Assembly (NCBI GenBank): GCA_951230915.1
Contig: OX579634.1
Span: forward strand, 52,093,570-52,157,569
Direction of reading: 5' to 3'
Source of the DNA: Antitrichia curtipendula
Taxonomy: Eukaryota > Streptophyta > Bryopsida > Hypnales > Leucodontaceae
Length of the DNA stretch: 64,000 nt
Below are positions 1 through 64,000 of the stretch, in pieces (positions within the stretch are counted from its first letter, which is position 1; every line of letters begins with the position of its first letter). The notes below the pieces were generated by a model. The model made no database searches and was not told the origin of the DNA. It worked only from the letters and a program-made list of their open reading frames with translations. Made by a program: the position numbers and the translations under genes.

Positions 1-335
1 GCGTAATATGTAAGTATTTTTTTTTGTAAGCATACTATTGTAAATGACTGGACAGTGTTGATATAAAATAAGGAATTGAGGAGGAAGGACGTTGATGCGG
101 ATCTTATGCCGTTCCTTTCTTGCACGTCAGTGATGAGTTTAGACATTCAATATGATGAAATTGCTTGTGAAGTGAAGAAAAATGCAATGTTGAATTTCAG
201 TTTACTAATAGTCATGCTGTGTGTAGCAACTAGTTTTTTGAGCGTGCACTGTGAAGGGATTTTGTCTTGTACATTTGATATGAAAGTTTATAAAATTAGG
301 GAGAAGGGAATTTTTTCCGTATGTGCTAACCCAGA
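1..335 (+). other. CACTA interior, no gene resolved
   Basis: An open frame runs from 76 and crosses into the MITE at 336, but I recognise no domain in it. Given what follows, this is probably degraded interior of the CACTA element. Confidence 0.3.
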
Positions 336-668
336 CACTATAACAAAACATGGTAAAAAAAAACCGCACTCAAAATCGAGTGTGGTTCTTTTCGCCATGT
401 TTTTGTGCAGACCCACTACGCACGCAGTCAGTTTCTTTTGCAATTTCCCACTGCAATTTTTAGAATTTGGGAATATGTAATATACCATTGGAAAGGTCTT
501 AAAAATACCTTTTCAACGGTATCTTACAAGATTTCAAATTTCAAAAATTGCAGTGGGAAATTGCAAAAGAAGTTGACTGCCCACTACGCACGCCTGCACA
601 AAAACGTGGCAAAAAGAACCACACTTGATTTTGAGTGCGGTTTTTTTTTACCATGTTTTGTTATAGTG
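336..668. mobile_element. CACTA-type foldback MITE, 333 bp
   Basis: The ends are inverted copies of CACTATAACAAAACATGG, and the arms extend about 70 bp inward through a stretch containing ACCGCACTC. The three bases before the left end (333-335) and after the right end (669-671) are both AGA, the 3 bp duplication expected for CACTA-class insertion. It has no coding capacity. Short frames seen within it (for example 288-488 minus) are products of the inverted repeat. It sits inside the older CACTA element. Confidence 0.85.
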
Positions 669-699
669 AGAAGAACTTCATGTGGGTGCATTGTAGGAT

Positions 700-1860
700 T
701 TGCTCATTTGGCATGTGTTAGATTCCATGCACTGTGAAAAAAATTTGTGTGAGAACATAACGAAAACGCTATTAGGAGCAAAGGATTCGTTGGGAAGCAG
801 GCAAGACATGCAATGTATGAGCATTAGACCAGAGTTATGGCTACAAGAATCTGAGAATGAAAGGGATGAATTTCACATGCCTCGTGCTCCTTACATTTTG
901 AACTCAACGGAGAAGACAACAGTGATGGAAGTAATCAAGAATTTGAGAACTCCTACAAACTATGTTGGTGCTATTCAAAAGTGCTTAGAGGACGGAAAGC
1001 TACGATACATGAAGTCACATGATTTCCATGTTCTTATGCAACAAGTAAGTGAATTGTACTTTGGTTGTAAGCTTGTTACGAAGGCATGTATTCAATGTTT
1101 GAGGCATTATAATGAATGGAGCAGAACAAGTACATGTTGTAAAGGGGAGGGAAATGACAATGTCTATATGGATGGATTCATGGAAAACTATTGCAAGTGG
1201 ATGGGGATTAAGGTGTTGTTCTATGCTGAAAGAAATTGAGATTTCAAGAATGAAGGAGAGAATTGAAGACTGTTTGCAAAGATTTGTAATTTAGAGTGAT
1301 GCGTTGTCAGGTACTTCTTTTGGCTTTGCAATCTGTTCTTTCAGAGGAGGTTCGACAAGCAGTGATGAAGGTAAGCCGGGTGTTTAAAAGACTTTGTACT
1401 AGGGAAATCACAGTTTCAAGCAGAAATGCAAACATGGCAGATGCCGCGGATGCATTATGCATGTTGGAGAAGGAGTTTTCACCAACATTCATGGACATCA
1501 TGTCGCACCTGATGATTCATCTAGTAGAAGAATTATACATATGCGGACCAGTTCATTGTCGGTGGATGTATCCAATAGAGAGGTACATGAAAACTCTGAA
1601 AGAGTACGTGAGGACGTATGCTCGACCGGAAGCTAGCATGGCAGAAAGGTATGCAATGTCTGAAACATTAGGCTACTGCACAGAGTACTTGCAACAATTT
1701 CAAGGAACAAGCCGTCGAGTTTGGGATGACAAGGAAGACCAGAGGATGAATGACAAAGTAGTACAAGGAAGTGGATGGCCCCGAAAAATGTCAGATCAAT
1801 TCTTGCAATGGGCACATGATTTTGTGCTTTCAAATTCGATGGATTGGAGCATTGGAGGCA
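700..1860 (+). pseudogene. CACTA transposase TNP2-like and DUF4218-like exons
   Basis: The first exon contains HVLDSMHCEKNLCENI and a downstream KLRYMKSHDFHVLMQQ segment, both familiar from plant CACTA transposases. An intron with GTAAGT at 1045 and CAG at 1308-1310 joins VLMQQ directly to VLLLALQSVL in frame. The second exon (1311-1860) shows DUF4218 hallmarks such as CGPVHCRWMYPIERYMKTLK and a following RPEASMAE. It ends at a GTAAGT donor (1861). The protein would cut and paste the element in the nucleus. The N-terminal catalytic part is outside the window or lost. Confidence 0.8.
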
Positions 1861-2638
1861 GTAAGTATTGTTTATGTCGATTAATAACGTGAACCATGTA
1901 TGTCAAAGGAGGCACCAAATGGTTAAGGTAATAGTTCATTTTTGGAACAGTCCACAGAAGTGTTGAACATGGAAGAGGATAGATTATTTGTCCTTTTAGG
2001 ATTTTTTGATAATACAAATTAAAAAGGAAAAAAAAATGATAAGTCTGTTATATTGAACAAGCACTGTGTGAGGTAGAATGTATAAGTTGTCGCAATTGTC
2101 ATGTGGAAAACGTAAGACGTATTGAAAATGGTGACAAAGGAATAACTCTGTGGAAGAGCTACGATAACGTCATGTTCATTTCAAATGGTGCATGTAACGG
2201 AACTTGCTGGCGTTGTTTGTTTTGTGAAGCAGGAAGTATAGCAACGTCTGCAGAGAAAGACAAACACTTCGAGAGAATTTCAGGCGGGATTACGTTCGTC
2301 GTGGTGTCCAACATAACTGTGTACTATATCCAGAAGGTAGTCAGAATTTGCCCAAATTTGCAGAGTGGTTGTGATTGCAGGTGTTGGAGGCTTCAGAAGG
2401 ACCATTGGAACCAAGTGTAGAGGTTATTGAGGCTTCGAAGCTTCCAGAAAGACAAGCGACAGCATATAGAGCTATGTATGCTCATGGAATGCACTTGCGC
2501 ATGCAGAGTGCTGAAGAGGAGAAAGTCACTTGTGATAGTGCCATAGCTGCTTTCGTACTTCGCCGTAGTTGAGGTAGGAATGCAAATGAACAACAAGATT
2601 GGGAGAATGCTGAGTATGTAGGTTAGATTCAGGAGATT
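1861..2638 (+). other. CACTA interior between DUF4218 and DUF4216 pieces
   Basis: This begins as an intron after the GTAAGT donor at 1861. Short open frames at 2103-2420 and 2375-2572 could be decayed exons of the transposase C-terminal region, but I cannot match them to a domain. Confidence 0.3.
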
Positions 2639-2992
2639 TTGGAGTTGGATTATCGCAGCCATTGTTGTGTCGTGTTGGTCTATTCATGGGTACAAGCAAA
2701 AATGGGTGGAACAAATGCCAATGTAGTTCGTGACAAGTATGGGTTCAGTGTTGCAAATTTTGCAAATTGCTTACCAGTAGGAGCAAATTGTTTTGCATTT
2801 CCCAATCAGTATCAGCAAGTATTTTTTTCAGATGACTTGGAAAGGAAACAAAGTAGAGGAGGAGACTGGAAGGTTGTCTGTGGGACGGAGGTGAGAGGAC
2901 GACGTGGAGAAACAACATTTGGAAGGCCAGAGATTGAATTTCTAGCAGCAGGAAGAGATTCAGATTTCGAGGGTCTTCGAGTACTTCAGTAG
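2639..2992 (+). pseudogene. CACTA transposase C-terminal piece, DUF4216-like
   Basis: The translated segment contains DKYGFSVANFANC, then FAFPNQYQQVFFSDD and a WKVVCGTEVRGRR tail. This matches the usual DUF4216 order: a GF.VNF motif, then a pF..AsQa.QVFY-like motif, then W.VV. It lies downstream of the DUF4218 exon on the same strand, as in complete CACTA genes. No intact start or end is visible. It is a fragment of the same transposase gene. Confidence 0.65.
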
Positions 2993-3703
2993 GTAGAGCT
3001 ACAAGGCATTGAATGGCCCCTCTTGAAATTACGAAAGAGGAAATGCAAAGAGTTGTTTGCTACAGGACTTGCGTATGTGCACCCTCATGAAGTTTTCATG
3101 AAAATTGAAAGTTACTAATGCAGTTGCTTTGTATGGACGTAGGCTTCTTCAGCTGAATTTGTAGTCATATTGGAACTCAGTGGACTAGGTTTAGAACTAT
3201 ACGTAGTTCATGTCTTGTAAAACTGGAATTCGTAAGAGTTTTTTTCAGTTTGAAAGTTCATGGCATGCAAAGGCAGTAAAATAATAATATAATCCAACAT
3301 ACCATTGCAGTAAATTCAACTCACTTTCTAAACTGACTAATTCAACCCACTTCTGTCTATTTTGAAAATACAATGAAGTATGTAACGGAAAACCACATTT
3401 CCATCCATCCATTGTTTACCTAGAAGAATATGCTGCCAAATCATTGTCCACGTGGCCGGAAACATGCTAGTAGTGAATCCAGGTGGCAGAAGAAGTCCAG
3501 AAAGTGTTCATGAACAAAACTTGTGTTTCAATGAACAGGTTTTAGAAACGTGCATACTACACAACCATTCTTAGAACACGGATTGAACACATTTCGTAAG
3601 AAGAAACAGGTTTTCCAACAACCAGCACGGGGCTGACCCCTAGAACATGTAAGATTGCCACCTGAACACAAAATCAACCCCCGATTACGTTTACTGGAAC
3701 GTG

Positions 3704-3717
3704 GTTTTCTTCTAGTG
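3704..3717 (-). repeat. CACTA 3' terminal inverted repeat
   Basis: GTTTTCTTCTAGTG is the complement of CACTAGAAGAAAAC. The following ATA (3718-3720) is the likely target duplication, but the left partner is outside the window, so it cannot be confirmed here. Confidence 0.7.
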
Positions 3718-3720
3718 ATA

Positions 3721-4120
3721 ATAGTCATGAAGAATATTGCATGCCTTGGTTTAAAATTATAATCATTAAAACAAATCTATATCCACATATAAATTCGCCA
3801 CAGTTTCTCTAAAAACGTGAGGCCTCATTTGTGCTTCTTAGCACATACCGGGTTAAATCCACTTTTATGAATGAAAATCAAAACCTCTAATTTGCCTCTA
3901 ATTAATATTTATCAAATTCAAGTTTCCACCATGTTTAGGAAATTGTCAATCACCTAATTCCTTTGTCATCCCATTACCATTTAGCTTGGTGCATGTACAA
4001 TCATTACAAATCCTTCTTTTTAGACGTGCTCATGAAGGCAACACCGATCCTTAAAGGATATGACTATAGTTTACTAGAAGTTGTAACCACCAAGTATGAT
4101 TATGCACCATACATGCTTGC
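3721..4120. other. AT-rich intergenic DNA
   Basis: I see no gene, RNA or repeat structure here. The last 8 bp (ATGCTTGC, 4113-4120) are the target duplication of the next element. Confidence 0.5.
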
Positions 4121-4285
4121 CAAGGTTGTCCCCGTCACGTCCTGTCAGTCTGTCAGGATGTCCGGACGGACGTCAGGATTCAACCCCGGCGTCCGTCAGT
4201 ATCCAAAAAAAAAAAAAAAAAGATTTTTTTTTTTTTTTTTTTGTGGACAGTCTGTCCGTCCAGGTCGACGGACAAGCCGTCCTTG

Positions 4286-4316
<31 letters not shown>

Positions 4317-4541
4317 TTTTTTTTTTTGTGGACGGCTGGTCCGTCCCTGTTGACGGCTGGCCGTCCCTGTGGACAGACGGTCCGTCCAGGTCGACGGACA
4401 GGCCGTCCTTGAAAAAAATAAAAATAAAATTTATTTATTTTTGATCCTGACGCAATTCTGACGCGTCAGGACGCATCCGGATTGACGCCGACGGACATCC
4501 AGACGTGAAAACCCCACGTCACGTCCGGATAGACAACCCTG
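4121..4541. mobile_element. hAT-type non-autonomous element, 421 bp
   Basis: The left end CAAGGTTGTC and right end GACAACCCTG are imperfect inverted repeats. Both sides carry the same 8 bp, ATGCTTGC (4113-4120 and 4542-4549), the duplication size of hAT transposons. The interior is built of long A and T runs and repeated GTCCG/CGGAC words. It has no coding capacity; lysine- or phenylalanine-rich frames across the A/T runs are not genes. The GTCCG words recur in larger clusters elsewhere in the window. Confidence 0.88.
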
Positions 4542-4934
4542 ATGCTTGCAAACACAAAATTCAGTGATTCCATTTGCACAACACATTATTGTAAATGAAG
4601 ATGAAATCGCTAAGGTCTCAACCACAAGCAAACTAAGATTCAACATGCAGTAGGGGCCTCAAAATCAGCAAGCAGCAGCACAGTGACAGCACTAATGAAG
4701 CATCAGCACATTAAATCCACACAGAAATTGGTGAACAAGTCAATAAGCTTAAAAGCCAATTCATTGTGGACTATAATAATGAACTCATGACAATGTCCAG
4801 CTTGCACTTGCCCATGAGGCATGCACCCTAAACTACAGACTTGGCTTCACGCTACTACGAGTGATTCTACCTCTACTGTTTTTTGGTGTACTCTCAATGG
4901 CTTTTGATTCTCCTTTCTCACGATCAGTTTTGCT
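4542..4934. other. Intergenic, downstream of a minus-strand gene
   Basis: No open frame, RNA gene or repeat is supported. It lies just past the stop codon of the minus-strand ORF at 4935. Confidence 0.4.
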
Positions 4935-5282
4935 CTAATGGGGCTTCTGATTCACATCTTCTGTCCTTTGCTGTGTCTTCCGGATCAAATCCTCTTTCGG
5001 TTTTTGTGACAACTTTTTTTTTGGGCCCTTAGTTGTAAGGGGACCTGTTGGGGTTGGAGGAACATCCCTGTCAAATACGTCTGCAAGACTAACGGTTCTG
5101 GAGGTATAGCCATTTGCAGACAATGGTCCCGATTCTCTTCTGCTGATGAAAAAATACTTGCGGCCATTTCCTCCCCCTGATCTTGTTGCTGATGCTAACT
5201 TCTCCCTTTGTGGCTCTCCAATAATTGTGCCCTCCACAGGTAGCAAGTTCAAAGCTTCTTCCATACCTAGCCACAAGTCCAA
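4935..5282 (-). CDS. Probable last exon of an unrecognised gene
   Basis: An open frame of about 110 codons begins near a TGGCTAG acceptor-like site (5266-5272 region) and ends in a lysine-rich tail. It contains a basic, proline- and threonine-rich stretch (SLADVFDRDVPPTPTGPL followed by KKKLSQKPKED). The composition suggests a nuclear protein with a disordered C-terminus. No known domain is visible. It is probably spliced to the exon at 5400-5690. The exon assignment is an inference from frame and splice-like signals only. Confidence 0.35.
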   Translation of the reverse strand: MDLWLGMEEALNLLPVEGTIIGEPQREKLASATRSGGGNGRKYFFISRRESGPLSANGYTSRTVSLADVFDRDVPPTPTGPLTTKGPKKKLSQKPKEDLIRKTQQRTEDVNQKPH

Positions 5283-5323
5283 TGAAACATGCCACGAAAT
5301 TCAAATTTATTCATCACACATGA

Positions 5324-5690
5324 TCATGAACAACCACTATATAAGATAGTAAGGCTAAGGAACAATAAATTCCACAAAAGTACATTGAAAGAGTTTGAAG
5401 TATCAAATTGACCCTTCTTTGCAGCAGATGAAGTCACAGCTTTGACCAATAAATCTAGGGGCTGTAGATCCTTGCTCGGAGGGACAAGACCTTCAGATTT
5501 GCAGATTCTAGAGACTTTCAATTTCTTGACAAGCGAGTCAACTTCGTCTCCTATATTGTTCCCGGTAACAGCGTTTTCCTCGGTCTCACAAACTGATGCC
5601 ACCATTGTGGCAGGAGGTTCAATCTCGCCTTTGTTTCCTTGTCGTGTTGAACTAGATGAGCCAAGATCACTCTGTTTCTGGGACCTTATA
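5324..5690 (-). CDS. Probable internal exon of an unrecognised gene
   Basis: The frame opens after an AAG acceptor-like site near 5688 (reading GSQKQSDLGSSSSTRQG) and continues for about 95 codons. A donor-like site near 5410 would end it before the hydrophobic tail of the ORF, which is then intronic. The exon is serine-, lysine- and acid-rich with no recognised domain. I group it with 4935-5282 and possibly the RING-like exon at 6533-7090 as one gene. Confidence 0.3.
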
Positions 5691-5904
5691 CAAAAGAAAA
5701 ACAGAGAAATAGAACCATGAGTTTATAAACACTTGGTACGTGCATAGAAACCAGAAATCGTTGGAAAGAGAATTTCATATGCTATTGCACCCCTAAGGAG
5801 TGAGGAAAAGCACGTGAAGCAAGTGCAATGCTTATCATTTGGACAAGCTAATAGAACTGATAAATTGTATCAGATTGAAAATCTTTGCTTTTACCTCAGA
5901 CACA

Positions 5905-6150
5905 TTGACCAAAACGCAGTAGCACTCAAAGTACATTAGCAGCCTAAGTACATTAGTTGTCTAAGCACAAAACCGCTCAAAGTACATTAACACTCTAAGC
6001 ACATTAGGACTCTTAAGCACATTACCTGTCTAAGCACCTTCACACTCAAAGCACAGTAGCACTCTAAGCACCATATTACTCTAAGCAACATAACATTGTA
6101 AGCACCATAGCACTCTTTGCAAAGTAGCCTGGTAAGCACAATAGGACTTT
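5905..6150. repeat. Degenerate short tandem array, consensus like CACTCTAAGCACATTAG
   Basis: More than ten imperfect copies of a roughly 18-20 bp word (CACTC-AAGCACATTAG variants) follow one another. They fall in the gap between putative exons of the minus-strand gene, so the array is probably intronic. Confidence 0.7.
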
Positions 6151-6532
6151 GAACACAGTGATTCCTGCTGCCCTGTCCTTCGGTCTTGCATAAGGACTTC
6201 GCAAAGCATCCTAAGGAGACGGACTACTTAGAAACAATGAAATACACTTACTAAGTACAAAGCAATGGCTTCATTCTTCATGCCTAAGGAATTCCAATAA
6301 AAACACAAGTGCTCAACAACCCTAATCACCTCTACTGACACCCGAAGCACCAATTTCCAACATTATAAGCAATTTACAACTTTGAAAGCAATGAATAGCT
6401 ACATAAGCTAATAAGCAGAAAAACAACACTAAATACATAAACAAATAAGCTTGAAATACTCACAAATTGTTGTTGGGACTTCACTATCTTCTTGCAAGCT
6501 CAACTTCGTATCTTCTATGACTTGTGGGAGAC

Positions 6533-7090
6533 CTAGCTGAATTTCCTTGTCACATAACTCTGCATCCAAATCTCTAACCGCCACCAACCCGGGTGAAATA
6601 ATTTTCCACACATCACACATTTATTCTCCTTGCTACAAAGACTAACAATACAAAAGGGATGATACATATGCCTACAAGAAGCAACTACAATATCATTAGC
6701 AGAAAAATATTTGTTGCAAAATGAGCAAGGCTGGAGCTCTAGCGGAGTATCATCCCCTGGGTCCTGAATATTTTGAATAGATCGTGGACAGAGAAACACT
6801 CCTCCACCTATCTTCATTGAATTGATCTGCTCCTCAATTGCTATTCTATGACGCTTCATTTCTGTGATTTCTCTCTCTAAAACTTTTAGATCCGAATTAG
6901 ACTTCCAGAGATCAATCTTAGCATTGAGGTACATGTCTTCTCCTTGTACAACCCTTCTGTTGTTCTCTTCTAGCGCAAATTTTGCAATTTCTAATTTCCT
7001 ATCACTATGATTTCTTTCAACCTTCATGCTTTTAATCTGCAGAAGAAGAGACTCTGTTCCACTAGACTGCTGGGCTACATCGCCCTCTAA
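6533..7090 (-). CDS. Coiled-coil plus RING-like zinc finger exon
   Basis: The exon encodes about 100 residues of charged, helix-prone sequence followed by a zinc-binding module: CSFC, then CRHMYHPFC, then CVMC. The spacing C-x2-C ... C-x-H-x3-H-x2-C ... C-x2-C resembles RING-H2 fingers, which usually recruit E2 enzymes for ubiquitin transfer. An acceptor-like AG lies at about 7091. The frame ends in its own stop at 6533. The alternative frame at 6429-6620 lacks the cysteines and is likely a shadow. A related coiled-coil plus RING arrangement occurs in the pseudogene at 13015-15565. Function in this plant is unknown. Confidence 0.5.
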   Translation of the reverse strand, partial: LEGDVAQQSSGTESLLLQIKSMKVERNHSDRKLEIAKFALEENNRRVVQGEDMYLNAKIDLWKSNSDLKVLEREITEMKRHRIAIEEQINSMKIGGGVFLCPRSIQNIQDPGDDTPLELQPCSFCNKYFSANDIVVASCRHMYHPFCIVSLCSKENKCVMCGKLFHPGWWRLEIWMQSYVTRKFS

Positions 7091-8496
7091 TGTGATAATC
7101 TAATAAGCCAACATGCAATGTATTAGTGGAACTATAATTTAGTGAAAGTTCTAGCAGACAATGAATTCTATAAGCAGCCCCAGTGATAGAAGGTGTGATA
7201 ACCCAAATCTACATTATCCATTTTGCTAGGCTTTGTTTTAGATCAATATAACTAAGATCAGTAATAAATCTGGTGTTTAAAGGATTCACTTGAAATCTAG
7301 ACAAAATCTAGGCTTCAACCTATAGATGAGGCTCAATTCAAGGTAGTTACTACAACCTTCAAACAACTGAGAAGAATGTATCTAAATTCTAGACTTCAAA
7401 TACTTGGTCCCGAATTGATCAGTTTGTCCTTAAACTGACCCTCACAAACACACCAGAAATTGCTAGGCATTAACCTTCTCAGCATCATGGAATTTACACA
7501 AAGCCATTTGTCAATATCCTAAACTAAATGAGACTGCATTCCATCTTCATTGAGTAATACTTTCAAGTCTCACTTACAATCTTTCAAATCTGTCTTATAT
7601 TCTAATTCAATCATCTGCAAGGCTAATATCAAGGCAGACCTTCGAAGCTAGTTTAGGGCATACTTTTTTTTCCTGATGTGTTGATCGGAACGTATTCACG
7701 AATTCATTACAGAGATAAAACACTTGAAAGTGTGCAGACCCTAAAACCGCCACAATACATTCTTTGGAACAGCACACGAATCGGAAACAATTAGAAGTTG
7801 CTCAACATTTTTAAATTTGATTATTAAAATCAAACCTCTAGCAACAAAACATGAGAGGAATGGTTAACAGTCATGAAGACAGTAAAAACAGTACCTAAAG
7901 ACGTAGCCACTAGATTTGAAAAATAACAAATTATAAGCGCTCATTAAAAAAAAACGTGGTTTGAGGCCTTTGCCGTGTAGAGTTTGCTCCTTGCAAATTA
8001 TCTAAGGTGCTATCCTATGCACTATTACTATATAAGCTAGTCAAAGCAGCCCTGTATGTTTCATATTCTCACAAACCCTAAACCGATCCCAGAGAATACA
8101 ACATTCTGAAAGACTATGAGCTTACACTCTATCACTAATCTGAAACCCTAATAACTTCAACCCCCAAATCCTAAACCTGCAGTAAATCCAACAACAGGAA
8201 CACCAATCCCAAATTTGAAACAACCTTCTAATTGTACTGTAAACTGAACAACAAACTAACTATCTAGCGCCACAAGCTTCCTTACTGACCATTGCTTGGA
8301 AGAAGAGACAAAATATACAAATCCTAAGTCCTAAACGTGAAACAAATTCCAAAGCTTGCGGGAGAGTTACAGTTTGGGTTGCACAAGTGATTTGGGCATC
8401 CAAGTTGTGCAACGAAGATTCAGTGACCTTCACACTCTCCTCTGATTCATTGGCAAAGCTCTTTCAGTCGTCCATGCTGTACCGGAGGCCAATAAT
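7091..8496 (-). other. Long putative intron or intergenic DNA
   Basis: No convincing open frame on either strand. It separates the RING-like exon from the upstream open frames on the same strand. I see no repeat or element ends. Confidence 0.35.
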
Positions 8497-9344
8497 TCAA
8501 TCAGATTCTTTTTTCCGCATCTCAGCAAGATACGAGACCTTGCCTTCAGCAGTATCCAGCAGCTGACTCTCCAATTTCAAGACATCTAGAACTGCTGCAA
8601 TATCTAATTCACAAACAGGGCGCCTTTCTTGGGAAAGACTGGAGCTGAAGAAGCCTTCTTCAGTGCTTGACATCGCTCTCCTTTCGTTTGCAAGCTTGGT
8701 GCTAGGCTTTACGCATTTGTTTGCAAATGAGTAAAAAGCTTGGCTACCGCCTGATATTCCAGCACCACCTTGGGATTTCCCACCGCTAGAATTTGGCGAG
8801 TTGGGTGACTTCATCTTGTCCAACTCTCGTTGGCAGCAATCAGCTTTTCCCTGGTCGTGGAAGCAGTCGCTGTAGCCCAATCCACGGCTTCACCTTTGCA
8901 CTGAAGAATGAAGCCCTTCACAACCCACAACATAAACTCATTGTTGGTTATGTCTTCCATGCCATAGATTTTTCCATACAACTGAATGAGCTCCCGCCTA
9001 GTTTCCAGATGGAGCTTTGTATTTGTCGTTCTGTAAGAGCTAACTTTTCCCCAGACCTCCTCTAGATCCTCTACAGTAACAATTATAGTATCAAGGAACG
9101 ACTTAGGATTCAAGTCGGTGCTCTGCAAACCCCTGTTCTTCACAAAAAATTCCACAGTTTGCTCTCTAAACAACCACACATCTTGGATCAATTCTTGGAT
9201 GGACCTTGGCTCATTCTTCACTTTCACTCTAGTATTGCGGGTCTTCTCTTGATTTTTCATGCTCATCGGTTTTCGAACAGTACCTTCCATTACTGATTCT
9301 CTCTTTTGCCCCAAGATGATGCAATTGCTACAAGTTTTGTGCAA
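8497..9344 (-). CDS. Unrecognised gene part, with a probable frameshift
   Basis: Two overlapping minus-strand frames look coding. The upstream one (to about 8811) is helical and charged and includes SIQELIQDVWLFREQTVEFF. The downstream one (to 8497) is serine/glycine-rich, then helical, ending with LLDTAEGKVSYLAEMRKKES. They differ by one frame near 8830-8850, where ANE and RELDKMKSP would join if one base were changed. That suggests either an unrecognised splice or a frameshift. An acceptor-like CTAATGCAG precedes the upstream frame (about 9353-9361). No domain recognised. Confidence 0.4.
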
Positions 9345-9432
9345 GTGAACCCTGCATTAGAACCTCGGTGCGCCAGAGACAACAGCTCTCTTCCAACATC
9401 CATACGTCCATTAAGAACAATGCACCCTGCCC

Positions 9433-9588
9433 TAAACATAGAAATCTAAAGTCGCAATACCCTCAACTGATTCACGGCACAAACGACGATGAAATTAGCA
9501 TCACAAAAGCGCTCGCGTAACAGAACATTGATCGGAAAAAACAAACCAGCACTACGACAACAAGAATGACTCTCTTGCCGCCGGCCAT
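9433..9588 (-). CDS. Possible first exon with hydrophobic N-terminus
   Basis: On the minus strand an ATG at 9588 opens MAGGKRVILVVVVL, a basic start followed by a hydrophobic run like a signal peptide or anchor. A GTTTGT donor-like site follows. This would be the start of the gene running down to 4935, but the splice path is unresolved. The solo LTR begins 25 bp upstream of this ATG on the genomic map. Confidence 0.25.
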
Positions 9589-9612
9589 GCTAATTAAACC
9601 TCTGACATACAC

Positions 9613-12016
9613 TGTCACAACACGGAAACCTAATTTCCGTATAGATAGAGTAGAATAGATGGAATAGGTAGAAATTTTTAAACTTCTTTGGGTTAAGAAA
9701 TGGTAGTTGTTTTCCGGAAGAGCTTACGTTTGGAATAAGCCTTCATCCGGAAACCAGTTTCCGATCCGGCCAGGTTAGGGTTTCCGGAAATGAACTGGAA
9801 CGCCGCCACCTACGGACTAGGGATCCGGCCTACGAGGCTAGGGGACACGCCTCGGGAACAGAACCCTAATTCGGTTCCAATCCGGGGACTGAAGGCGCTG
9901 TTCTGGCTATTTAAGGGCCACCACCCGCCTTTCTCTCTTCATCTTTTTGAGTTTCCCAACTCGTTCGCGCTTAGCTAGTTGAGAGAAAGTCTGGTGAGAG
10001 TGCGTTTACAGATAGAGAGAGATGAGGCCAGTAGTTTCCGGGTTACAAATGGCGGAAAGTAGTAATCCGAGAGCCGCAAGAGTGTCGGTCATCGCCCGGA
10101 TGGTCTGTCCGGCGATACCGAATGACCCGGAGGTCCGGAAGGAGTTGGAGGAGGATCTCCGACGGATGGGATGCGTAGGGCTGATAGAGAGACCCTGGAA
10201 TTTGAAGAAAAATGAGTTGATTCAGGAACTCATTGATGGGACGGCGAATCAGTACAAGGATGGAGAGGGTCTTGAAGGAGATGCAGGCGTTGGTGGCTCG
10301 AGTAGATCCGGAATAGGCAATGAATTTCTCATCGTTTCCGGATCTGTCAACCAATCCGTACCTTCAGACTCCGGTGAAGCATGTGGGCGAGAGCTCCATC
10401 TGTTCGAAATCGGAAGGACTTGGGTCATTTCTTAGGCCACACGAGATTCCACAGGGATGGTTAGCACAATGAAGTCAGATCACCGCGAAGAATCCGGCCC
10501 AAAGTACTCCGACTCAGGCGGAAACACCAGTTGAGGTGGTAACCCCTGCACCAGTACATGGCGGAACTTCCGATTCCGTAAAACAGACACAATCGATGGT
10601 GGATAACAACCTCATCAGGCGGATGGGGTTGGTGGCCAATCCGGCCCGGACAAGTCCTCAGGATTTTGTGCATATGCGGGAGACGGATGCACCAGAAGAA
10701 GGAGCAGCAAAGGAGAAAGAAGCTCCCATCGACCTGGACGAGATGGAGGATGTAAACGAAATCGTGGATTTGGACAAGGACGACTACGAATCTGGATCCA
10801 TGACGAAAACAGATGAAGACCTTCCGCCCCCTCCCAGGAAGATTCAGACCCGCGCAGCTCTCCGGTCGACTCCTGTCAAGACCAACCCAAAGGAAGCTGC
10901 GAATCAAGGCGGAAGTAGTTCAAAGAAGACGCGCCGCGGAAAGTAGATAGGGCGGATAGTTAGGATTTTGAACTTTTAGTTTCCGGAACGGAATTTTCCG
11001 TAAGTGTGGGTCCGTTTCCGAATTTTTAGGGATAGTTTTTCGGTGCCGGGTATCTCGGCTTCTTCTGTAGTTGGTTAGCTTGATTTTCGGTTGCCTTTTT
11101 CCCTTTTTGTTTTTTGTTTTAAATGGTGGGCAGATCTGTTGCCCATTCATTCCCTCCTTATGCAATTTGAAGTTTCATTTCAATCTGAGACACTGAGTAT
11201 ATTTTCCATGTTTTAAGTATTTTTGGAGGACTTGGGTGGTGTGTGTGTGTTTTCTTGGAGAGTTGTGAGGAACTGGGAAGGAGGAATCCGGATTCCATAA
11301 TTGTTTGGAGTGAGACAGTAAGGGAGAATCTGTGGCAAAGTTAGGACGGATCTGTGGGACTTATGCATTTAGAATCTTTAAACTAATGGAACGGTAATCC
11401 GACTGGAGTGTTGAGGGTGAGGTTCCGGAACTAGAAGAGGTTCCGTGCGGAGTTAAGCAGCCGCCAAAGGGAAAACCCCTACTTACCGGAAGATCTGCCA
11501 ACTGCAGTGTCCCCTACTTTCTCTTGTGTTAAATCCGGATAAGTTGTGTATCTGTCGTTGTAGTGGAGAGGAGATTCCGGATTCTGTGTGACCTGCTTCT
11601 CGGATTGACCATCCGGAAAGCCGTGAGGAGACGGGAACCTACTTCGTAGCAACATTTAGATCTATTGAGTGTCTTGGGTTGTTTTGTAGGTATTAGAATA
11701 TGTGATTGATAAGTGGTGGAGTCCCTGCCCCTTTAAAGTGTAAAAGCGGACCCCCTGAAGGTAAAATAGGGGTATTACAAACCGAAGAGTTACTGTATCC
11801 GGATTCCGGAAAAGGACGGATCCGGATTAGAAATCGGAAAGAAGTAAAGTTTCGGAAGAGGGAAAGAGAGGTTTTAGGATCCCTTGGTGTGTTTGAGAGA
11901 TAATCCGATTAAATCCAAATTCATAGCAACATAGTAGAGTCCCTGGGACGATTTTCCGTGTCATCTAACCACAATTGTGTATTAAAGGTGCTTACCTCTA
12001 GATTACACGTACGACA
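9613..12016 (+). mobile_element. Solo LTR, 2404 bp
   Basis: The block starts TGTCACAACACGG and ends ACGTACGACA, with the canonical TG...CA termini. TACAC lies immediately on both sides (9608-9612 and 12017-12021), the 5 bp duplication of LTR retroelement insertion. No internal domains or second LTR exist, so recombination between LTRs probably removed the rest. A TATA-like TATTTAA is at 9908-9914. It encodes a small acidic then basic ORF after the TATA box, a layout shared with the LTRs at 29383 and 60441, although the two families have diverged widely. It is rich in TCCGGA words. Confidence 0.9.
10022..10946 (+). pseudogene. LTR-internal ORF, frameshifted
   Basis: Two open frames in different phases (10022-10435 and 10536-10946) appear to be halves of one protein. 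The first half has a helical stretch (DPEVRKELEEDLRRMGCVG). The second has a long acidic segment (DLDEMEDVNEIVDLDKDD) and a basic end KKTRRGK. The LTRs at 29383 and 60441 carry an ORF with a similar acidic-to-basic layout ending SPKKDRK. The function is unknown. It could be the start of a gag-like or accessory product transcribed from the LTR promoter. Confidence 0.45.
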
Positions 12017-12021
12017 TACAC

Positions 12022-12477
12022 TGCCGCAGAAATTTGAAATCCCGTGAACCAGATGTTAATTGCACTGTTCATCAAACTGTCAAGTAAAGGACCTCAGTAA
12101 AGGACTTTCCAACATGTCGTAAGTGGCTCCTAATACCCCACTTAGACCCTACGAGTATGGGATATGTATATAAGTATGTATACAAATATATGGATATGGA
12201 TATGTATACAAGTATGGGATATGGATACGGGAGATTGTACTCATTGACAATTATCCCATATGCCTACCCTCATAGGATTATAAGAGGGGGTGTAGGGTGG
12301 GGTGAATAAATTAATTTTCAAATTTAAGAAATAGTAATATTAAAATTTTAAAACTTAAATTAGATTGGGGAGAGGCTGGGGTGAATAGTTTAATTTTAAA
12401 ACTTTAAAGCTCATTGTGTACAATCTCAAACAATGTACCAAAAAGGTACTCAGGGTTGACGAATTAGAACATTCGGG
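12022..12477. other. Intergenic, with TATGGATA-rich stretch
   Basis: Mostly AT-rich. About 12150-12230 is a degenerate array of GGATATG/GTATAC words. No gene is seen. A CAGGGTTG word at 12451 resembles a hAT terminus, but no partner was found. Confidence 0.4.
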
Positions 12478-12835
12478 AGCAAATCACGTCCAAAAATTGG
12501 ACGTCCGTGGACGCTGATACGGACGCAGCGGACGTAGTGGTCACCGTCCGATAGACGGTGACCACCGGACGGGCGGACGGTTCGGTCGAGCAGATGGTGC
12601 GGACAGGCAAACGGTGCGGATGGGCGGTCGGACAGGCGCGCAGATCGGCATACCGACGGACGAGCCAGTGGCGCAATGGGGCGGACGGCCGAACGGGGGA
12701 TTTGACTCGGACGGTCTACCTGTCCGATCGATCGGACAGTCTGGCCACCCGATCAAGCGGACAATAGGTTCGTCCGATCAATCAGACGACCAAGTCCACT
12801 TCAGGAGGTTTGGGAGGGCGTCCACCGCCGGACCT
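12478..12835. repeat. CGGAC/GTCCG word cluster 1
   Basis: Dozens of CGGAC words, mostly in this orientation, in a CpG-rich block that contrasts with AT-rich surroundings. It ends just before a TATA box and the decayed gene at 13015. The same words fill the interior of the hAT MITE at 4121-4541, so this is probably a subterminal region of a related hAT element. Confidence 0.75.
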
Positions 12836-12859
12836 ACATTAGGTCTGGTTGCGGATGGG

Positions 12860-12866
12860 TATAAAG
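12860..12866 (+). promoter_or_regulatory. TATA box for the gene at 13015
   Basis: TATAAAG lies about 150 bp upstream of the ATG at 13015 and is followed by a pyrimidine-rich leader (CTTCTTCACTTCTTCTCTC), a typical plant promoter layout. Confidence 0.5.
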
Positions 12867-13014
12867 GCAGACGGCCCTTCCATTCTTCTTCACTTCTTCT
12901 CTCTTTTAGAAGTTAAACCCGTGTCAGAAGTGGCAACTGTTGCTTCATTGTGCTAGTTGCTCCTACACGGGTGGAGAGTGAAGTCAATTATTTTGATATC
13001 ACTTATCGTCAATC

Positions 13015-15565
13015 ATGACGGCGAAAGGTACGAGCAAGAGTACTGTAGCGATGACTTCAAGAGGTGGCAATCGCAAGAAAACAAAATCAAAGGGGGCTTC
13101 TCACGAGCTTCACTTTGATATTTTAGATGATCCAAATATCAAGGCGGAGAGCCAATGGGAGAAGGAGGAAGAAAATTATTGGACCTCCAAAATGTGCAAA
13201 AAATATGTGAAAATGTACCACATCGACAAGTTGTGGCCTCGTGAGGCCCACATTATTCACATACGGAGTTTCTGTTGCAAGCCATCGAATTGTAAAGATG
13301 GACATTTTGTCCATCGATCACTTGAGGTTTGGCGGGCCCTCTTCGGGAACAAATCAATGAGTAAGGGATACATAAACTACAACGTGGCCTCTATAGTGTA
13401 TGCTAAGCTCATATTGGCTCGGAAGGTGGATTAGAGCACATTTCCAACGACAAATGCGGTTCTACTTTTGCTTAGAGAAGGACAAAAAGATATTCCCGAT
13501 TTGTATGATCCAAAGGCAAAGCCAAGTGAGGCACCCAAATCACAGAAGCAACAAAAAGATAGTATAATGCAATATAAAAAAGAGATCATGGAGGGGGAAA
13601 ATATTGGAGTACATTTGGATTCTACGAAGATTCCAACTACAATGTCAAATGCCCCGGTGGAAGGTGTTGACGGAGAGGTGTTTTTAACTCTTCAGGCGGA
13701 TTTGATATGCACACCCAATTTTACATCTGTAGGTGAATAAAGTGGTGCTCCAAGCATGCGGCCCATTTTTGAAGAACCGGTAACCCCGTCTACACCACAA
13801 AAACTTCGGGAAGAGGTTCCTCCCAAACAAATGGCAAAGGCCATTGCATCAATTGATCATCTCATAGAGAGCAATGCTATAGATTTTATGACACAAGTAC
13901 CTCGCAATCAAGACTTGTCAACCACACTAAAACCCGTATTGAGCCCCGTATTGGGCACCTTATCGAGCCCCATATTAGGCACCGTATCGAGCCCCGTGTT
14001 GGGCCCCGTATCGAGCCCAAGAGTTGAAGGGCAGATGTCGCCAAAAAATGGAAAGCAAATCGATGGCATGGCGCAAAATGTGTCCATTGATGACAACCCA
14101 TTGGATAAGAGCTATCCGCATTTGTCAACTCAAAATACGGCACAATTGGAGGATCTTTGTCATTTGCCAATGGCGAGTGAACTGGAAAGCTTGTTGGAAG
14201 CTTCTTATTTGTTTAGGGCACATCAACAAGACATTTTTCTTCAACCAGACCGAGTAATCGAGAGAAACAAGGCCTGCCCTAGTAATAACCCCGCAAATGA
14301 GGCGGGCTCGAGTGAAACCGCGAACAAGGCCGGCCCGAGTAATCTCTTTGTTGAATACAGTGATAAATGGCCTAATTTTGTGTATACCGCGAAGAGATTG
14401 TCAATTACAGCTAAATTTGCAGCTAGCATTGCCCCCAAACTTATGGAAGTTGCTGAGGAATTCACCAAATTCGGGTCCGATTTGGTATTTGGTGCCATGT
14501 TTTTTTTGGATTTCACCACGTCTTTGAAACTATTATTGGAGGAGCGGGTCAAAAATTATCGCAGGCTGCACATCTTGACTCAAAAGAATGAAAAATACAA
14601 GGCCTTGAAGGTAGAGCACGAGCAATTGAAGGTGGAGAACAAGCAATTGAAGGGTGCATTAATAACGAGAGTTGAGAATGCACAGGACCGCCAATATGAC
14701 ACTCTAGTTGCTCAAAGAGAATTTATCGAGAAATTATAGTACAAAATTGTAGTACGAAACTGTAGTACGAAAATGTAGTGCTCAAGCAAAAGAATTTCAA
14801 GGATGGGGGATGTATTCTTTCAAAGATCGGTGGAGCCGTGCGTATAGAAGCGGTTGAGAAAAACAACCAAAAGGAAGTAATATCCGAAACCGCCATGGAT
14901 AATCTTCCTCCCACATTCCAAGACGCGTCCATGCAAACGGAAGGCCGCGAGTTTGAAGAGGTGAAGCATGAATTAGAGTCGGTAACTCAACAAAACGTCT
15001 ATTTGGAGACAAAATATCAGAAAATGATACGAGTAGTGGAGCTAGATAAATGCTTGCCAAAGAGCAGTTCCGACACTCGTTGGTTGACGTGGGTTCAAAA
15101 ACTACAAGACAAATCGTCTATAGTAATACGAGCAATGAAGGGGCTTCTCAAATTAGCCATGAAGTCAAAGGAACAATGCGATGTCATTTTCTCTGACCTC
15201 CTATCTATTAGAAGGATGTTTGAGGTACATCATAGGGGTTCAATTGACATCACATATTGGGAGGACATGGATGCAATGTCTCAGCAATTGAATGACACGC
15301 AGAAGATTGCATCGCAGTCCATCAATTGGACCTTGGAACTAGAAGAAGGTTGGGTCCCTTACAACACGCATTCAACGCACATCAAAGAGGCGGACAAGAT
15401 AGTAGTGCATGGTGAAAGTTCAAATAAGAAACTATTGAAGGGTAAATGCAGCATTTGTCTACTTCATTTTGGTCCCGAGGGCGCCTTAATCATGGACCAA
15501 TGTCGCCACACTTTTCATGTCACGTGTATGGTAAAATCATCCCTTATTCGTTTGATTTGTCTTGA
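13015..15565 (+). pseudogene. Decayed coiled-coil/RING gene, N-terminal part
   Basis: One reading frame runs from ATG 13015 to 14739, broken by TAG (13432-13434) and TAA (13738-13740). After a frameshift near 14740-14777 it continues to a RING finger start at about 15450 (CSICLLHFGPEGALIMDQCR, then HTFHVTC). The middle holds repeated serine-proline phrases (SPVLG, SSPIL) and a lysine/glutamate coiled coil at about 14560-14680. The element at 15566 cuts the RING finger before its last cysteine pair. The C-terminal part resumes at 18668. An E3-ligase-like role is possible from the RING alone. The stops show it is dead. Confidence 0.65.
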
Positions 15566-15834
15566 CATCTCGAACTTCCTATGGCACTGAATGTCCATTT
15601 TTGTCGTACGGATTCCGTGAATTCATACCTGTGTACCACTATTGCACTGATTTCGTGTGTTAAAAAAATCCACGACTTTCGTGCGATTAATGTATTAGAT
15701 TGATATGAATGGAAGTCGTGCCACCTCTGTATTATTGAATCACGCATTGTAATCGTGCAAATTTGACACTTTTGTACACCATTGTATCCGTGTATTTTCT
15801 TCATGGAATAAATGTTATTTTGCACAAATTTAAA

Positions 15835-16055
15835 AAAAAATAAAAATAAAAATAAAATAAAATGAAAATGAAAAAATGAAAAAATCTAAGATTTAAAAAA
15901 TTAAAATAAAAGTAAAAGATCCAGCCTCAATACCTGACCTAGGTGACCCAGATACCCGGGCATCCTACCAACTAAGTGGACAGCAGGGTTCGAACCCTTG
16001 ACCTCCTATATGGAAAGTCAAATACTTATGGCCAATACACCACGTTATAATTGCT
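15835..16055 (-). mobile_element. tRNA-derived SINE-like segment
   Basis: On the minus strand a box-B word GGTTCGAACCC follows an A-box-like TTGGCCATAAG at tRNA-like spacing, and the unit ends in a T-rich tail toward 15835. This is the arrangement of plant tRNA-derived SINEs. It lacks a folded tRNA, so it is not a tRNA gene. Confidence 0.5.
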
Positions 16056-16121
16056 TAGTGTAATGTAGGAGTAGAAATTTACTTGTATACTTCTTGCGAT
16101 TTTTTTTCATTTCATTTATTA

Positions 16122-16480
16122 GTTCAGCAGACTTTGGTGGCCGTTTAGGCATAGTAGAAATGTATTATTCAAAAAACTTTGAACTAATAAAAATTGGGAA
16201 ATCAAGTCACAATCCATCTTCAAAAATCCGTTTGCAAATTGAAGTTTCCCTTAAAAAGTTATGGACAAAAATCAGAGAGGGTGTTTAAAATTGTCAAAAA
16301 AGAATTCCATTTAAACCCCTCAGTCTCTGAACGTTGCTCATAACTTATGATTGGAGACTTTAAATTGCAAAAAGATTTTTGGAGATAAAATTTAGCTTGA
16401 TTTTACAACTTTTTTTAGTTCAAAGTTTCTTAAAAAATGTTATTCTACTATGCCTAAACGGTCACCAAAGTGTACTGACT
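16122..16480. repeat. Foldback repeat 1
   Basis: GACTTTGGTGGCCGTTTAGG at 16130 is repeated in inverted orientation near 16445-16471, with further weaker pairing inward. It is a MITE-sized foldback structure without coding. Confidence 0.65.
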
Positions 16481-16662
16481 TTAAGAAACACGGGATTGTG
16501 AATGATCTAGTTTGAAAAGAAAATTCCATTTCACATAGAAATCCAACCTTGGTGATTTTAACATTGCTCAACTGAAATGCCAAAAAATTATTTGAAACTC
16601 TTTGAAGTCAATATGAACAAAATGAACAAAAAAATATTGATTTTTTGGTTGATGTAGACGTT

Positions 16663-17526
16663 GTACAATGGAGTACAGTTCATTTACAAATTGTGCCATA
16701 ATTCAAATTTTATTTGCATAGTATAGAGAAATTTTGGAATTTCTTGTCTTGCATAATTAATACTCAATTTTTATGCAATCCCAATCAAGCATACCAAATT
16801 TAAGTTCCAAAAATGCAAAATTTTATTTTTGGTGAATTTTTGAAGCCAATTTGCATAGTTATATATGATATTTTATTGAAAACAATTGGTGATGATAATT
16901 CAATTGTATAGATATGTAGGAAACATTCATATACACATCTTTCATATTAAAAAACACCCCCTTAAGTAACAAAAATATTATCTAGGACAAGTTCCATATG
17001 AGGCGTCATATGACCAAACTTTGTAAAATAGATATTTTTATATTTCAAGTAGATTTTGGCAAAGTAATTGTACCATCATATTCACATTTACAAAATTAGT
17101 CACAATGTGCGGGTCAAATAGCAAATCTAGTTAAAATATATAAATATGTATTTGACAAAGTTTGGTCATGTAATGCCTCACATTTAACTCTTCCTTGCTC
17201 ATATTTTTGTTACTTAAGGAATGTTTTTCAATATGAAAGATGTGCATATGGATGTTCTTTACATATCTAAGCAATTGAATTAAAAAATTCATCACCAATT
17301 GTTTTCTATAAACTATTACGTATAACCATGCAAATTGGCTTTAAAAATTCACCAAAAATGGTATTTTGCATTTTTTGGAACATAAATTTGGTATACTTAA
17401 TTGGAATTGCGTAAAAATTGAGTATTAATTATGCAAGACAAAAAATTTTAATTTTTCTCTATAGTCTGCAAAAAAAATTTGAATGGCACAATAGGCAACT
17501 TGGAAATGGACTGTACCCCATTGTAC
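16663..17526. repeat. Foldback repeat 2, about 430 bp arms
   Basis: GTACAATGGAGTACAGT at the left end pairs with ACTGTACCCCATTGTAC at the right end. Matching continues through most of each arm, for example AACAATTGGTGATGA against its inverted copy TCATCACCAATTGTT. Frames inside (17418-17829) are by-products. Confidence 0.75.
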
Positions 17527-17939
17527 TATCCGAATCAACAAATTTCTTTGACCATTTTGTTAATTTGTGCCAAATCAACAAAAAATTACAAAAGAAAGAT
17601 CAAAGCAATACCCAATGAACAAAAATTTGGTTTTCTATCCTATCCGGAATATTCTAGATTGCACTCACTATTAGTTGCCCAATCTTGCTTCACGGTGGCC
17701 AATTTTAAGCCTACAATCTCGCATTTACAAAGGTTATTTTTAACCAAAACACCATATGAATCACTTATTGAAATGGTTGTAAATTTTTCATACTTAAAAC
17801 TATTCATTGTTCTTAGGGATTTATATTAAAAAGAATAAAAAAAAAAATTTAAAAATTCTTTATCTGCATTAGATCATTTGGTGCATCCAAAAAAATTCAA
17901 AATTTTGTGATTTGTTTTTTACAAAATTGAGATAACTGA

Positions 17940-18315
17940 AAATTGTTTTCTTTTCCATAATGGACTTTGGATATTTTTAGCGATGTAATTTTTTTTTTAA
18001 ATTTCCTTTTGGTAATACATAACTCAAGTATTTTTATGTATCTAGAAAAAAATTTGAAAAATTTGAAAAATATTTTTTTTGACAAAATTGTAATGGCTGG
18101 GAGTGGGACTTTTTCCAAATCGGACTTTGGATATTTTTAGTGATGTTAAAAGCTTTTTTTCCATTTTTTCTTGTAGTAGATTATGCAAGCTCTTATGTAT
18201 TTCTAGAAAAATATTTGTAAAAAATTTCAAAAAATATTTTTTTTTGACAAAATCATTATGGTTAGGTTGGAGTTGTTCATTTTTCAAAGATTGCGGATAT
18301 TTTTAGCCATGTTAA
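17940..18315. repeat. Direct tandem repeat, period about 160-170 bp
   Basis: GGACTTTGGATATTTTTAG recurs at about 17963 and 18122, and a shortened CGGATATTTTTAGCCATG at about 18294, each followed by similar AT-rich sequence with TTTTTTTGACAAAAT. Just over two units are present. Confidence 0.65.
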
Positions 18316-18667
18316 AACCTGCTTTTTTTTGCAAATAAATTTTTCTTTCAATTTTTTAAGAAATGCCTTCAATTAGTGTCCATGTCGCACGGATTCTGTA
18401 CAAGTTGATTCAGGACGGAATTAGTGACGCTTTCGTCAAGCATTACTTAGACATTGAATTTGCACAGAATTGGTTACATACGGTTTCCGTGCAACATTAA
18501 CATGATGGTAATATATACGGAAGAGACACAATATAAATATTGTCATAATGGATGTTGTTTACGTGCAAATGGGACACTTTGAAGCCCACGTAATCCGTAC
18601 GTTTGTATGAACCACTGGAATCCGTACAACAAAAATGGACATTCAGTCATATAGAAAGTTCGAGATG

Positions 18668-19486
18668 GAGTGTCATTCTCCTTTGAGCCCTAGGTTTTAC
18701 GAAATGGTTGGGCACGAGGAGAGCATGCCCCCTAGCTACAAATACAATCAATGCACCCTTCCACTTGACCAAAAGCCATTTCTATTCCAAAATTACATTC
18801 ATTGGGGGCGACTTATAATTTGAAATTCGCAAAAACTCATGCATGATGTTTGTGAGAGCTACAATGACGAATTGGATGACTTTGACTGGATGACGCGCAA
18901 TAGAGAGGTGGAGTTGCGGGCCAGGGATATTGAAGACCCAGAGGCTCAAGAATTGTTTTGTCGTAGCATGGAGGGGCACTTGAACATCTCACATCAAAAG
19001 TTCTTCCGATTTCCTGAAAAAGAAGTGCGGAAAGGAGAAGATGGCGTCTGGATAGAAGTGCAACCATTCCAAGAGTTCAATGAGCAATACGAGGCATACA
19101 ATCACAATTTAATAGGGAGGGCCTTCTTTTTATCAAAATTGGAAGAAGCTGTGCAAGTTCGTGCTGTTTTTAATGTAGATGGGCAATCAAGCACAGAACA
19201 TGCACTCGTGGAGGTGGCAAGTGCATTTGATAAGAGGATCACCGACATTATAACGATGTGGAGGATTTTTTTACATGGCACATGTCAAGCGATCTAGTTG
19301 ACCCCTCGAGATGATGACAAAGCGGTAAATGCTATGATAGAAAAGATTTATTTGGCTTTGAGAGTGTTAAAGGCAGAGGAAGTAGATTTGTCTACCACGA
19401 AGAAAAATAAACGGAAGATTGAAGACAAAGATGACTACTCTCCAGAAACCAAACGACAATTCATCACCGTGGACATGGAAGTCTGA
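18668..19486 (+). pseudogene. Decayed RING gene, C-terminal part
   Basis: The frame resumes after the 3.1 kb element with SPRFYEMVGHEES, which resembles the sequence after the RING finger in the gene at 6533-7090 (HPGWWRL). It runs to 19486 through in-frame stops TGA (18821-18823) and TAG (19295-19297). The end is lysine-rich (TTKKNKRKIEDKDDYSPETK), like a nuclear localisation signal. It is a continuation of 13015-15565, not a separate gene. Confidence 0.6.
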
Positions 19487-19944
19487 TCAAGAGGGGACAC
19501 AGGCTCCGGCTCGAGTGGTCCTCAAACTTGTAGAGCAAGTCAAAGATTTAAGGAACAAGAGGGTGCCTCTCATATTTCCGCAAATGGTAGCGATGATGCA
19601 AAATAGTGTTTGTATTAGGGGGTTAACCAATGAAAATTGTTTTGTACTTATTTGAATCTCATGAGGATTCAATATTAGTAATGCACAACACTTTTGGTAT
19701 GTCATGAGTTGCTTTTAATTAATGTATAAATATTTATGCAATACAAATATGTTTGGATTTGTTTTTTCATCATGGTAAATTTTGCCTTATTTATTTATCA
19801 AATATGTTTCTTTTGCATACCTATTGTAGAAGATCAGACCTATTGTGCATTTGTACAAGATCATTTTATGTTATTGTTATGTTATTTCTATAATCCCGTG
19901 CCTACAAATCACCCCTTTTTATTTGCATATACATTTCTATTTGC
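19487..19944. other. AT-rich intergenic DNA
   Basis: No gene or element end is supported. Short frames are hydrophobic and random-looking. Confidence 0.4.
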
Positions 19945-20130
19945 GTAATCCGCTTGTCCGCCTGTCTGTACACTTCAAATATTTTACTGAAATTGTAAAA
20001 ACCGCATGTCCGCCTGTTCAGTTTTCCGTCCGCCCGTCCACCGCCCGTCCGCTTTTCCGTCGTCAAGCCCACCCGTCCATTGTTCCGACGGCCCAGCTAC
20101 CGGTCTACCGTCCGCCCGACCGTTGTGGGA
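19945..20130. repeat. CGGAC/GTCCG word cluster 2
   Basis: Many GTCCG words, opposite in orientation to cluster 1, immediately upstream of the hAT transposase pseudogene. Confidence 0.7.
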
Positions 20131-20408
20131 GGATTTTTTTTTCCCATATGCAACAGTCATCAACGGATGAAGACTATAAGAGTCCTGAAATTGACATTTA
20201 CAAGCACTCTTAAGAAACTGAACGTTAAGATTTCCAAGGGCTAGGAGCTGCAATTTTTTGTGTCCCTTGCTTGATAATGCATAGTTAAGTGGAAAGGAGG
20301 GCCTTGTTTTCCAAGGCTTTGTGTATAAACATTTGAACGATTTTATCCAATTATTATCATTACATTTTGAATTTAGGGTTTCAATACACAGAGCCTAAAA
20401 CAGCCACC

Positions 20409-22668
20409 ATGAGCAAGGATTGGTCTTCTTGGTACGAAACCCTATCAAATGAAAAAATACAATGCAAGGCTTGCAACTTGGTATTTGTCAAGAAGGCAGT
20501 CCGTATGTTTAGCCATTTGAGATATGCAGGCACATCAGGGAGTCGTGACAAAGGAATCAGCCTTTGTATCCAAATGACATCTGAAGTTTGAGGTCTATTT
20601 GTTCGTTGCAATGGAATGATTCCACAAAGAGGTATTCTATACAATGTGGATGGCAACAACACACTTATGCCTATGTTAGTTTGTGCTATGTCAAATGCGA
20701 GAGATACTGTGAATTCTAACAAAGAAGACTCATGCACGGCACCAGAGGAATATGTTGGTGGTTCTTCCCAAGCAAATCCAAGTACACAAGCATCAGGTGG
20801 ACGTAAAACTCAGCGGACATCAAGCAGTAGGTCTCAAAGACAGAGTAGGCTAGTAGAGGAATTTGAAGAAGCAAATAAACGCACTGTGAATGCAGTGTGG
20901 GCCAATTTCTTTTATGTGGCAAACATACCATTTGCTGTAGCTCAAAATCCAGCCTTGAAAGAAGTAGTAAAGAAAACGGCGGAGTTTCATCAATCTTATA
21001 GCCCACCATTATACCATGGCCTACGTCATAAATTGCTTGACCAAGCAAAGATAGACTTGAAGGTCAATCTCCGTAAGCGGAAAGAAACCAGTATTAGGAA
21101 GTTTGGAGCCACATTGTCTATTGATGGGTGGACCTTGGTTTCGAATAGGCCATTGATAAATGTCATGCTTGTATCATTCGCGGGTGAGCAATTCCTAGGA
21201 TCAATGGATACAACTGAGAAAACTAAATATGCTCTATATTTGGCCTCTATATTAGAGAGTTTTATAGAACAAGTGGGCTCTGCAAACGTAGTGCAGGTGA
21301 ATACAAATAATGCGATTGTAAATCCAGCAGCATGGAATTTGGTATCTACTACCTATCCCCACATTTTTTTTCAAGGTTGCATGGTACATGCTTTGAATTT
21401 GTTGCTAAAAGATTGGACAAACGAACAATGGATTGACGACGTCGTGAAAGATTTCCAAAAGACAGTCAAATTCTTCAAGAAGAGGCACATGCCGCTTGCA
21501 ATACTTTGGAAATATTCGACGCAGTACAACTTGTTGTTGGCGGTGGAAACAAGATTTGCCTCTAATTACAATATGGTTGCACGTATGCTCAAGGTGAAAG
21601 CACAATTGCAACAAACTGTGACGGACCCGCAATGGAAGGAATATGCTAAAAACCACTCGCAAAAATCCAAAACTCGTTTAGAATTCGAGCGGATGAAGAA
21701 GACCATTCTTAGTGGGCATTTTTGGCATCGTTGTCAAAATTTTGAAGATGTGACAGCTCCAATTGTCAATGCTCTTCGTGATTTGTATGCGAAGACACCA
21801 TGCATGGGCAAGGTGATACATATTATGAGAAAACTAGAGAAGCATGTCCTCGCTTTAGACAAAGAGCTTTTTTGTTTGACTTTAGACAAAGCCATCCCGT
21901 TGGTGAAGTCGTTCTACGAACGACGTGATATGGTGAAGACTGATTTATATTATGGATGAGCACTTTTGAATCCCTACCTTCTTGAAGACAAAGAACTAGC
22001 CGATGACACTGATGCCATGGCTGCATGCAAGCACGTTTTAATGCAAATATGTACACCTTTAGAGTATGCGAAGGTGGTGAAGGAATTTGTAGCCTTCCGC
22101 CATAGGGAACCTCCGTTCCACAACATGTTGGATCCGACTGAACAACAATTGTCGGCGCATGCTTGGTGGAATTTTGAGAGCGCGTGCGGGAAGCTCATTG
22201 CTCCAATTGCCAAGAGGATTTTGACTCAACCGGTATCATCGTCTTCATGTGAATGAAATTGGAGTAGCTACTCTTTTGTTCACAACAAATATCGGAACAA
22301 GTTGAAGCCACAAAGAGCACAGGATTTGATAAATGTGTATATCAATTCCAAAGTCCTCGTTGCATCAAAGCAAAATGACAAGAAGAAGTGGTACGATGAA
22401 AACCTTGAGTCGGAGGATTTGATCTTGTCCTCATCGGAAGATGAGGGTGGTGAATCTGGTGAAGAAGTTGAGCCCCTTATAGACGATGAAGATGACCACG
22501 GCATCTGCAATTTTGATGATGAACCACTTCGAAGCCCACCTCGTTATAATGGAGACATTGGAGATGATTGTGAAGACCCTTACAAGTTTCCGTTGGATGA
22601 GGACGATTGTGAATATAATGGAGGTGGACCTTCCATAGCTAAATACTTAGATGGAACTGGGTTGTTGC
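20409..22668 (+). pseudogene. hAT transposase (BED finger, DUF659-like, dimerisation region)
   Basis: A single reading frame starts at ATG 20409 in a good context and passes three in-frame TGA codons (20589, 21957, 22254). The N-terminus has a BED-like finger (CKAC ... FSHLRYAG). The middle has a DUF659-like core with LSIDGWTLVSNRPLINVM and FFQGCMVHALNLLLKDW. The C-terminus has the hAT dimerisation signature (AWWNFESACGKLIAPIAKR, then SSSSCE, stop, NWSSYSFVHNK). An arginine normally stands at that last stop, so CGA to TGA explains it. An acidic tail follows until a MITE at 22669 cuts the frame. GTCCG clusters lie on both sides. Confidence 0.88.
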
Positions 22669-22843
22669 CACTACAAGAGAAAGGGGTATTTTAAGTAGTG
22701 TCCTAGACATCACGTCTTTTAAGTAAGTTTTTAAGTAAAATTTTACTAAAAAGATTGTTTTTCTAGTAAAATTTTACTTAAAAACTTACTTAAAAGACGT
22801 GATGTCTAAGACACTACTTAAAACACCCCTTTCTCTTGTAGTG
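22669..22843. mobile_element. Hairpin MITE with CACTA-like ends
   Basis: The left end CACTACAAGAGAAAGGGG and the right end CCCCTTTCTCTTGTAGTG are perfect inverted copies, and the interior is nearly palindromic throughout (for example TAGACATCACGTCTTTTAAG). The flanks are TGC and TGT, so the 3 bp duplication has one mismatch. It truncates the hAT frame. Confidence 0.8.
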
Positions 22844-23829
22844 TGTGTAGTGAAAACATTCTAGCAAATAGGAAAAATACTCATGCGAAGGTAGCGGAGG
22901 AAGATGAGAAAATGCTTATAGGTGATGAAACTCTCCAAATAGATGAAGTGATTTGAATTCCCGAGTGTCCATCCATGACAATGGTAGGAGGGGAAGAAAA
23001 TGATCAACACAATGATATGAGAGAGTGTAAGGTGAAGTCCTACACAAATGTGGTCAACCAAAGTATTGAATTACCAAAGGCATTGGCAAGTGAAAATATT
23101 GGATTTTTAGGCCTTCAAAATGCCCAAGCACCTCGAATAGAGGGAAGTCAAGATTCACGTGTATTGGAGTCTATATGCCCAATACCAAACCGCAATGCCA
23201 AAGACATGAAGCAACTTGTGCGAGATCCTCAATTCCCACCACGTAGCGTTCCTCGGCATGCACTGTATACAAGCGGTAGCACGACTTTGAATGGTCCTGG
23301 AGACTCATGATTTAAAAAACAACATTTGAGCAATTTGAAAGAATTGCGCATTGGTGCCAATCCAAATCCATTCGTTTCATCAGACAATGATGATGTGCAA
23401 ACATTGAAGTCTATGTTTTGTCGATTTTCTGGCTATGCAAAGCATTCTCCGATCAAATCTTCAAACCCTACAGTGGAAGCTTTGTCCGCAGAGAAGACAA
23501 ACATTCCAAGAAGTTCAGAAGCACGTCCACCCGCGGTGAAGGAGTACAAAAAAGCTAAGAGAAAAAGAATAATAGAGCCTTTTGCAGTCTTTCCATTGAA
23601 AAAACAAAATGTAAGTAGAACCCTCCTTAATGCAAGTCTGCCTCTAACCAAGCAAAAGGTGAAACCAATCCACGACCTTAAAGGAGGTATTGGAAAGTCT
23701 ATACTAAAAGTCAAAAGGGATCATAAGTTAGGTAGACCAATGAGATCAGGCGCATCGAAACAAGTACAAGAAGAAAGAGGGAAGATTGTACAATTTTCAT
23801 CAGATAGTAACTATGCAAAATTCATCTAG
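22844..23829 (+). pseudogene. Decayed basic ORF downstream of the hAT gene
   Basis: A frame from about 22975 to 23829 is interrupted once by TGA (23308-23310). It includes a basic cluster (KEYKKAKRKRIIEPFAVF) suggesting nuclear localisation and has no domain I recognise. It may be the continuation of the hAT gene past the MITE or a second ORF of the same element, since a GTCCG cluster follows at 24095. I cannot tell which. Confidence 0.4.
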
Positions 23830-24094
23830 TGACAATGATTCCGGATGAAATACAATAGGTCATAGTAGCGGGGTTGAAGTGAAATGAGATAGTCATTACC
23901 AGCCTTAATTCATAAAGAATTAAAGATTGAGAAGATGTAGACTTGGGTGTTTAGTTTCTTCCCCTAAACACATTATGTTATGACAATTCATTGTTTGAAC
24001 TTTTCATTTGCAATACAAATTTGCTCTTTGATGTTGTGCACACCATCAAAATTTTGTTTTTTCAAATATCTATTCTCTCAAAAGAATTTGTACC
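23830..24094. other. Non-coding 3' region
   Basis: AT-rich sequence between the decayed ORF and GTCCG cluster 3. Nothing specific seen. Confidence 0.4.
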
Positions 24095-24490
24095 GTTTGT
24101 CCACCTATCCGAGTGTCCGCCAGTCCGCTCGTCCGCCTCATGGCCCGTCCGCAAGCTGGTCACATCCGTCCGCCCCTCGGACTGTCCGACCGCCCGTCGA
24201 ACCATTCCATTCGCCCCTCAAACTGTCCGACCAGCATTCGGACCCTCCCGTCCGACTTTTAGTCGGACCATTTCGTCCACGGAGCAGACTGTCCGAGCAC
24301 TGTGCGGCCAATCCTCTGATTCATGTCCGCCCTCGGACTGTCCGATCAGCTTTCGGATCGTCCTGTCCGTGGAGTGGACTGTCCGAGCACTATACGGCCA
24401 ATCCTCTGATTCATGTCCGACCAGCTTTCGGACCCTCTCGTCCGCTCCGCGGATTGTCCAAGCATTCTTCGGACCATCCGGTCTGACCAT
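24095..24490. repeat. CGGAC/GTCCG word cluster 3
   Basis: About 400 bp of GTCCG-rich DNA, including two close copies of a roughly 90 bp unit containing GGACTGTCCGAGCACT. Probably the 3' subterminal region of the hAT element. Confidence 0.7.
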
Positions 24491-24579
24491 CCAATCAGAT
24501 GTTCATCTACTTAAAAGTTCATGTTTTTTTCTCATTTGGTGAAGCATAGGATTCCTAAAATCACCAGGTCACCTCCAAA

Positions 24580-25675
24580 CACTAGAAGAAAAGCACATTT
24601 TTGTTGGAGTTTAGCAACAAATGCGTCGTGTTTTTTCAAACGTTAGATGTTCCAAAAAACAGGTACGCATTTTGTAGAAAGCGTGTACATGTTTTGCAGA
24701 AAATGCGACCATGTCACTATGGACGGCTATGTTTGTGACAATGTCAACTGCGACATGGCCATGTTTTTATAAAACGTCGCATACAACATAAATTGCCATG
24801 TCAGCAAGTAGATTTGGAGAAGGGCAGCCGTGACGTGGCATATTTTGGAAAAAAATAAATGGATGGATGGATGAACGTCGAGTTGGACGTCAAGCTGGAC
24901 ATCTCAAACAACGTAGGCTAATTATTCCATATTGTTTGTCTCATAATGAACAAAAATTTTAGCAAAGGGCAGCCACGTGGCATATTTTGGAAAAAGAAGA
25001 AATGATGGATGCATGGACGTTGGGTTGGACGTTTAAAACAACGTATTGGATGTCGGGCTACACGTCTCAAACAACGTAGGCTATTTATTCCATATCGTTT
25101 GTCGCACCATGGACAAAGAATGGATATAAAAATGGCCCTTAAAATGTTCATTTTTATGTAACTTTTCCATCAAAATAAAATTGATGGAAATGGTAAGTTT
25201 GTTTATTTCTTGGTGAATTCTACATTTTTTTTGTTGCTTACTTTTATTTTTTAATTTATGTTAATTAATTAATTTTTGAAAAAATAGATTGGATGAAAAG
25301 AATGGGATGGATGAAAAAATAGGTGGGATGAAAAACATCAGATTCTCTGACCTCCATGTCATCCACCACGTCAGATGCGGTCAAGTAAAAAAAAAGATTA
25401 TGTGGTAGTGCCCATCCAAGTGGCTCCTCCGTGGCACTCAGGTGCCCTCCAGTCCTCCACGTGTCGACCTCTGAGGACCTCAGTAGACATTGTTGTCACC
25501 CACATTTTTGAAAAAACGAGTACAAAAGTGATGCGTTCTTCTAGATTTTCACATATTTTTACCCCGTCTAATCAAACGGATTTTAGGAGACGTCAACGCT
25601 GATCATTTTCGTGTCACACACAATGCATACTCGCGTTGTTTTGGACATTTTGAAAAAGTCCGTTTTCTTCTAGTG
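24580..25675. mobile_element. Non-autonomous CACTA element, 1096 bp
   Basis: Starts CACTAGAAGAAAA and ends TTTTCTTCTAGTG. AAA stands on both sides (24577-24579 and 25676-25678) as the 3 bp duplication. The interior has a direct duplication of about 140 bp: two stretches sharing GGGCAGCC, CATATTTTGGAAAAA and CAAACAACGTAGGCTA. There is no coding. It shares termini with the CACTA element ending at 3717, which could have supplied transposase. Confidence 0.88.
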
Positions 25676-27984
25676 AAAGAGTGTGCCTTCATGACAACAA
25701 GCATCCAATGTGAATCCTTCAAAGACATTGAACTCCTCACGGGCCAAACATCAAAGTTCATTCTTCAATGTTCACATCATATTTTTAGGTTCAATCTTGA
25801 AATTAAACATCTCAATGATCTTTTGAAATGACCATCTTGAAAGATAAAAATGAAATGCTACCTATAGTTCTAAATTTTTTTTTTCCTAATTTTTATATGA
25901 TAGATCATAGATTTATTTATTCAAAAACTTATCTGGATTTTAATCATATATTACTATATGTTGTAAGACATCCCAATTTTAAAATAATTGTTTTTATGAA
26001 AAAATTTATCGAAGTAAGCCAAATCCAACTTAATGTCATGAAACTAGAAACAATTGTTATGTACTTATATAATACTATTGCATCAAAGTCACGATCTTTT
26101 AAGATATTTGTATACAAAGTTGTAGTATAGGGTTTAGGATTTAGGGTTTAGGGTTCATGTCATTCATATAAATGTTGTCCAAATTAGAAGTGTATTTTGA
26201 AAATGGATGTGTGATAATATTTTGATGTAATATTAAAAAATCATTTTGGTCATGATAGTATAGATTGATACCTAATTACCTACTTATAAGAAATTGCCCC
26301 AGTCAATGTCAAATAATGTTGTCAAAAATCATTCGGAGTTATATGTTGCAGAGTGCGGACCATGAAGCTAGAAAAAACATATAGAGTTGTCTTATGTTTC
26401 TAAAATTCAAAATTGATATCAAAGAATATTAGTTGTCTATTAGAATATTTTTTTCATTGGGATTGACAATTCTTCAATTCTTCCAAAAGTTATTTACGCA
26501 TTATTTTTCATTTAATAGTGCACCAATTTCTACTTCACAAATTTAAAAAAATGAATGTGTAGTTCTTTTGAGTTTAACCCCTAAAGTCCCGTTGTCCCAT
26601 CGAGGGACAAAATAGATTTCAGATTTTCAGGCAGGCTCCTTCGGCCTCAATATTTTTTGTAATTTTCTGAGTTTTTTTTGTGAAGATAGAGAATCACATT
26701 AGCTTCCAAAAATGTAATTTTTATTTCAATCGGTGCCCGGGAGCAAAAATTATGGCACCTAAACCCCAAATTTTAGTTCGGCGGGCAGGAAAAAATCCTC
26801 AAAAAAACTTTAAATTAAAAATTCTAAAAATTTGTTTCATATAGATTTTATTTTTATTTACATGGCAAGCTTTGATTCATTCCACTTGGATTTGTTATGA
26901 AAAAGTTACGGTCAATCTTATTTTTTGGGCAATTAGAGCATCTTTTAGAATAAATAACTTGGAGGATTCATTTCTGAATTGAATTCTAACAATTAAAAAA
27001 AACAAAAAACTTCACAAGGTCAAGATTCTTTGCTAAAACAATCTCACCATTGAAATTAGTATATTTCAATTCTATCTTAGAGCTATTAATGATTTAATTT
27101 TTCCTTCAATCTTGACTCTTGAATCTACTTCTACTTAACAATTTTTTAATGAGTGAAAATTAAGTTTTTTTTTTTAAATATCTTTTTTTTCTAGATTCTC
27201 AACTCAATTGTTTATCATATAAAATTAGAAATTCACCATCATTAGAGCAGACTTTTTTAGTTAAAAAGGTTCAAAGTCAAAAAATTTAGTTAAGCAAGGT
27301 GCCTAAGAACTAGGGGTTAAACATTTCACATTTATTCATAACTCAATTGCCTAAATTTTGGCTAAAATGCACAAGATGAAAGACGTACGTGAATATTTCT
27401 AAAAGGATTGAATGACCAAACATCCCAATTTAGAAAAGCTAGAGAAGTAAACATTTAATTTTTAAATTCCATGCACAATTGCACATTGGTGAATTCATTG
27501 AGGTAGAAATTCATTCAACAGTTGTGGGACAATGGTGTTGATAAAGCTACATAAAAAGTCTATTGTTGAATTTGTTTAACAAAAAATATTCACATAAGAA
27601 ATTAAAAATTGACATCAAAGTTTTATTTGCGAATTTGTGCGTGCTATGAATTCAAGAAACACCTAAACCCAATCAAGAATCCTCATGCTAAGTCCTTAAT
27701 TGAAGATGGTCCATATATTTCTTGAGGAACTTAATTTGCATTTGTTTTCATATTGTAAATTAGTTATGATTTCTTACATTTGTGACTTTAAGGTATACAA
27801 TTTAGGATTTAGATTTTAGGGTATAGGATTTAGGGTATAAGATTGAAGACCATTGCAATAAAAAATCGCTGGAGTTATGTTTAATGATTCAAGTCCTTCA
27901 AGTAAAAAAGTGGATCTCAATGAGAATTTTGTCTTTCCCATCCTTGTCATTATTTGCTAGTCGAGGTCGTTTTAGGAGTCAGAC
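25676..27984. other. Gene-free AT-rich DNA with telomere-like words
   Basis: No coding region is supported. TTTAGGG-type words cluster at about 26127-26157 and in degenerate form at 27786-27842. The rest is low-complexity AT-rich sequence. Confidence 0.5.
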
Positions 27985-28240
27985 AATGCACCCGTCCGCC
28001 TGGTCGGATGGCCTCGAAAAATCTCCTAGTTTCATCTCCACTTGAGAGGGGCTGTCCGATCAGGCGGATTGCCCACGCGCCCGTTGATCGGACGGGTCCG
28101 TCCGATATTCCGACGCCTTCGCCAAACTTGTCCGATCAATCGAACGGCCCAGAGAGGACGGTGGCTATCCGATTCATCGGGCCCGTCCGATGTGGCGGTC
28201 GGTCGAGGCGTCCGCCTTGGATAAGAGGGTCGGACAGCCC
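27985..28240. repeat. CGGAC/GTCCG word cluster 4
   Basis: GTCCG and CGGAC words in both orientations, about 230 bp upstream of the kinase-like pseudogene. The position relative to a decayed ORF repeats that of clusters 1 and 2. Confidence 0.7.
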
Positions 28241-28465
28241 GTTCGATCCTCACTTTTATCTTCCTCCTTGTGTCATGCAAGAGAGAGCGGAGAGCTTGGT
28301 GGTTTATCCACCATTGGCTCTTTTCTAAGGGAAGATAAGAATGTGATTTCTAAGGGGTACTTGTTGCTTCTTTTTTTCAGATTTTGTGTATAATCGTCTG
28401 GCAAATTGTATATTGCCTTGTGGATTAAAAATTGCAAGTGAACTTCTAGTCGTGATTTCATCACA

Positions 28466-29382
28466 ATGCCGAGACCAAAGAAGGCTGCAAAGGACAAACG
28501 AGTGGTGCCTGACATTGAGGCGAGTATGGACGTTCCCTCTCTCGCTCGCAAAGCATTTCTCATTGAGTGCATTGTCAAATTTTATGAGTCGGAAACCACT
28601 GCGACGTTGCATACCAAATATGCGAGGTATCAAGAGGAGTGCCCAGATAAATTCAAGGGAGATATGGCACAGAAGTTCATGGATGCTTTAAACGTACCTC
28701 AGTGGATTCATGAAATGGAGAAGAAGGGCTTTCAACAATTTTTGAGGAGCAGGGTCCATGATGCATTGTGGAATGCAAAGGTGATGATAGAGAAGTACGG
28801 GAAGCAACACCGCGTAGGTGATGGCGCTTTTGAACAGGTCATTTTGAGGGCAAACTTGTTTGTTTGCTAGAGCGCGCCTTTTGCAAAGACACGAAACAAG
28901 CAAGGTTCAATGAGTTGGTGGAATAGTGATGAGGGACTTGTGGAGTTGCAACGTGGGCGACGACATCTCTTAGCGCTTCCAGAAACAGCAAGGATGATTC
29001 TACAAGATGATCAAATCTTGAGGGTTGGATACGCAACAATTCGGAGGGTCCAAATTGATGGATGTCATGAGATACCCACATTTTGGGAGTTTGCAGCGAA
29101 GGTATCTCATCAACAACGCTTACGACCTCAGCTCACAAGGTTGGAACACCAAAACGAATCAATGGCAGTGAGAATTCCACATGATGGAGTTATCCGATTT
29201 TCTGGTGTTCATGTAACGCAAAACGAAGGGTACTCGTATTGGTGGAATGGCGGAACATTGAGGCAAATGTTAAAAATGGATAAGGAATATCCCGATAACA
29301 TTGGCATTTGGTTGGCTTAATCTCAACCAACCCCAAAAGAGGTGACCAAAGCTTTTTTTCTTAGTCGTTGGAGAAAGAAGCG
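28466..29382 (+). pseudogene. Kinase-like gene, 5' part, split by a retroelement
   Basis: One frame from ATG 28466 passes TAG (28868-28870) and TAA (29318-29320) and reaches the LTR at 29383. The N-terminus is basic (PRPKKAAKDKR), followed by charged helical sequence. The part before the break (KAFFLSRWRKK) leads directly in frame into the segment that resumes at 62348. No glycine-rich nucleotide loop is obvious here, so kinase assignment rests on the downstream half. Five bases before the LTR are AAGCG. Confidence 0.6.
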
Positions 29383-31289
29383 TGTGGGAGCCCAGAAAGT
29401 AAGATAAGTCTTGATTAGTGAGAAAAGTAGAGGAAGGAGTTAATAGGGGTACAATTTTTTGGTTTATCTAAGGATAATCTAAACACCTTACCACAATTAA
29501 CGTTTCATACTAATAGAGTAATGGTAGATAGATAATTAGGTTAAGACCAGTAGCTAAAGTTTCTTGTTTTTATTGAGAATCGGAACCGGATTGAGATCCG
29601 GGATTGTTCCAAATACCGCGCCCGGGTTTCAAAATATAAAGAGAGGTATCTTTTCGGGAGTTACCATTCGGGAGAAGAGAAGTTACCCAGTCAGTCAGCA
29701 AAGGAGAAGAGCGAATCCGAATCCGGATTTGAATCCAAGTCCCAACTCGACTTGGAAGAGGAAGAGGAAGACGAAGAGGAAGAGGAATCTGATTTGGCCT
29801 TGATTTCTCCATCCAGCTTTAAGGGGAAGACTTTAGCTAAGGGTAAGACAACTAAGCCTTCAACCAATAGAAAACAGTCACTAAAAAAGGGCGTCTCCAA
29901 AACCAAGGGACCTTCTCCAAAGAAAGATAGAAAGTAGAAGTATGAGTATGAGTTCTTAGGATAAGCCTAGGAATAGTAGGCGGAAAGTACAATAAAATAA
30001 AGTAGAGTTCAGTTAACTTAATTATAGGAAAATAAAGTAGAGTTTAGTTCAGTTAAGTGAAGGAAAGTTAAAGCTTTTGAGTGTTAGAAAGTTAGTTGAC
30101 AACTACTTTTTGAGATGCATGCACCTAGACGCGAGTTTCTATGATTTTAGGATCTAAAGATCCACCTTTTGCGGATTGTCTTGTAGTTAGACAGTTAGTT
30201 TGGAAGGATAAGGAATGATCCTGGTCCTCTCCTTTTTTATCCAAAGTGCCAGTTAGGGTGCCTTGGAGGTTAGTATTTAAAGGGGTTCAAAGTGTTGAAA
30301 CCCCAAGCATTCTTACTCTTGTTGTTTTCTTCATTTTTATGCAAACCTCAGAAATCCTTTTACACCGGTTGGTCTGAATAAGTCTTGATTGTGTAGATTG
30401 GTATGCCTTGAAATGCGTTGTTGCATGTGCGGATAGCTCGTCTTTGTATAGTGAAGAAGGAAGAAAGGATCCCCCGGGTTTCATCAGGATCCAAGTCCAG
30501 ATAGTCTAAAAGAGTTGGTCTATCAAATCTTTGTCTACTAGGGGGAAGTCTAGGTGTTGAAGTTTCTAGAGAGTCTTCTGTTTCAGGATAGCCGTTCCTA
30601 GGTTAAGGTTTGCCTTTCAGGAGGAAGGGGGAGCGCTTGCCAAAGTCTGAGAGGTCCTATTGTTTCCGAGAGAGAGAGACAGGAAGATAATTAGATCCCT
30701 TAGTTAATAGAGTACCAGGTCTAGGCTGTTAGAATTGGATCTAGGTAGGTCTGTCGTTGTAATAAGAGAGGATACAAGGGGGGGTTTCCTGAGTGACCTG
30801 TTGGACTGAAATCAATCCTAGTCCGGCTGTAAGGAAGTACCTGTATCCGGGAGTTTTGTGTTGTTTCTTTGTGTGTTTTGTGTTGTTTAGTGAAACTCCA
30901 TTCACTCTAAACTATTGGAGGGTAGGGTATACGTTCCCTCCCTTAATCCCAAGAGCGGAACCCTCTTAATAGAGGTTAAACTACTTTGGTTACTAAGGAG
31001 TTGATACAAATTAGGTTGTTCTCTGGTTTGTGGAAGTTGGTGAATAGTATTGAAATAGCTTAAGACCAAAAGGGAGTTTTAGGAGGTGTAGGATAAGGAA
31101 GTGAGAGTTCGGGCCTGAAAATTTGGATTCCTTTCCCTTAAGCTGTTTCCTATTTCCGTGTGAGGGAAACCCGGAATTTTGGTGATGTTACCAATAAGAT
31201 CCTTTGGGAACGATACACGAGTCACTTTAGGTGTTTTAAAGTCTATTTAATATCTAAAAGTGGGATTTGTGCTTTCTTGTGCTATGACA
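29383..31289 (+). repeat. 5' LTR
   Basis: Begins TGTGGGAGCCCAG and ends TGTGCTATGACA. TATAAA at 29635-29640 is a plausible promoter. Downstream, an acidic-then-basic ORF (about 29660-29937) runs through a glutamate-rich block to SPKKDRK. Confidence 0.95.
29660..29937 (+). CDS. Small LTR-internal ORF
   Basis: After the LTR TATA box a frame encodes serine/glutamate-rich sequence, a poly-acidic block, then a lysine-rich end (KKGVSKTKGPSPKKDRK). No ATG is visible at its upstream edge. The copy in the 3' LTR is the same except for shared LTR substitutions outside it. The diverged solo LTR at 9613 has an ORF in the same place with the same charge pattern, which suggests selection in the family's past. 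Function unknown. Confidence 0.4.
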
Positions 31290-31297
31290 CAACGAAG

Positions 31298-31315
31298 TGG
31301 CGCCGCTGCCGGGGA
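31298..31315 (+). promoter_or_regulatory. Primer-binding site, tRNA-Asp type
   Basis: TGGCGCCGCTGCCGGGGA starts 8 bp after the LTR. It matches the complement of the plant tRNA-Asp 3' end with one mismatch as I recall it. This primer is typical of Athila/Tat elements. Confidence 0.85.
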
Positions 31316-31436
31316 TTTTTAGTATAGCATCCTTGAGATTCCGGGTTTGTGTTAGGATCCGCCACAAGAGTCTGTTCGTTGTGGATAAATGTTGAATATT
31401 ACTCCTAGATAGACAAACTTTTAGAGTTCTTTTATT

Positions 31437-32397
31437 TTGGAGGGAAGTCTTGGAGTTGATGAGGATTCCTTCTCCATGAAAAAAAAAGAAAAAACAGGAA
31501 CTACTGAAAGGAGGTCTACCCGTTTTAGGAGAGATGAAGATATTGTTTCTAATCTTCATGGGATTAGTCTAGAGCCAAGAGAACGTCCTAGTTTTGAATC
31601 AAAAGAGGAGTTGGTAGAGGGAATACGTACTAGTCTTTTATTGAATCCTAATCCGGTTGTTGCTAAGAGAGTTCTAGTTTCATCTGACGAGGAAGAGGGG
31701 CGTGTCGATCTTGAGCTTAGGAATCCCAACGTCATGGGTTCCACCCGCTTGAAGTACAGTAGTTTTAAGGGAGATAGAAGCTAGAATGTGGATGATTGGT
31801 TTTGTGAATTTGAGTCCATTGCTGTAGCAAACCAAGAAAACTTAGAAGCTAAGCAACGGATTTTCCAGGGTCTTCTTAAGGGAGAGGCTCTAAAATGGTA
31901 CCAGGATGTTTCGGAAATTACCCGGAATAACTGGGAACAATTTACCAACGTCTTTATTAGGACGTTTAGGAAAGCCGGAGGTGAAGCCCGAGCTTTAAAA
32001 GTCAACATGGCAAGGAACCGGATTCCAAGGCGGACAGTTCCCACAAGCAGAGCAAATGTTTGGTGCCCAAGATGTGAAGAAGCAGGACATTTTCCGAATG
32101 AGTGTAATAGACCCTATGCAAGACGGGTCCATTACATGAATCCGGAGGAAGAAGTCTACATCACCATGCCGGAGGACGAGGAAGAAGAGGATCTAAATCC
32201 TATTTTCCAGATTCAACCGACTTATGGACGAGGAAGACCTCCGGATCAGTTGATGAAAGCCAATATCATTCCGAGGTCTGTTCCAATAGGGATGAACCTA
32301 GGTATGATGTCTCAACCAAAACCTTACGGGTTTTGCTTTAATTGCGGAAGTTCGGGTCACTATGCAAACAATTGTATGTTCAAGGGTGGGCAAGGAG
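31437..32397 (+). pseudogene. gag: gag with CCHC zinc knuckles, interrupted
   Basis: The frame begins around ATG 31437 or earlier and crosses one TAG (31782-31784) where glutamine would fit. It shows the retrotransposon gag core (FQGLLKGEALKWYQDV). Two CCHC knuckles follow: CPRCEEAGHFPNEC and CFNCGSSGHYANNC. The CACTA element interrupts the frame at 32398. A third knuckle-like motif, CQNCHEYGHNASEY, continues after it at about 40065. Gag packages the element RNA in cytoplasmic particles. The stop and the insertion make this copy non-coding for full Gag. Confidence 0.85.
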
Positions 32398-32419
32398 CAC
32401 TACAAGAAAACGAGGGGTT

Positions 32420-33600
32420 CTGCGACTGCACTGTGCAACTCATTTTGTAGTTGCATACGTCGTTTGCAACTAGGTGATAATCTGGAGCCCGTAGTTGCAG
32501 TGGACAAGTTGCATGAGTTGTAGTGTAGTCGCAATTTTTTCATGTCATTGGATAGTATTAAAAAAACTTCATCGACGAATTGTTCTGATGTGGAGTTTAC
32601 TGCCACGTAAGGTCAGGTCCTACATTTGATACTTTAGGCACTTGTAGTCGACTTCTTTGCAACAACATACACTCGCATATGACTTATCATATGCAACTTG
32701 TTCACAACTTCTTTGCAACTTGACTGTGTTGATGTATGACTTCTTTGCCACTACTATGCAACTACATTTGGATTTGCGACTAGTTTCTGATGTGTCAAGC
32801 TACTCATCAACTGTGCGACTTTTATGCGACAAGTTTCCAACTCATGTGCTACTCCTTTGCTACTTCTAAGCAACTTCTATATAGCTCCTATGCAACTAAT
32901 AGTCAACTCACATACAATTAATTTGCAACTCAAAACCAACTCACATACAACTCATTTGGAACTCAAAGCCAACTCATATACAACTAGTTTGAAACTCAAT
33001 GCCAACTTCCGTACAACTCATTTGCTAAAAAAACCTTGCCTCGGGCAACTCGTTTGCAACACATTGCCAACTTATATGCTACCAATTTCCAACTCAGAGC
33101 CAACTCAGATGCAACTAGTCTTCAACTCAAAGCCAACTTACATAAAACTAGTTTGCAACTCAAAGCCAACTCAGATGCAACTAGTTTGCCACTTTAAGCC
33201 AACTCATCTGGAAATAGTTTGCAACTCTAAACCAACTTACATACAACTAGTTTGCAACTCAAAGTCAACTCAAAAACAACTCTTTTGCAAAAGAAGGCCT
33301 ACTCATAGGCAACTAGTTCGCAACTCAGAGCCAACTCAAGAGCAACTACGTTGCAACTCGAAGCCAACTCCCATACAATTAGTTTACAACTGAAAACTGA
33401 CTCACATACATCTAATTTGCAACTCAAAGCCAACTTAAGGCCAACTGACATACAACTAGTTTGCTACTGAAGACTAACTCACATACAACTAGTTTGCAAC
33501 TAAGAGCTGACCCATATACAACTAGTTTGCAACTGAGAGCTGACTCAGGTACAACTAGTTTGCAACTAAGAACTAATTCACATACTACTAGTTTGCACTG
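32420..33600. repeat. Left subterminal array, TGCAACT words
   Basis: Scores of TGCAACT and CAACTAGTTTGCAACT words, spaced roughly 15-35 bp, with runs such as CAAAGCCAACTCA between them. Apparent ORFs (32824-33393 plus) are by-products of the repeat. Confidence 0.85.
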
Positions 33601-33654
33601 CATTCCAAAAACCCGTGCTGCTAAGGGAATTCCCCACATATTCAAACTCAAGAT

Positions 33655-34190
33655 CCATAATATCTCTGAGCTTTTTCAAAGTTTGTGGCCTGTGTTTATT
33701 CTAGTGAATAACACTCATATCAAGTATCAAAGGGGCAAAGGCCCTCATAGTTCGGTCCCAAGTAGTCTTCCCAGAAGAAGAGGCATCAATTTGACCATTT
33801 GACTTCACATGTAATTCATTTGGTCTTTTGCCATTATTGCTTCTTTTTTCTGCTTTCTTCTCTAACTCTCTGTACTTCTTGCGCCTAGTAGAACTTCCAC
33901 CACTCTCTGACTGACACACCACTTCTTGTGATTGTACATGCCCTTGCCACAAAGCTAAAATAGGGAGAACATGAAATTCAACCATTGCCCGTTGTGGAGG
34001 TTCAGTAGGTGGTGGTGGTATGGACTGTGGTGGTACCCATTGCCACTGCCATTGTCCAGCTGGGCTTTGGTGCATTGGTTGTCTTGCAAATCCACCATAA
34101 TGAGAAGGCGAGGATCTCTTTCTGCTACCAAAGGCTTTTCCATATACGCGACTATCATCCTCTTCAAATTGATTGTCTTCATTCTCTAAA
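33655..34190 (-). pseudogene. Plant Ptta/En/Spm-type transposon protein exon
   Basis: The minus frame starts near ENEDNQFEEDDSRVYGKAFG and passes through a glutamine/tryptophan-rich run (SPAGQWQWQWVPPQSIP). A basic helix (STRRKKYRELEKKAEKRS) is followed by AFAPLILDMSVIH. A TAG then replaces a codon that fits tryptophan, and the frame continues NKHRPQTLKKLRDIMD. The layout resembles the DNA-binding partner protein of CACTA elements (Transposase_24-like). It is likely spliced to the exon at 34276-34488. Confidence 0.5.
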
Positions 34191-34275
34191 AGAATACAAC
34201 AACATTAGTAGTATTAAAAGTAATGTACAAAAGAGAAAATTCTTATCACTGAACCTTTGTTTTCTTTAAAAGAAG

Positions 34276-34488
34276 TTAACTTTCATAAAAAAAATTCAAC
34301 TCATCTTCTTCAGTGTTGTGAGAGTCCTCTGAAGCCGACATGTCATCTTCAGCACTTGCATCTTCACTGATAGCTTTTAGGGCTTCACTGCTAACTCTGG
34401 CATTCTTTTGTATGGGCAATGCTGGAGCTCGAGTATGCTGTTCTTGCACACTTTTGCGCTTTGCAATTGAAGCTTCCCTACAAACCAA
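34276..34488 (-). CDS. Upstream exon of the CACTA accessory gene
   Basis: A short frame ending in acidic/serine-rich sequence (EDASAEDDMSASEDSHNTEE). Splice-like signals bound it. It probably belongs with 33655-34190. No domain seen. Confidence 0.3.
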   Translation of the reverse strand: MVCREASIAKRKSVQEQHTRAPALPIQKNARVSSEALKAISEDASAEDDMSASEDSHNTEEDELNFFYES

Positions 34489-34490
34489 CC

Positions 34491-35366
34491 AACATTATAG
34501 CTTTAAAGGAAAAAGATATAAAAACAATCATTTATTTTTGGAGCCACATAATACATGAAGATTTCTGACATTACTTCAGATACTATGCTATGTTGTGTCT
34601 ATTTTGCAACTACATGGCAAGTAGCAACTGCATGCCAACTAGCTTGCAACTACATGGCAACTAATTGGCAGCTAGCTTGCAACTACATAGCAACTACATG
34701 GCAACTAGTTTGCAACTTCAATTACCTCTATAATGCTACAGCAACTTCTTACAAAAACTATTGAAATACTACGAAACAAAAACATTGCGACCACCTAATC
34801 TTAAACATCATTGGAAGACTAAAGACAATCTCCTAATTTTAGAGAGGCCCTTACAATTCCTTTGATGTTGCTTTCATAGGTTGTACTTGTACTGCTCGCT
34901 CCACCACTCTAACATCTCGACACAATTCCCTCTCCATTTTTTTATAGTCAATAGAATCCGTGCCAAACGATTCTCATTCACCTACCTAAGAAGTCAAGAT
35001 AATGGTTCAATGAACAATTACTACTTCACGCAACTCTTCAAGAACTCTTTCTATCGCTAGCACAAAAGAATACATAAAGAAAACTATTGTTCTATATTGT
35101 TTGCAAATTGGCTTGAATAGTTCAAAATCTCACAAACTCTACAAACTTGAAAACCATTATCATTAATTGTAAATGGCATAGCCAATTCCACACAAAACAT
35201 TAGTTCCATGAGTTCTTGCTTAAGAGTTAGGACTACACCTATCACCAAAGTACTTCACCAAAAATGATTTAATTTCTAAATCAATAGATGCATTCATCAT
35301 TTCTACACTACTCTTAGAAGTCATTTATCAGCCACTTTAGGGTTTAGGCGTCCTTGCAGAGTTAGT
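34491..35366. other. CACTA interior, non-coding
   Basis: About 34600-34720 contains another short run of CAACTACATGGCAACTA words. The rest is AT-rich and shows no gene. Confidence 0.4.
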
Positions 35367-35699
35367 TTATTCCCTGATAAACAGTTTCATGTAATAACCC
35401 AAAACCCTAATAAACATAAAGGCACAAAGGCTTACAAATGCGTACCATTCTGATGACCCTGAAAACATTTCCATTTGAAGCCTAAGGAAGCCAAAAACTC
35501 TCGCAGAGAAAGACCTCCACCGCAAGCTTCTGCTCCATGTAAACTCCGCTCCGCTCGCAGAACCCTCCTCTCGCACAGAATCCTCCGCTCTACTCGCTGA
35601 ATCCTCTGCTCCGCTTGTAGAACCCTCCGTTCCGCTCACAGAACCCTCTACTTGCAGAACCCTAGTAGGATGGATGGATGAGAGAGATGAGAGTTGCAA
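35367..35699 (-). CDS. Possible first exon with SASGAEDS-type repeats
   Basis: The frame contains several imperfect octapeptide-like repeats (SGTEGSTSGAEDSASRAEDS), encoded by short repeats at about 35540-35660. It then turns hydrophobic. It could be the start of the CACTA accessory gene, but evidence is weak. Confidence 0.25.
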   Translation of the reverse strand: MQLSSLSSIHPTRVLQVEGSVSGTEGSTSGAEDSASRAEDSVREEGSASGAEFTWSRSLRWRSFSARVFGFLRLQMEMFSGSSEWYAFVSLCAFMFIRVLGYYMKLFIRE

Positions 35700-35925
35700 C
35701 TTACTTTGGATGGATGGAGGGATGAGACTTGGAATTCCTATTTATTTTACATAAAATTCTTAATCTCTTCAAAGATTCTCAAGATTTACTGTATACTGAA
35801 TGTGCAATTACAAAGTGTATAATTAGAGAGGTTTGATTGCAGATAAGAAATAATAGAGGTGAGATCATGTCAAAATAATTCAAATACAAACTCACTCTCC
35901 TGAACAAACACACCATTCCCAAGTA

Positions 35926-35945
35926 CACTACAAGAAAACGAGGGA
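35926..35945 (+). repeat. Second CACTA terminus inside the CACTA element
   Basis: CACTACAAGAAAACGAGGG repeats the terminus at 32398 almost exactly. I could not find a matching right end, so it is a truncated nested copy or a rearranged end. Confidence 0.6.
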
Positions 35946-36499
35946 TTTAGGGTTCATCAGGGTCTCAACGTTGCTACAAAACGTTGTCCAACGTTTCGGA
36001 ACATATTTGCTGAAACCGTTGTATGTTTGTTGATGCATGTTTGCTAAAAAACTGTGCTCAAACATATTCCTGAACAGCATGCTTGCTGAAAATCTTTACT
36101 AATCTCTCCAAATTATAATGCACATACCTCGTATACTCTCTTCAGAACCTCCGCAACCACTTTCAGGTCACTACTGTCATCATGATGCATCTTAGAAATA
36201 TCAGGTGTCCTGCAAGCCAACCCATATCACTATCAGTGCCTTGCAAACAATGTCGCACAAAATCCTACACCCAATGTTGACATCAATAAATCAATCTTAC
36301 TATGCACTCAAAAAAAGATTGTATTTTTACACCAAGTGATCATGACAAATACCACTACATATCGTATTTGTTTATTTTATTACATGACTAAAAGATTCTA
36401 TAGAGAAATAACAATGGCATCAAGAGTAATGCAATGCAGTGAGGAACTGAGGATCACCAGAGAGAAGGATGAGAAAAAACGCAAGATGGATTCTCGAGA

Positions 36500-36700
36500 T
36501 GGAGAAAAAACAAAATGCGGTAGCTTCTTACAAGCTACAGTGACGCTGATATGGTCAAGAAACAACAAATCGAGGTATTATACACACCAACAGACAAACA
36601 GCCAGTTGACATCATGACCAAGCTACTTGGACGGATCAAGTTTATTGAATGCATAAAGTTACTCAATCTCATCGATGCCTCTACGACGAACTTTCATTCC
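36500..36700 (+). pseudogene. Ty1/copia RNase H C-terminal fragment
   Basis: The plus strand encodes IEVLYTPTDKQPVDIMTKLL followed by GRIKFIECIKLL. This matches the characteristic end of copia polyproteins (the Y.PT..Q.ADI.TK motif followed by KF...R). Nothing upstream is coding. It is a captured scrap of a different retroelement. Confidence 0.7.
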
Positions 36701-36705
36701 AAAAC

Positions 36706-36972
36706 CTAGTGGTCTAGTTTTGCTAGATAACTCTGTGCCTCTTTCAAAGTCTTAAAACTTTTGAACTCCTGACCCTTATAACCATTTACTTGCCGCTTAC
36801 ACGTCTTCCAATTATCATACACTCTAGGTCGGAACCCCCTTCTCATTGCATAGAATTTCTTTGGCTCAATTCTTCCATCTCCAGAATATGTGTCGACAGA
36901 GAGGGATTGAGGGAATGTACAATATTTGGCTCGCAGACCGCAGAAGACTCCGCAACAGCCCTCACTTCCCAA
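36706..36972 (-). CDS. RNase H1 N-terminal (hybrid-binding) domain-like fragment
   Basis: The minus frame contains KFYAMRRGFRPRVYDNWKTC, then QVNGYKGQEFKSFKTLKEAQ. This is the KFYaV..G..PGVY..W..C..qV.G..g..yKsF.t..EA pattern of the RNase H1 N-terminal domain (also called the viroplasmin/Cauli_VI fold). That domain binds RNA-DNA hybrids or double-stranded RNA. The catalytic RNase H domain is absent. The ORF begins upstream with unrelated-looking sequence. It may be a captured host domain or part of the CACTA accessory gene. Confidence 0.7.
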   Translation of the reverse strand: MGSEGCCGVFCGLRAKYCTFPQSLSVDTYSGDGRIEPKKFYAMRRGFRPRVYDNWKTCKRQVNGYKGQEFKSFKTLKEAQSYLAKLDH

Positions 36973-37740
36973 ACTGCAAGAACCAAGATAGGCAAATCCG
37001 ACACTTCATCTTCAAGTCGACGCCACAATCGTGCACAAAGAATATTGCAACTAGAATGCAACTAGAATGCAACTAAAATGCAAGTATTGTCACTTCAAAA
37101 TTAATGTCTGAGGTAGTTGGATGGAATTGACCATCTATAGTATTTGCTACTAGGAAATCTTTACATTTGTGATTTTGAACTTCTATCTTGCATGTGCAAG
37201 AAGTGGAAGGAAGAGTGTGAAATTGATCCAAGTATAGCACCGCTTGATGTGTGGATAAGAACAGTTGTTTGCAATAGTAATGCAATAGTAATGCTGATGC
37301 CATTAGATGGTTTTGGGGGGGTCTGGAGGGCCGTTCCGGGCCTGTTCCCGGCGCTGTTCCCCCGGTAGCAAAAGAACGGCCGCTGTCAGAAAAAAAAAAT
37401 TTCAAAAAAATTTCAAAAAAAAAAAAATCTTAAAATCTTAAAATGGAAAAACAAGACGAAATTTTTTATTTTTTATTTTTTTGTATGACGTGGCAGTCGC
37501 TGTGCCATGTCACGCAGCTGCTGCAACGCAATTCGAGACAATTTCGGAGTCTGGGAACCCTGGGGAACTCGCAGCCCTCCACAGGGGCTGAAAAACATGT
37601 AATGTCATATTCTGGAGGACAGAGATAGGATGTTATTATCCAAGAGACCATCGTAAAAGGCACATCGATATTCTCGTATGAGAGCTTTTGAAAATCATTT
37701 CAGGGTTGATGATAACTCTTTTTTAACCAATTGCAAACAT
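36973..37740. other. CACTA interior with G-rich and A-rich tracts
   Basis: Contains a GC-rich stretch around 37315-37370, then A/T runs. A weak inverted similarity (GGAGGGC at about 37325 against GCCCTCC at about 37573) hints at a small insertion. No coding sequence is supported. Confidence 0.3.
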
Positions 37741-37749
37741 ATGATTGCG

Positions 37750-38090
37750 GTGTTGCATCTATGTTCCAAATTCCAGCTCCTGATCTTTGAGGCGTGTCAA
37801 TGCACTACGTCGGAGTATTGAAAGATATATTGAAACTAGATTATGGATGTCTTAGCAATCCCGTGATACTAATGCGGTGTGAATGGGTGAAAAAAACAGA
37901 CAATCGAGGAAATCCAACATACATTAGGGATGACGATGGTTTCCTTGTAGTGAACTTCCGCCACAAAATGCGGAAGATGCTTGATCCTTTTATTTTTTCA
38001 AGCCAAGCAATCCAAGTGTTTTTTGCTAATGATGTGCTTAGGAAAGAAGGTTGGAAAGTAGTATTACATAAGCAACCTCGTGCTCGATGA
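37750..38090 (+). pseudogene. CACTA transposase C-terminal exon, DUF4216-like
   Basis: The frame reads DCGVASMFQIPAPDL, an in-frame TGA, then MHYVGVLKDILKLDYG, GFLVVNFRHK, PFIFSSQAIQVFFANDVL and WKVVLHKQPRAR. This follows the DUF4216 consensus order closely, more closely than the copy at 2639. It belongs to the main (plus-strand) transposase gene of this CACTA element, whose other exons are missing or unrecognisable. The TGA suggests decay. Confidence 0.75.
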
Positions 38091-38549
38091 GAATTTGTAG
38101 GCACATCAGATGTAATCATGAGCACCACTGTACAAACTTCTGGTCTAGTTGCTCCAGAGGATGTGCCTCCTCTACCTACTGTCCCGTCTCTGGTTGGAGC
38201 TATAGAATTATCTGTAGAGGACAATCTCTTAGCATCTGCAAGATATTAAGAGCATTCATGGGAAATATTCATTTTTTGTTTTCAACTTTGATACTATCTT
38301 CACAATGTTCTTTAGTCCAAACAAATTTATTACAAAATTGTATGTAGTTGTTAGCTTTCTATAAAAGAAAGAGGCAATCAGAAATGAAGTGATCCTTCAT
38401 AGACTATAGGTGAATAATATCATAAGGCATGCTTATTTGATCTCTTGAAGTGTGATCATTCATTAACTTTGGTCCAACTTGGTGTACAAAAATGTTAGAT
38501 TGCATCATATAGTGAACTCATAGTGAACTTACAGACACAATTGTTTAGC

Positions 38550-40020
38550 AAAGCGAGGTTGTAACTACAGTCCGTACACAACTAATTCTATAACATTTTC
38601 ACAAAGAACTTAAACTATATTTGTTTTAAAGTTGAAATCTAGTTGTTTTAATAGTTGAATTCTAGTCAAATTCTAGACAATAATATAGTCATTTTCTAAA
38701 CAAACTCTAATTGTTTTCTAGTTGCATTCCAGTTGCTCTGTAGTTGCATGTTAGTTATTTCATAGTTGCATGGTAGTTGTTCTGTACCTGCATGCTAGTT
38801 GTTCTCTAGTTGCATATGAGTCACTCTATAGTTGCATAAGAGTCAATTTCTAGTTGCATGCGAGTCATTCTTTAGTTGCATGTCGGTTGTTCTTTCTAGT
38901 TGCATTCTAGTCCTTCTTTAGTTGAATACTAATCAGTTTTTAGTTGAACCTAGCGTGAAGTTGTCCACATCAGCAACTATGATGAACATCGGATGTAGAA
39001 TACCTTACATTAAGTTCTGTAGTTGCATATGAGTCACTCTATAATTGCATGAGAGTCAATTTCTAGTTGCATGCGAGTCATTCTTTAGTTGCATGTCAGT
39101 TGTTCTTTCTAGTTGCATTCTAGTCCTTCTTTAGTTGAATATTAATCAGTTTTTAGTTGAACCCTAGCGTACAGGTGTCCACATCAGCAACTATGATGAA
39201 TGTCAGATGTAGAAAACCTCACAGTCAGTTCTGTAGTTGCATATGAGTCACTCTATAATTGCATGAGAGTCAATTTCTAGTTGCATGTGAGTCATTCTCT
39301 AGTTGCATTTTGGTCGTTCTTTCTAGTTGCATTCTAGTCCTTCTTTAGTTGAATTTGAATAAGTTTTTAGTCGAACCCTAGCGTACAGGTGTCCACATCA
39401 GCAACTATGATGAATGTCAGATGTAAAAAACCTCACAGTCAGTTCTGTAGTTGCATATGAGTCACTCTATAATTGCATGAGAGTCAATTTCTAGTTGCAT
39501 GTGAGTCATTCTCTAGTTGCATTTTGGTCGTTCTTTCTAGTTGCATTCTAGTCCTTCTTTAGTTGAATTTGAATAAGTTTTTAGTCGAACCCTAGCGTAC
39601 AGGTGTCCACATCAGCAACTATGATGAATGTCAGATGTAAAAAACCTCACAGTCAGTTCTGTAGTTGCATATGAGTCACTCTATAATTGCATGAGAGTCA
39701 ATTTCTAGTTGCATGCAAGTCATTCTCTAGTTGCACTTTGGTTGTTCTTTCCAGTTGCATTCTAGTCCTTCTTTAGTTGAATTCGAATAAGTTTTTAGTT
39801 GAACCCTAGCGTACAGGTGTCCATATCAACAACTATGATGAATATCGGATGTAGAATACCTCACAGTAAATTCTCAGTTACACTTCCGTAATCCTACTTT
39901 TCATTCTACAACTACTTAGCAACTATAACAATATAGTCGTCAAATCTGGTGCAAATACAGAGGGATATAGTTGCAGAGTAGTTGAATAGGACACATAGTT
40001 GCATTTGAGTCGGTTGTGAA
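38550..40020. repeat. Right subterminal array, AGTTGCA words plus about 213 bp tandem units
   Basis: AGTTGCAT and related words every 15-35 bp, inverted relative to the left array. From about 38810 to 39860 they are organised into about five tandem units of roughly 210-220 bp, each with TTGAACCCTAGCGTACAGG-like sequence and CACATCAGCAACTATGATGA. Confidence 0.85.
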
Positions 40021-40044
40021 AGACCGGTTATTCTTCCAGTGGAG

Positions 40045-40779
40045 GTCCTATGATTTTACCATGTCAGAATTGCCATGAGTATGGTCATAATGCTTCCGAG
40101 TATCAGAAGCCACAACAAAATAGGGTTATCTATAAACAGGTAGAGGCTCCTCCTAGAGATCAGACAGCACTCAACTACGGATCTAAAACCGGAATTGAAA
40201 ACCCGGATAAATGACTCGTAGGGGTGGGGCTATTGGATAGAGTAGGAGAGTCAGTTCATAGAGTAGGAACCCGTAGCTCCACCAAGAATCGGAGAGAAGC
40301 TAGGAATAGAGGTAGAATTAGAACGGAAAGTAGAAAAAGTAGAAGAGAGAAAGCGGATTCAAGTGATTCTAATCACTTCAATGAATCTGCTCAATCTCAA
40401 CCCGTAGCAACCTCAGAAAATGGGGTACACCCCAAGAGTATTCCCGAGGATATTAGTGAGGAAATTAGACAGGAACTTAGGAATTCCGTAGGATAGACAA
40501 GTTCCGGTTTCTGGTTTACCAACTTCACAGCCAAAAGTCAGGTTTAATGACACCCCAATTTTCATTGAACCAGAGAAGACGGAAAACAATTATGACATTT
40601 TGCAGGACATCAAGGATTAGAAGGCTAATGTTACTATTGGGCAACTTCTACATGATAATGCCAACTATCAAAAGCTGATCCGGGATGCCTGGACCAAGAG
40701 AAGGAAACGGAGATTTAAGCTTCCGGCTGTAGCAGTTAACTTTGCCCAAGTTGAAGACTACAAACCACCGGAGCTTGCC
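40045..40779 (+). pseudogene. gag-pol continuation: third zinc knuckle and linker
   Basis: Resumes after the CACTA element with a CCHC-like motif whose last cysteine is tyrosine (CQNCHEYGHNASEY). The basic linker that follows has in-frame stops near 40212 (TGA), 40494 (TAG) and 40618 (TAG), each one C-to-T change away from arginine or glutamine codons. Then QKLIRDAWTKRRKRRFKLP leads into the protease. Confidence 0.6.
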
Positions 40780-41384
40780 GTGGAGATTGAAGGATGTTCC
40801 ATTCTTAAAGTTTTGGTAGATGGAGGATCGGGAGTGAATCTGATGTTGGAGGATACGGCTTTCGACTTGGGATTTACTTCTTTCGAGGCCACAGACCAAG
40901 TATTGAGGATGGCGGATCAATCGAGGGTCGTTCCGGTGGGAAGGCTTTTTCAAGTACCAACCCGGATTGGGAAGGTAACCTATCTCCTTAACTTTGTTAT
41001 TATCCGAGTAGACAAAGGAAGACCATTTCCTTTGTTGCTTGGAAGACCTTGGTTATATTCTGCAAGAGTGATTGTAGATTGGGGACACAAGGAATTTGTT
41101 ATTGGTAAACCCAATATCCGGATTCCTTGGAAGAATGAAGAACACCAAGGGGAGACAAGTGAATCGGATGGATACATTATGGATTGGTCAGATCCAGAAG
41201 ATTCTTCTGTCACATCTATCAATTTAGTTGGAGAGTTTGGCGGGATGACTGAGGTAGATTTCGATTTTCCAAAACCTATAGTGGAACTGGGAGAGCCAAA
41301 GGAAGGAGACTTTTCTGATCCGGTTTTGAGATCCGCAGTTGGTCAAATAGAAGATCGATCACTTGGAGAAGCCAATGTTCCACT
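40780..41384 (+). pseudogene. Retropepsin (aspartic protease) of the Ty3-type element
   Basis: Contains LVDGGSGVNLM at about 40816, the active-site loop in the DGGSG form seen in Athila/Tat-type elements, and a second strand LLLGRPWLYSARVIVDWGHK typical of retroviral-like proteases. Acidic sequence follows. The 17.2 kb element interrupts the frame at 41385-41391. This enzyme would process Gag-Pol. The frame of the reverse transcriptase after the insertion is offset by one base, so pol was or became frameshifted. Confidence 0.8.
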
Positions 41385-41410
41385 AACGTTATATTCATTA
41401 AAATGAGAGG
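41385..41410 (+). repeat. Left terminal inverted repeat of the 17.2 kb element
   Basis: AACGTTATATTCATTA followed by AAATGAGAGG. It pairs with 58572-58597. Confidence 0.88.
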
Positions 41411-41751
41411 TTTCCACTGAATTGGGAGATGTTGTGACCAAGTAATTGACCTATAATGCATCAAGATATAGTAGATATTAGCGTGAAACAATGAACTAGT
41501 ACCATTAACAAGTACGTGGCTGTCTATATAGTATGAAGAAGAGGACACAAAATTCATACAATTGTGTCATTCCAATTACACTTGATTGTTTTATACAATC
41601 GTGTGATATTATCCGATGTAAACGCCTTCTAAACTTTTTTCACAGTGTTGGTAATTACTGCGAGTGTGATTCACTGCAGCATGGCAATGTATGTAATATG
41701 TGCAGATAGCTTGTGTACCTCTAGACTATGACTCTACCATATGAACATCTC

Positions 41752-42410
41752 CTATATGTGCGACTTACTCTTGAGCTTCTCCATGGCCTTCCTAATTTCT
41801 GGCCCGCGGCTATATCCATTACTAGCTTGTTTGTACTCCCGTCGTGCTTGTTGCCTCTGTAGTTCTAAGAACTTTTGATCCCACCGGTCAAAAAATGGAG
41901 AAGCGAAACTCCTGGTCACGAGTCCGCTATGCGTTTTGGTCTTTCTTACTCCTAGGACAAGAGTTCGTGGCCGAGGAATTGAGGGCACGTCAGACTGGAT
42001 AGAAACCTTCTCTTTGCACAATTCACGTGGCACTTCTAACACTGGTGACAACGCTAACACTGGTGACATGACGTTCTTGTACAATTTCCTCTGTGGTGTT
42101 CTGTTGGAGGTAGACGGTGACATCTGCGAAGCGAAAACACCTCTAGATTTTAGTGGAGAAGGGAAGCAGGATTTAGGCAGACAAGGAGTTCCACTCGGAG
42201 GACTGTCTACCACACCATCCTCAAGAGGCCTAGGAGAATAATCCATCGTGGAATTAGCTGTTGCCGCCGAGCAAAGGAAGTTTCCTGTACTCAAAATTGC
42301 GTTTTGTCCATAGTCTAGGATGGAATCAGCCGACGCCGTACAAGTGAGGCTAGCATTCATGAGCGGAGATGGGGAGAAACGCATTTTCTGAGAACAACAC
42401 ACAGTAAGAG
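41752..42410 (-). CDS. Serine/proline-rich ORF of the 17.2 kb element
   Basis: About 215 codons, probably beginning MRFSPSPLMNASL just after an acceptor-like TTGTTCTCAG. The first half is serine/proline-rich (SPRPLEDGVVDSPPSGTP), and the C-terminal third is basic and helical (FLELQRQQARREYKQ). No known domain. It is on the same strand as, and downstream of, the multidomain gene. It may be a separate gene or a last exon. Two palindrome copies (42633 and 42691) lie in the gap between them, consistent with an intron or a promoter. No in-frame stop is seen. Confidence 0.5.
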
Positions 42411-42739
42411 ATATTATCACGTGAGATTAGCAAAGCAAAGCCCACAAAATAAATGCAGTCTCAAATATCCTAGGCGAAGGCAGCAGACCGCTCAACAAGT
42501 AAGATGGACAAGACTTGAAATCAGAACAGAAGTCATATTTTAAAACCATATCTAATCATTTTATTTCACGATATATGTGGATACAAAGTTGAACGAGTAC
42601 GTGAGTTAGTACGTGAGATAAGGTATCATGTATCAGGTCGATGCGAGCTAAAGCGCACAGGAATATACATTTGCTTATTTAGGTGCCTAATAGATCGAGC
42701 CGACCTGAACTACACTATCGATACATACAGTGCACTACC

Positions 42740-43887
42740 CTATCGTAAATTCTCTGAAACTCGCATTGCATTCAAAATGCTATTGTAAGTGCGACGACTT
42801 CGTTCGTCGCAGAGCATCCTCCTCCCAATTTTCTCTTTGCTAGTCTCCCGGAATGACTTCAATCCTATGTCCCGAGCGTCTGTCAGACGCTTTAACCACG
42901 GCAACAAGACGTTGAGCAGAAACGTGTCCTTTGGACCATGTCCCTTGTAATTCCAAGAGTCCGGGAGAATGACATTCTCGGTCTTGTTCATCACGTGCTT
43001 CGCTGGGCTGTCATCAACTGCAATTGTATTTTCATGGTTGAATTTCCCTCGGTATCCCTTGAACAAGGTACTCATGTTCTTGAGGAAGAGATCTTTATTT
43101 GTGCCCGGTTCACTAAAAGTCCCGATGCACCCGAAATCATTTCTGTACTTTAATTTCGTGCAGGAGTCCTGTCCGAGAACAAACGATGGGTACTCCTGAC
43201 CCTCAAATAGGTACAAGCAAACCTCTTCTGTGGTGGACTTCTTCATGGAGCTCCAAATAGAAACAAATGCTATGCGTCCTAACTCACGGAGGAACTCAGC
43301 GCAATTTGGGCGGACCCAGATTGACTTCGGTCCCACTAACGTCAGAATGGTGGCTGAGTGCGGCTGCGTCACATCACGGGCGTGAAAGTACGAGCCCTTT
43401 GACTTCGCATCTTCACAAACACACAAAATTCCATTCAAGTCCAGGACAACGTTGAGCCACTTCTCCGGCACCTTGGACGTCAAAGGACGGTCTACCTCCA
43501 TCGATTTTCCTCGAGGACATGGAACATCCGGTCCCTGCTATCAAACATACAAATGTGCAGCCAGTTACTACGCTGCACTGACACATTTCGACACAATCTG
43601 GACATCAAGGAAGAACTAAAGAGGACGACCTACTGTCCAAATAAAAGAACAAAATGAAGTCATCCAGCCCCGGAAATTTAACCGACGAGAACGCAAAATT
43701 ACCTGCTCCTTTGGAGAAGTCAGTTGTTGAGCGGGTTTCGCCAACGGAATCTCCAAGAGCACCGCGTCCGGAATAGAGGTGTCATCACCCGGAGGTCCAC
43801 GATTTTCCACGGCGGCAGCGATCGCATGTGGAATTTCAGCAATAGGGATACGCTTTGGAGATGTTGGTGGAATCAAGACAAGTGCCT
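42740..43887 (-). CDS. Multidomain gene, exons 5-6: FCP1-type HAD phosphatase domain
   Basis: Exon 5 (43887-43703) and exon 6 (43534-42740) join in frame across GTAATT...GCAG. Exon 6 encodes a HAD/FCP1 (NLI-interacting factor-like) fold. The motif 1 region is VVLDLNGILC, with the nucleophile Asp kept but the usual second Asp replaced by Asn. Further motifs are FVSIWSSMKKST (motif 2), a lysine-containing middle (KDLFLKNMSTLFKGY) and AVDDSPAKHV (motif 3). Such enzymes dephosphorylate serines, classically in the RNA polymerase II tail. The Asn may lower or change activity. The stop is at 42740-42742. Exon 4 joins to exon 5 in phase, so this is the C-terminus of one large protein. Confidence 0.8.
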
Positions 43888-44135
43888 CTGTAGTTCAGAA
43901 ATTGCCAAGAAAGAAATCCGTAAGACATCGGTGTATTTCATCATATCGAAATGAAGTAAGTACAAAATTGATTTTCAAAATGAGAACTCAGTGGTTATGT
44001 CCACTACTAGTGATCTGCCAAAAAATGATTGTTCGTCAACCTGAAAATCTACATCCATGTTCATCCTATTCTACAAATCAGCTCGAGTCGAGCTAAATCT
44101 ATACAATTGACATCGAGCGATATTTACAAATTAAC

Positions 44136-44816
44136 CTGCAGGGGGATCTGGACCGGCCAGTGGAGCACTCTCTTGGTCTACATTGACAGCGGTGTGCTCT
44201 TGGGCCGTGACATCATCGGGGACGGAAATGGTTGCAGGCTCACTACCAGCAACCTCGCTATGCACTTCCATATCCTCTGCAGGTGGTGTCGGTGTCTCCG
44301 GGCATGCGAATTGAGGAGGAGGCGGGGCGGGAACCACGAATTCTCCAGTCGAAGGTGCAAGTGGAGGAGGAGGAGGTGCAGACATGATTTGTACTCCGGG
44401 CTCCACCAGTAAATTTGATGATCCACTATTATTGAATCCTCCTGCTGGACCTTGGAGGAGCAGCTGCTGACCCCCTGGCTGCATAGACGCGAGAGGTTGG
44501 ATTGCACCCACATGGTGCATGATGGTCTGAAATTGGTTGGCAGACTGCTGTTGTTGCACCAGGAACAACTTCTTTAACTCCTCCATTTGCCTCGCACTCT
44601 CTGCAAACATCTCCAGGTTGGACCTGCGGTCATCTATCCGGTCCTTTCTGAGTTGTTGAATCTCCGCCTCTCTGATATCGTCTTCCTCATTCATTCTCCG
44701 CCTCTTCTTCTCTCGAGCTGTGGGCGACGGCGAGGGTGACGGCTGCGTCCTATGAGCTGTCCGGATGAAGCCGACGATCCCCGGATGCTTTGTGAACCAA
44801 ACACCGTTGGTGTAGT
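44136..44816 (-). CDS. Multidomain gene, exon 4: basic, coiled-coil and proline-rich region
   Basis: Starts after an AGCAG acceptor with NYTNGVWFTKHPGIVGF, followed by a serine/proline repeat and a basic cluster (TAREKKRRRMNEEDD) that looks like a nuclear localisation signal. A charged helical segment (EIQQLRKDRIDDRRSN) leads into a glutamine-rich stretch and then proline-rich disorder (APPPPPLAPST). It ends at CCTGCAG/GTTAAT. The phases of exons 3, 4 and 5 fit exactly (205 + 681 + 185 bases is a multiple of three). It is likely a flexible linker between the methyltransferase-like and phosphatase parts. Confidence 0.7.
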
Positions 44817-44932
44817 CTGCTCAGTTGGTACATCATCATCGTCGACATTGTCGTTCAGCTCGTGGTCACTGTCCGATGAGATGTCAATATTTTCATTTGC
44901 TGCAGGCTGCGACTGCCTGGATGGTGTTCAAC

Positions 44933-46619
44933 TGGCTTCTGCCACCGCCTTCCCCTTCCTCTTTGACAATGACGGCGTCCCTGACCGATGAGGCCTCTTC
45001 GGATACATGGCCTCGTCAACAAAATAGCCGGATGGTAGGAAGTCGTTCTTGTCAAGAATCTTAGCCGCGCTCGCAATCCGTGTCCAGTCGTCGGACTCAT
45101 CCGAGTCCCCCACCGCAAACACTGTGAGCTTGCTCATCTGACGGAACGAAACATACACAGTCAATTGCAGATTTACCATTCAGATCGGGTCGAGCTGAAC
45201 GAGAGTGACAAGCAGTTTATTTCAGGTCGACTCGACCTGATTGACAGACCGGATATATTACCAATGAACGTGAATGGGAGTATTACTTACCATTGCAGCA
45301 CACGTGAATTTCGACCCAGCGAAGAGTGACAGAACGTTCGCCCCAAGTACGCAAAATTTTCGAAGAATATGGATATAGAACTCCATCCGCAGCTCTGTGT
45401 TGTTGATTCTGAATTCGAGCTCATTGTACAGCCGCGGCTTCGTGTATGTATCTGTATTGGGCGCTTCATACGATGCCCTGAGGTCGACATAGCTCCTGTT
45501 GTTCGGGCTCTGAAGGAATGTGAGATGAATTTTCTCGACCGCCTTCTTATTGGTGACGGAGTAGTCGCCCATCCTTTCTTGACTTGCTGGCATGTAGTCC
45601 GAGAATGTCATCTTGTACTCCTTCAACACATCATTGGACTCGATGTAGTGGAGAAGTTGCGTGTGCTCCGTCATGTCCGACGCTATCAAAAGCCAATTGC
45701 GGACGTCCTCAAGGTGCGGTTGACCCTTCTCCTGGAACGATTTTAAGGCAGCTGTGAAGAACGGGTAAGACGGCGTGCACTTCTCCTTGTTCAGGACGAT
45801 AGGTGTGTACCTCAAGTCCCATACACCGAATACCATGTTCTTCAAGTGCTCGGCAGTCATCGTCCCCTTTGGCCAATCCTGGTGCTCTTCTGAGTTTATG
45901 TCATACGGTCGGTAGTGAGCGGCTGACATTGGCGGCACGAAGTTATTCCTGCGCTCAAGGAACACCTTGAAGAATTGGGCCGCGTACGGTGACATTTCCT
46001 CCACGGATTTGTTCTTGGCTCTTGGCTGCTTGGCTTTGGCCTAGTAATCGTCTCTAGGTTGCTCGAGAAGGACGTTCATCGTGGCACTCGTGAAGTTTCG
46101 GCTTTTCTTGAACTGCCTCCACTTCTCCACGTTCAACTCGTCCACGGCGTTCATTAGTCCCAGTGTCGTGTCCACGAGATGCAATGCCCGCTTCACGAGG
46201 TATTTGTGCTTCCGGCGCTCCACCCACTCCTTGCATGTGTAGCAGCTCTCGAGCACCCCTGTGATGAGTTTTATTGTCACCTTCGGATACTTCTTGTTCT
46301 TTCTTCCTGGCTCCTGGTGCAGGATGTGCTTGGCCAGCTTCGTCAGGTCATACAGCGAGAGATTACCAAGCCACTTGAAGAATTCATGGGTCAAGTTCCC
46401 GCTCTCCGACTTCCAGGTTGTTCTCGCGTTGAACTTCATGCGGGTGTCTGGGTCCATGAGCTCCCCGTGCGCTGCGCTGGAAATCACCTCACTCCAGAGA
46501 CTGAAGACATCATCGGGAGCGGTTATAATCTTGAGCTCGTTCACAATCTTTAGTTTCTCTTCTGCGTCTTTACCCTTTGCTGCCTTCTGGGCCTTCACAA
46601 CATCGAGCATGGCGAATCG
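44933..46619 (-). CDS. Multidomain gene, exons 2-3: DNA methyltransferase-like region, one in-frame TAG
   Basis: Exon 2 (46619-45291) is helical, then approaches a Rossmann-type motif: LRMEFYIHILRKFC followed by GANVLSLFAGSKFTCAAM. This matches the SAM-binding FxGxG region at the end of N6/N4 DNA methyltransferases (VLDLFAGSGTT...A). The second glycine is lysine, so SAM binding may be altered. Exon 3 (45137-44933) continues SKLTVFAVGDSDESDDW, like the strand after motif I. WDLRYTP is a weak candidate for the DPPY-like motif. The single TAG (46041-46043) splits an otherwise open frame; CAG is the simplest ancestor. Intron 2 contains two palindrome copies. Confidence 0.6.
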
Positions 46620-46777
46620 CTTGTACATTGCCAAGGAGAATTCTTGCATGAGCAAGATGCACCACGGAGTAGTTAGTAAGCTAGGTTCAGGTCGAGTCGA
46701 CCATAATTGTACTCTTGCGTAATGATACGAATTGAGTATGTTCTGCAGTTCAGATCGAGCCGACCTGAAGTGCTTAC

Positions 46778-48214
46778 CTTGAACATTGTCTTGTTCAGTT
46801 TGTTGTCCGCATTTCTCCTGGCGTTGGATTTCTTTCCAACCGGTGCAACTTCTTTGGGATTTCTGGGTCTCCCTATAATTTCCCAGACCTTCGTCGCTCC
46901 GAGGATGTTTGTGGACCATGACGGCTTCATGGCAACAAAGTGATTCACTCGGTTGTAGTACGCGGAGATGGCACGGAGCTTTTCACCATCTGATGACCAG
47001 ACCACGTAGCACTCCCACTGGCGGAAGTGCTTCACAATCTCTTCGTCGAGTCCCTTTGCGACCATCAGCTTGCTCGCAGTTACACTGTGTTGGCCGTTGA
47101 TGATGTAGAACTTGTTGTTCTTCAGGAGTGGCCACTGATCGGGTGTGGGTTTCTCATTCTGATCCACGGGCATCACACATAGTGTTTGCTTTGTGGACTT
47201 GTCAGGCATCTCCCACAGAAACGTCATGACGTCCTCGGCCAATCTTTGCTCATGGCTCCGTATGTTAAGATGTGCAGGTGCCTCACTCAGTTGGTCAATG
47301 GGTATAGTCTTTTTCTCCTCCCTGTCGAAGACGTATGCGTCTGTGCAATTCTTCCAGTACGCTTTGTACGCAGCCGTGGAGGCGTCGTAATCATGTTTTC
47401 GCTTCGAGTCGTATGCGGCAGGTACATCAGTCACCACGGACACGAAGCTTTGTTCTCCAGCTGCAGACACGCTTGTTTCCTTGTCGAGTGGGACGATTTC
47501 TGACAGCGATGCTAGGTTGCTTTTCCTTCGGCCTGAATGAGTTGTGCCCGCTTGCTTGCTCCTTCTTGTACCGCGACTCTGTTGCGTTCCTGGAGTTCCC
47601 ATTGACCCCTGCCCTTCTACTGCGCTCGGGCTCTCAGTGGAGACCAACCGCGGGGTCATGTCCTTCTGCTTTGCTTGGAGTTTTGCCTTCAGTACAACAA
47701 AGTCGACAAAGAGAATCCTGAGCTTAGCGCACAAGCTCTTCCCGACGACAGTCTTCCCGCTAGTCAACTTGAAGAAGCCAAGGTCAATTTTCTTCTCTAG
47801 TTCCGGGATCTCTGTTCGGTAGTCTGTTGGTTCCAGGGACCGTATGAAGTGCGAGATGTTGAACTCTACCTTTGAGGAATCAAGAACCAGCGTGAAGTGA
47901 TACTGGTCTTCTTCCTTTACTCCTGTCTGTGCTGTCTTGCAGTGAATTTTAATTATTGGCCCGAGGTCGTGGACAATTTCCTTAATTTCTTCTTCATAGG
48001 ATATCGGGAAGTACGGCTCGATTTCCTTGTACTTCACGGCGAAGCATATGATATTCTTGAACGGAATCATGTTCAGACTCCAGAACTGAACCCTGTCTGG
48101 GTTCTGGAACTCCCAGTATTCCCCTTCTTGGTCGAAGTCATCTCTATCCTCCTCGACATTGAAGTTCGCGCATCTCTTGTAAAATGCCTCCAGCTTTAAT
48201 ATCTGGTCTTCCAT
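46778..48214 (-). CDS. Multidomain gene, exon 1: ParB-like region
   Basis: ATG at 48214 follows a TTCTGCAG acceptor, so a 5' exon (possibly 49126-49190) may precede it. The first 200 residues are an unrecognised globular part. A serine/threonine-rich basic linker comes next, and at about residues 365-385 NNKFYIINGQHSVTASKLM. A G-x-H-(R/S) box with this context is the hallmark of ParB/Srx-like N-terminal domains (usual form DGxHR...A), which bind nucleotides and, in some families, cut DNA. It ends at TTCAAG/GTAAGC. The acceptor at 46620 keeps phase and follows a perfect TACTAAC branch site. Intron 1 contains two palindromes. Confidence 0.65.
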
Positions 48215-48233
48215 CCTGCAGAACATTGTTCAT

Positions 48234-49130
48234 ACACACTTGTTACATTCAGGTCGAGTCGAGCTGATTATCGCGTGTCGACGATTTTATAAAGACCATG
48301 CATCATTCACGCAGTGTTTCTTTTTGCTACTATTTGTTGGCTGGTATCATTATTCCGTGGGTATTTACTGTCCAGGGAACTCTTTTTAGGTCGACTCGAT
48401 CTAATCAGGTTATTGTTTAGTTAGTTCAGTCTGTGTCATAATATGTTTAGTGCTGTACTTTCTCCTATTCTCTTTTCCAGTACATGTTTTGTCTGTTATT
48501 TGATCATATTGATTTCTCTCCCCACTCTCTGTATAGGTTAGGTTGTTTTAGATCGAGTCGACCTAAAATATTCAGTTGGTTTTTTGTCTTGCTTGTTTTA
48601 TGATGGTACCTGTCTTTTAGATTTGGGCACGTTGTATAGCCGATTTATTTGGTTTGACAGTGGTCCTAGAGCTTGATTGCTGCTTCGTTATTCAGGTCAA
48701 GTCGACCTGAATGCCTTGTTTCTCTTTAACTTTGCTTTGTTTTTTCTCGTTCAGGTCGAATCGACCTGAATTGTTGTGGATGGTTGTTATTATTTTGCTC
48801 TCTGCAATGATATTTGGTTTGTTCTGTCGCGGTTTTGTTTGTGATTATCGCAACTGACGTCTTTTCAGGTCGGGTCGACCTGAATAACATTATTATTACT
48901 TCAATTGTTTTATGCGTTCCTGTTTTTTGACCTTGATAATCGACCTGAACTGTCATCGACCTAACCTGCGGATGATTTTTATTTTTACTAATCCCTAGTC
49001 TGAATTTCTAGAGTTTCACCGAAATACATCCCTACGCTCTCATGCTAAATCCTAAACCCTTAACGATCAACAAGATCCTAAGCGATCAGCAAGACCCTAA
49101 ACCCTAAGCGATCAACTGGAGCATACCTGC
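48234..49130 (-). other. Leader intron or promoter of the multidomain gene, palindrome-rich
   Basis: Between an acceptor at 48215-48222 and a donor-like CTGCAG/GTATGC near 49126 on the minus strand lies about 0.9 kb holding seven palindrome copies. A small exon at 49126-49190 (reading QHKGNQGLLHLLHC in the phase that fits) is possible. AAACCCTAA words occur at 49045-49110. Confidence 0.45.
48247..48957. repeat. Palindrome cluster, left (6-7 copies)
   Basis: Copies at 48247, 48385, 48546, 48690, 48749 and 48862, with a degenerate one near 48937. The centre base varies, while the arms AGGTCGA/TCGACCT are kept with occasional A/G change. Spacing is about 60-160 bp. Confidence 0.9.
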
Positions 49131-49190
49131 AGTGAAGAAGGTGAAGAAGTCCTTGATTTCCTTTATGTTGCGAACTGAAACCTGCACATT

Positions 49191-50780
49191 CGAAGCAATA
49201 CAAGCTTTGAGTTCCCGTTAATAAAGAAGATCAATCCCACAATAAAAACTTGTGAACAATTTTGAACAAATTTGAATAAATTCATGTATCCACGGACTCT
49301 GAGTATAATCAAATTAGACGCAGGTTTAAGAAAACTAAGAACACAATATTCAAAAGACACGACGTTCTACGTTTTTCCCATTCCACCACCTCCACCAAGA
49401 ACAATCCAAACCCGAAACTTTGCACCGAAGCAGAATCCAAAAGGAACAAAGCACGACAGGAGGAACAAAGCACGAAGAACAATCTAAACCAAAATTCTGA
49501 ATGCAGTCCGCAAGTTCTAAGAAAACACGAAACACATTCTTCACAAGGTTTAGGGTAAGCCAAAATTCATGAATACAAAATCAAAAACTCTAAAATCGAG
49601 CACCCATGAATACAAAATCAAAAACTCAGAAATCAAGCGCAAGTGTATGACAACAGAAGACAATGTTACAAAAATAGAAACTCGATGCAATACCTGGCTT
49701 CTTCTGCGAATTCGACAAACTCAAATTCGATGCACTCTTCCGCAAAATCACACGCGCAATATCCCTCTTCCGCGGAAGTCTTGTGATCCTCTTCCGCTCC
49801 TGATGAAATCGCAACACCCGACGCCGCACACTCTTTCGCAAAATTTGACGCCCCCGACGCAGCACGGAGTCTGTCTGACGGTGTCCCTCCTCCACACGCA
49901 CTCTTCCGCAAAACAATACAGACGCACTCTTCTCTAAAAATCACACGCCCGACCCTCCGACGGTGTCCCTCCTCCGTCGAATCACCGTAGGCGCATCACG
50001 AAGCAGAACGAGGAGGAAAAGAGGAAATCGAAGTCGCACAAACGCAGCGTACCACAAAGCACAATCCAGGAGGAAAAGACGGGATCAAACTCTGACAAGC
50101 ACGCACAGAAGAAAAGAAGAACGACGAGGAATACGCAGCACGACGAGGACGCAGGAAAGAGGGTATCGACGAAACCCTAGCCTGTTTCGAGAAGCCAAAA
50201 CCAAAATCCGGGCAGCCAAAGCCTATACCCGGGAGCCAAAGCCTATATCCGGGAGCAAAAACCTTACCCGGGCGCTAAAACCCTTACCTTGCAGCAGAGA
50301 ACCTTAACATGGAGCAAAAAATTTGCCCGGCAAAACATACCCTTACTCATACCCTAAACCTTACCGGGGAGCCCAAACCCTTACCGGGGAGCCCAAACCT
50401 TTACCGAGAGCACAAACCCTTAACACTCGGGAGCAAGAAATCCTTCCTCGGGAGCACAAATCCTTATGTAGGAGCACAAATCCTAAACACTTACCCATTT
50501 TATTAGAGCAGGTCTTTAACCCTTACACAACGAATATAGGTGACTATAGAAATCATCCATTTTCATCACCGTCGGAATCATTCATTAGACAAAGGAATAC
50601 AAGATGCACTCCTCAGAAGTAAAATAGTTGTGCCGTATTTACTCTATTCAGAACCAAATGTTTGGATCATTCAATTACTGCAGTGAATACTCCCCAAAAC
50701 ATTCTACATTATGCATGTCATTAGAAAGTTAAATTATGAGTTAAGAATTAAAAATGTTCAAAAGAACTATAAAAGAACTA
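49191..50780. repeat. Intergenic core with GCGGAAGAG-type and CCGGGAGC-type short repeats
   Basis: 49690-49990 is full of CTCTTCCGC words on the plus strand. 50195-50480 is an irregular array of GGGAGCCAAAACCTTACC-like units. Open frames here on both strands follow the repeats and are not convincing genes. Confidence 0.55.
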
Positions 50781-51350
50781 CTCCCTCCGTCCCAAAATAA
50801 TCTTCCTGTTAGACAAAATATTCTGGATTAAGAATAAAAATAACATTTTTAAAGCCTGTTTGGCATTACATGAAGAGTTTGGTGCACTCATATTGCCCTT
50901 GAAACTTTGAGTCTTGAAGCCCTTTGTAAAGTGTAGTTTTGGATTATTGAAAAGTGAAATTTTTTGGGTATTTTCAAGGAGCACCAGTGGTTATTTAATT
51001 ATTCAGTGTGAGGTCGTCATTTTGTGGGTAGTTAGTATAAGTGAAAGACCATATGTAGACCTATATTTTGCCTCCCCAAACCTTCATCTCCTTCAATTAG
51101 ATAATATTCAAAAAGAGATGCAAAAAATAAAAACAAGAAGTGTTGATTGACCCCTTCAACCATTTTATTTGTCTTTTGATTAGTGATTGCATAAATGGAG
51201 GGGGAACTATCGCTTGGAATTGCTTTGTTAGTCCTAGAAACCAACCAAATGTTAAATTTGACCAATTTGCAGTTTCCAAAGTACAACAAGAAAATCATTT
51301 TGGGACAAAAAAAGAAGGCCAACAGGAAGATCATTTTGGGGCAGAGGGAG
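50781..51350. mobile_element. Stowaway-type (Tc1/mariner) element, 570 bp
   Basis: Left end CTCCCTCCGTCCCAAAATAA. The right end is a close inverted copy (CATTTTGGGGCAGAGGGAG). TA stands on both sides (50779-50780 and 51351-51352). It has no transposase gene. It is inserted within the 17.2 kb element. Confidence 0.88.
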
Positions 51351-51446
51351 TAATATATAAGGCCATAAATAAGCTTTCAAAAATACTCCTTAAATGACAA
51401 CTTTAGAAACTAGTGCCTGCGAAGTTTTTAAGGAATAATTTCAAGT

Positions 51447-52553
51447 AGATTCCCCATGTGGGGATTATTTACAACTTGTACATTTTGTTGAACTAGTCAA
51501 TTGGCCAACAAATTCCATGACATTTGAATTTGGATCCCCAAACTACAGGGCATGGCGGATCCTTTTAATATTTCATGCACGTAATAAAATTAGCATATTG
51601 CGGCAAGAATGGAATCCCCACATGGATTCTACATGTGGGGATTATTTACAACTTGTACATTTTTTTAAACTAGTCAATTGGCCAACAAATTCCATGACAT
51701 TTGAATTTGGATCCCCAAACTACAGGGCATGGCGGATCCTTTTAATATTTCATGCACGTAATAAAATTAGCATATTGCGGCAAGAATGGAATCCCCACAT
51801 GGATTCTACATGTGGGGATTATTTACAACTTGTACATTTTTTTAAACTAGTCAATTGGCCAACAAATTCCATGACATTTGAATTTGGATCCCCAAACTAC
51901 AGGGCATGGCGGATCCTTTTAATATTTCATGCACGTAATAAAATTAGCATATTGCAGCAAGAATGGAATCCCCACATGGATTCTACATGTGGAGATTATT
52001 TACAACTTGTACATTTTTTTGGACTAGTCAATTGGCCAACAAATTCCATGACATTTGAATTTGGATCCCCAAACTACAGGGCATGGCGGATCCTTTTAAT
52101 ATTTCATGCACGTAATAAAATTAGCATATTGCGGCAAGAATGGAATCCCCACATGGATTCTACATGTGGGGATTATTTACAACTTGTACATTTTTTTGGA
52201 CTAGTCAATTGGCCAACAAATTCCATGACATTTGAATTTGGATCCCCAAACTAGAGGGCATGGCGGATCCTTTTAATATTTCATGCACGTAATAAAATTA
52301 GCATATTGCGGCAAGAATGGAATCCCCACATGGATTCTACACGTGGAGATTATTTACAACTTATACATTTTGTTGAACTAGTCAATTGGCCAACAAACTC
52401 CATGACATTTGAATTTGGATCCCCAATCTATAGGGCATGGCGGATCCTCTTAATATTTCATGCACGTAATAAAATTAGCATATTGCGGCAAGAATGGAAT
52501 CCCCACATGGATTCTACATGTGGGGATTATTTACAACTTGTATATTTTTTTGA
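51447..52553. repeat. 177 bp satellite array, about 6.25 units
   Basis: Units of exactly 177 bp (GGATCC at 51532 and 51709, and so on) with few differences. Each unit holds a 12 bp-arm hairpin, AATCCCCACATG ... CATGTGGGGATT. 177 is 59 codons, so a frame stays open through the units, but its sequence simply mirrors the repeat. Confidence 0.95.
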
Positions 52554-54306
52554 ATAAAAAATTGTGTAAGTTGCAAATGGGGTTAGGAGTTTGAGTTCAT
52601 GAAATGTTTATGGTCATGCGCATTTTTGGGTATTTTAGGTGCAAAAGAGAAAAATAAACTAAACCAACCATATCCTGTACTTTAGGGTATGTTTATGCCA
52701 TTTCGAAAGTAACATGAACATGAATATTTAATTTTTCATGATTAAATTAAATGTCTTTGCCTTATTCGCAACTTCTACATTTTTTTCTCTCATACATTCA
52801 TGTGTGAGTTTCTCGGGTTGACAATTGTAGGGCCTAAAATACATAATCATTCTCTTTGTTTCTAATTTGCTCACAACATTCATAATGTGAGCATGATTAA
52901 TTAAAAATTTAATGAAGTAAGAGGCTTTGCCTCATTCGCAAATTAAAAATTTAATGAAGTAAGAGTCTTCACCCCATTCGCAATTTCTACAATTTATTTC
53001 TTCTACTTTCACATGTGAACTTCATGGGTTTAAACTTGATTGTGGGCTTTGAAGTACATGATTCTAATTTTCTTGTTTGCGCAAGGCTTTTCCAAAGCAA
53101 CATGAGAATAATCAAACACAATTTCATGAATTCAAAGCCTTTGTTTTACTTGCAATTTATGAAATTCTTTTCTCTTAAAGTTTTGCTTATGAATTTCATG
53201 TTTTTTTAGGGCTTGAGACTGTTGAGAGTCTAGAAGAAAATTGCTTGAGTAATATTATTTTTCAGTTGAAGCCTTCCCAGAAACAAGGATGATTTGAAAA
53301 ATTTCATGAAAAGAAAAGTCTTTGCTCAATTTGTAACTTCTGCAATTTTTCCCCAGGTAATTGGAAAGGATCCAGTAACTGAAAGAAATTCATTAAGGAT
53401 GTCTAAAAAGGTCCAAACCCTGAATCCTAAACCCTAAACCCTAAACCTGCCAAAAAATCAATTTATGAAAAGTTTAAAACTCCAGAGTTCAGAGTGGTGA
53501 CGAGCGAGAGAATCTGTTGACTTTGGCCCTCTGGAAGACATTTCCCACATTTGATGCTGTTGGAACAAGTCTAAATAAGAATTAAATAATTGACCCCCCT
53601 ACCTTTACGCCGTGTCGTGTTCGTATGACTTTATTTTTTTAGAGAACGAATCTACAAAACACGCAGCCACCTAAATTCAACGGATTAGATTAATGCCACC
53701 AGCTGTCCGTTTGTTGTAGTCCGCAAATACTAGTGCATGCATCTAAGTCCAAGTACATGCCCACAACTTCATGCATGACGTGTGTGATTTCGAAAATTAT
53801 GTACTCTGCTTCCCGCCCTCCCATTCCCGCCAAGAAGTTGTCGGATGTTGCCCACGTCCGGTTTAGGGTATTCTCTTTCTCATTCGCTTGACACTGCACC
53901 TCCGAGCGCAAGCTGTCCTTGTTCGTGGGCACTTGTTTCAGCTTTGTTATTGACAGTCATTCAAGTGTTGTGCACGCAGGGTTTTTGCTTACTCAAAGAT
54001 TCAGTGCGATCTAAGGGGCTTGGGTTTTAAATACGTCTTTGTCGACTCAGTAGTTAATTCGTAGGATTTCCAGTCCATTAGTTATTGTCATGAAGACAAA
54101 GATGTACGCTTCCGATCGTGGGTATCACTTGTTCAATTTAGTAGGTCGATGCTCTTGTGTTGCAAGGAGATGGTTGTTAGTAATCGCTGTCGACCGATGA
54201 TAAGTTTCGTTATGCACTGAAGGAGTCGGTGTGAACGTGGTCCCTATTTTACCGCCGTAAAACACGGAATGAGCTCGTAATCAAATTACCCCGTAATGTT
54301 CGGAGC
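52554..54306. other. Non-coding spacer with degenerate repeats
   Basis: Five or more diverged copies of a phrase like GTCTTTGCCTCATTCGCAA occur between 52750 and 53350. AAACCCTAAACCCTAAACC at about 53427 is telomere-like. A minus ORF at 53690-53932 has no recognised domain. Confidence 0.45.
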
Positions 54307-54950
54307 CATTCAGGTCGAGCCGACCTGAATAATATAATGAGTAACGTATTTTCTCCGACCCAAATAGAGTTGATATCCCCTCTTCGGAATAACATGATAA
54401 CCTCATCAATTTAGATCGACTCGATCTGAAACGGCGAACAATATGTGGCTGGTGGATTCTTTTCGTATATCGTGATCGCGATCCGTCATATGTTTTGTTC
54501 GTATGTGCATACAATATTTCATGATTTACTTATTAGGTCGACTTGACCTAAATGGTTTAAATTGGAGTAATGTCTGTCACATGAATTGAGGCAAACTTAA
54601 TGCAGTGACTGACCTGGGTCCATCTGAATTCAGCCTAGACATATCATTCGTTGGAAATGAATTCGGTGTGAATTATAGATTCAGTTTAGGTCGACTCGAC
54701 CTGATAATGAAGCTGTTGAGGTCTTAGTCTTCTCATGTTATCGAGAGCGTCATAGTCTTGTAATTTATTTCGTTTTATGGATGGGAGCATTCAGCTCGAA
54801 TCGACCTAATTAGCATTGGTGAATTTGTATAGAATAGCTATTTCTGTTGTCTTTCAATATATTACGTATGAACTGTATTTGTCACAGTTTTGGTACCTTC
54901 CTACTTGAAGGTAGTTGCATATTATGAACTCTAAGGTCGACTTGAGCTTA
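54307..54950. repeat. Palindrome cluster, right (6 copies)
   Basis: Copies at 54307, 54409, 54531, 54685, 54788 and 54930, spaced about 100-155 bp, directly upstream of the DUF7869-like ORF at 55030. This mirrors the cluster at the 5' side of the multidomain gene. Confidence 0.9.
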
Positions 54951-55029
54951 CATTTGTCTTGTCAGTTTTACCTCTCACACTACAAGCAGTTTACCTTGAT
55001 TACTTTGACTTACCAACTACATTATTGAT

Positions 55030-57933
55030 ATGTCATCAGATGCAATGGATTCCTCGGCAGACCTAGTGGACATGGTGGATTCATCGGACGATGAGTACTA
55101 TCCACGGGCAGAGGAAGTCTTATTATTGGAGTCGTCAGACGATGAACTCCTGAATGCGGATGGAATGATTGCTAACGTCCCAGATTGTGAAGGTCTTCCG
55201 CGTAGGCTCTGGAATACTCGGGTTGTGACTCTGTACAATAAAGCCGGCCTGCTCGTTGGTCAAGGTACCTGCCATAGTGTGAACTCTGACCTTGTTCTCG
55301 GTGTCAGTGGTCCTCTTGGAGACACTCATGTAGCTGTGCACATTTCCAAGACATTTTCTGAGAGTGACTTGCCAAAAGAACAAGAGTGCTCGCTATTTGC
55401 TTGGCCTATTCATTTAGTCCATTGCCGTGGGGCCAGTCTACGTGATCATGAGGCTCGAGATAATTTCAATTGCCTCCAAGCGGCTCTCCTAAATCCACCA
55501 TCTTTGACATCTGCACGCCCGTATACAAGTACCGTCCAAAATCCACCCCGCGAGACTCCTGCAAGAACAAAGGAACTACTCACTCAAGATTCCATCAACT
55601 TGGTGTCCAGCAAAATATGTTGTCGGCTGAATTGTGTTCAGCCATTCCCCAGAGATAAAATACGAGCCTTTCGTGAACGCATGTACCAGAATTCAACCTT
55701 CAAGCACAGAGCCTTTATGAAAACGGAAGTGCACAGACAAACCCATCTTGACCAACGTGGAAGAAGAATGGTAACAATTGAAGAGATACCGGTGTGCATG
55801 CGAGCATGGATGCATATTTCAGGGGTCCCAGAATCCACCTTCTTCCGCTATCAAACATACATGAAGGTCGGACGGGAAGCAATGGAGCACGGCAACAAAG
55901 GATTGGTGAAGCCAAGGAAGCATACTCAACAAGCTACTGCAACATTGAAATGCATCCTAGAGAAAGAGGCGGATCACATGCCACATCGTACGAAGACGCT
56001 GAAGTCGGGAGAGAAGGTTGTATCCATGATTCTCCCCTCCACGTTCCAGTGGAAGGGTAAAATGAAAGAACTCAACGAAGCGAATGCTGCTTTTGGGTTG
56101 AAGGAGTTCTCAATTTCAAACTTGAGCAAGATTAGATGTTCAGCGTTTCCAGAGTATGAGGTGAAGAAACCAGGGGACAATTTTGCACGTTGCGCTACTT
56201 GTGACAAATTGCAAGAGCTTAGGAGGCGTGCTCTTGCTGGGTCTGTCATTGCTTTGAAGTGGTCGCGGAGGTTGGACAAACATCTAGCAATTGCTCATGC
56301 TCATCGAGAGTTGTACTATGCAAACCGCTACCGATCACTTACTTCACCGCACGAGTGCCTCACAATCATGCATGACAAAATGGACCACACGAAAACAGCT
56401 TGTCCAGTCTTCTCCCACAAGAGTAAAGATGTTGATGGTCTAATGAAGTTGCCTGTGTCTGTCACAGGCATGATTGCGCATGGTCATGGAGATGTGCATT
56501 ACGCACATTATGGCTTGGATCTATTCACACATGATTCGAACTACACCATTGGCTCCATGGCAAAGTTGTTGCAAGATTTGGAGTTGCCTCCCAAGTCTTC
56601 TTCTCGGCAGTTGCTTGTGGGTTTGGGGTCCACCAATTTGTTTTGTGCAGTGCTGAAGGGAGCTGAGATGTGCGAAAATTCACTTCCTTCACTGCCAATC
56701 AACTTAGTTCCAGCAACACCTTTACCCCCTATTCTCAATGTGCAAATGGACAATGCCACAGGCGACAACAAGAACAGATATGTTTTTTGTATTTGGTCTC
56801 TTCTTGTTGCGAACAAGATCTTTCGAGAAGTGTATGTGAACTTCATGATTGTGGGTCACACGCACGATGATATTGATGCGTTGTTTGGAAGATGGAGCAT
56901 GCTCTTGAAGAAAGAGAACTTTCCAACAATCCCGGCCCTCATGAAGTCCTTCATGGATGTAGAGTCCATTCCTACTATCCCTCATCTCATAGAAGAGGTG
57001 CCCGATTTCAAGGGTTTCATTGTTGGTAAATGGATGGACGGCGATGAGATTCTCATAGGACACACAAGACCACAACAAGTGAAGTTCTATCTAGATTCGG
57101 CGAGTTGTCCAGTCATGAAGTACAAATTGAAGTGCACGGACGAAGATTGGTTGGGCAAGGATGGCGGAGGGATTAAGTTGTGGAAAAAAGACGCTGAAGG
57201 GCGAAGTCAATGGCTGCGCAGTGTACCGTTGTCAGTTCCACAAAAGGTAATGAAAGGCGTGGAAGACATTGTGAAAGGTGTGTCTGGATTCGTAAAGTAT
57301 TGGGAGAATCTATGCAATGCAGACGTCACTGGAGAATGTCGTAGACGCTACGAGCCAGTTGTGCGCTATTGGTATGGTGTGAAGGTTGCTCTGCAGGAGC
57401 CACTACCATTGTCCACTGTTTTGAAAGACGGGTTCTGGCCAACTACTCGGGTACAAGCAACAAAAGCAGATCAATTAGACGAAGATGGCGAGGACCTTGA
57501 AGAATATGGTGTGGATGATGCTTATGTTGGGCCTTTGAGGGATCGCCCACAACCATCCTTCAGGGTGGCGCGGGATCTCTACGAAGAATACTTTGTTGCA
57601 GTTCGACCTGCAGATGGTGAAAGTCAACCAGTTTGGATTGCCAGGGCGTTGTCCGATCCGAACTGCAATCCTGAGAAGCCGAATTGCGTGCTCATTCAAT
57701 ACTTTTGTCCAACATCAAGGAATCAGGATGTTTGAGATTTCTATACAGGATGGGACAGCGAAAGAGGTCTACGTTGGAAGGTTGATGAAACCGAACCACC
57801 TATTTGGGAGGAAACAAACGCTTTGATGACAGCATGGAAGTTCCTGAACAGAAGAGGTACTCGCAAATGTAGGATCAAGATTTCTACAGCTCAGATTGAA
57901 GTCATCAACCAAAGCTTGGCTTCATATACTTGA
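55030..57933 (+). CDS. DUF7869-like protein, candidate transposase, one in-frame TGA
   Basis: A 967-codon frame from ATG 55030 to TGA 57931 has a single internal TGA (57733-57735). The sequence after it (DFYTGWDSERGLRWKVDETE) is clearly still protein, and CGA to TGA would explain the stop. The N-terminus is acidic. A CATCDKL zinc-knuckle-like motif is at about residue 389. The C-terminal half has LNVQMDNATGDNKNRYVF (about 570) and VGHTHDDIDALFGRWSML (about 608), the signature of DUF7869 proteins. I infer an RNase H-like catalytic fold with acidic residues at LDLFTHD, QMDN and DDID. Palindromes crowd its 5' region. It is the only plausible recombinase in the element. Confidence 0.75.
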
Positions 57934-58571
57934 CATTCTGGAATATTACCCTCGAATTAGTTATAGTATGTTAATTTCATATATTGGATATTTACTATTT
58001 TTTTGTCTTCATTTTAATTTAAATATACCTACTATTACGTGTTCCTACATTCTCTTTTTGGGATATGTTATATTATTTAACTTGCTTAATGTATGTCCAA
58101 AATAGATTTGGAAACGAAATGCGATTGAGAAAAAGGGCAGTGGATATAACCACTCTTTAGTTTGTTAACATGTGAAGCACTTGTCACAATTTGGGATGGG
58201 GGGCCCGTTGGTTGTTACAACTTTCCTGCCTGCAAAGCTCACTTAGCAGTACCAAGTCATGTATCTCTTTCAGTCACTCATACAATTTCAACGGGAATCG
58301 AACTCGGACCACCTGAAGGAGATGAATAGCTTCTCACAACCAAACGTTTAGCTCATGACTTGGTGTTCAAAAATGGTTTTAGAATTCACTTGTATGATCT
58401 TAAACGATAGTATAACCCAAACTTGATTGTATTTGGAGACAAAACTCTCATTTTAATGGAAATTACAATGGTACAACTAATAAATGTAGTGATTCTCAAC
58501 CTGAATTGTCAACATTTAATATTTGAATTTTGAACATGTAAGCGGACAATATTATTTTTAGAGGTTCCCAC
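57934..58571. other. 3' region of the 17.2 kb element
   Basis: AT-rich and non-coding. On the minus strand, 58190-58380 contains a tRNA-like B-box phrase (GAGTTCGATTCCCG) and an A-box-like TGAGCTAAACG, so a SINE-like insertion is likely. Confidence 0.45.
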
Positions 58572-58597
58572 CCTCTCAAAATAATGAATATAACGTT
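58572..58597 (-). repeat. Right terminal inverted repeat of the 17.2 kb element
   Basis: CCTCTCAAAA then TAATGAATATAACGTT. The reverse complement matches the left end at 23 of 26 positions. Confidence 0.88.
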
Positions 58598-58599
58598 CA

Positions 58600-59894
58600 T
58601 TGTCAACTGATTGGATAAGAAGACAGATTCAGGAGGGCAGTTTATCTAGTGTGAGTTTGAACGGAGGAAAGACCAACGTTCCATGGAGTGAGTTCCAAGT
58701 CCAATCGAAGGAATTGGAACCGGATTGGATCAAGAACATAGTGAATCCCTCGAACTATGAGAAGGTGGAGATAGAACCAGGAAAGTGCTTTTTCTTAGGG
58801 AAATCCTTGAACAGAGGTGAGAAAAGGGGCTATGTTAGGTTACTAAAGAAATACCTAAAGGTATTTGCTTGGATTCCATCGGACCTTAGCGGAATTCTAC
58901 CGGATCTAGGAGAACATCGGATTAATCTAGTTGATGGAGCTGTTCCGATCAGACAGCGTCAGTATAGACTCAATCCGAAGTACTCGCTCATGGTAAAGGA
59001 GGAAATTGACAGATTGTTAGAAGCTGGATTTATCTATCCGGTGAACAACTCAGAATGGGTTTCACCTATTGTGGTTGTTCCTAAAAAAGTGGGAGCAGAT
59101 GGGAAGGTGAAGATCCGGGTTTGTCAGGATTTTAGGAAACTAAATGCTTCAACAAAGAAGGATTATTTTCCGTTACCTTTTACAGATATAATCTTGGATC
59201 AAGTATCCGGTCATGAGTGTTATAGTTTCCAAGATGGATTTTCCAGGTACAACCAAGTATCAATCCGTTTGGCAGACCAGTTGAAGACTACTTTCACTAC
59301 GGAGTGGGGAACATTTGCCTTCAACCAGATGCGTTTGGATTATGTAATGCTCCTGGAACATTTCAAAGGCTGATGATGGATATCTTTCGAGACTTCCTCA
59401 GATACTTCTTGGAGGTGTTCATTGATGATTTTGCGGTGTTCAGCAAACAAGACAACCACCTGGAGTTGTTGGAGAAGACCTTCATCAGATGTCAAGAAAC
59501 CGGATTGAAGTTACATCCGGGTAAGTGCTTCATGGGAATGCAATCTGGGATTTTGTTGGGACATGTTGTTAGTAAACGTGGATTGGAAGTTGATGTGGAT
59601 AAGGTCAAGGCCATTCTAGCCTTGGTAGCTCCTACTTGTGTAAGCGGATTTCTAGGATGTGTTGGTTACTATAGGAAGTTCATTGAGGGTTATGCCAAAC
59701 TAGCTAGTCCTTTGACTGAACTTTTGAAAAAAGAAGTAGAGTTCACATGGACTGAGGAGAGACAAAGAGCTTTTGAGGACTTGAAGAGTAGATGGGATCA
59801 TTGGGAAGAGTTTGAACAAGATGGTATCCGCGCACAAGACAGATTGGGACCGGAAGCTAGAATCCGCAGTCCACGTTTACAACACTTCAGATAA
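58600..59894 (+). pseudogene. Ty3-type reverse transcriptase, frameshifted
   Basis: The first frame holds the fingers/palm start (EWVSPIVVVPKKVGADGKVK, RVCQDFRKLNA). At about 59330 a one-base loss shifts the frame. The second frame carries FGLCNAPGTFQRLM, the catalytic FIDDF and the later LGHVVSKRGLEVD and FLGCVGYYRKFI blocks. Normally RNase H follows TWTEERQRAFEDLK. Here the sequence jumps at about 59790 into integrase C-terminal sequence, so RNase H and the integrase core are deleted. The enzyme would copy RNA to DNA; this copy cannot. Confidence 0.88.
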
Positions 59895-60384
59895 GACTAC
59901 CACTGGGAAGAGTCCCTTCTTTCTTGTTTTTGGACAGATAGCATTGCACAAGATAGAGATGGAGATTGAGACTCTGCGAGTTATGGCATCCAGAAGGGGA
60001 GACCAAGTTCCAGATTCGAAGTTCCGGTTATTGGCGATTGAGGATCTGGAGGAAGCTCGTGGTGACGCTCTTCAGCAAACAATAGCTGTCCAATACAGAA
60101 TAAAGAAGGACTTTGATGGAAGATTGCCAAAACATCATGGAGTATTGGAAGGAGGATTGGTTTTGCTCTATGACAACCGTTATGAAGAGTTTCTGGGGAA
60201 ACTATTTACAACATGGATGGGACCATATCGGATAAGTCAAATCTTTTTCAATGGCTCACTCCAACTTGAGGATCTTCAAGGAAATTGGCTTGGTACTAGA
60301 ACCAATGGGTCTAGGATCAAACATTACAATCTAGAAAAATTCTCTGATTTGGACTCAGATCCAGATGCTAGTAATCCAGTTTAG
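59795..60384 (+). pseudogene. Integrase C-terminal part
   Basis: Contains VHVYNTSDKTTTGKSPFFLV, the end of the Ty3-type integrase core (the Y-N...H-stt-g-sPf...G pattern). A C-terminal fold follows with GGLVLLYDNRYEEFLGKLFT and TWMGPYRISQIFFNGSLQL. The HHCC zinc region and the first catalytic acids are missing because of the deletion junction near 59790. It ends at TAG 60382-60384. Confidence 0.8.
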
Positions 60385-60427
60385 ACTTAGGACTCTTACT
60401 TTAGTGTTCGCAGAGACGCTCACATTT

Positions 60428-60440
60428 GAAAATAGGGTGA
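60428..60440 (+). promoter_or_regulatory. Polypurine tract
   Basis: GAAAATAGGGTGA directly precedes the 3' LTR, the expected plus-strand priming site. Confidence 0.6.
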
Positions 60441-62347
60441 TGTGGGAGCCCGGAAAGTAAGATAAGTCTTGATTAGTGAGAAAAGTAGAGGAAGGAGTTA
60501 ATAGGGGTACAATTTTTTGGTTTATCTAAGGATAATCTAAACACCTTACCACAATTAACGTTTCATACTAATAGAGTAATGGTAGATAGATAATTAGGTT
60601 AAGACCAGTAGCTAAAGTTTCTTGTTTTTATTGAGAATCGGAACCGGATTGAGATCCGGGATTGTTCCAAATACCGGGCCCGGGTTTCAAAATATAAAGA
60701 GAGGTATCTTTTCGGGAGTTACCATTCGGGAGAAGAGAAGTTACCCAGTCAGTCAGCAAAGGAGAAGAGCGAATCCGAATCCGGATTTGAATCCAAGTCC
60801 CAACTCGACTTGGAAGAGGAAGAGGAAGACGAAGAGGAAGAGGAATCTGATTTGGCCTTGATTTCTCCATCCAGCTTTAAGGGGAAGACTTTAGCTAAGG
60901 GTAAGACAACTAAGCCTTCAACCAATAGAAAACAGTCACTAAAAAAGGGCGTCTCCAAAACCAAGGGACCTTCTCCAAAGAAAGATAGAAAGTAGAAGTA
61001 TGAGTATGAGTTCTTAGGATAAGCCTAGGAATAGTAGGCGGAAAGTACAATAAAATAAAGTAGAGTTCAGTTAACTTAATTATAGGAAAATAAAGTAGAG
61101 TTTAGTTCAGTTAAGTGAAGGAAAGTTAAAGCTTTTGAGTGTTAGAAAGTTAGTTGACAACTACTTTTTGAGATGCATGCACCTAGACGCGAGTTTCTAT
61201 GATTTTAGGATCTAAAGATCCACCTTTTGCGGATTGTCTTGTAGTTAGACAGTTAGTTTGGAAGGATAAGGAATGATCCTGGTCCTCTCCTTTTTTATCC
61301 AAAGTGCCAGTTAGGGTGCCTTGGAGGTTAGTATTTAAAGGGGTTCAAAGTGTTGAAACCCCAAGCATTCTTACTCTTGTTGTTTTCTTCATTTTTATGC
61401 AAACCTCAGAAATCCTTTTACACCGGTTGGTCTGAATAAGTCTTGATTGTGTAGATTGGTATGCCTTGAAATGCGTTGTTGCATGTGCGGATAGCTCGTC
61501 TTTGTATAGTGAAGAAGGAAGAAAGGATCCCCCGGGTTTCATCAGGATCCAAGTCCAGATAGTCTAAAAGAGTTGGTCTATCAAATCTTTGTCTACTAGG
61601 GGGAAGTCTAGGTGTTGAAGTTTCTAGAGAGTCTTCTGTTTCAGGATAGCCGTTCCTAGGTTAAGGTTTGCCTTTCAGGAGGAAGGGGGAGCGCTTGCCA
61701 AAGTCTGAGAGGTCCTATTGTTTCCGAGAGAGAGAGACAGGAAGATAATTAGATCCCTTAGTTAATAGAGTACCAGGTCTAGGCTGTTAGAATTGGATCT
61801 AGGTAGGTCTGTCGTTGTAATAAGAGAGGATACAAGGGGGGGTTTCCTGAGTGACCTGTTGGACTGAAATCAATCCTAGTCCGGCTGTAAGGAAGTACCT
61901 GTATCCGGGAGTTTTGTGTTGTTTCTTTGTGTGTTTTGTGTTGTTTAGTGAAACTCCATTCACTCTAAACTATTGGAGGGTAGGGTATACGTTCCCTCCC
62001 TTAATCCCAAGAGCGGAACCCTCTTAATAGAGGTTAAACTACTTTGGTTACTAAGGAGTTGATACAAATTAGGTTGTTCTCTGGTTTGTGGAAGTTGGTG
62101 AATAGTATTGAAATAGCTTAAGACCAAAAGGGAGTTTTAGGAGGTGTAGGATAAGGAAGTGAGAGTTCGGGCCTGAAAATTTGGATTCCTTTCCCTTAAG
62201 CTGTTTCCTATTTCCGTGTGAGGGAAACCCGGAATTTTGGTGATGTTACCAATAAGATCCTTTGGGAACGATACACGAGTCACTTTAGGTGTTTTTAAGT
62301 CTATTTAACATCTAAAAGTGGGATTTGTGCTTTCTTGTGCTATGACA
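60441..62347 (+). repeat. 3' LTR
   Basis: Same 1907 bp length as the 5' LTR. I see differences at the 11th-12th base region (CCCGG against CCCAG), one C/G in the CCGGGCCCGGG stretch, and two near the end. TATAAA at 60693-60698. Confidence 0.95.
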
Positions 62348-62923
62348 AAGCACACAGAGCTTGCATGGGCACTGATGCACCTTATGAATGGAGTGCACAG
62401 CACTGGACATTTGCACAATGATCTTCAGCACTTGGACAACATTATGTTTCACTTTCCCGATGATGAGTCACGTATTTACATTGAAGTTTGTGATTGGAAC
62501 ATGACTACTTTACGTAATGAACCAATGAAGTCCTTGTACAAATTCACCTCTCAGAGTGAGAAGACTGAGACCTTGAAAAAGAAGTGGTGGATGGACTCTT
62601 CTATTGCATACTTGCATAGAAGAGATGCGGATGTATCAACGATACCGGATTTATCACGTAAATTGGAGGAATATGCAGTTGGTCGAATAGCTCAAGCCAT
62701 CAACAATGGTTGCATGTCAGGGGCCTACGTGAGCTTGCATCGGGAAAATGAAGAACATACAAGATTTAGCCATGAGAATTTGGCAAAGATTTTTTACTTT
62801 TACTTGGAGCGCCTTTGTGATTCGGTGATTGATTCTCGAGGTAGCTTGTCAGAAATCATCCATCGATTTACCAATAATTACAACTGGCCTATTCTGGATG
62901 AACACTTCCGCCACTCATATTAG
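62348..62923 (+). pseudogene. Kinase-like gene, 3' part
   Basis: Removing the retroelement and one copy of the duplication joins RWRKKR in frame to ELAWALMHLMNGVH. Then HLHNDLQHLDNIMFHF resembles a protein-kinase-like catalytic loop (H-x-D/N-L ... N), followed by IYIEVCDWNM in the place of the DFG motif. In the fold family the H-N-D-L loop is used by several phosphotransferases. The rest is helical with no recognised domain and ends HFRHSY at 62923. Substrate unknown. The gene is dead (two upstream stops and the insertion). Confidence 0.55.
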
Positions 62924-63454
62924 TGTCTATGATGTAAGTGGACTATATAGAACTATAGAAGTATTAGGTAAATATAAAAGTGAATACAGAAATCAATATG
63001 ATTGTGTGCAAGGATTTTCTTATATATATATGCACCATCAATGTATGCCAATATATGTGCACCCTTATAATTGATATAAAGTTTAGAAATGTTTGTGTGT
63101 TTTGAAACTTCCAATGTCCAATGTCTACCATCTATTTATGCATTCATCATATGTTTTGCTTGAAATCCTTGGATGAGAAGTGCAATGCAATAATTATTGT
63201 TGATGAATGTTAGCTTAGTATGGTTGGGTACAAAATTGTATAATCAATGTTGTTTACATATAATGATAATAGAATTTTATAATACGCAAATATTTTTTAT
63301 ATTGCAAAATAATACAGTTGATACTTGAACGATAACGCTATGATGATACCAAGTACCAACCTTCAAATACATTTTAATACAATATATTTATATCAAAGTA
63401 TATTAGTACGTAAATGCTAATCGTCGAGATGCCAATATTTTTGTACTATGATTG
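62924..63454. other. AT-rich intergenic DNA
   Basis: No gene or element end is seen. It is the 3' flank of the kinase-like pseudogene. Confidence 0.4.
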
Positions 63455-64000
63455 TCACACTCCATAATCCAATGGCAAAAGATTCCAAGGCCCACTCGAT
63501 TGTGAGACAATGCCTAAAATAGCTGTACCTACTTTACTCGGAATCTGAATGGATGTCATCTCTACGTTTTGGTGGTGTAGAACCAGATCCATAAATGCCA
63601 AGATATGGTCCTCTACCCCAAGTGCATCCATAGTTGCTTGACGTAGCTCCTTGATTGGGATTCTATAGTAAGGACCTCCAAAAGTTGAAGGAGGAACTAC
63701 ATCACAGTGCTGAGACCTTCCTTGCTTTGGTTCAACATGACGAGAGCCTGTGTGGCGCTCATATGAACCACCCGTAGTAGATTCGGGATAGTATTGGGAG
63801 CTTCATTGGCTAGATCCAAAATCATTTGTGGTTCCATGGCTTCTTTCTGGATTGTAATAAATACCTCAGGGGTCGGTAGCATAGTGTAGAACCCTTTGAC
63901 CATCTTGTGAACTAGATGGAGTACAATCATGTTGGTAGGACCTCTCATGCCCTTGTTGTTGACCCCGATCCTCTATGCTTCTACGCATAGCTTCTTGCAT
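63455..64000 (-). pseudogene. Decayed ORF running off the window end
   Basis: The minus frame entering at 64000 reads MQEAMRRSIEDRGQQQGHER and stays open to TGA 63455-63457 except for two TGA codons (near 63890 and 63805), each explained by CGA to TGA. The protein is glutamine/serine-rich, then helical near GGPYYRIPIKELRQATMD. No domain recognised. It may be the C-terminal tail of another transposon protein. Confidence 0.45.

Follow-up and report, generated by a model that had tools for sequence, protein, structure and literature searches.

Among described DNA transposons, Kolobok elements make 4-bp TTAA-specific duplications and have 5'-RR..YY-3' termini, while Ginger1/Ginger2 elements have a 4-bp duplication, TGTNR termini and a Gypsy-type integrase, with CCGG/CCGT targets in Ginger1. 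Duplications are 4 to 10 bp long in MuDR-type elements and 0 to 4 bp in Harbinger-type relatives, according to published descriptions. Helitrons are not known to have terminal inverted repeats or a duplication. For VANDAL elements, two sources (PMC5735166; PMC10398659) describe short motifs which lie mainly in introns or other non-coding parts and differ between families together with their protein. Here we analysed a 64 kb stretch of DNA from Antitrichia curtipendula (the window), in which positions 41385-58597 (17,213 bp) are a genuine DNA transposon, a single member of a high-copy family in the host genome.

Results

Ends, copies and target sites

The terminal inverted repeats lie at 41385..41410 (plus strand, AACGTTATATTCATTAAAATGAGAGG) and 58572..58597 (minus strand, AACGTTATATTCATTATTTTGAGAGG), and direct comparison bore out that 23 of 26 bases agree, the outermost 16 perfectly. 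An exact 14-nt match to the interior of the left repeat is found in subterminal position at 58445..58458 (minus strand, CATTAAAATGAGAG). We searched the host genome (400 Mb) with the end pattern allowing up to 3 mismatches, and it turned out that there were 2,252 matches (1,171 and 1,081 for the two components), against 542 (250 and 292) with the reversed control. Both ends recur in other copies, and copies with differing ends were not found. At 30 loci, the bases adjoining TATATTCATTA are mostly AACGT, otherwise AACAC, AACAG, AACAT or AATGT, while the flanks vary. AACGTT was therefore rejected as the target duplication, being part of the inverted repeat and kept across loci while the flanks change.

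Among the paired ends examined, 12 of 17 have an exact 4-bp target duplication and none a longer one, which gives the fixed duplication length that had been predicted; the other five, including the window copy, have no exact duplication. The duplicated bases have no fixed sequence (TTAA in 1 of 12). In the window copy the duplication is imperfect (3 of 4 bases identical), with CACT at 41381..41384 and CATT at 58598..58601 (both plus strand); the uninterrupted sites L083 and L084 have CACT and CATT respectively.

The transposon is inserted in an LTR retroelement at 29383..62347 (plus strand; LTRs 29383-31289 and 60441-62347, flanks AAGCG/AAGCA), which contains a gag-type zinc knuckle and a reverse transcriptase. 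The latter is matched by the ORFs of the right flank (PF00078, E 7.8e-11, 59304-59891), while an ORF of the left flank resembles an aspartic protease as judged by eye and has no Pfam match, nor has the ORF at 58600. When the flanks are joined with one 4-bp target, the reading frame is kept (ANVPLSTDWIRRQ), while joining with a 6-bp AACGTT duplication, or with no duplication, leads to a stop within a few residues. Six uninterrupted retroelement sites match nearly the full joined-flank query, and the four that were read (L083-L086) have no gap at the joint. The proposed insertion in pol, with coding on both sides, is thus supported by the match to the right, the kept frame and the copies uninterrupted at the insertion point; collinearity of the region without the element was tested and not found. 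Since the LTRs differ at only 4 of 1,907 positions, the insertion is probably young.

We fetched ten further copies, chosen among the duplication-positive end pairs, and all of them (10 of 10) contain both divergent genes in the same order, mostly interrupted by stops or frame breaks. With the shared ends, the 4-bp duplication, the uninterrupted sites and this conserved two-gene content, the large transposon with two divergent genes suggested in the preliminary description is well established.

The rightward gene and comparison with named superfamilies

The rightward gene at 55030..57930 (plus strand, 967 codons) encodes a candidate transposase matched to PF25273, or DUF7869 (E 2.3e-40), with 138.7 bits, far above the curated cut-off of 26; the family is named as a domain of unknown function. 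The expected DUF7869-like gene is thus present, with a correction of the frame: an in-frame TGA at 57733-57735 breaks it in the window copy, while the gene runs on to 57930, and the similarity downstream of this stop persists in L004 and other copies. A putative catalytic core is located at 56374..56877 (plus strand), with D449 (HDKMD), D574 (QMDN) and D614/D616 (GHTHDDID). In the alignment rows covering them, the core residues are common to L004, L007, L008 and L009, and D, D and GHTHxDID are kept in relatives at 22-67% identity; the third acidic residue is ambiguous between D614/D616 and a later E. Another DUF7869 family shows 55-56% identity to L004. A helix-turn-helix-like stretch and cysteine pairs, recognised by eye, precede the D-D-D/E core. 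The dN/dS of the gene is 0.22-0.29 between subgroups and 0.50-0.77 within subgroups, and its conservation between subfamilies is 76%, versus 61-62% for the leftward gene. From these residues we infer that the DUF7869 protein may be a DDD/E-type transposase. The earlier suggestion that it is the recombinase is supported by the acidic core and the conservation, although not proven. Pfam transposase families gave no match to the protein at E <=1 (window) or <=10 (L004). The core could be modelled only with low confidence (mean pLDDT 46.6, pTM 0.50), and fold searches with the model gave nothing at E <=0.001 and no transposase among the matches listed. DUF7869, in a transposon context or any other, was not found in the limited open-access literature searched.

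The ends were compared with known superfamilies by their published definitions. The element could belong to a named superfamily (Kolobok, hAT, MuDR, the P clade or another) as a strongly diverged branch, in which GHTH stands in the place of C/DxxH and the catalytic E is located closer to the C-terminus, which we consider a real possibility with rather less than even prospects. It resembles Kolobok in the 4-bp duplication and the RR..YY termini (here AA..TT), and GHTH follows the second D as C/DxxH does, a likeness by our own reading. In contrast, Kolobok duplications are by definition TTAA-specific, and the lack of Pfam transposase matches to the DUF7869 protein also argues against a diverged branch. 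The duplication lengths of MuDR-type elements and Harbinger-type relatives are compatible with such a branch as well. For MULEs, 4 bp falls within the published range of 4-10 bp, and the pieces scanned have no Pfam transposase match; a distant kinship is conceivable. The canonical 3-bp duplication of PIF/Harbinger differs from the 4 bp here and no Harbinger-type Pfam match was obtained, but duplication length alone cannot exclude distant Harbinger kinship, because the relatives span 0-4 bp. Ginger1/Ginger2 elements are alike in the 4-bp duplication, while the ends here begin with AAC instead of TGTNR, and neither a Gypsy-type integrase nor the CCGG/CCGT targets of Ginger1 were seen.

Other superfamilies, as defined, do not fit: piggyBac and mariner/Tc1, which have CC..GG termini with a TTAA-specific duplication and a TA duplication respectively; CACTA/EnSpm, with CAC..GTG termini and a 3-bp duplication; hAT, with a 5- to 8-bp duplication against 4 bp here and no hAT Pfam match; KDZ/Zisupton, whose 8-bp duplication and KDZ domain are absent here; and Helitron, since the element has terminal inverted repeats and a duplication.

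The leftward gene

The leftward gene lies entirely on the minus strand. Exon 1 (46781..48226, 482 codons) contains an F-x-x-I-N-G-Q-H-S-V-x-A-S stretch, of which INGQHSVxAS is invariant in four relatives; 832 candidate places for this exon are found in its own genome, 88 of them scored. Exon 2 (45291..46649), with GTAAG/AG borders by reading, has an in-frame TAG at 46041-46043; L010 and L011 are similar to both of its parts and L012 to the first one, at 34-45% identity. A further exon region, assigned by reading (44131..45142), is interrupted by an in-frame TGA (44928-44930) and changes frame near 44.8 kb. It is followed by a NIF (CTD-phosphatase-like) domain at 42740..43535 (PF03031, E 2.9e-17) and by the last exon (41752..42390), at least partly present in all ten fetched copies. 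The leftward multidomain gene noticed earlier is therefore real, with the correction that the window copy has two in-frame stops and one frame change. The dN/dS of exon 1 is 0.10-0.17 between subgroups and 0.30-0.47 within subgroups.

A recombinase role for the leftward protein, with DUF7869 as the accessory, seems unlikely to us. The gene is present in all ten copies and under purifying selection, and L010, a relative of exon 2, has a weak, below-cut-off match (E 0.078) to HTH_Tnp_Mu_2, a Mu transposase DNA-binding domain. However, no recombinase domain is above cut-off, NIF being the only such Pfam match and phosphatase-like, and the gene is less conserved between subfamilies than DUF7869. 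Besides, the copy C218 has ends and duplication yet no detectable match to exon 1, which is not decisive, as transposition in trans or a later loss of exon 1 could account for it.

The palindrome family

Allowing at most 4 mismatches, the shared palindrome family of the preliminary description has 19 sites in the window, every one within the element, against 1-2 sites in each of three base-shuffled control windows; TCGAnTCGA cores number 10 inside the element and 0 in the remaining 46,787 bp. Seven sites lie between leftward-gene exons (42633..46768; at 42633, 42690, 44078, 45180, 45222, 46687 and 46750), six upstream of the leftward gene (48249..48883) and six upstream of the DUF7869 gene (54310..54950), so that all 19 are in non-coding DNA (P about 3e-6 under uniform placement). 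For 32 sites chosen by the core alone, the arms pair at 139 of 160 positions (shuffle mean 106, maximum 127 in 5,000 shuffles), where the sites come from few lineages and are related to one another, a kinship which the shuffles ignore. The arms differ symmetrically between lineages, in six lineage versions, and vary within a lineage: in that of the window, only half of the sites show pairing at the fourth flanking position.

A system for partition or spreading, in which a ParB/DGQHR-like leftward protein loads at parS-like palindromes, is very improbable. The palindromes and the invariant INGQHSVxAS stretch, which we take to resemble ParB/DGQHR, are what speak for it, but no ParB-type match was found in Pfam, NCBIfam or PDB sequences. 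The palindromes recall the anti-silencing motifs of VANDAL elements (MULEs of Arabidopsis with VANC proteins), an analogy and not a membership: both are multi-gene plant transposons with motifs in non-coding DNA (PMC5735166; PMC10398659), whereas in VANDAL a 9-base motif is densely repeated in one direction, against single dispersed palindromes here as putative binding sites. No MULE transposase domain was found in the pieces scanned, and duplication length does not separate the two.

An integrated virus or Maverick-like element might be suggested by the large size and several coding blocks, but it is hardly credible: no capsid, polymerase or packaging domain was found in the scanned element ORFs of the window copy outside the spacer, no relative was found in viral contigs, and the duplication is 4 bp instead of the 6 of Polinton. 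A chance inverted repeat in collinear DNA is refuted by the genome-wide end matches, the 4-bp duplications, the two-gene copies and the uninterrupted sites.

Discussion

We favour, with a probability of about 0.75, a family of large terminal-inverted-repeat DNA transposons in which DUF7869 cuts and the leftward protein binds the palindromes as an accessory. The DUF7869 protein would bind the element ends and make staggered target cuts 4 bp apart. Less surely, the leftward protein may be a sequence-specific DNA-binding accessory factor for the palindromes within introns and promoter regions of the element, which might keep the element expressed like the VANC anti-silencing proteins, and the symmetric arm differences between lineages could reflect co-evolution with a dimeric binder. 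Because L010 weakly matches HTH_Tnp_Mu_2 and the leftward protein itself only NIF, either protein might be the one that reads the palindromes or cuts DNA.

A broader reading, to which we give close to an even chance, would make DUF7869 the transposase of a eukaryotic superfamily in its own right, with 4-bp duplications and relatives in other plants and protists. In plants, it would be accompanied by a partner gene and palindrome self-recognition, the arms co-evolving with an element-encoded dimeric protein and serving as a private lineage address for expression or protection from silencing. Judged from the limited open-access literature and Pfam, the element family is possibly undescribed.

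In conclusion, a high-copy repeat class of the host genome is explained by a transposon family, and DUF7869 is placed among mobile elements, with transposition as a function that can be tested. The family may be a second case of a plant transposon whose own non-coding DNA holds recognition sites specific to the lineage, and the generality of sequence-specific anti-silencing could become testable outside Arabidopsis.

Insertion site and ends of the element

In the 400 Mb assembly (303 contigs), the window corresponds to C2:52093570-52157569. The element (window 41385-58597; 17,213 bp) lies within the coding part of an LTR retroelement (window 29383-62347), whose LTR pair differs at 4 of 1,907 positions and which encodes a gag-type zinc knuckle and also gives a reverse-transcriptase match. 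To the left of the element, an ORF looks on inspection like an aspartic protease, though Pfam gives no match for it. The preliminary description had claimed inverted ends and insertion in pol, and both claims hold. The ends are mutually inverted at 23 of 26 bases, perfectly over the first 16. When the flanks of the window copy were joined (300 bases), six other places in the genome matched over practically the full length (94, 90, 77, 76, 72 and 70% identity), and the joint was ungapped in all four of these places that were read, corresponding to the anticipated empty sites. The pol frame across the insertion is open with a 4-bp target, while it is not open with a 6-bp or no duplication. The target at the two closest uninterrupted places is CACT and CATT, so a single transition explains the imperfect duplication of the window copy. 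That the retroelement brought the element along is the less simple alternative; insertion of the element later than the retroelement is simpler.

Other repeats were found across the window. A 214-bp tandem array of 5 copies, whose units resemble TAGTTGCATG, lies in the retroelement (window 38801-39874). The element's spacer carries an insertion which we take to be Stowaway-like (window 50779-51352; ends TACTCCCTCCGTCCCAAAATAATC, 32-nt inverted repeat, 91%), and a 177-bp tandem array follows at window 51448-52554 (6.3 copies, 97%), across which the alignments to other copies differ. A long self-complementary stretch occupies window 16663-17526 (alignment of 893 columns, 80%), with similar ones at 336-668 and 22669-22843. 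DUF4218 (E 1.2e-30) was matched in an ORF at window 1296-1889 and DUF659 (E 6.6e-30) at 20616-21956; these domains are typical of CACTA and hAT elements.

Distribution in the genome and target duplications

The element is a transposon. In its own genome the sequence pattern of its ends, TATATTCATTANNNTGAGAGG, was matched at 1,171 forward and 1,081 reverse places with at most 3 mismatches, against 250 and 292 for the same pattern read backwards in the same search, and copy numbers are approximate. We picked 16 convergent end pairs by eye from the listed end matches and compared their flanks; the spacing is 14.4-18.4 kb in 12 of them. With one further copy on C218, an exact 4-bp target duplication was found in 12 of 17 pairs (TTAA, TTGT, ATAG, AACT, CAAG, ACAT, ACTA, TTTT, ATGA, TTTT, ATAA, TTGG), and none of the 17 has a duplication longer than 4 bp. 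The remaining five are the window copy (CACT/CATT) and the pairs spaced 48.1, 23.2, 37.6 and 19.6 kb. Thus further copies with the same ends and a fixed duplication length, both proposed as checks in the preliminary description, were recovered. At C5:1372772 and C5:1373326, two left ends with the same orientation are separated by 554 bp and may mark a nested or tandem insertion. At the right end, window 58551-58585 holds a 14-nt inverted pair, ATTATTTTGAGAGG and CCTCTAAAAATAAT (13 of 14), a possible hairpin.

We compared the element with superfamilies listed in PMC4455052, using the ends and duplication lengths given in PMC12730594, PMC10045372, PMC2836005 and PMC9587614, and among the superfamilies whose ends and duplication are defined there none fits in all features. 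Kolobok is the nearest, sharing the 4 bp duplication and RR..YY ends, but its duplication is TTAA-specific, unlike the varied targets here. MuDR- and Harbinger-type groups overlap with the element in duplication length only.

The DUF7869 protein as candidate transposase

The rightward gene (55030..57930, +) encodes the DUF7869 protein, which matched no known transposase model in Pfam, and DUF7869 is not mentioned in the literature searched. The pattern GHTHx-D-[IV]-D was found at eight loci in prokaryote genome bins. Among these bins, a 4.3 kb contig of a cyanobacterial one (L004) encodes a 963 aa relative with 52% identity to the window protein over residues 49-963, extending beyond the window's TGA. 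In our judgement it is a stray eukaryotic contig, because its bin also contains leftward-gene relatives whose coding parts are seemingly split by introns. Distant relatives occur on L007, L008 and L009 in Bacteroidetes bins. The eukaryotic-looking contigs L004 and L007-L012 in prokaryote bins (AVDCRST_MAG81, Bacteroidetes) are likely contamination.

[HST]D[GK]M, Q[MI]D and GHTHxDID are common to the relatives' rows that cover them, and the conserved acidic residues are D449, D574 and D614/D616 in the window copy. In a low-confidence predicted structure, each of the first two terminates a strand or comes directly after one, and the third falls within a helix that follows the next strand, an order which, at that confidence, would be the one expected of RNase-H-like transposases; fold searches with the core model were uninformative. 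From context, conservation and the acidic core, we infer that the DUF7869 protein is the transposase. Recombination by the leftward protein is a rival reading: one exon 2 relative weakly matches a Mu transposase DNA-binding domain, below the cut-off (E 0.078), which would fit DNA binding but also a leftward recombinase. With DUF7869 as the transposase, the protein would bind the element ends and the target would be cut 4 bp apart, after which the gaps would be filled.

Palindromes and their possible readers

The window copy contains 19 palindrome sites, none of them in coding DNA, which has P about 3e-6 under uniform placement (coding share 8,345 of 17,213 bp, exon borders set by reading). There are no sites at window 48.9-54.3 kb, and the outermost 1.2 kb on the left and 3.6 kb on the right of the element are also free of them. 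Ten other copies have 14-19 sites each. The palindrome is TYAGG-TCGAnTCGA-CCTRA in the window lineage, TTAGG..CCTAA in the second subfamily, TCAGGTCGGwCCGACCTGA in C218, TTAGC..GCTAA in L004, TCAGC..GCTGA in L010 and L011, and TATCC..GGATA in L012. Sites of one lineage differ among themselves as well: of those in the window lineage, 60% pair at the first flanking position and 50% at the fourth. For 32 sites chosen by core alone (C218, with a different core, left out), five flanking positions pair within sites at 139 of 160, while 5,000 right-arm shuffles, which ignore kinship among sites, average 106 and reach at most 127. The symmetric arm differences point to a dimeric binder.

Lying in promoter regions and introns, the palindromes might be read by the leftward protein, or by DUF7869 itself. 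According to PMC5735166 and PMC10398659, the motifs bound by VANC proteins lie in non-coding DNA of the element that encodes them, and these proteins reverse silencing; by this analogy, anti-silencing or autoregulation would, tentatively, be the leading candidate role.

Two genes across copies and selection

Both genes belong to the element. Another ten copies, taken from the 11 duplication-positive convergent pairs, are 14.4-18.0 kb long. In all of them the DUF7869 gene and the leftward exon 1, NIF region and last exon were matched in unchanged order, mostly with stops or frame breaks; the 967 DUF7869 codons are stop-free in two. A first look at the genome found DUF7869 candidates at 2,148 places, of which the best 50 were scored (74-100% identity), and exon 1 candidates at 832, of which 88 were scored; these figures count candidates and not copies. 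The aligned stretch (query up to residue 901) is stop-free in 10 of the 49 scored DUF7869 places besides the window. A second subfamily, with ends AACAC, has 76% identity in DUF7869 and 61-62% in exon 1. The C218 copy (14,046 bp, TTGG duplication, DUF7869 74%) retains the NIF and last-exon regions together with part of exon 2, but the stretch read gave no match to exon 1.

Contig C5 (37.2 Mb, 9.3% of the assembly) carries 28 of the best 50 scored DUF7869 places and is perhaps a non-recombining (sex) chromosome. The places at C6:34457687, C9:25435915 and C10:24047911 agree in extent, score almost equally and contain a single TAG apiece, and these contigs also carry parallel retroelement hits, which suggests a shared duplicated segment.

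Of the six ungapped copies compared for DUF7869, five are similar and give dN/dS values of 0.50-0.77 with each other, while the sixth, a diverged copy, gives 0.22-0.29 against them. For exon 1 (six ungapped copies), dN/dS reaches 0.30-0.47 inside subgroups and 0.10-0.17 when different subgroups are compared. These differences indicate that both genes are kept in spreading lineages and decay after insertion.
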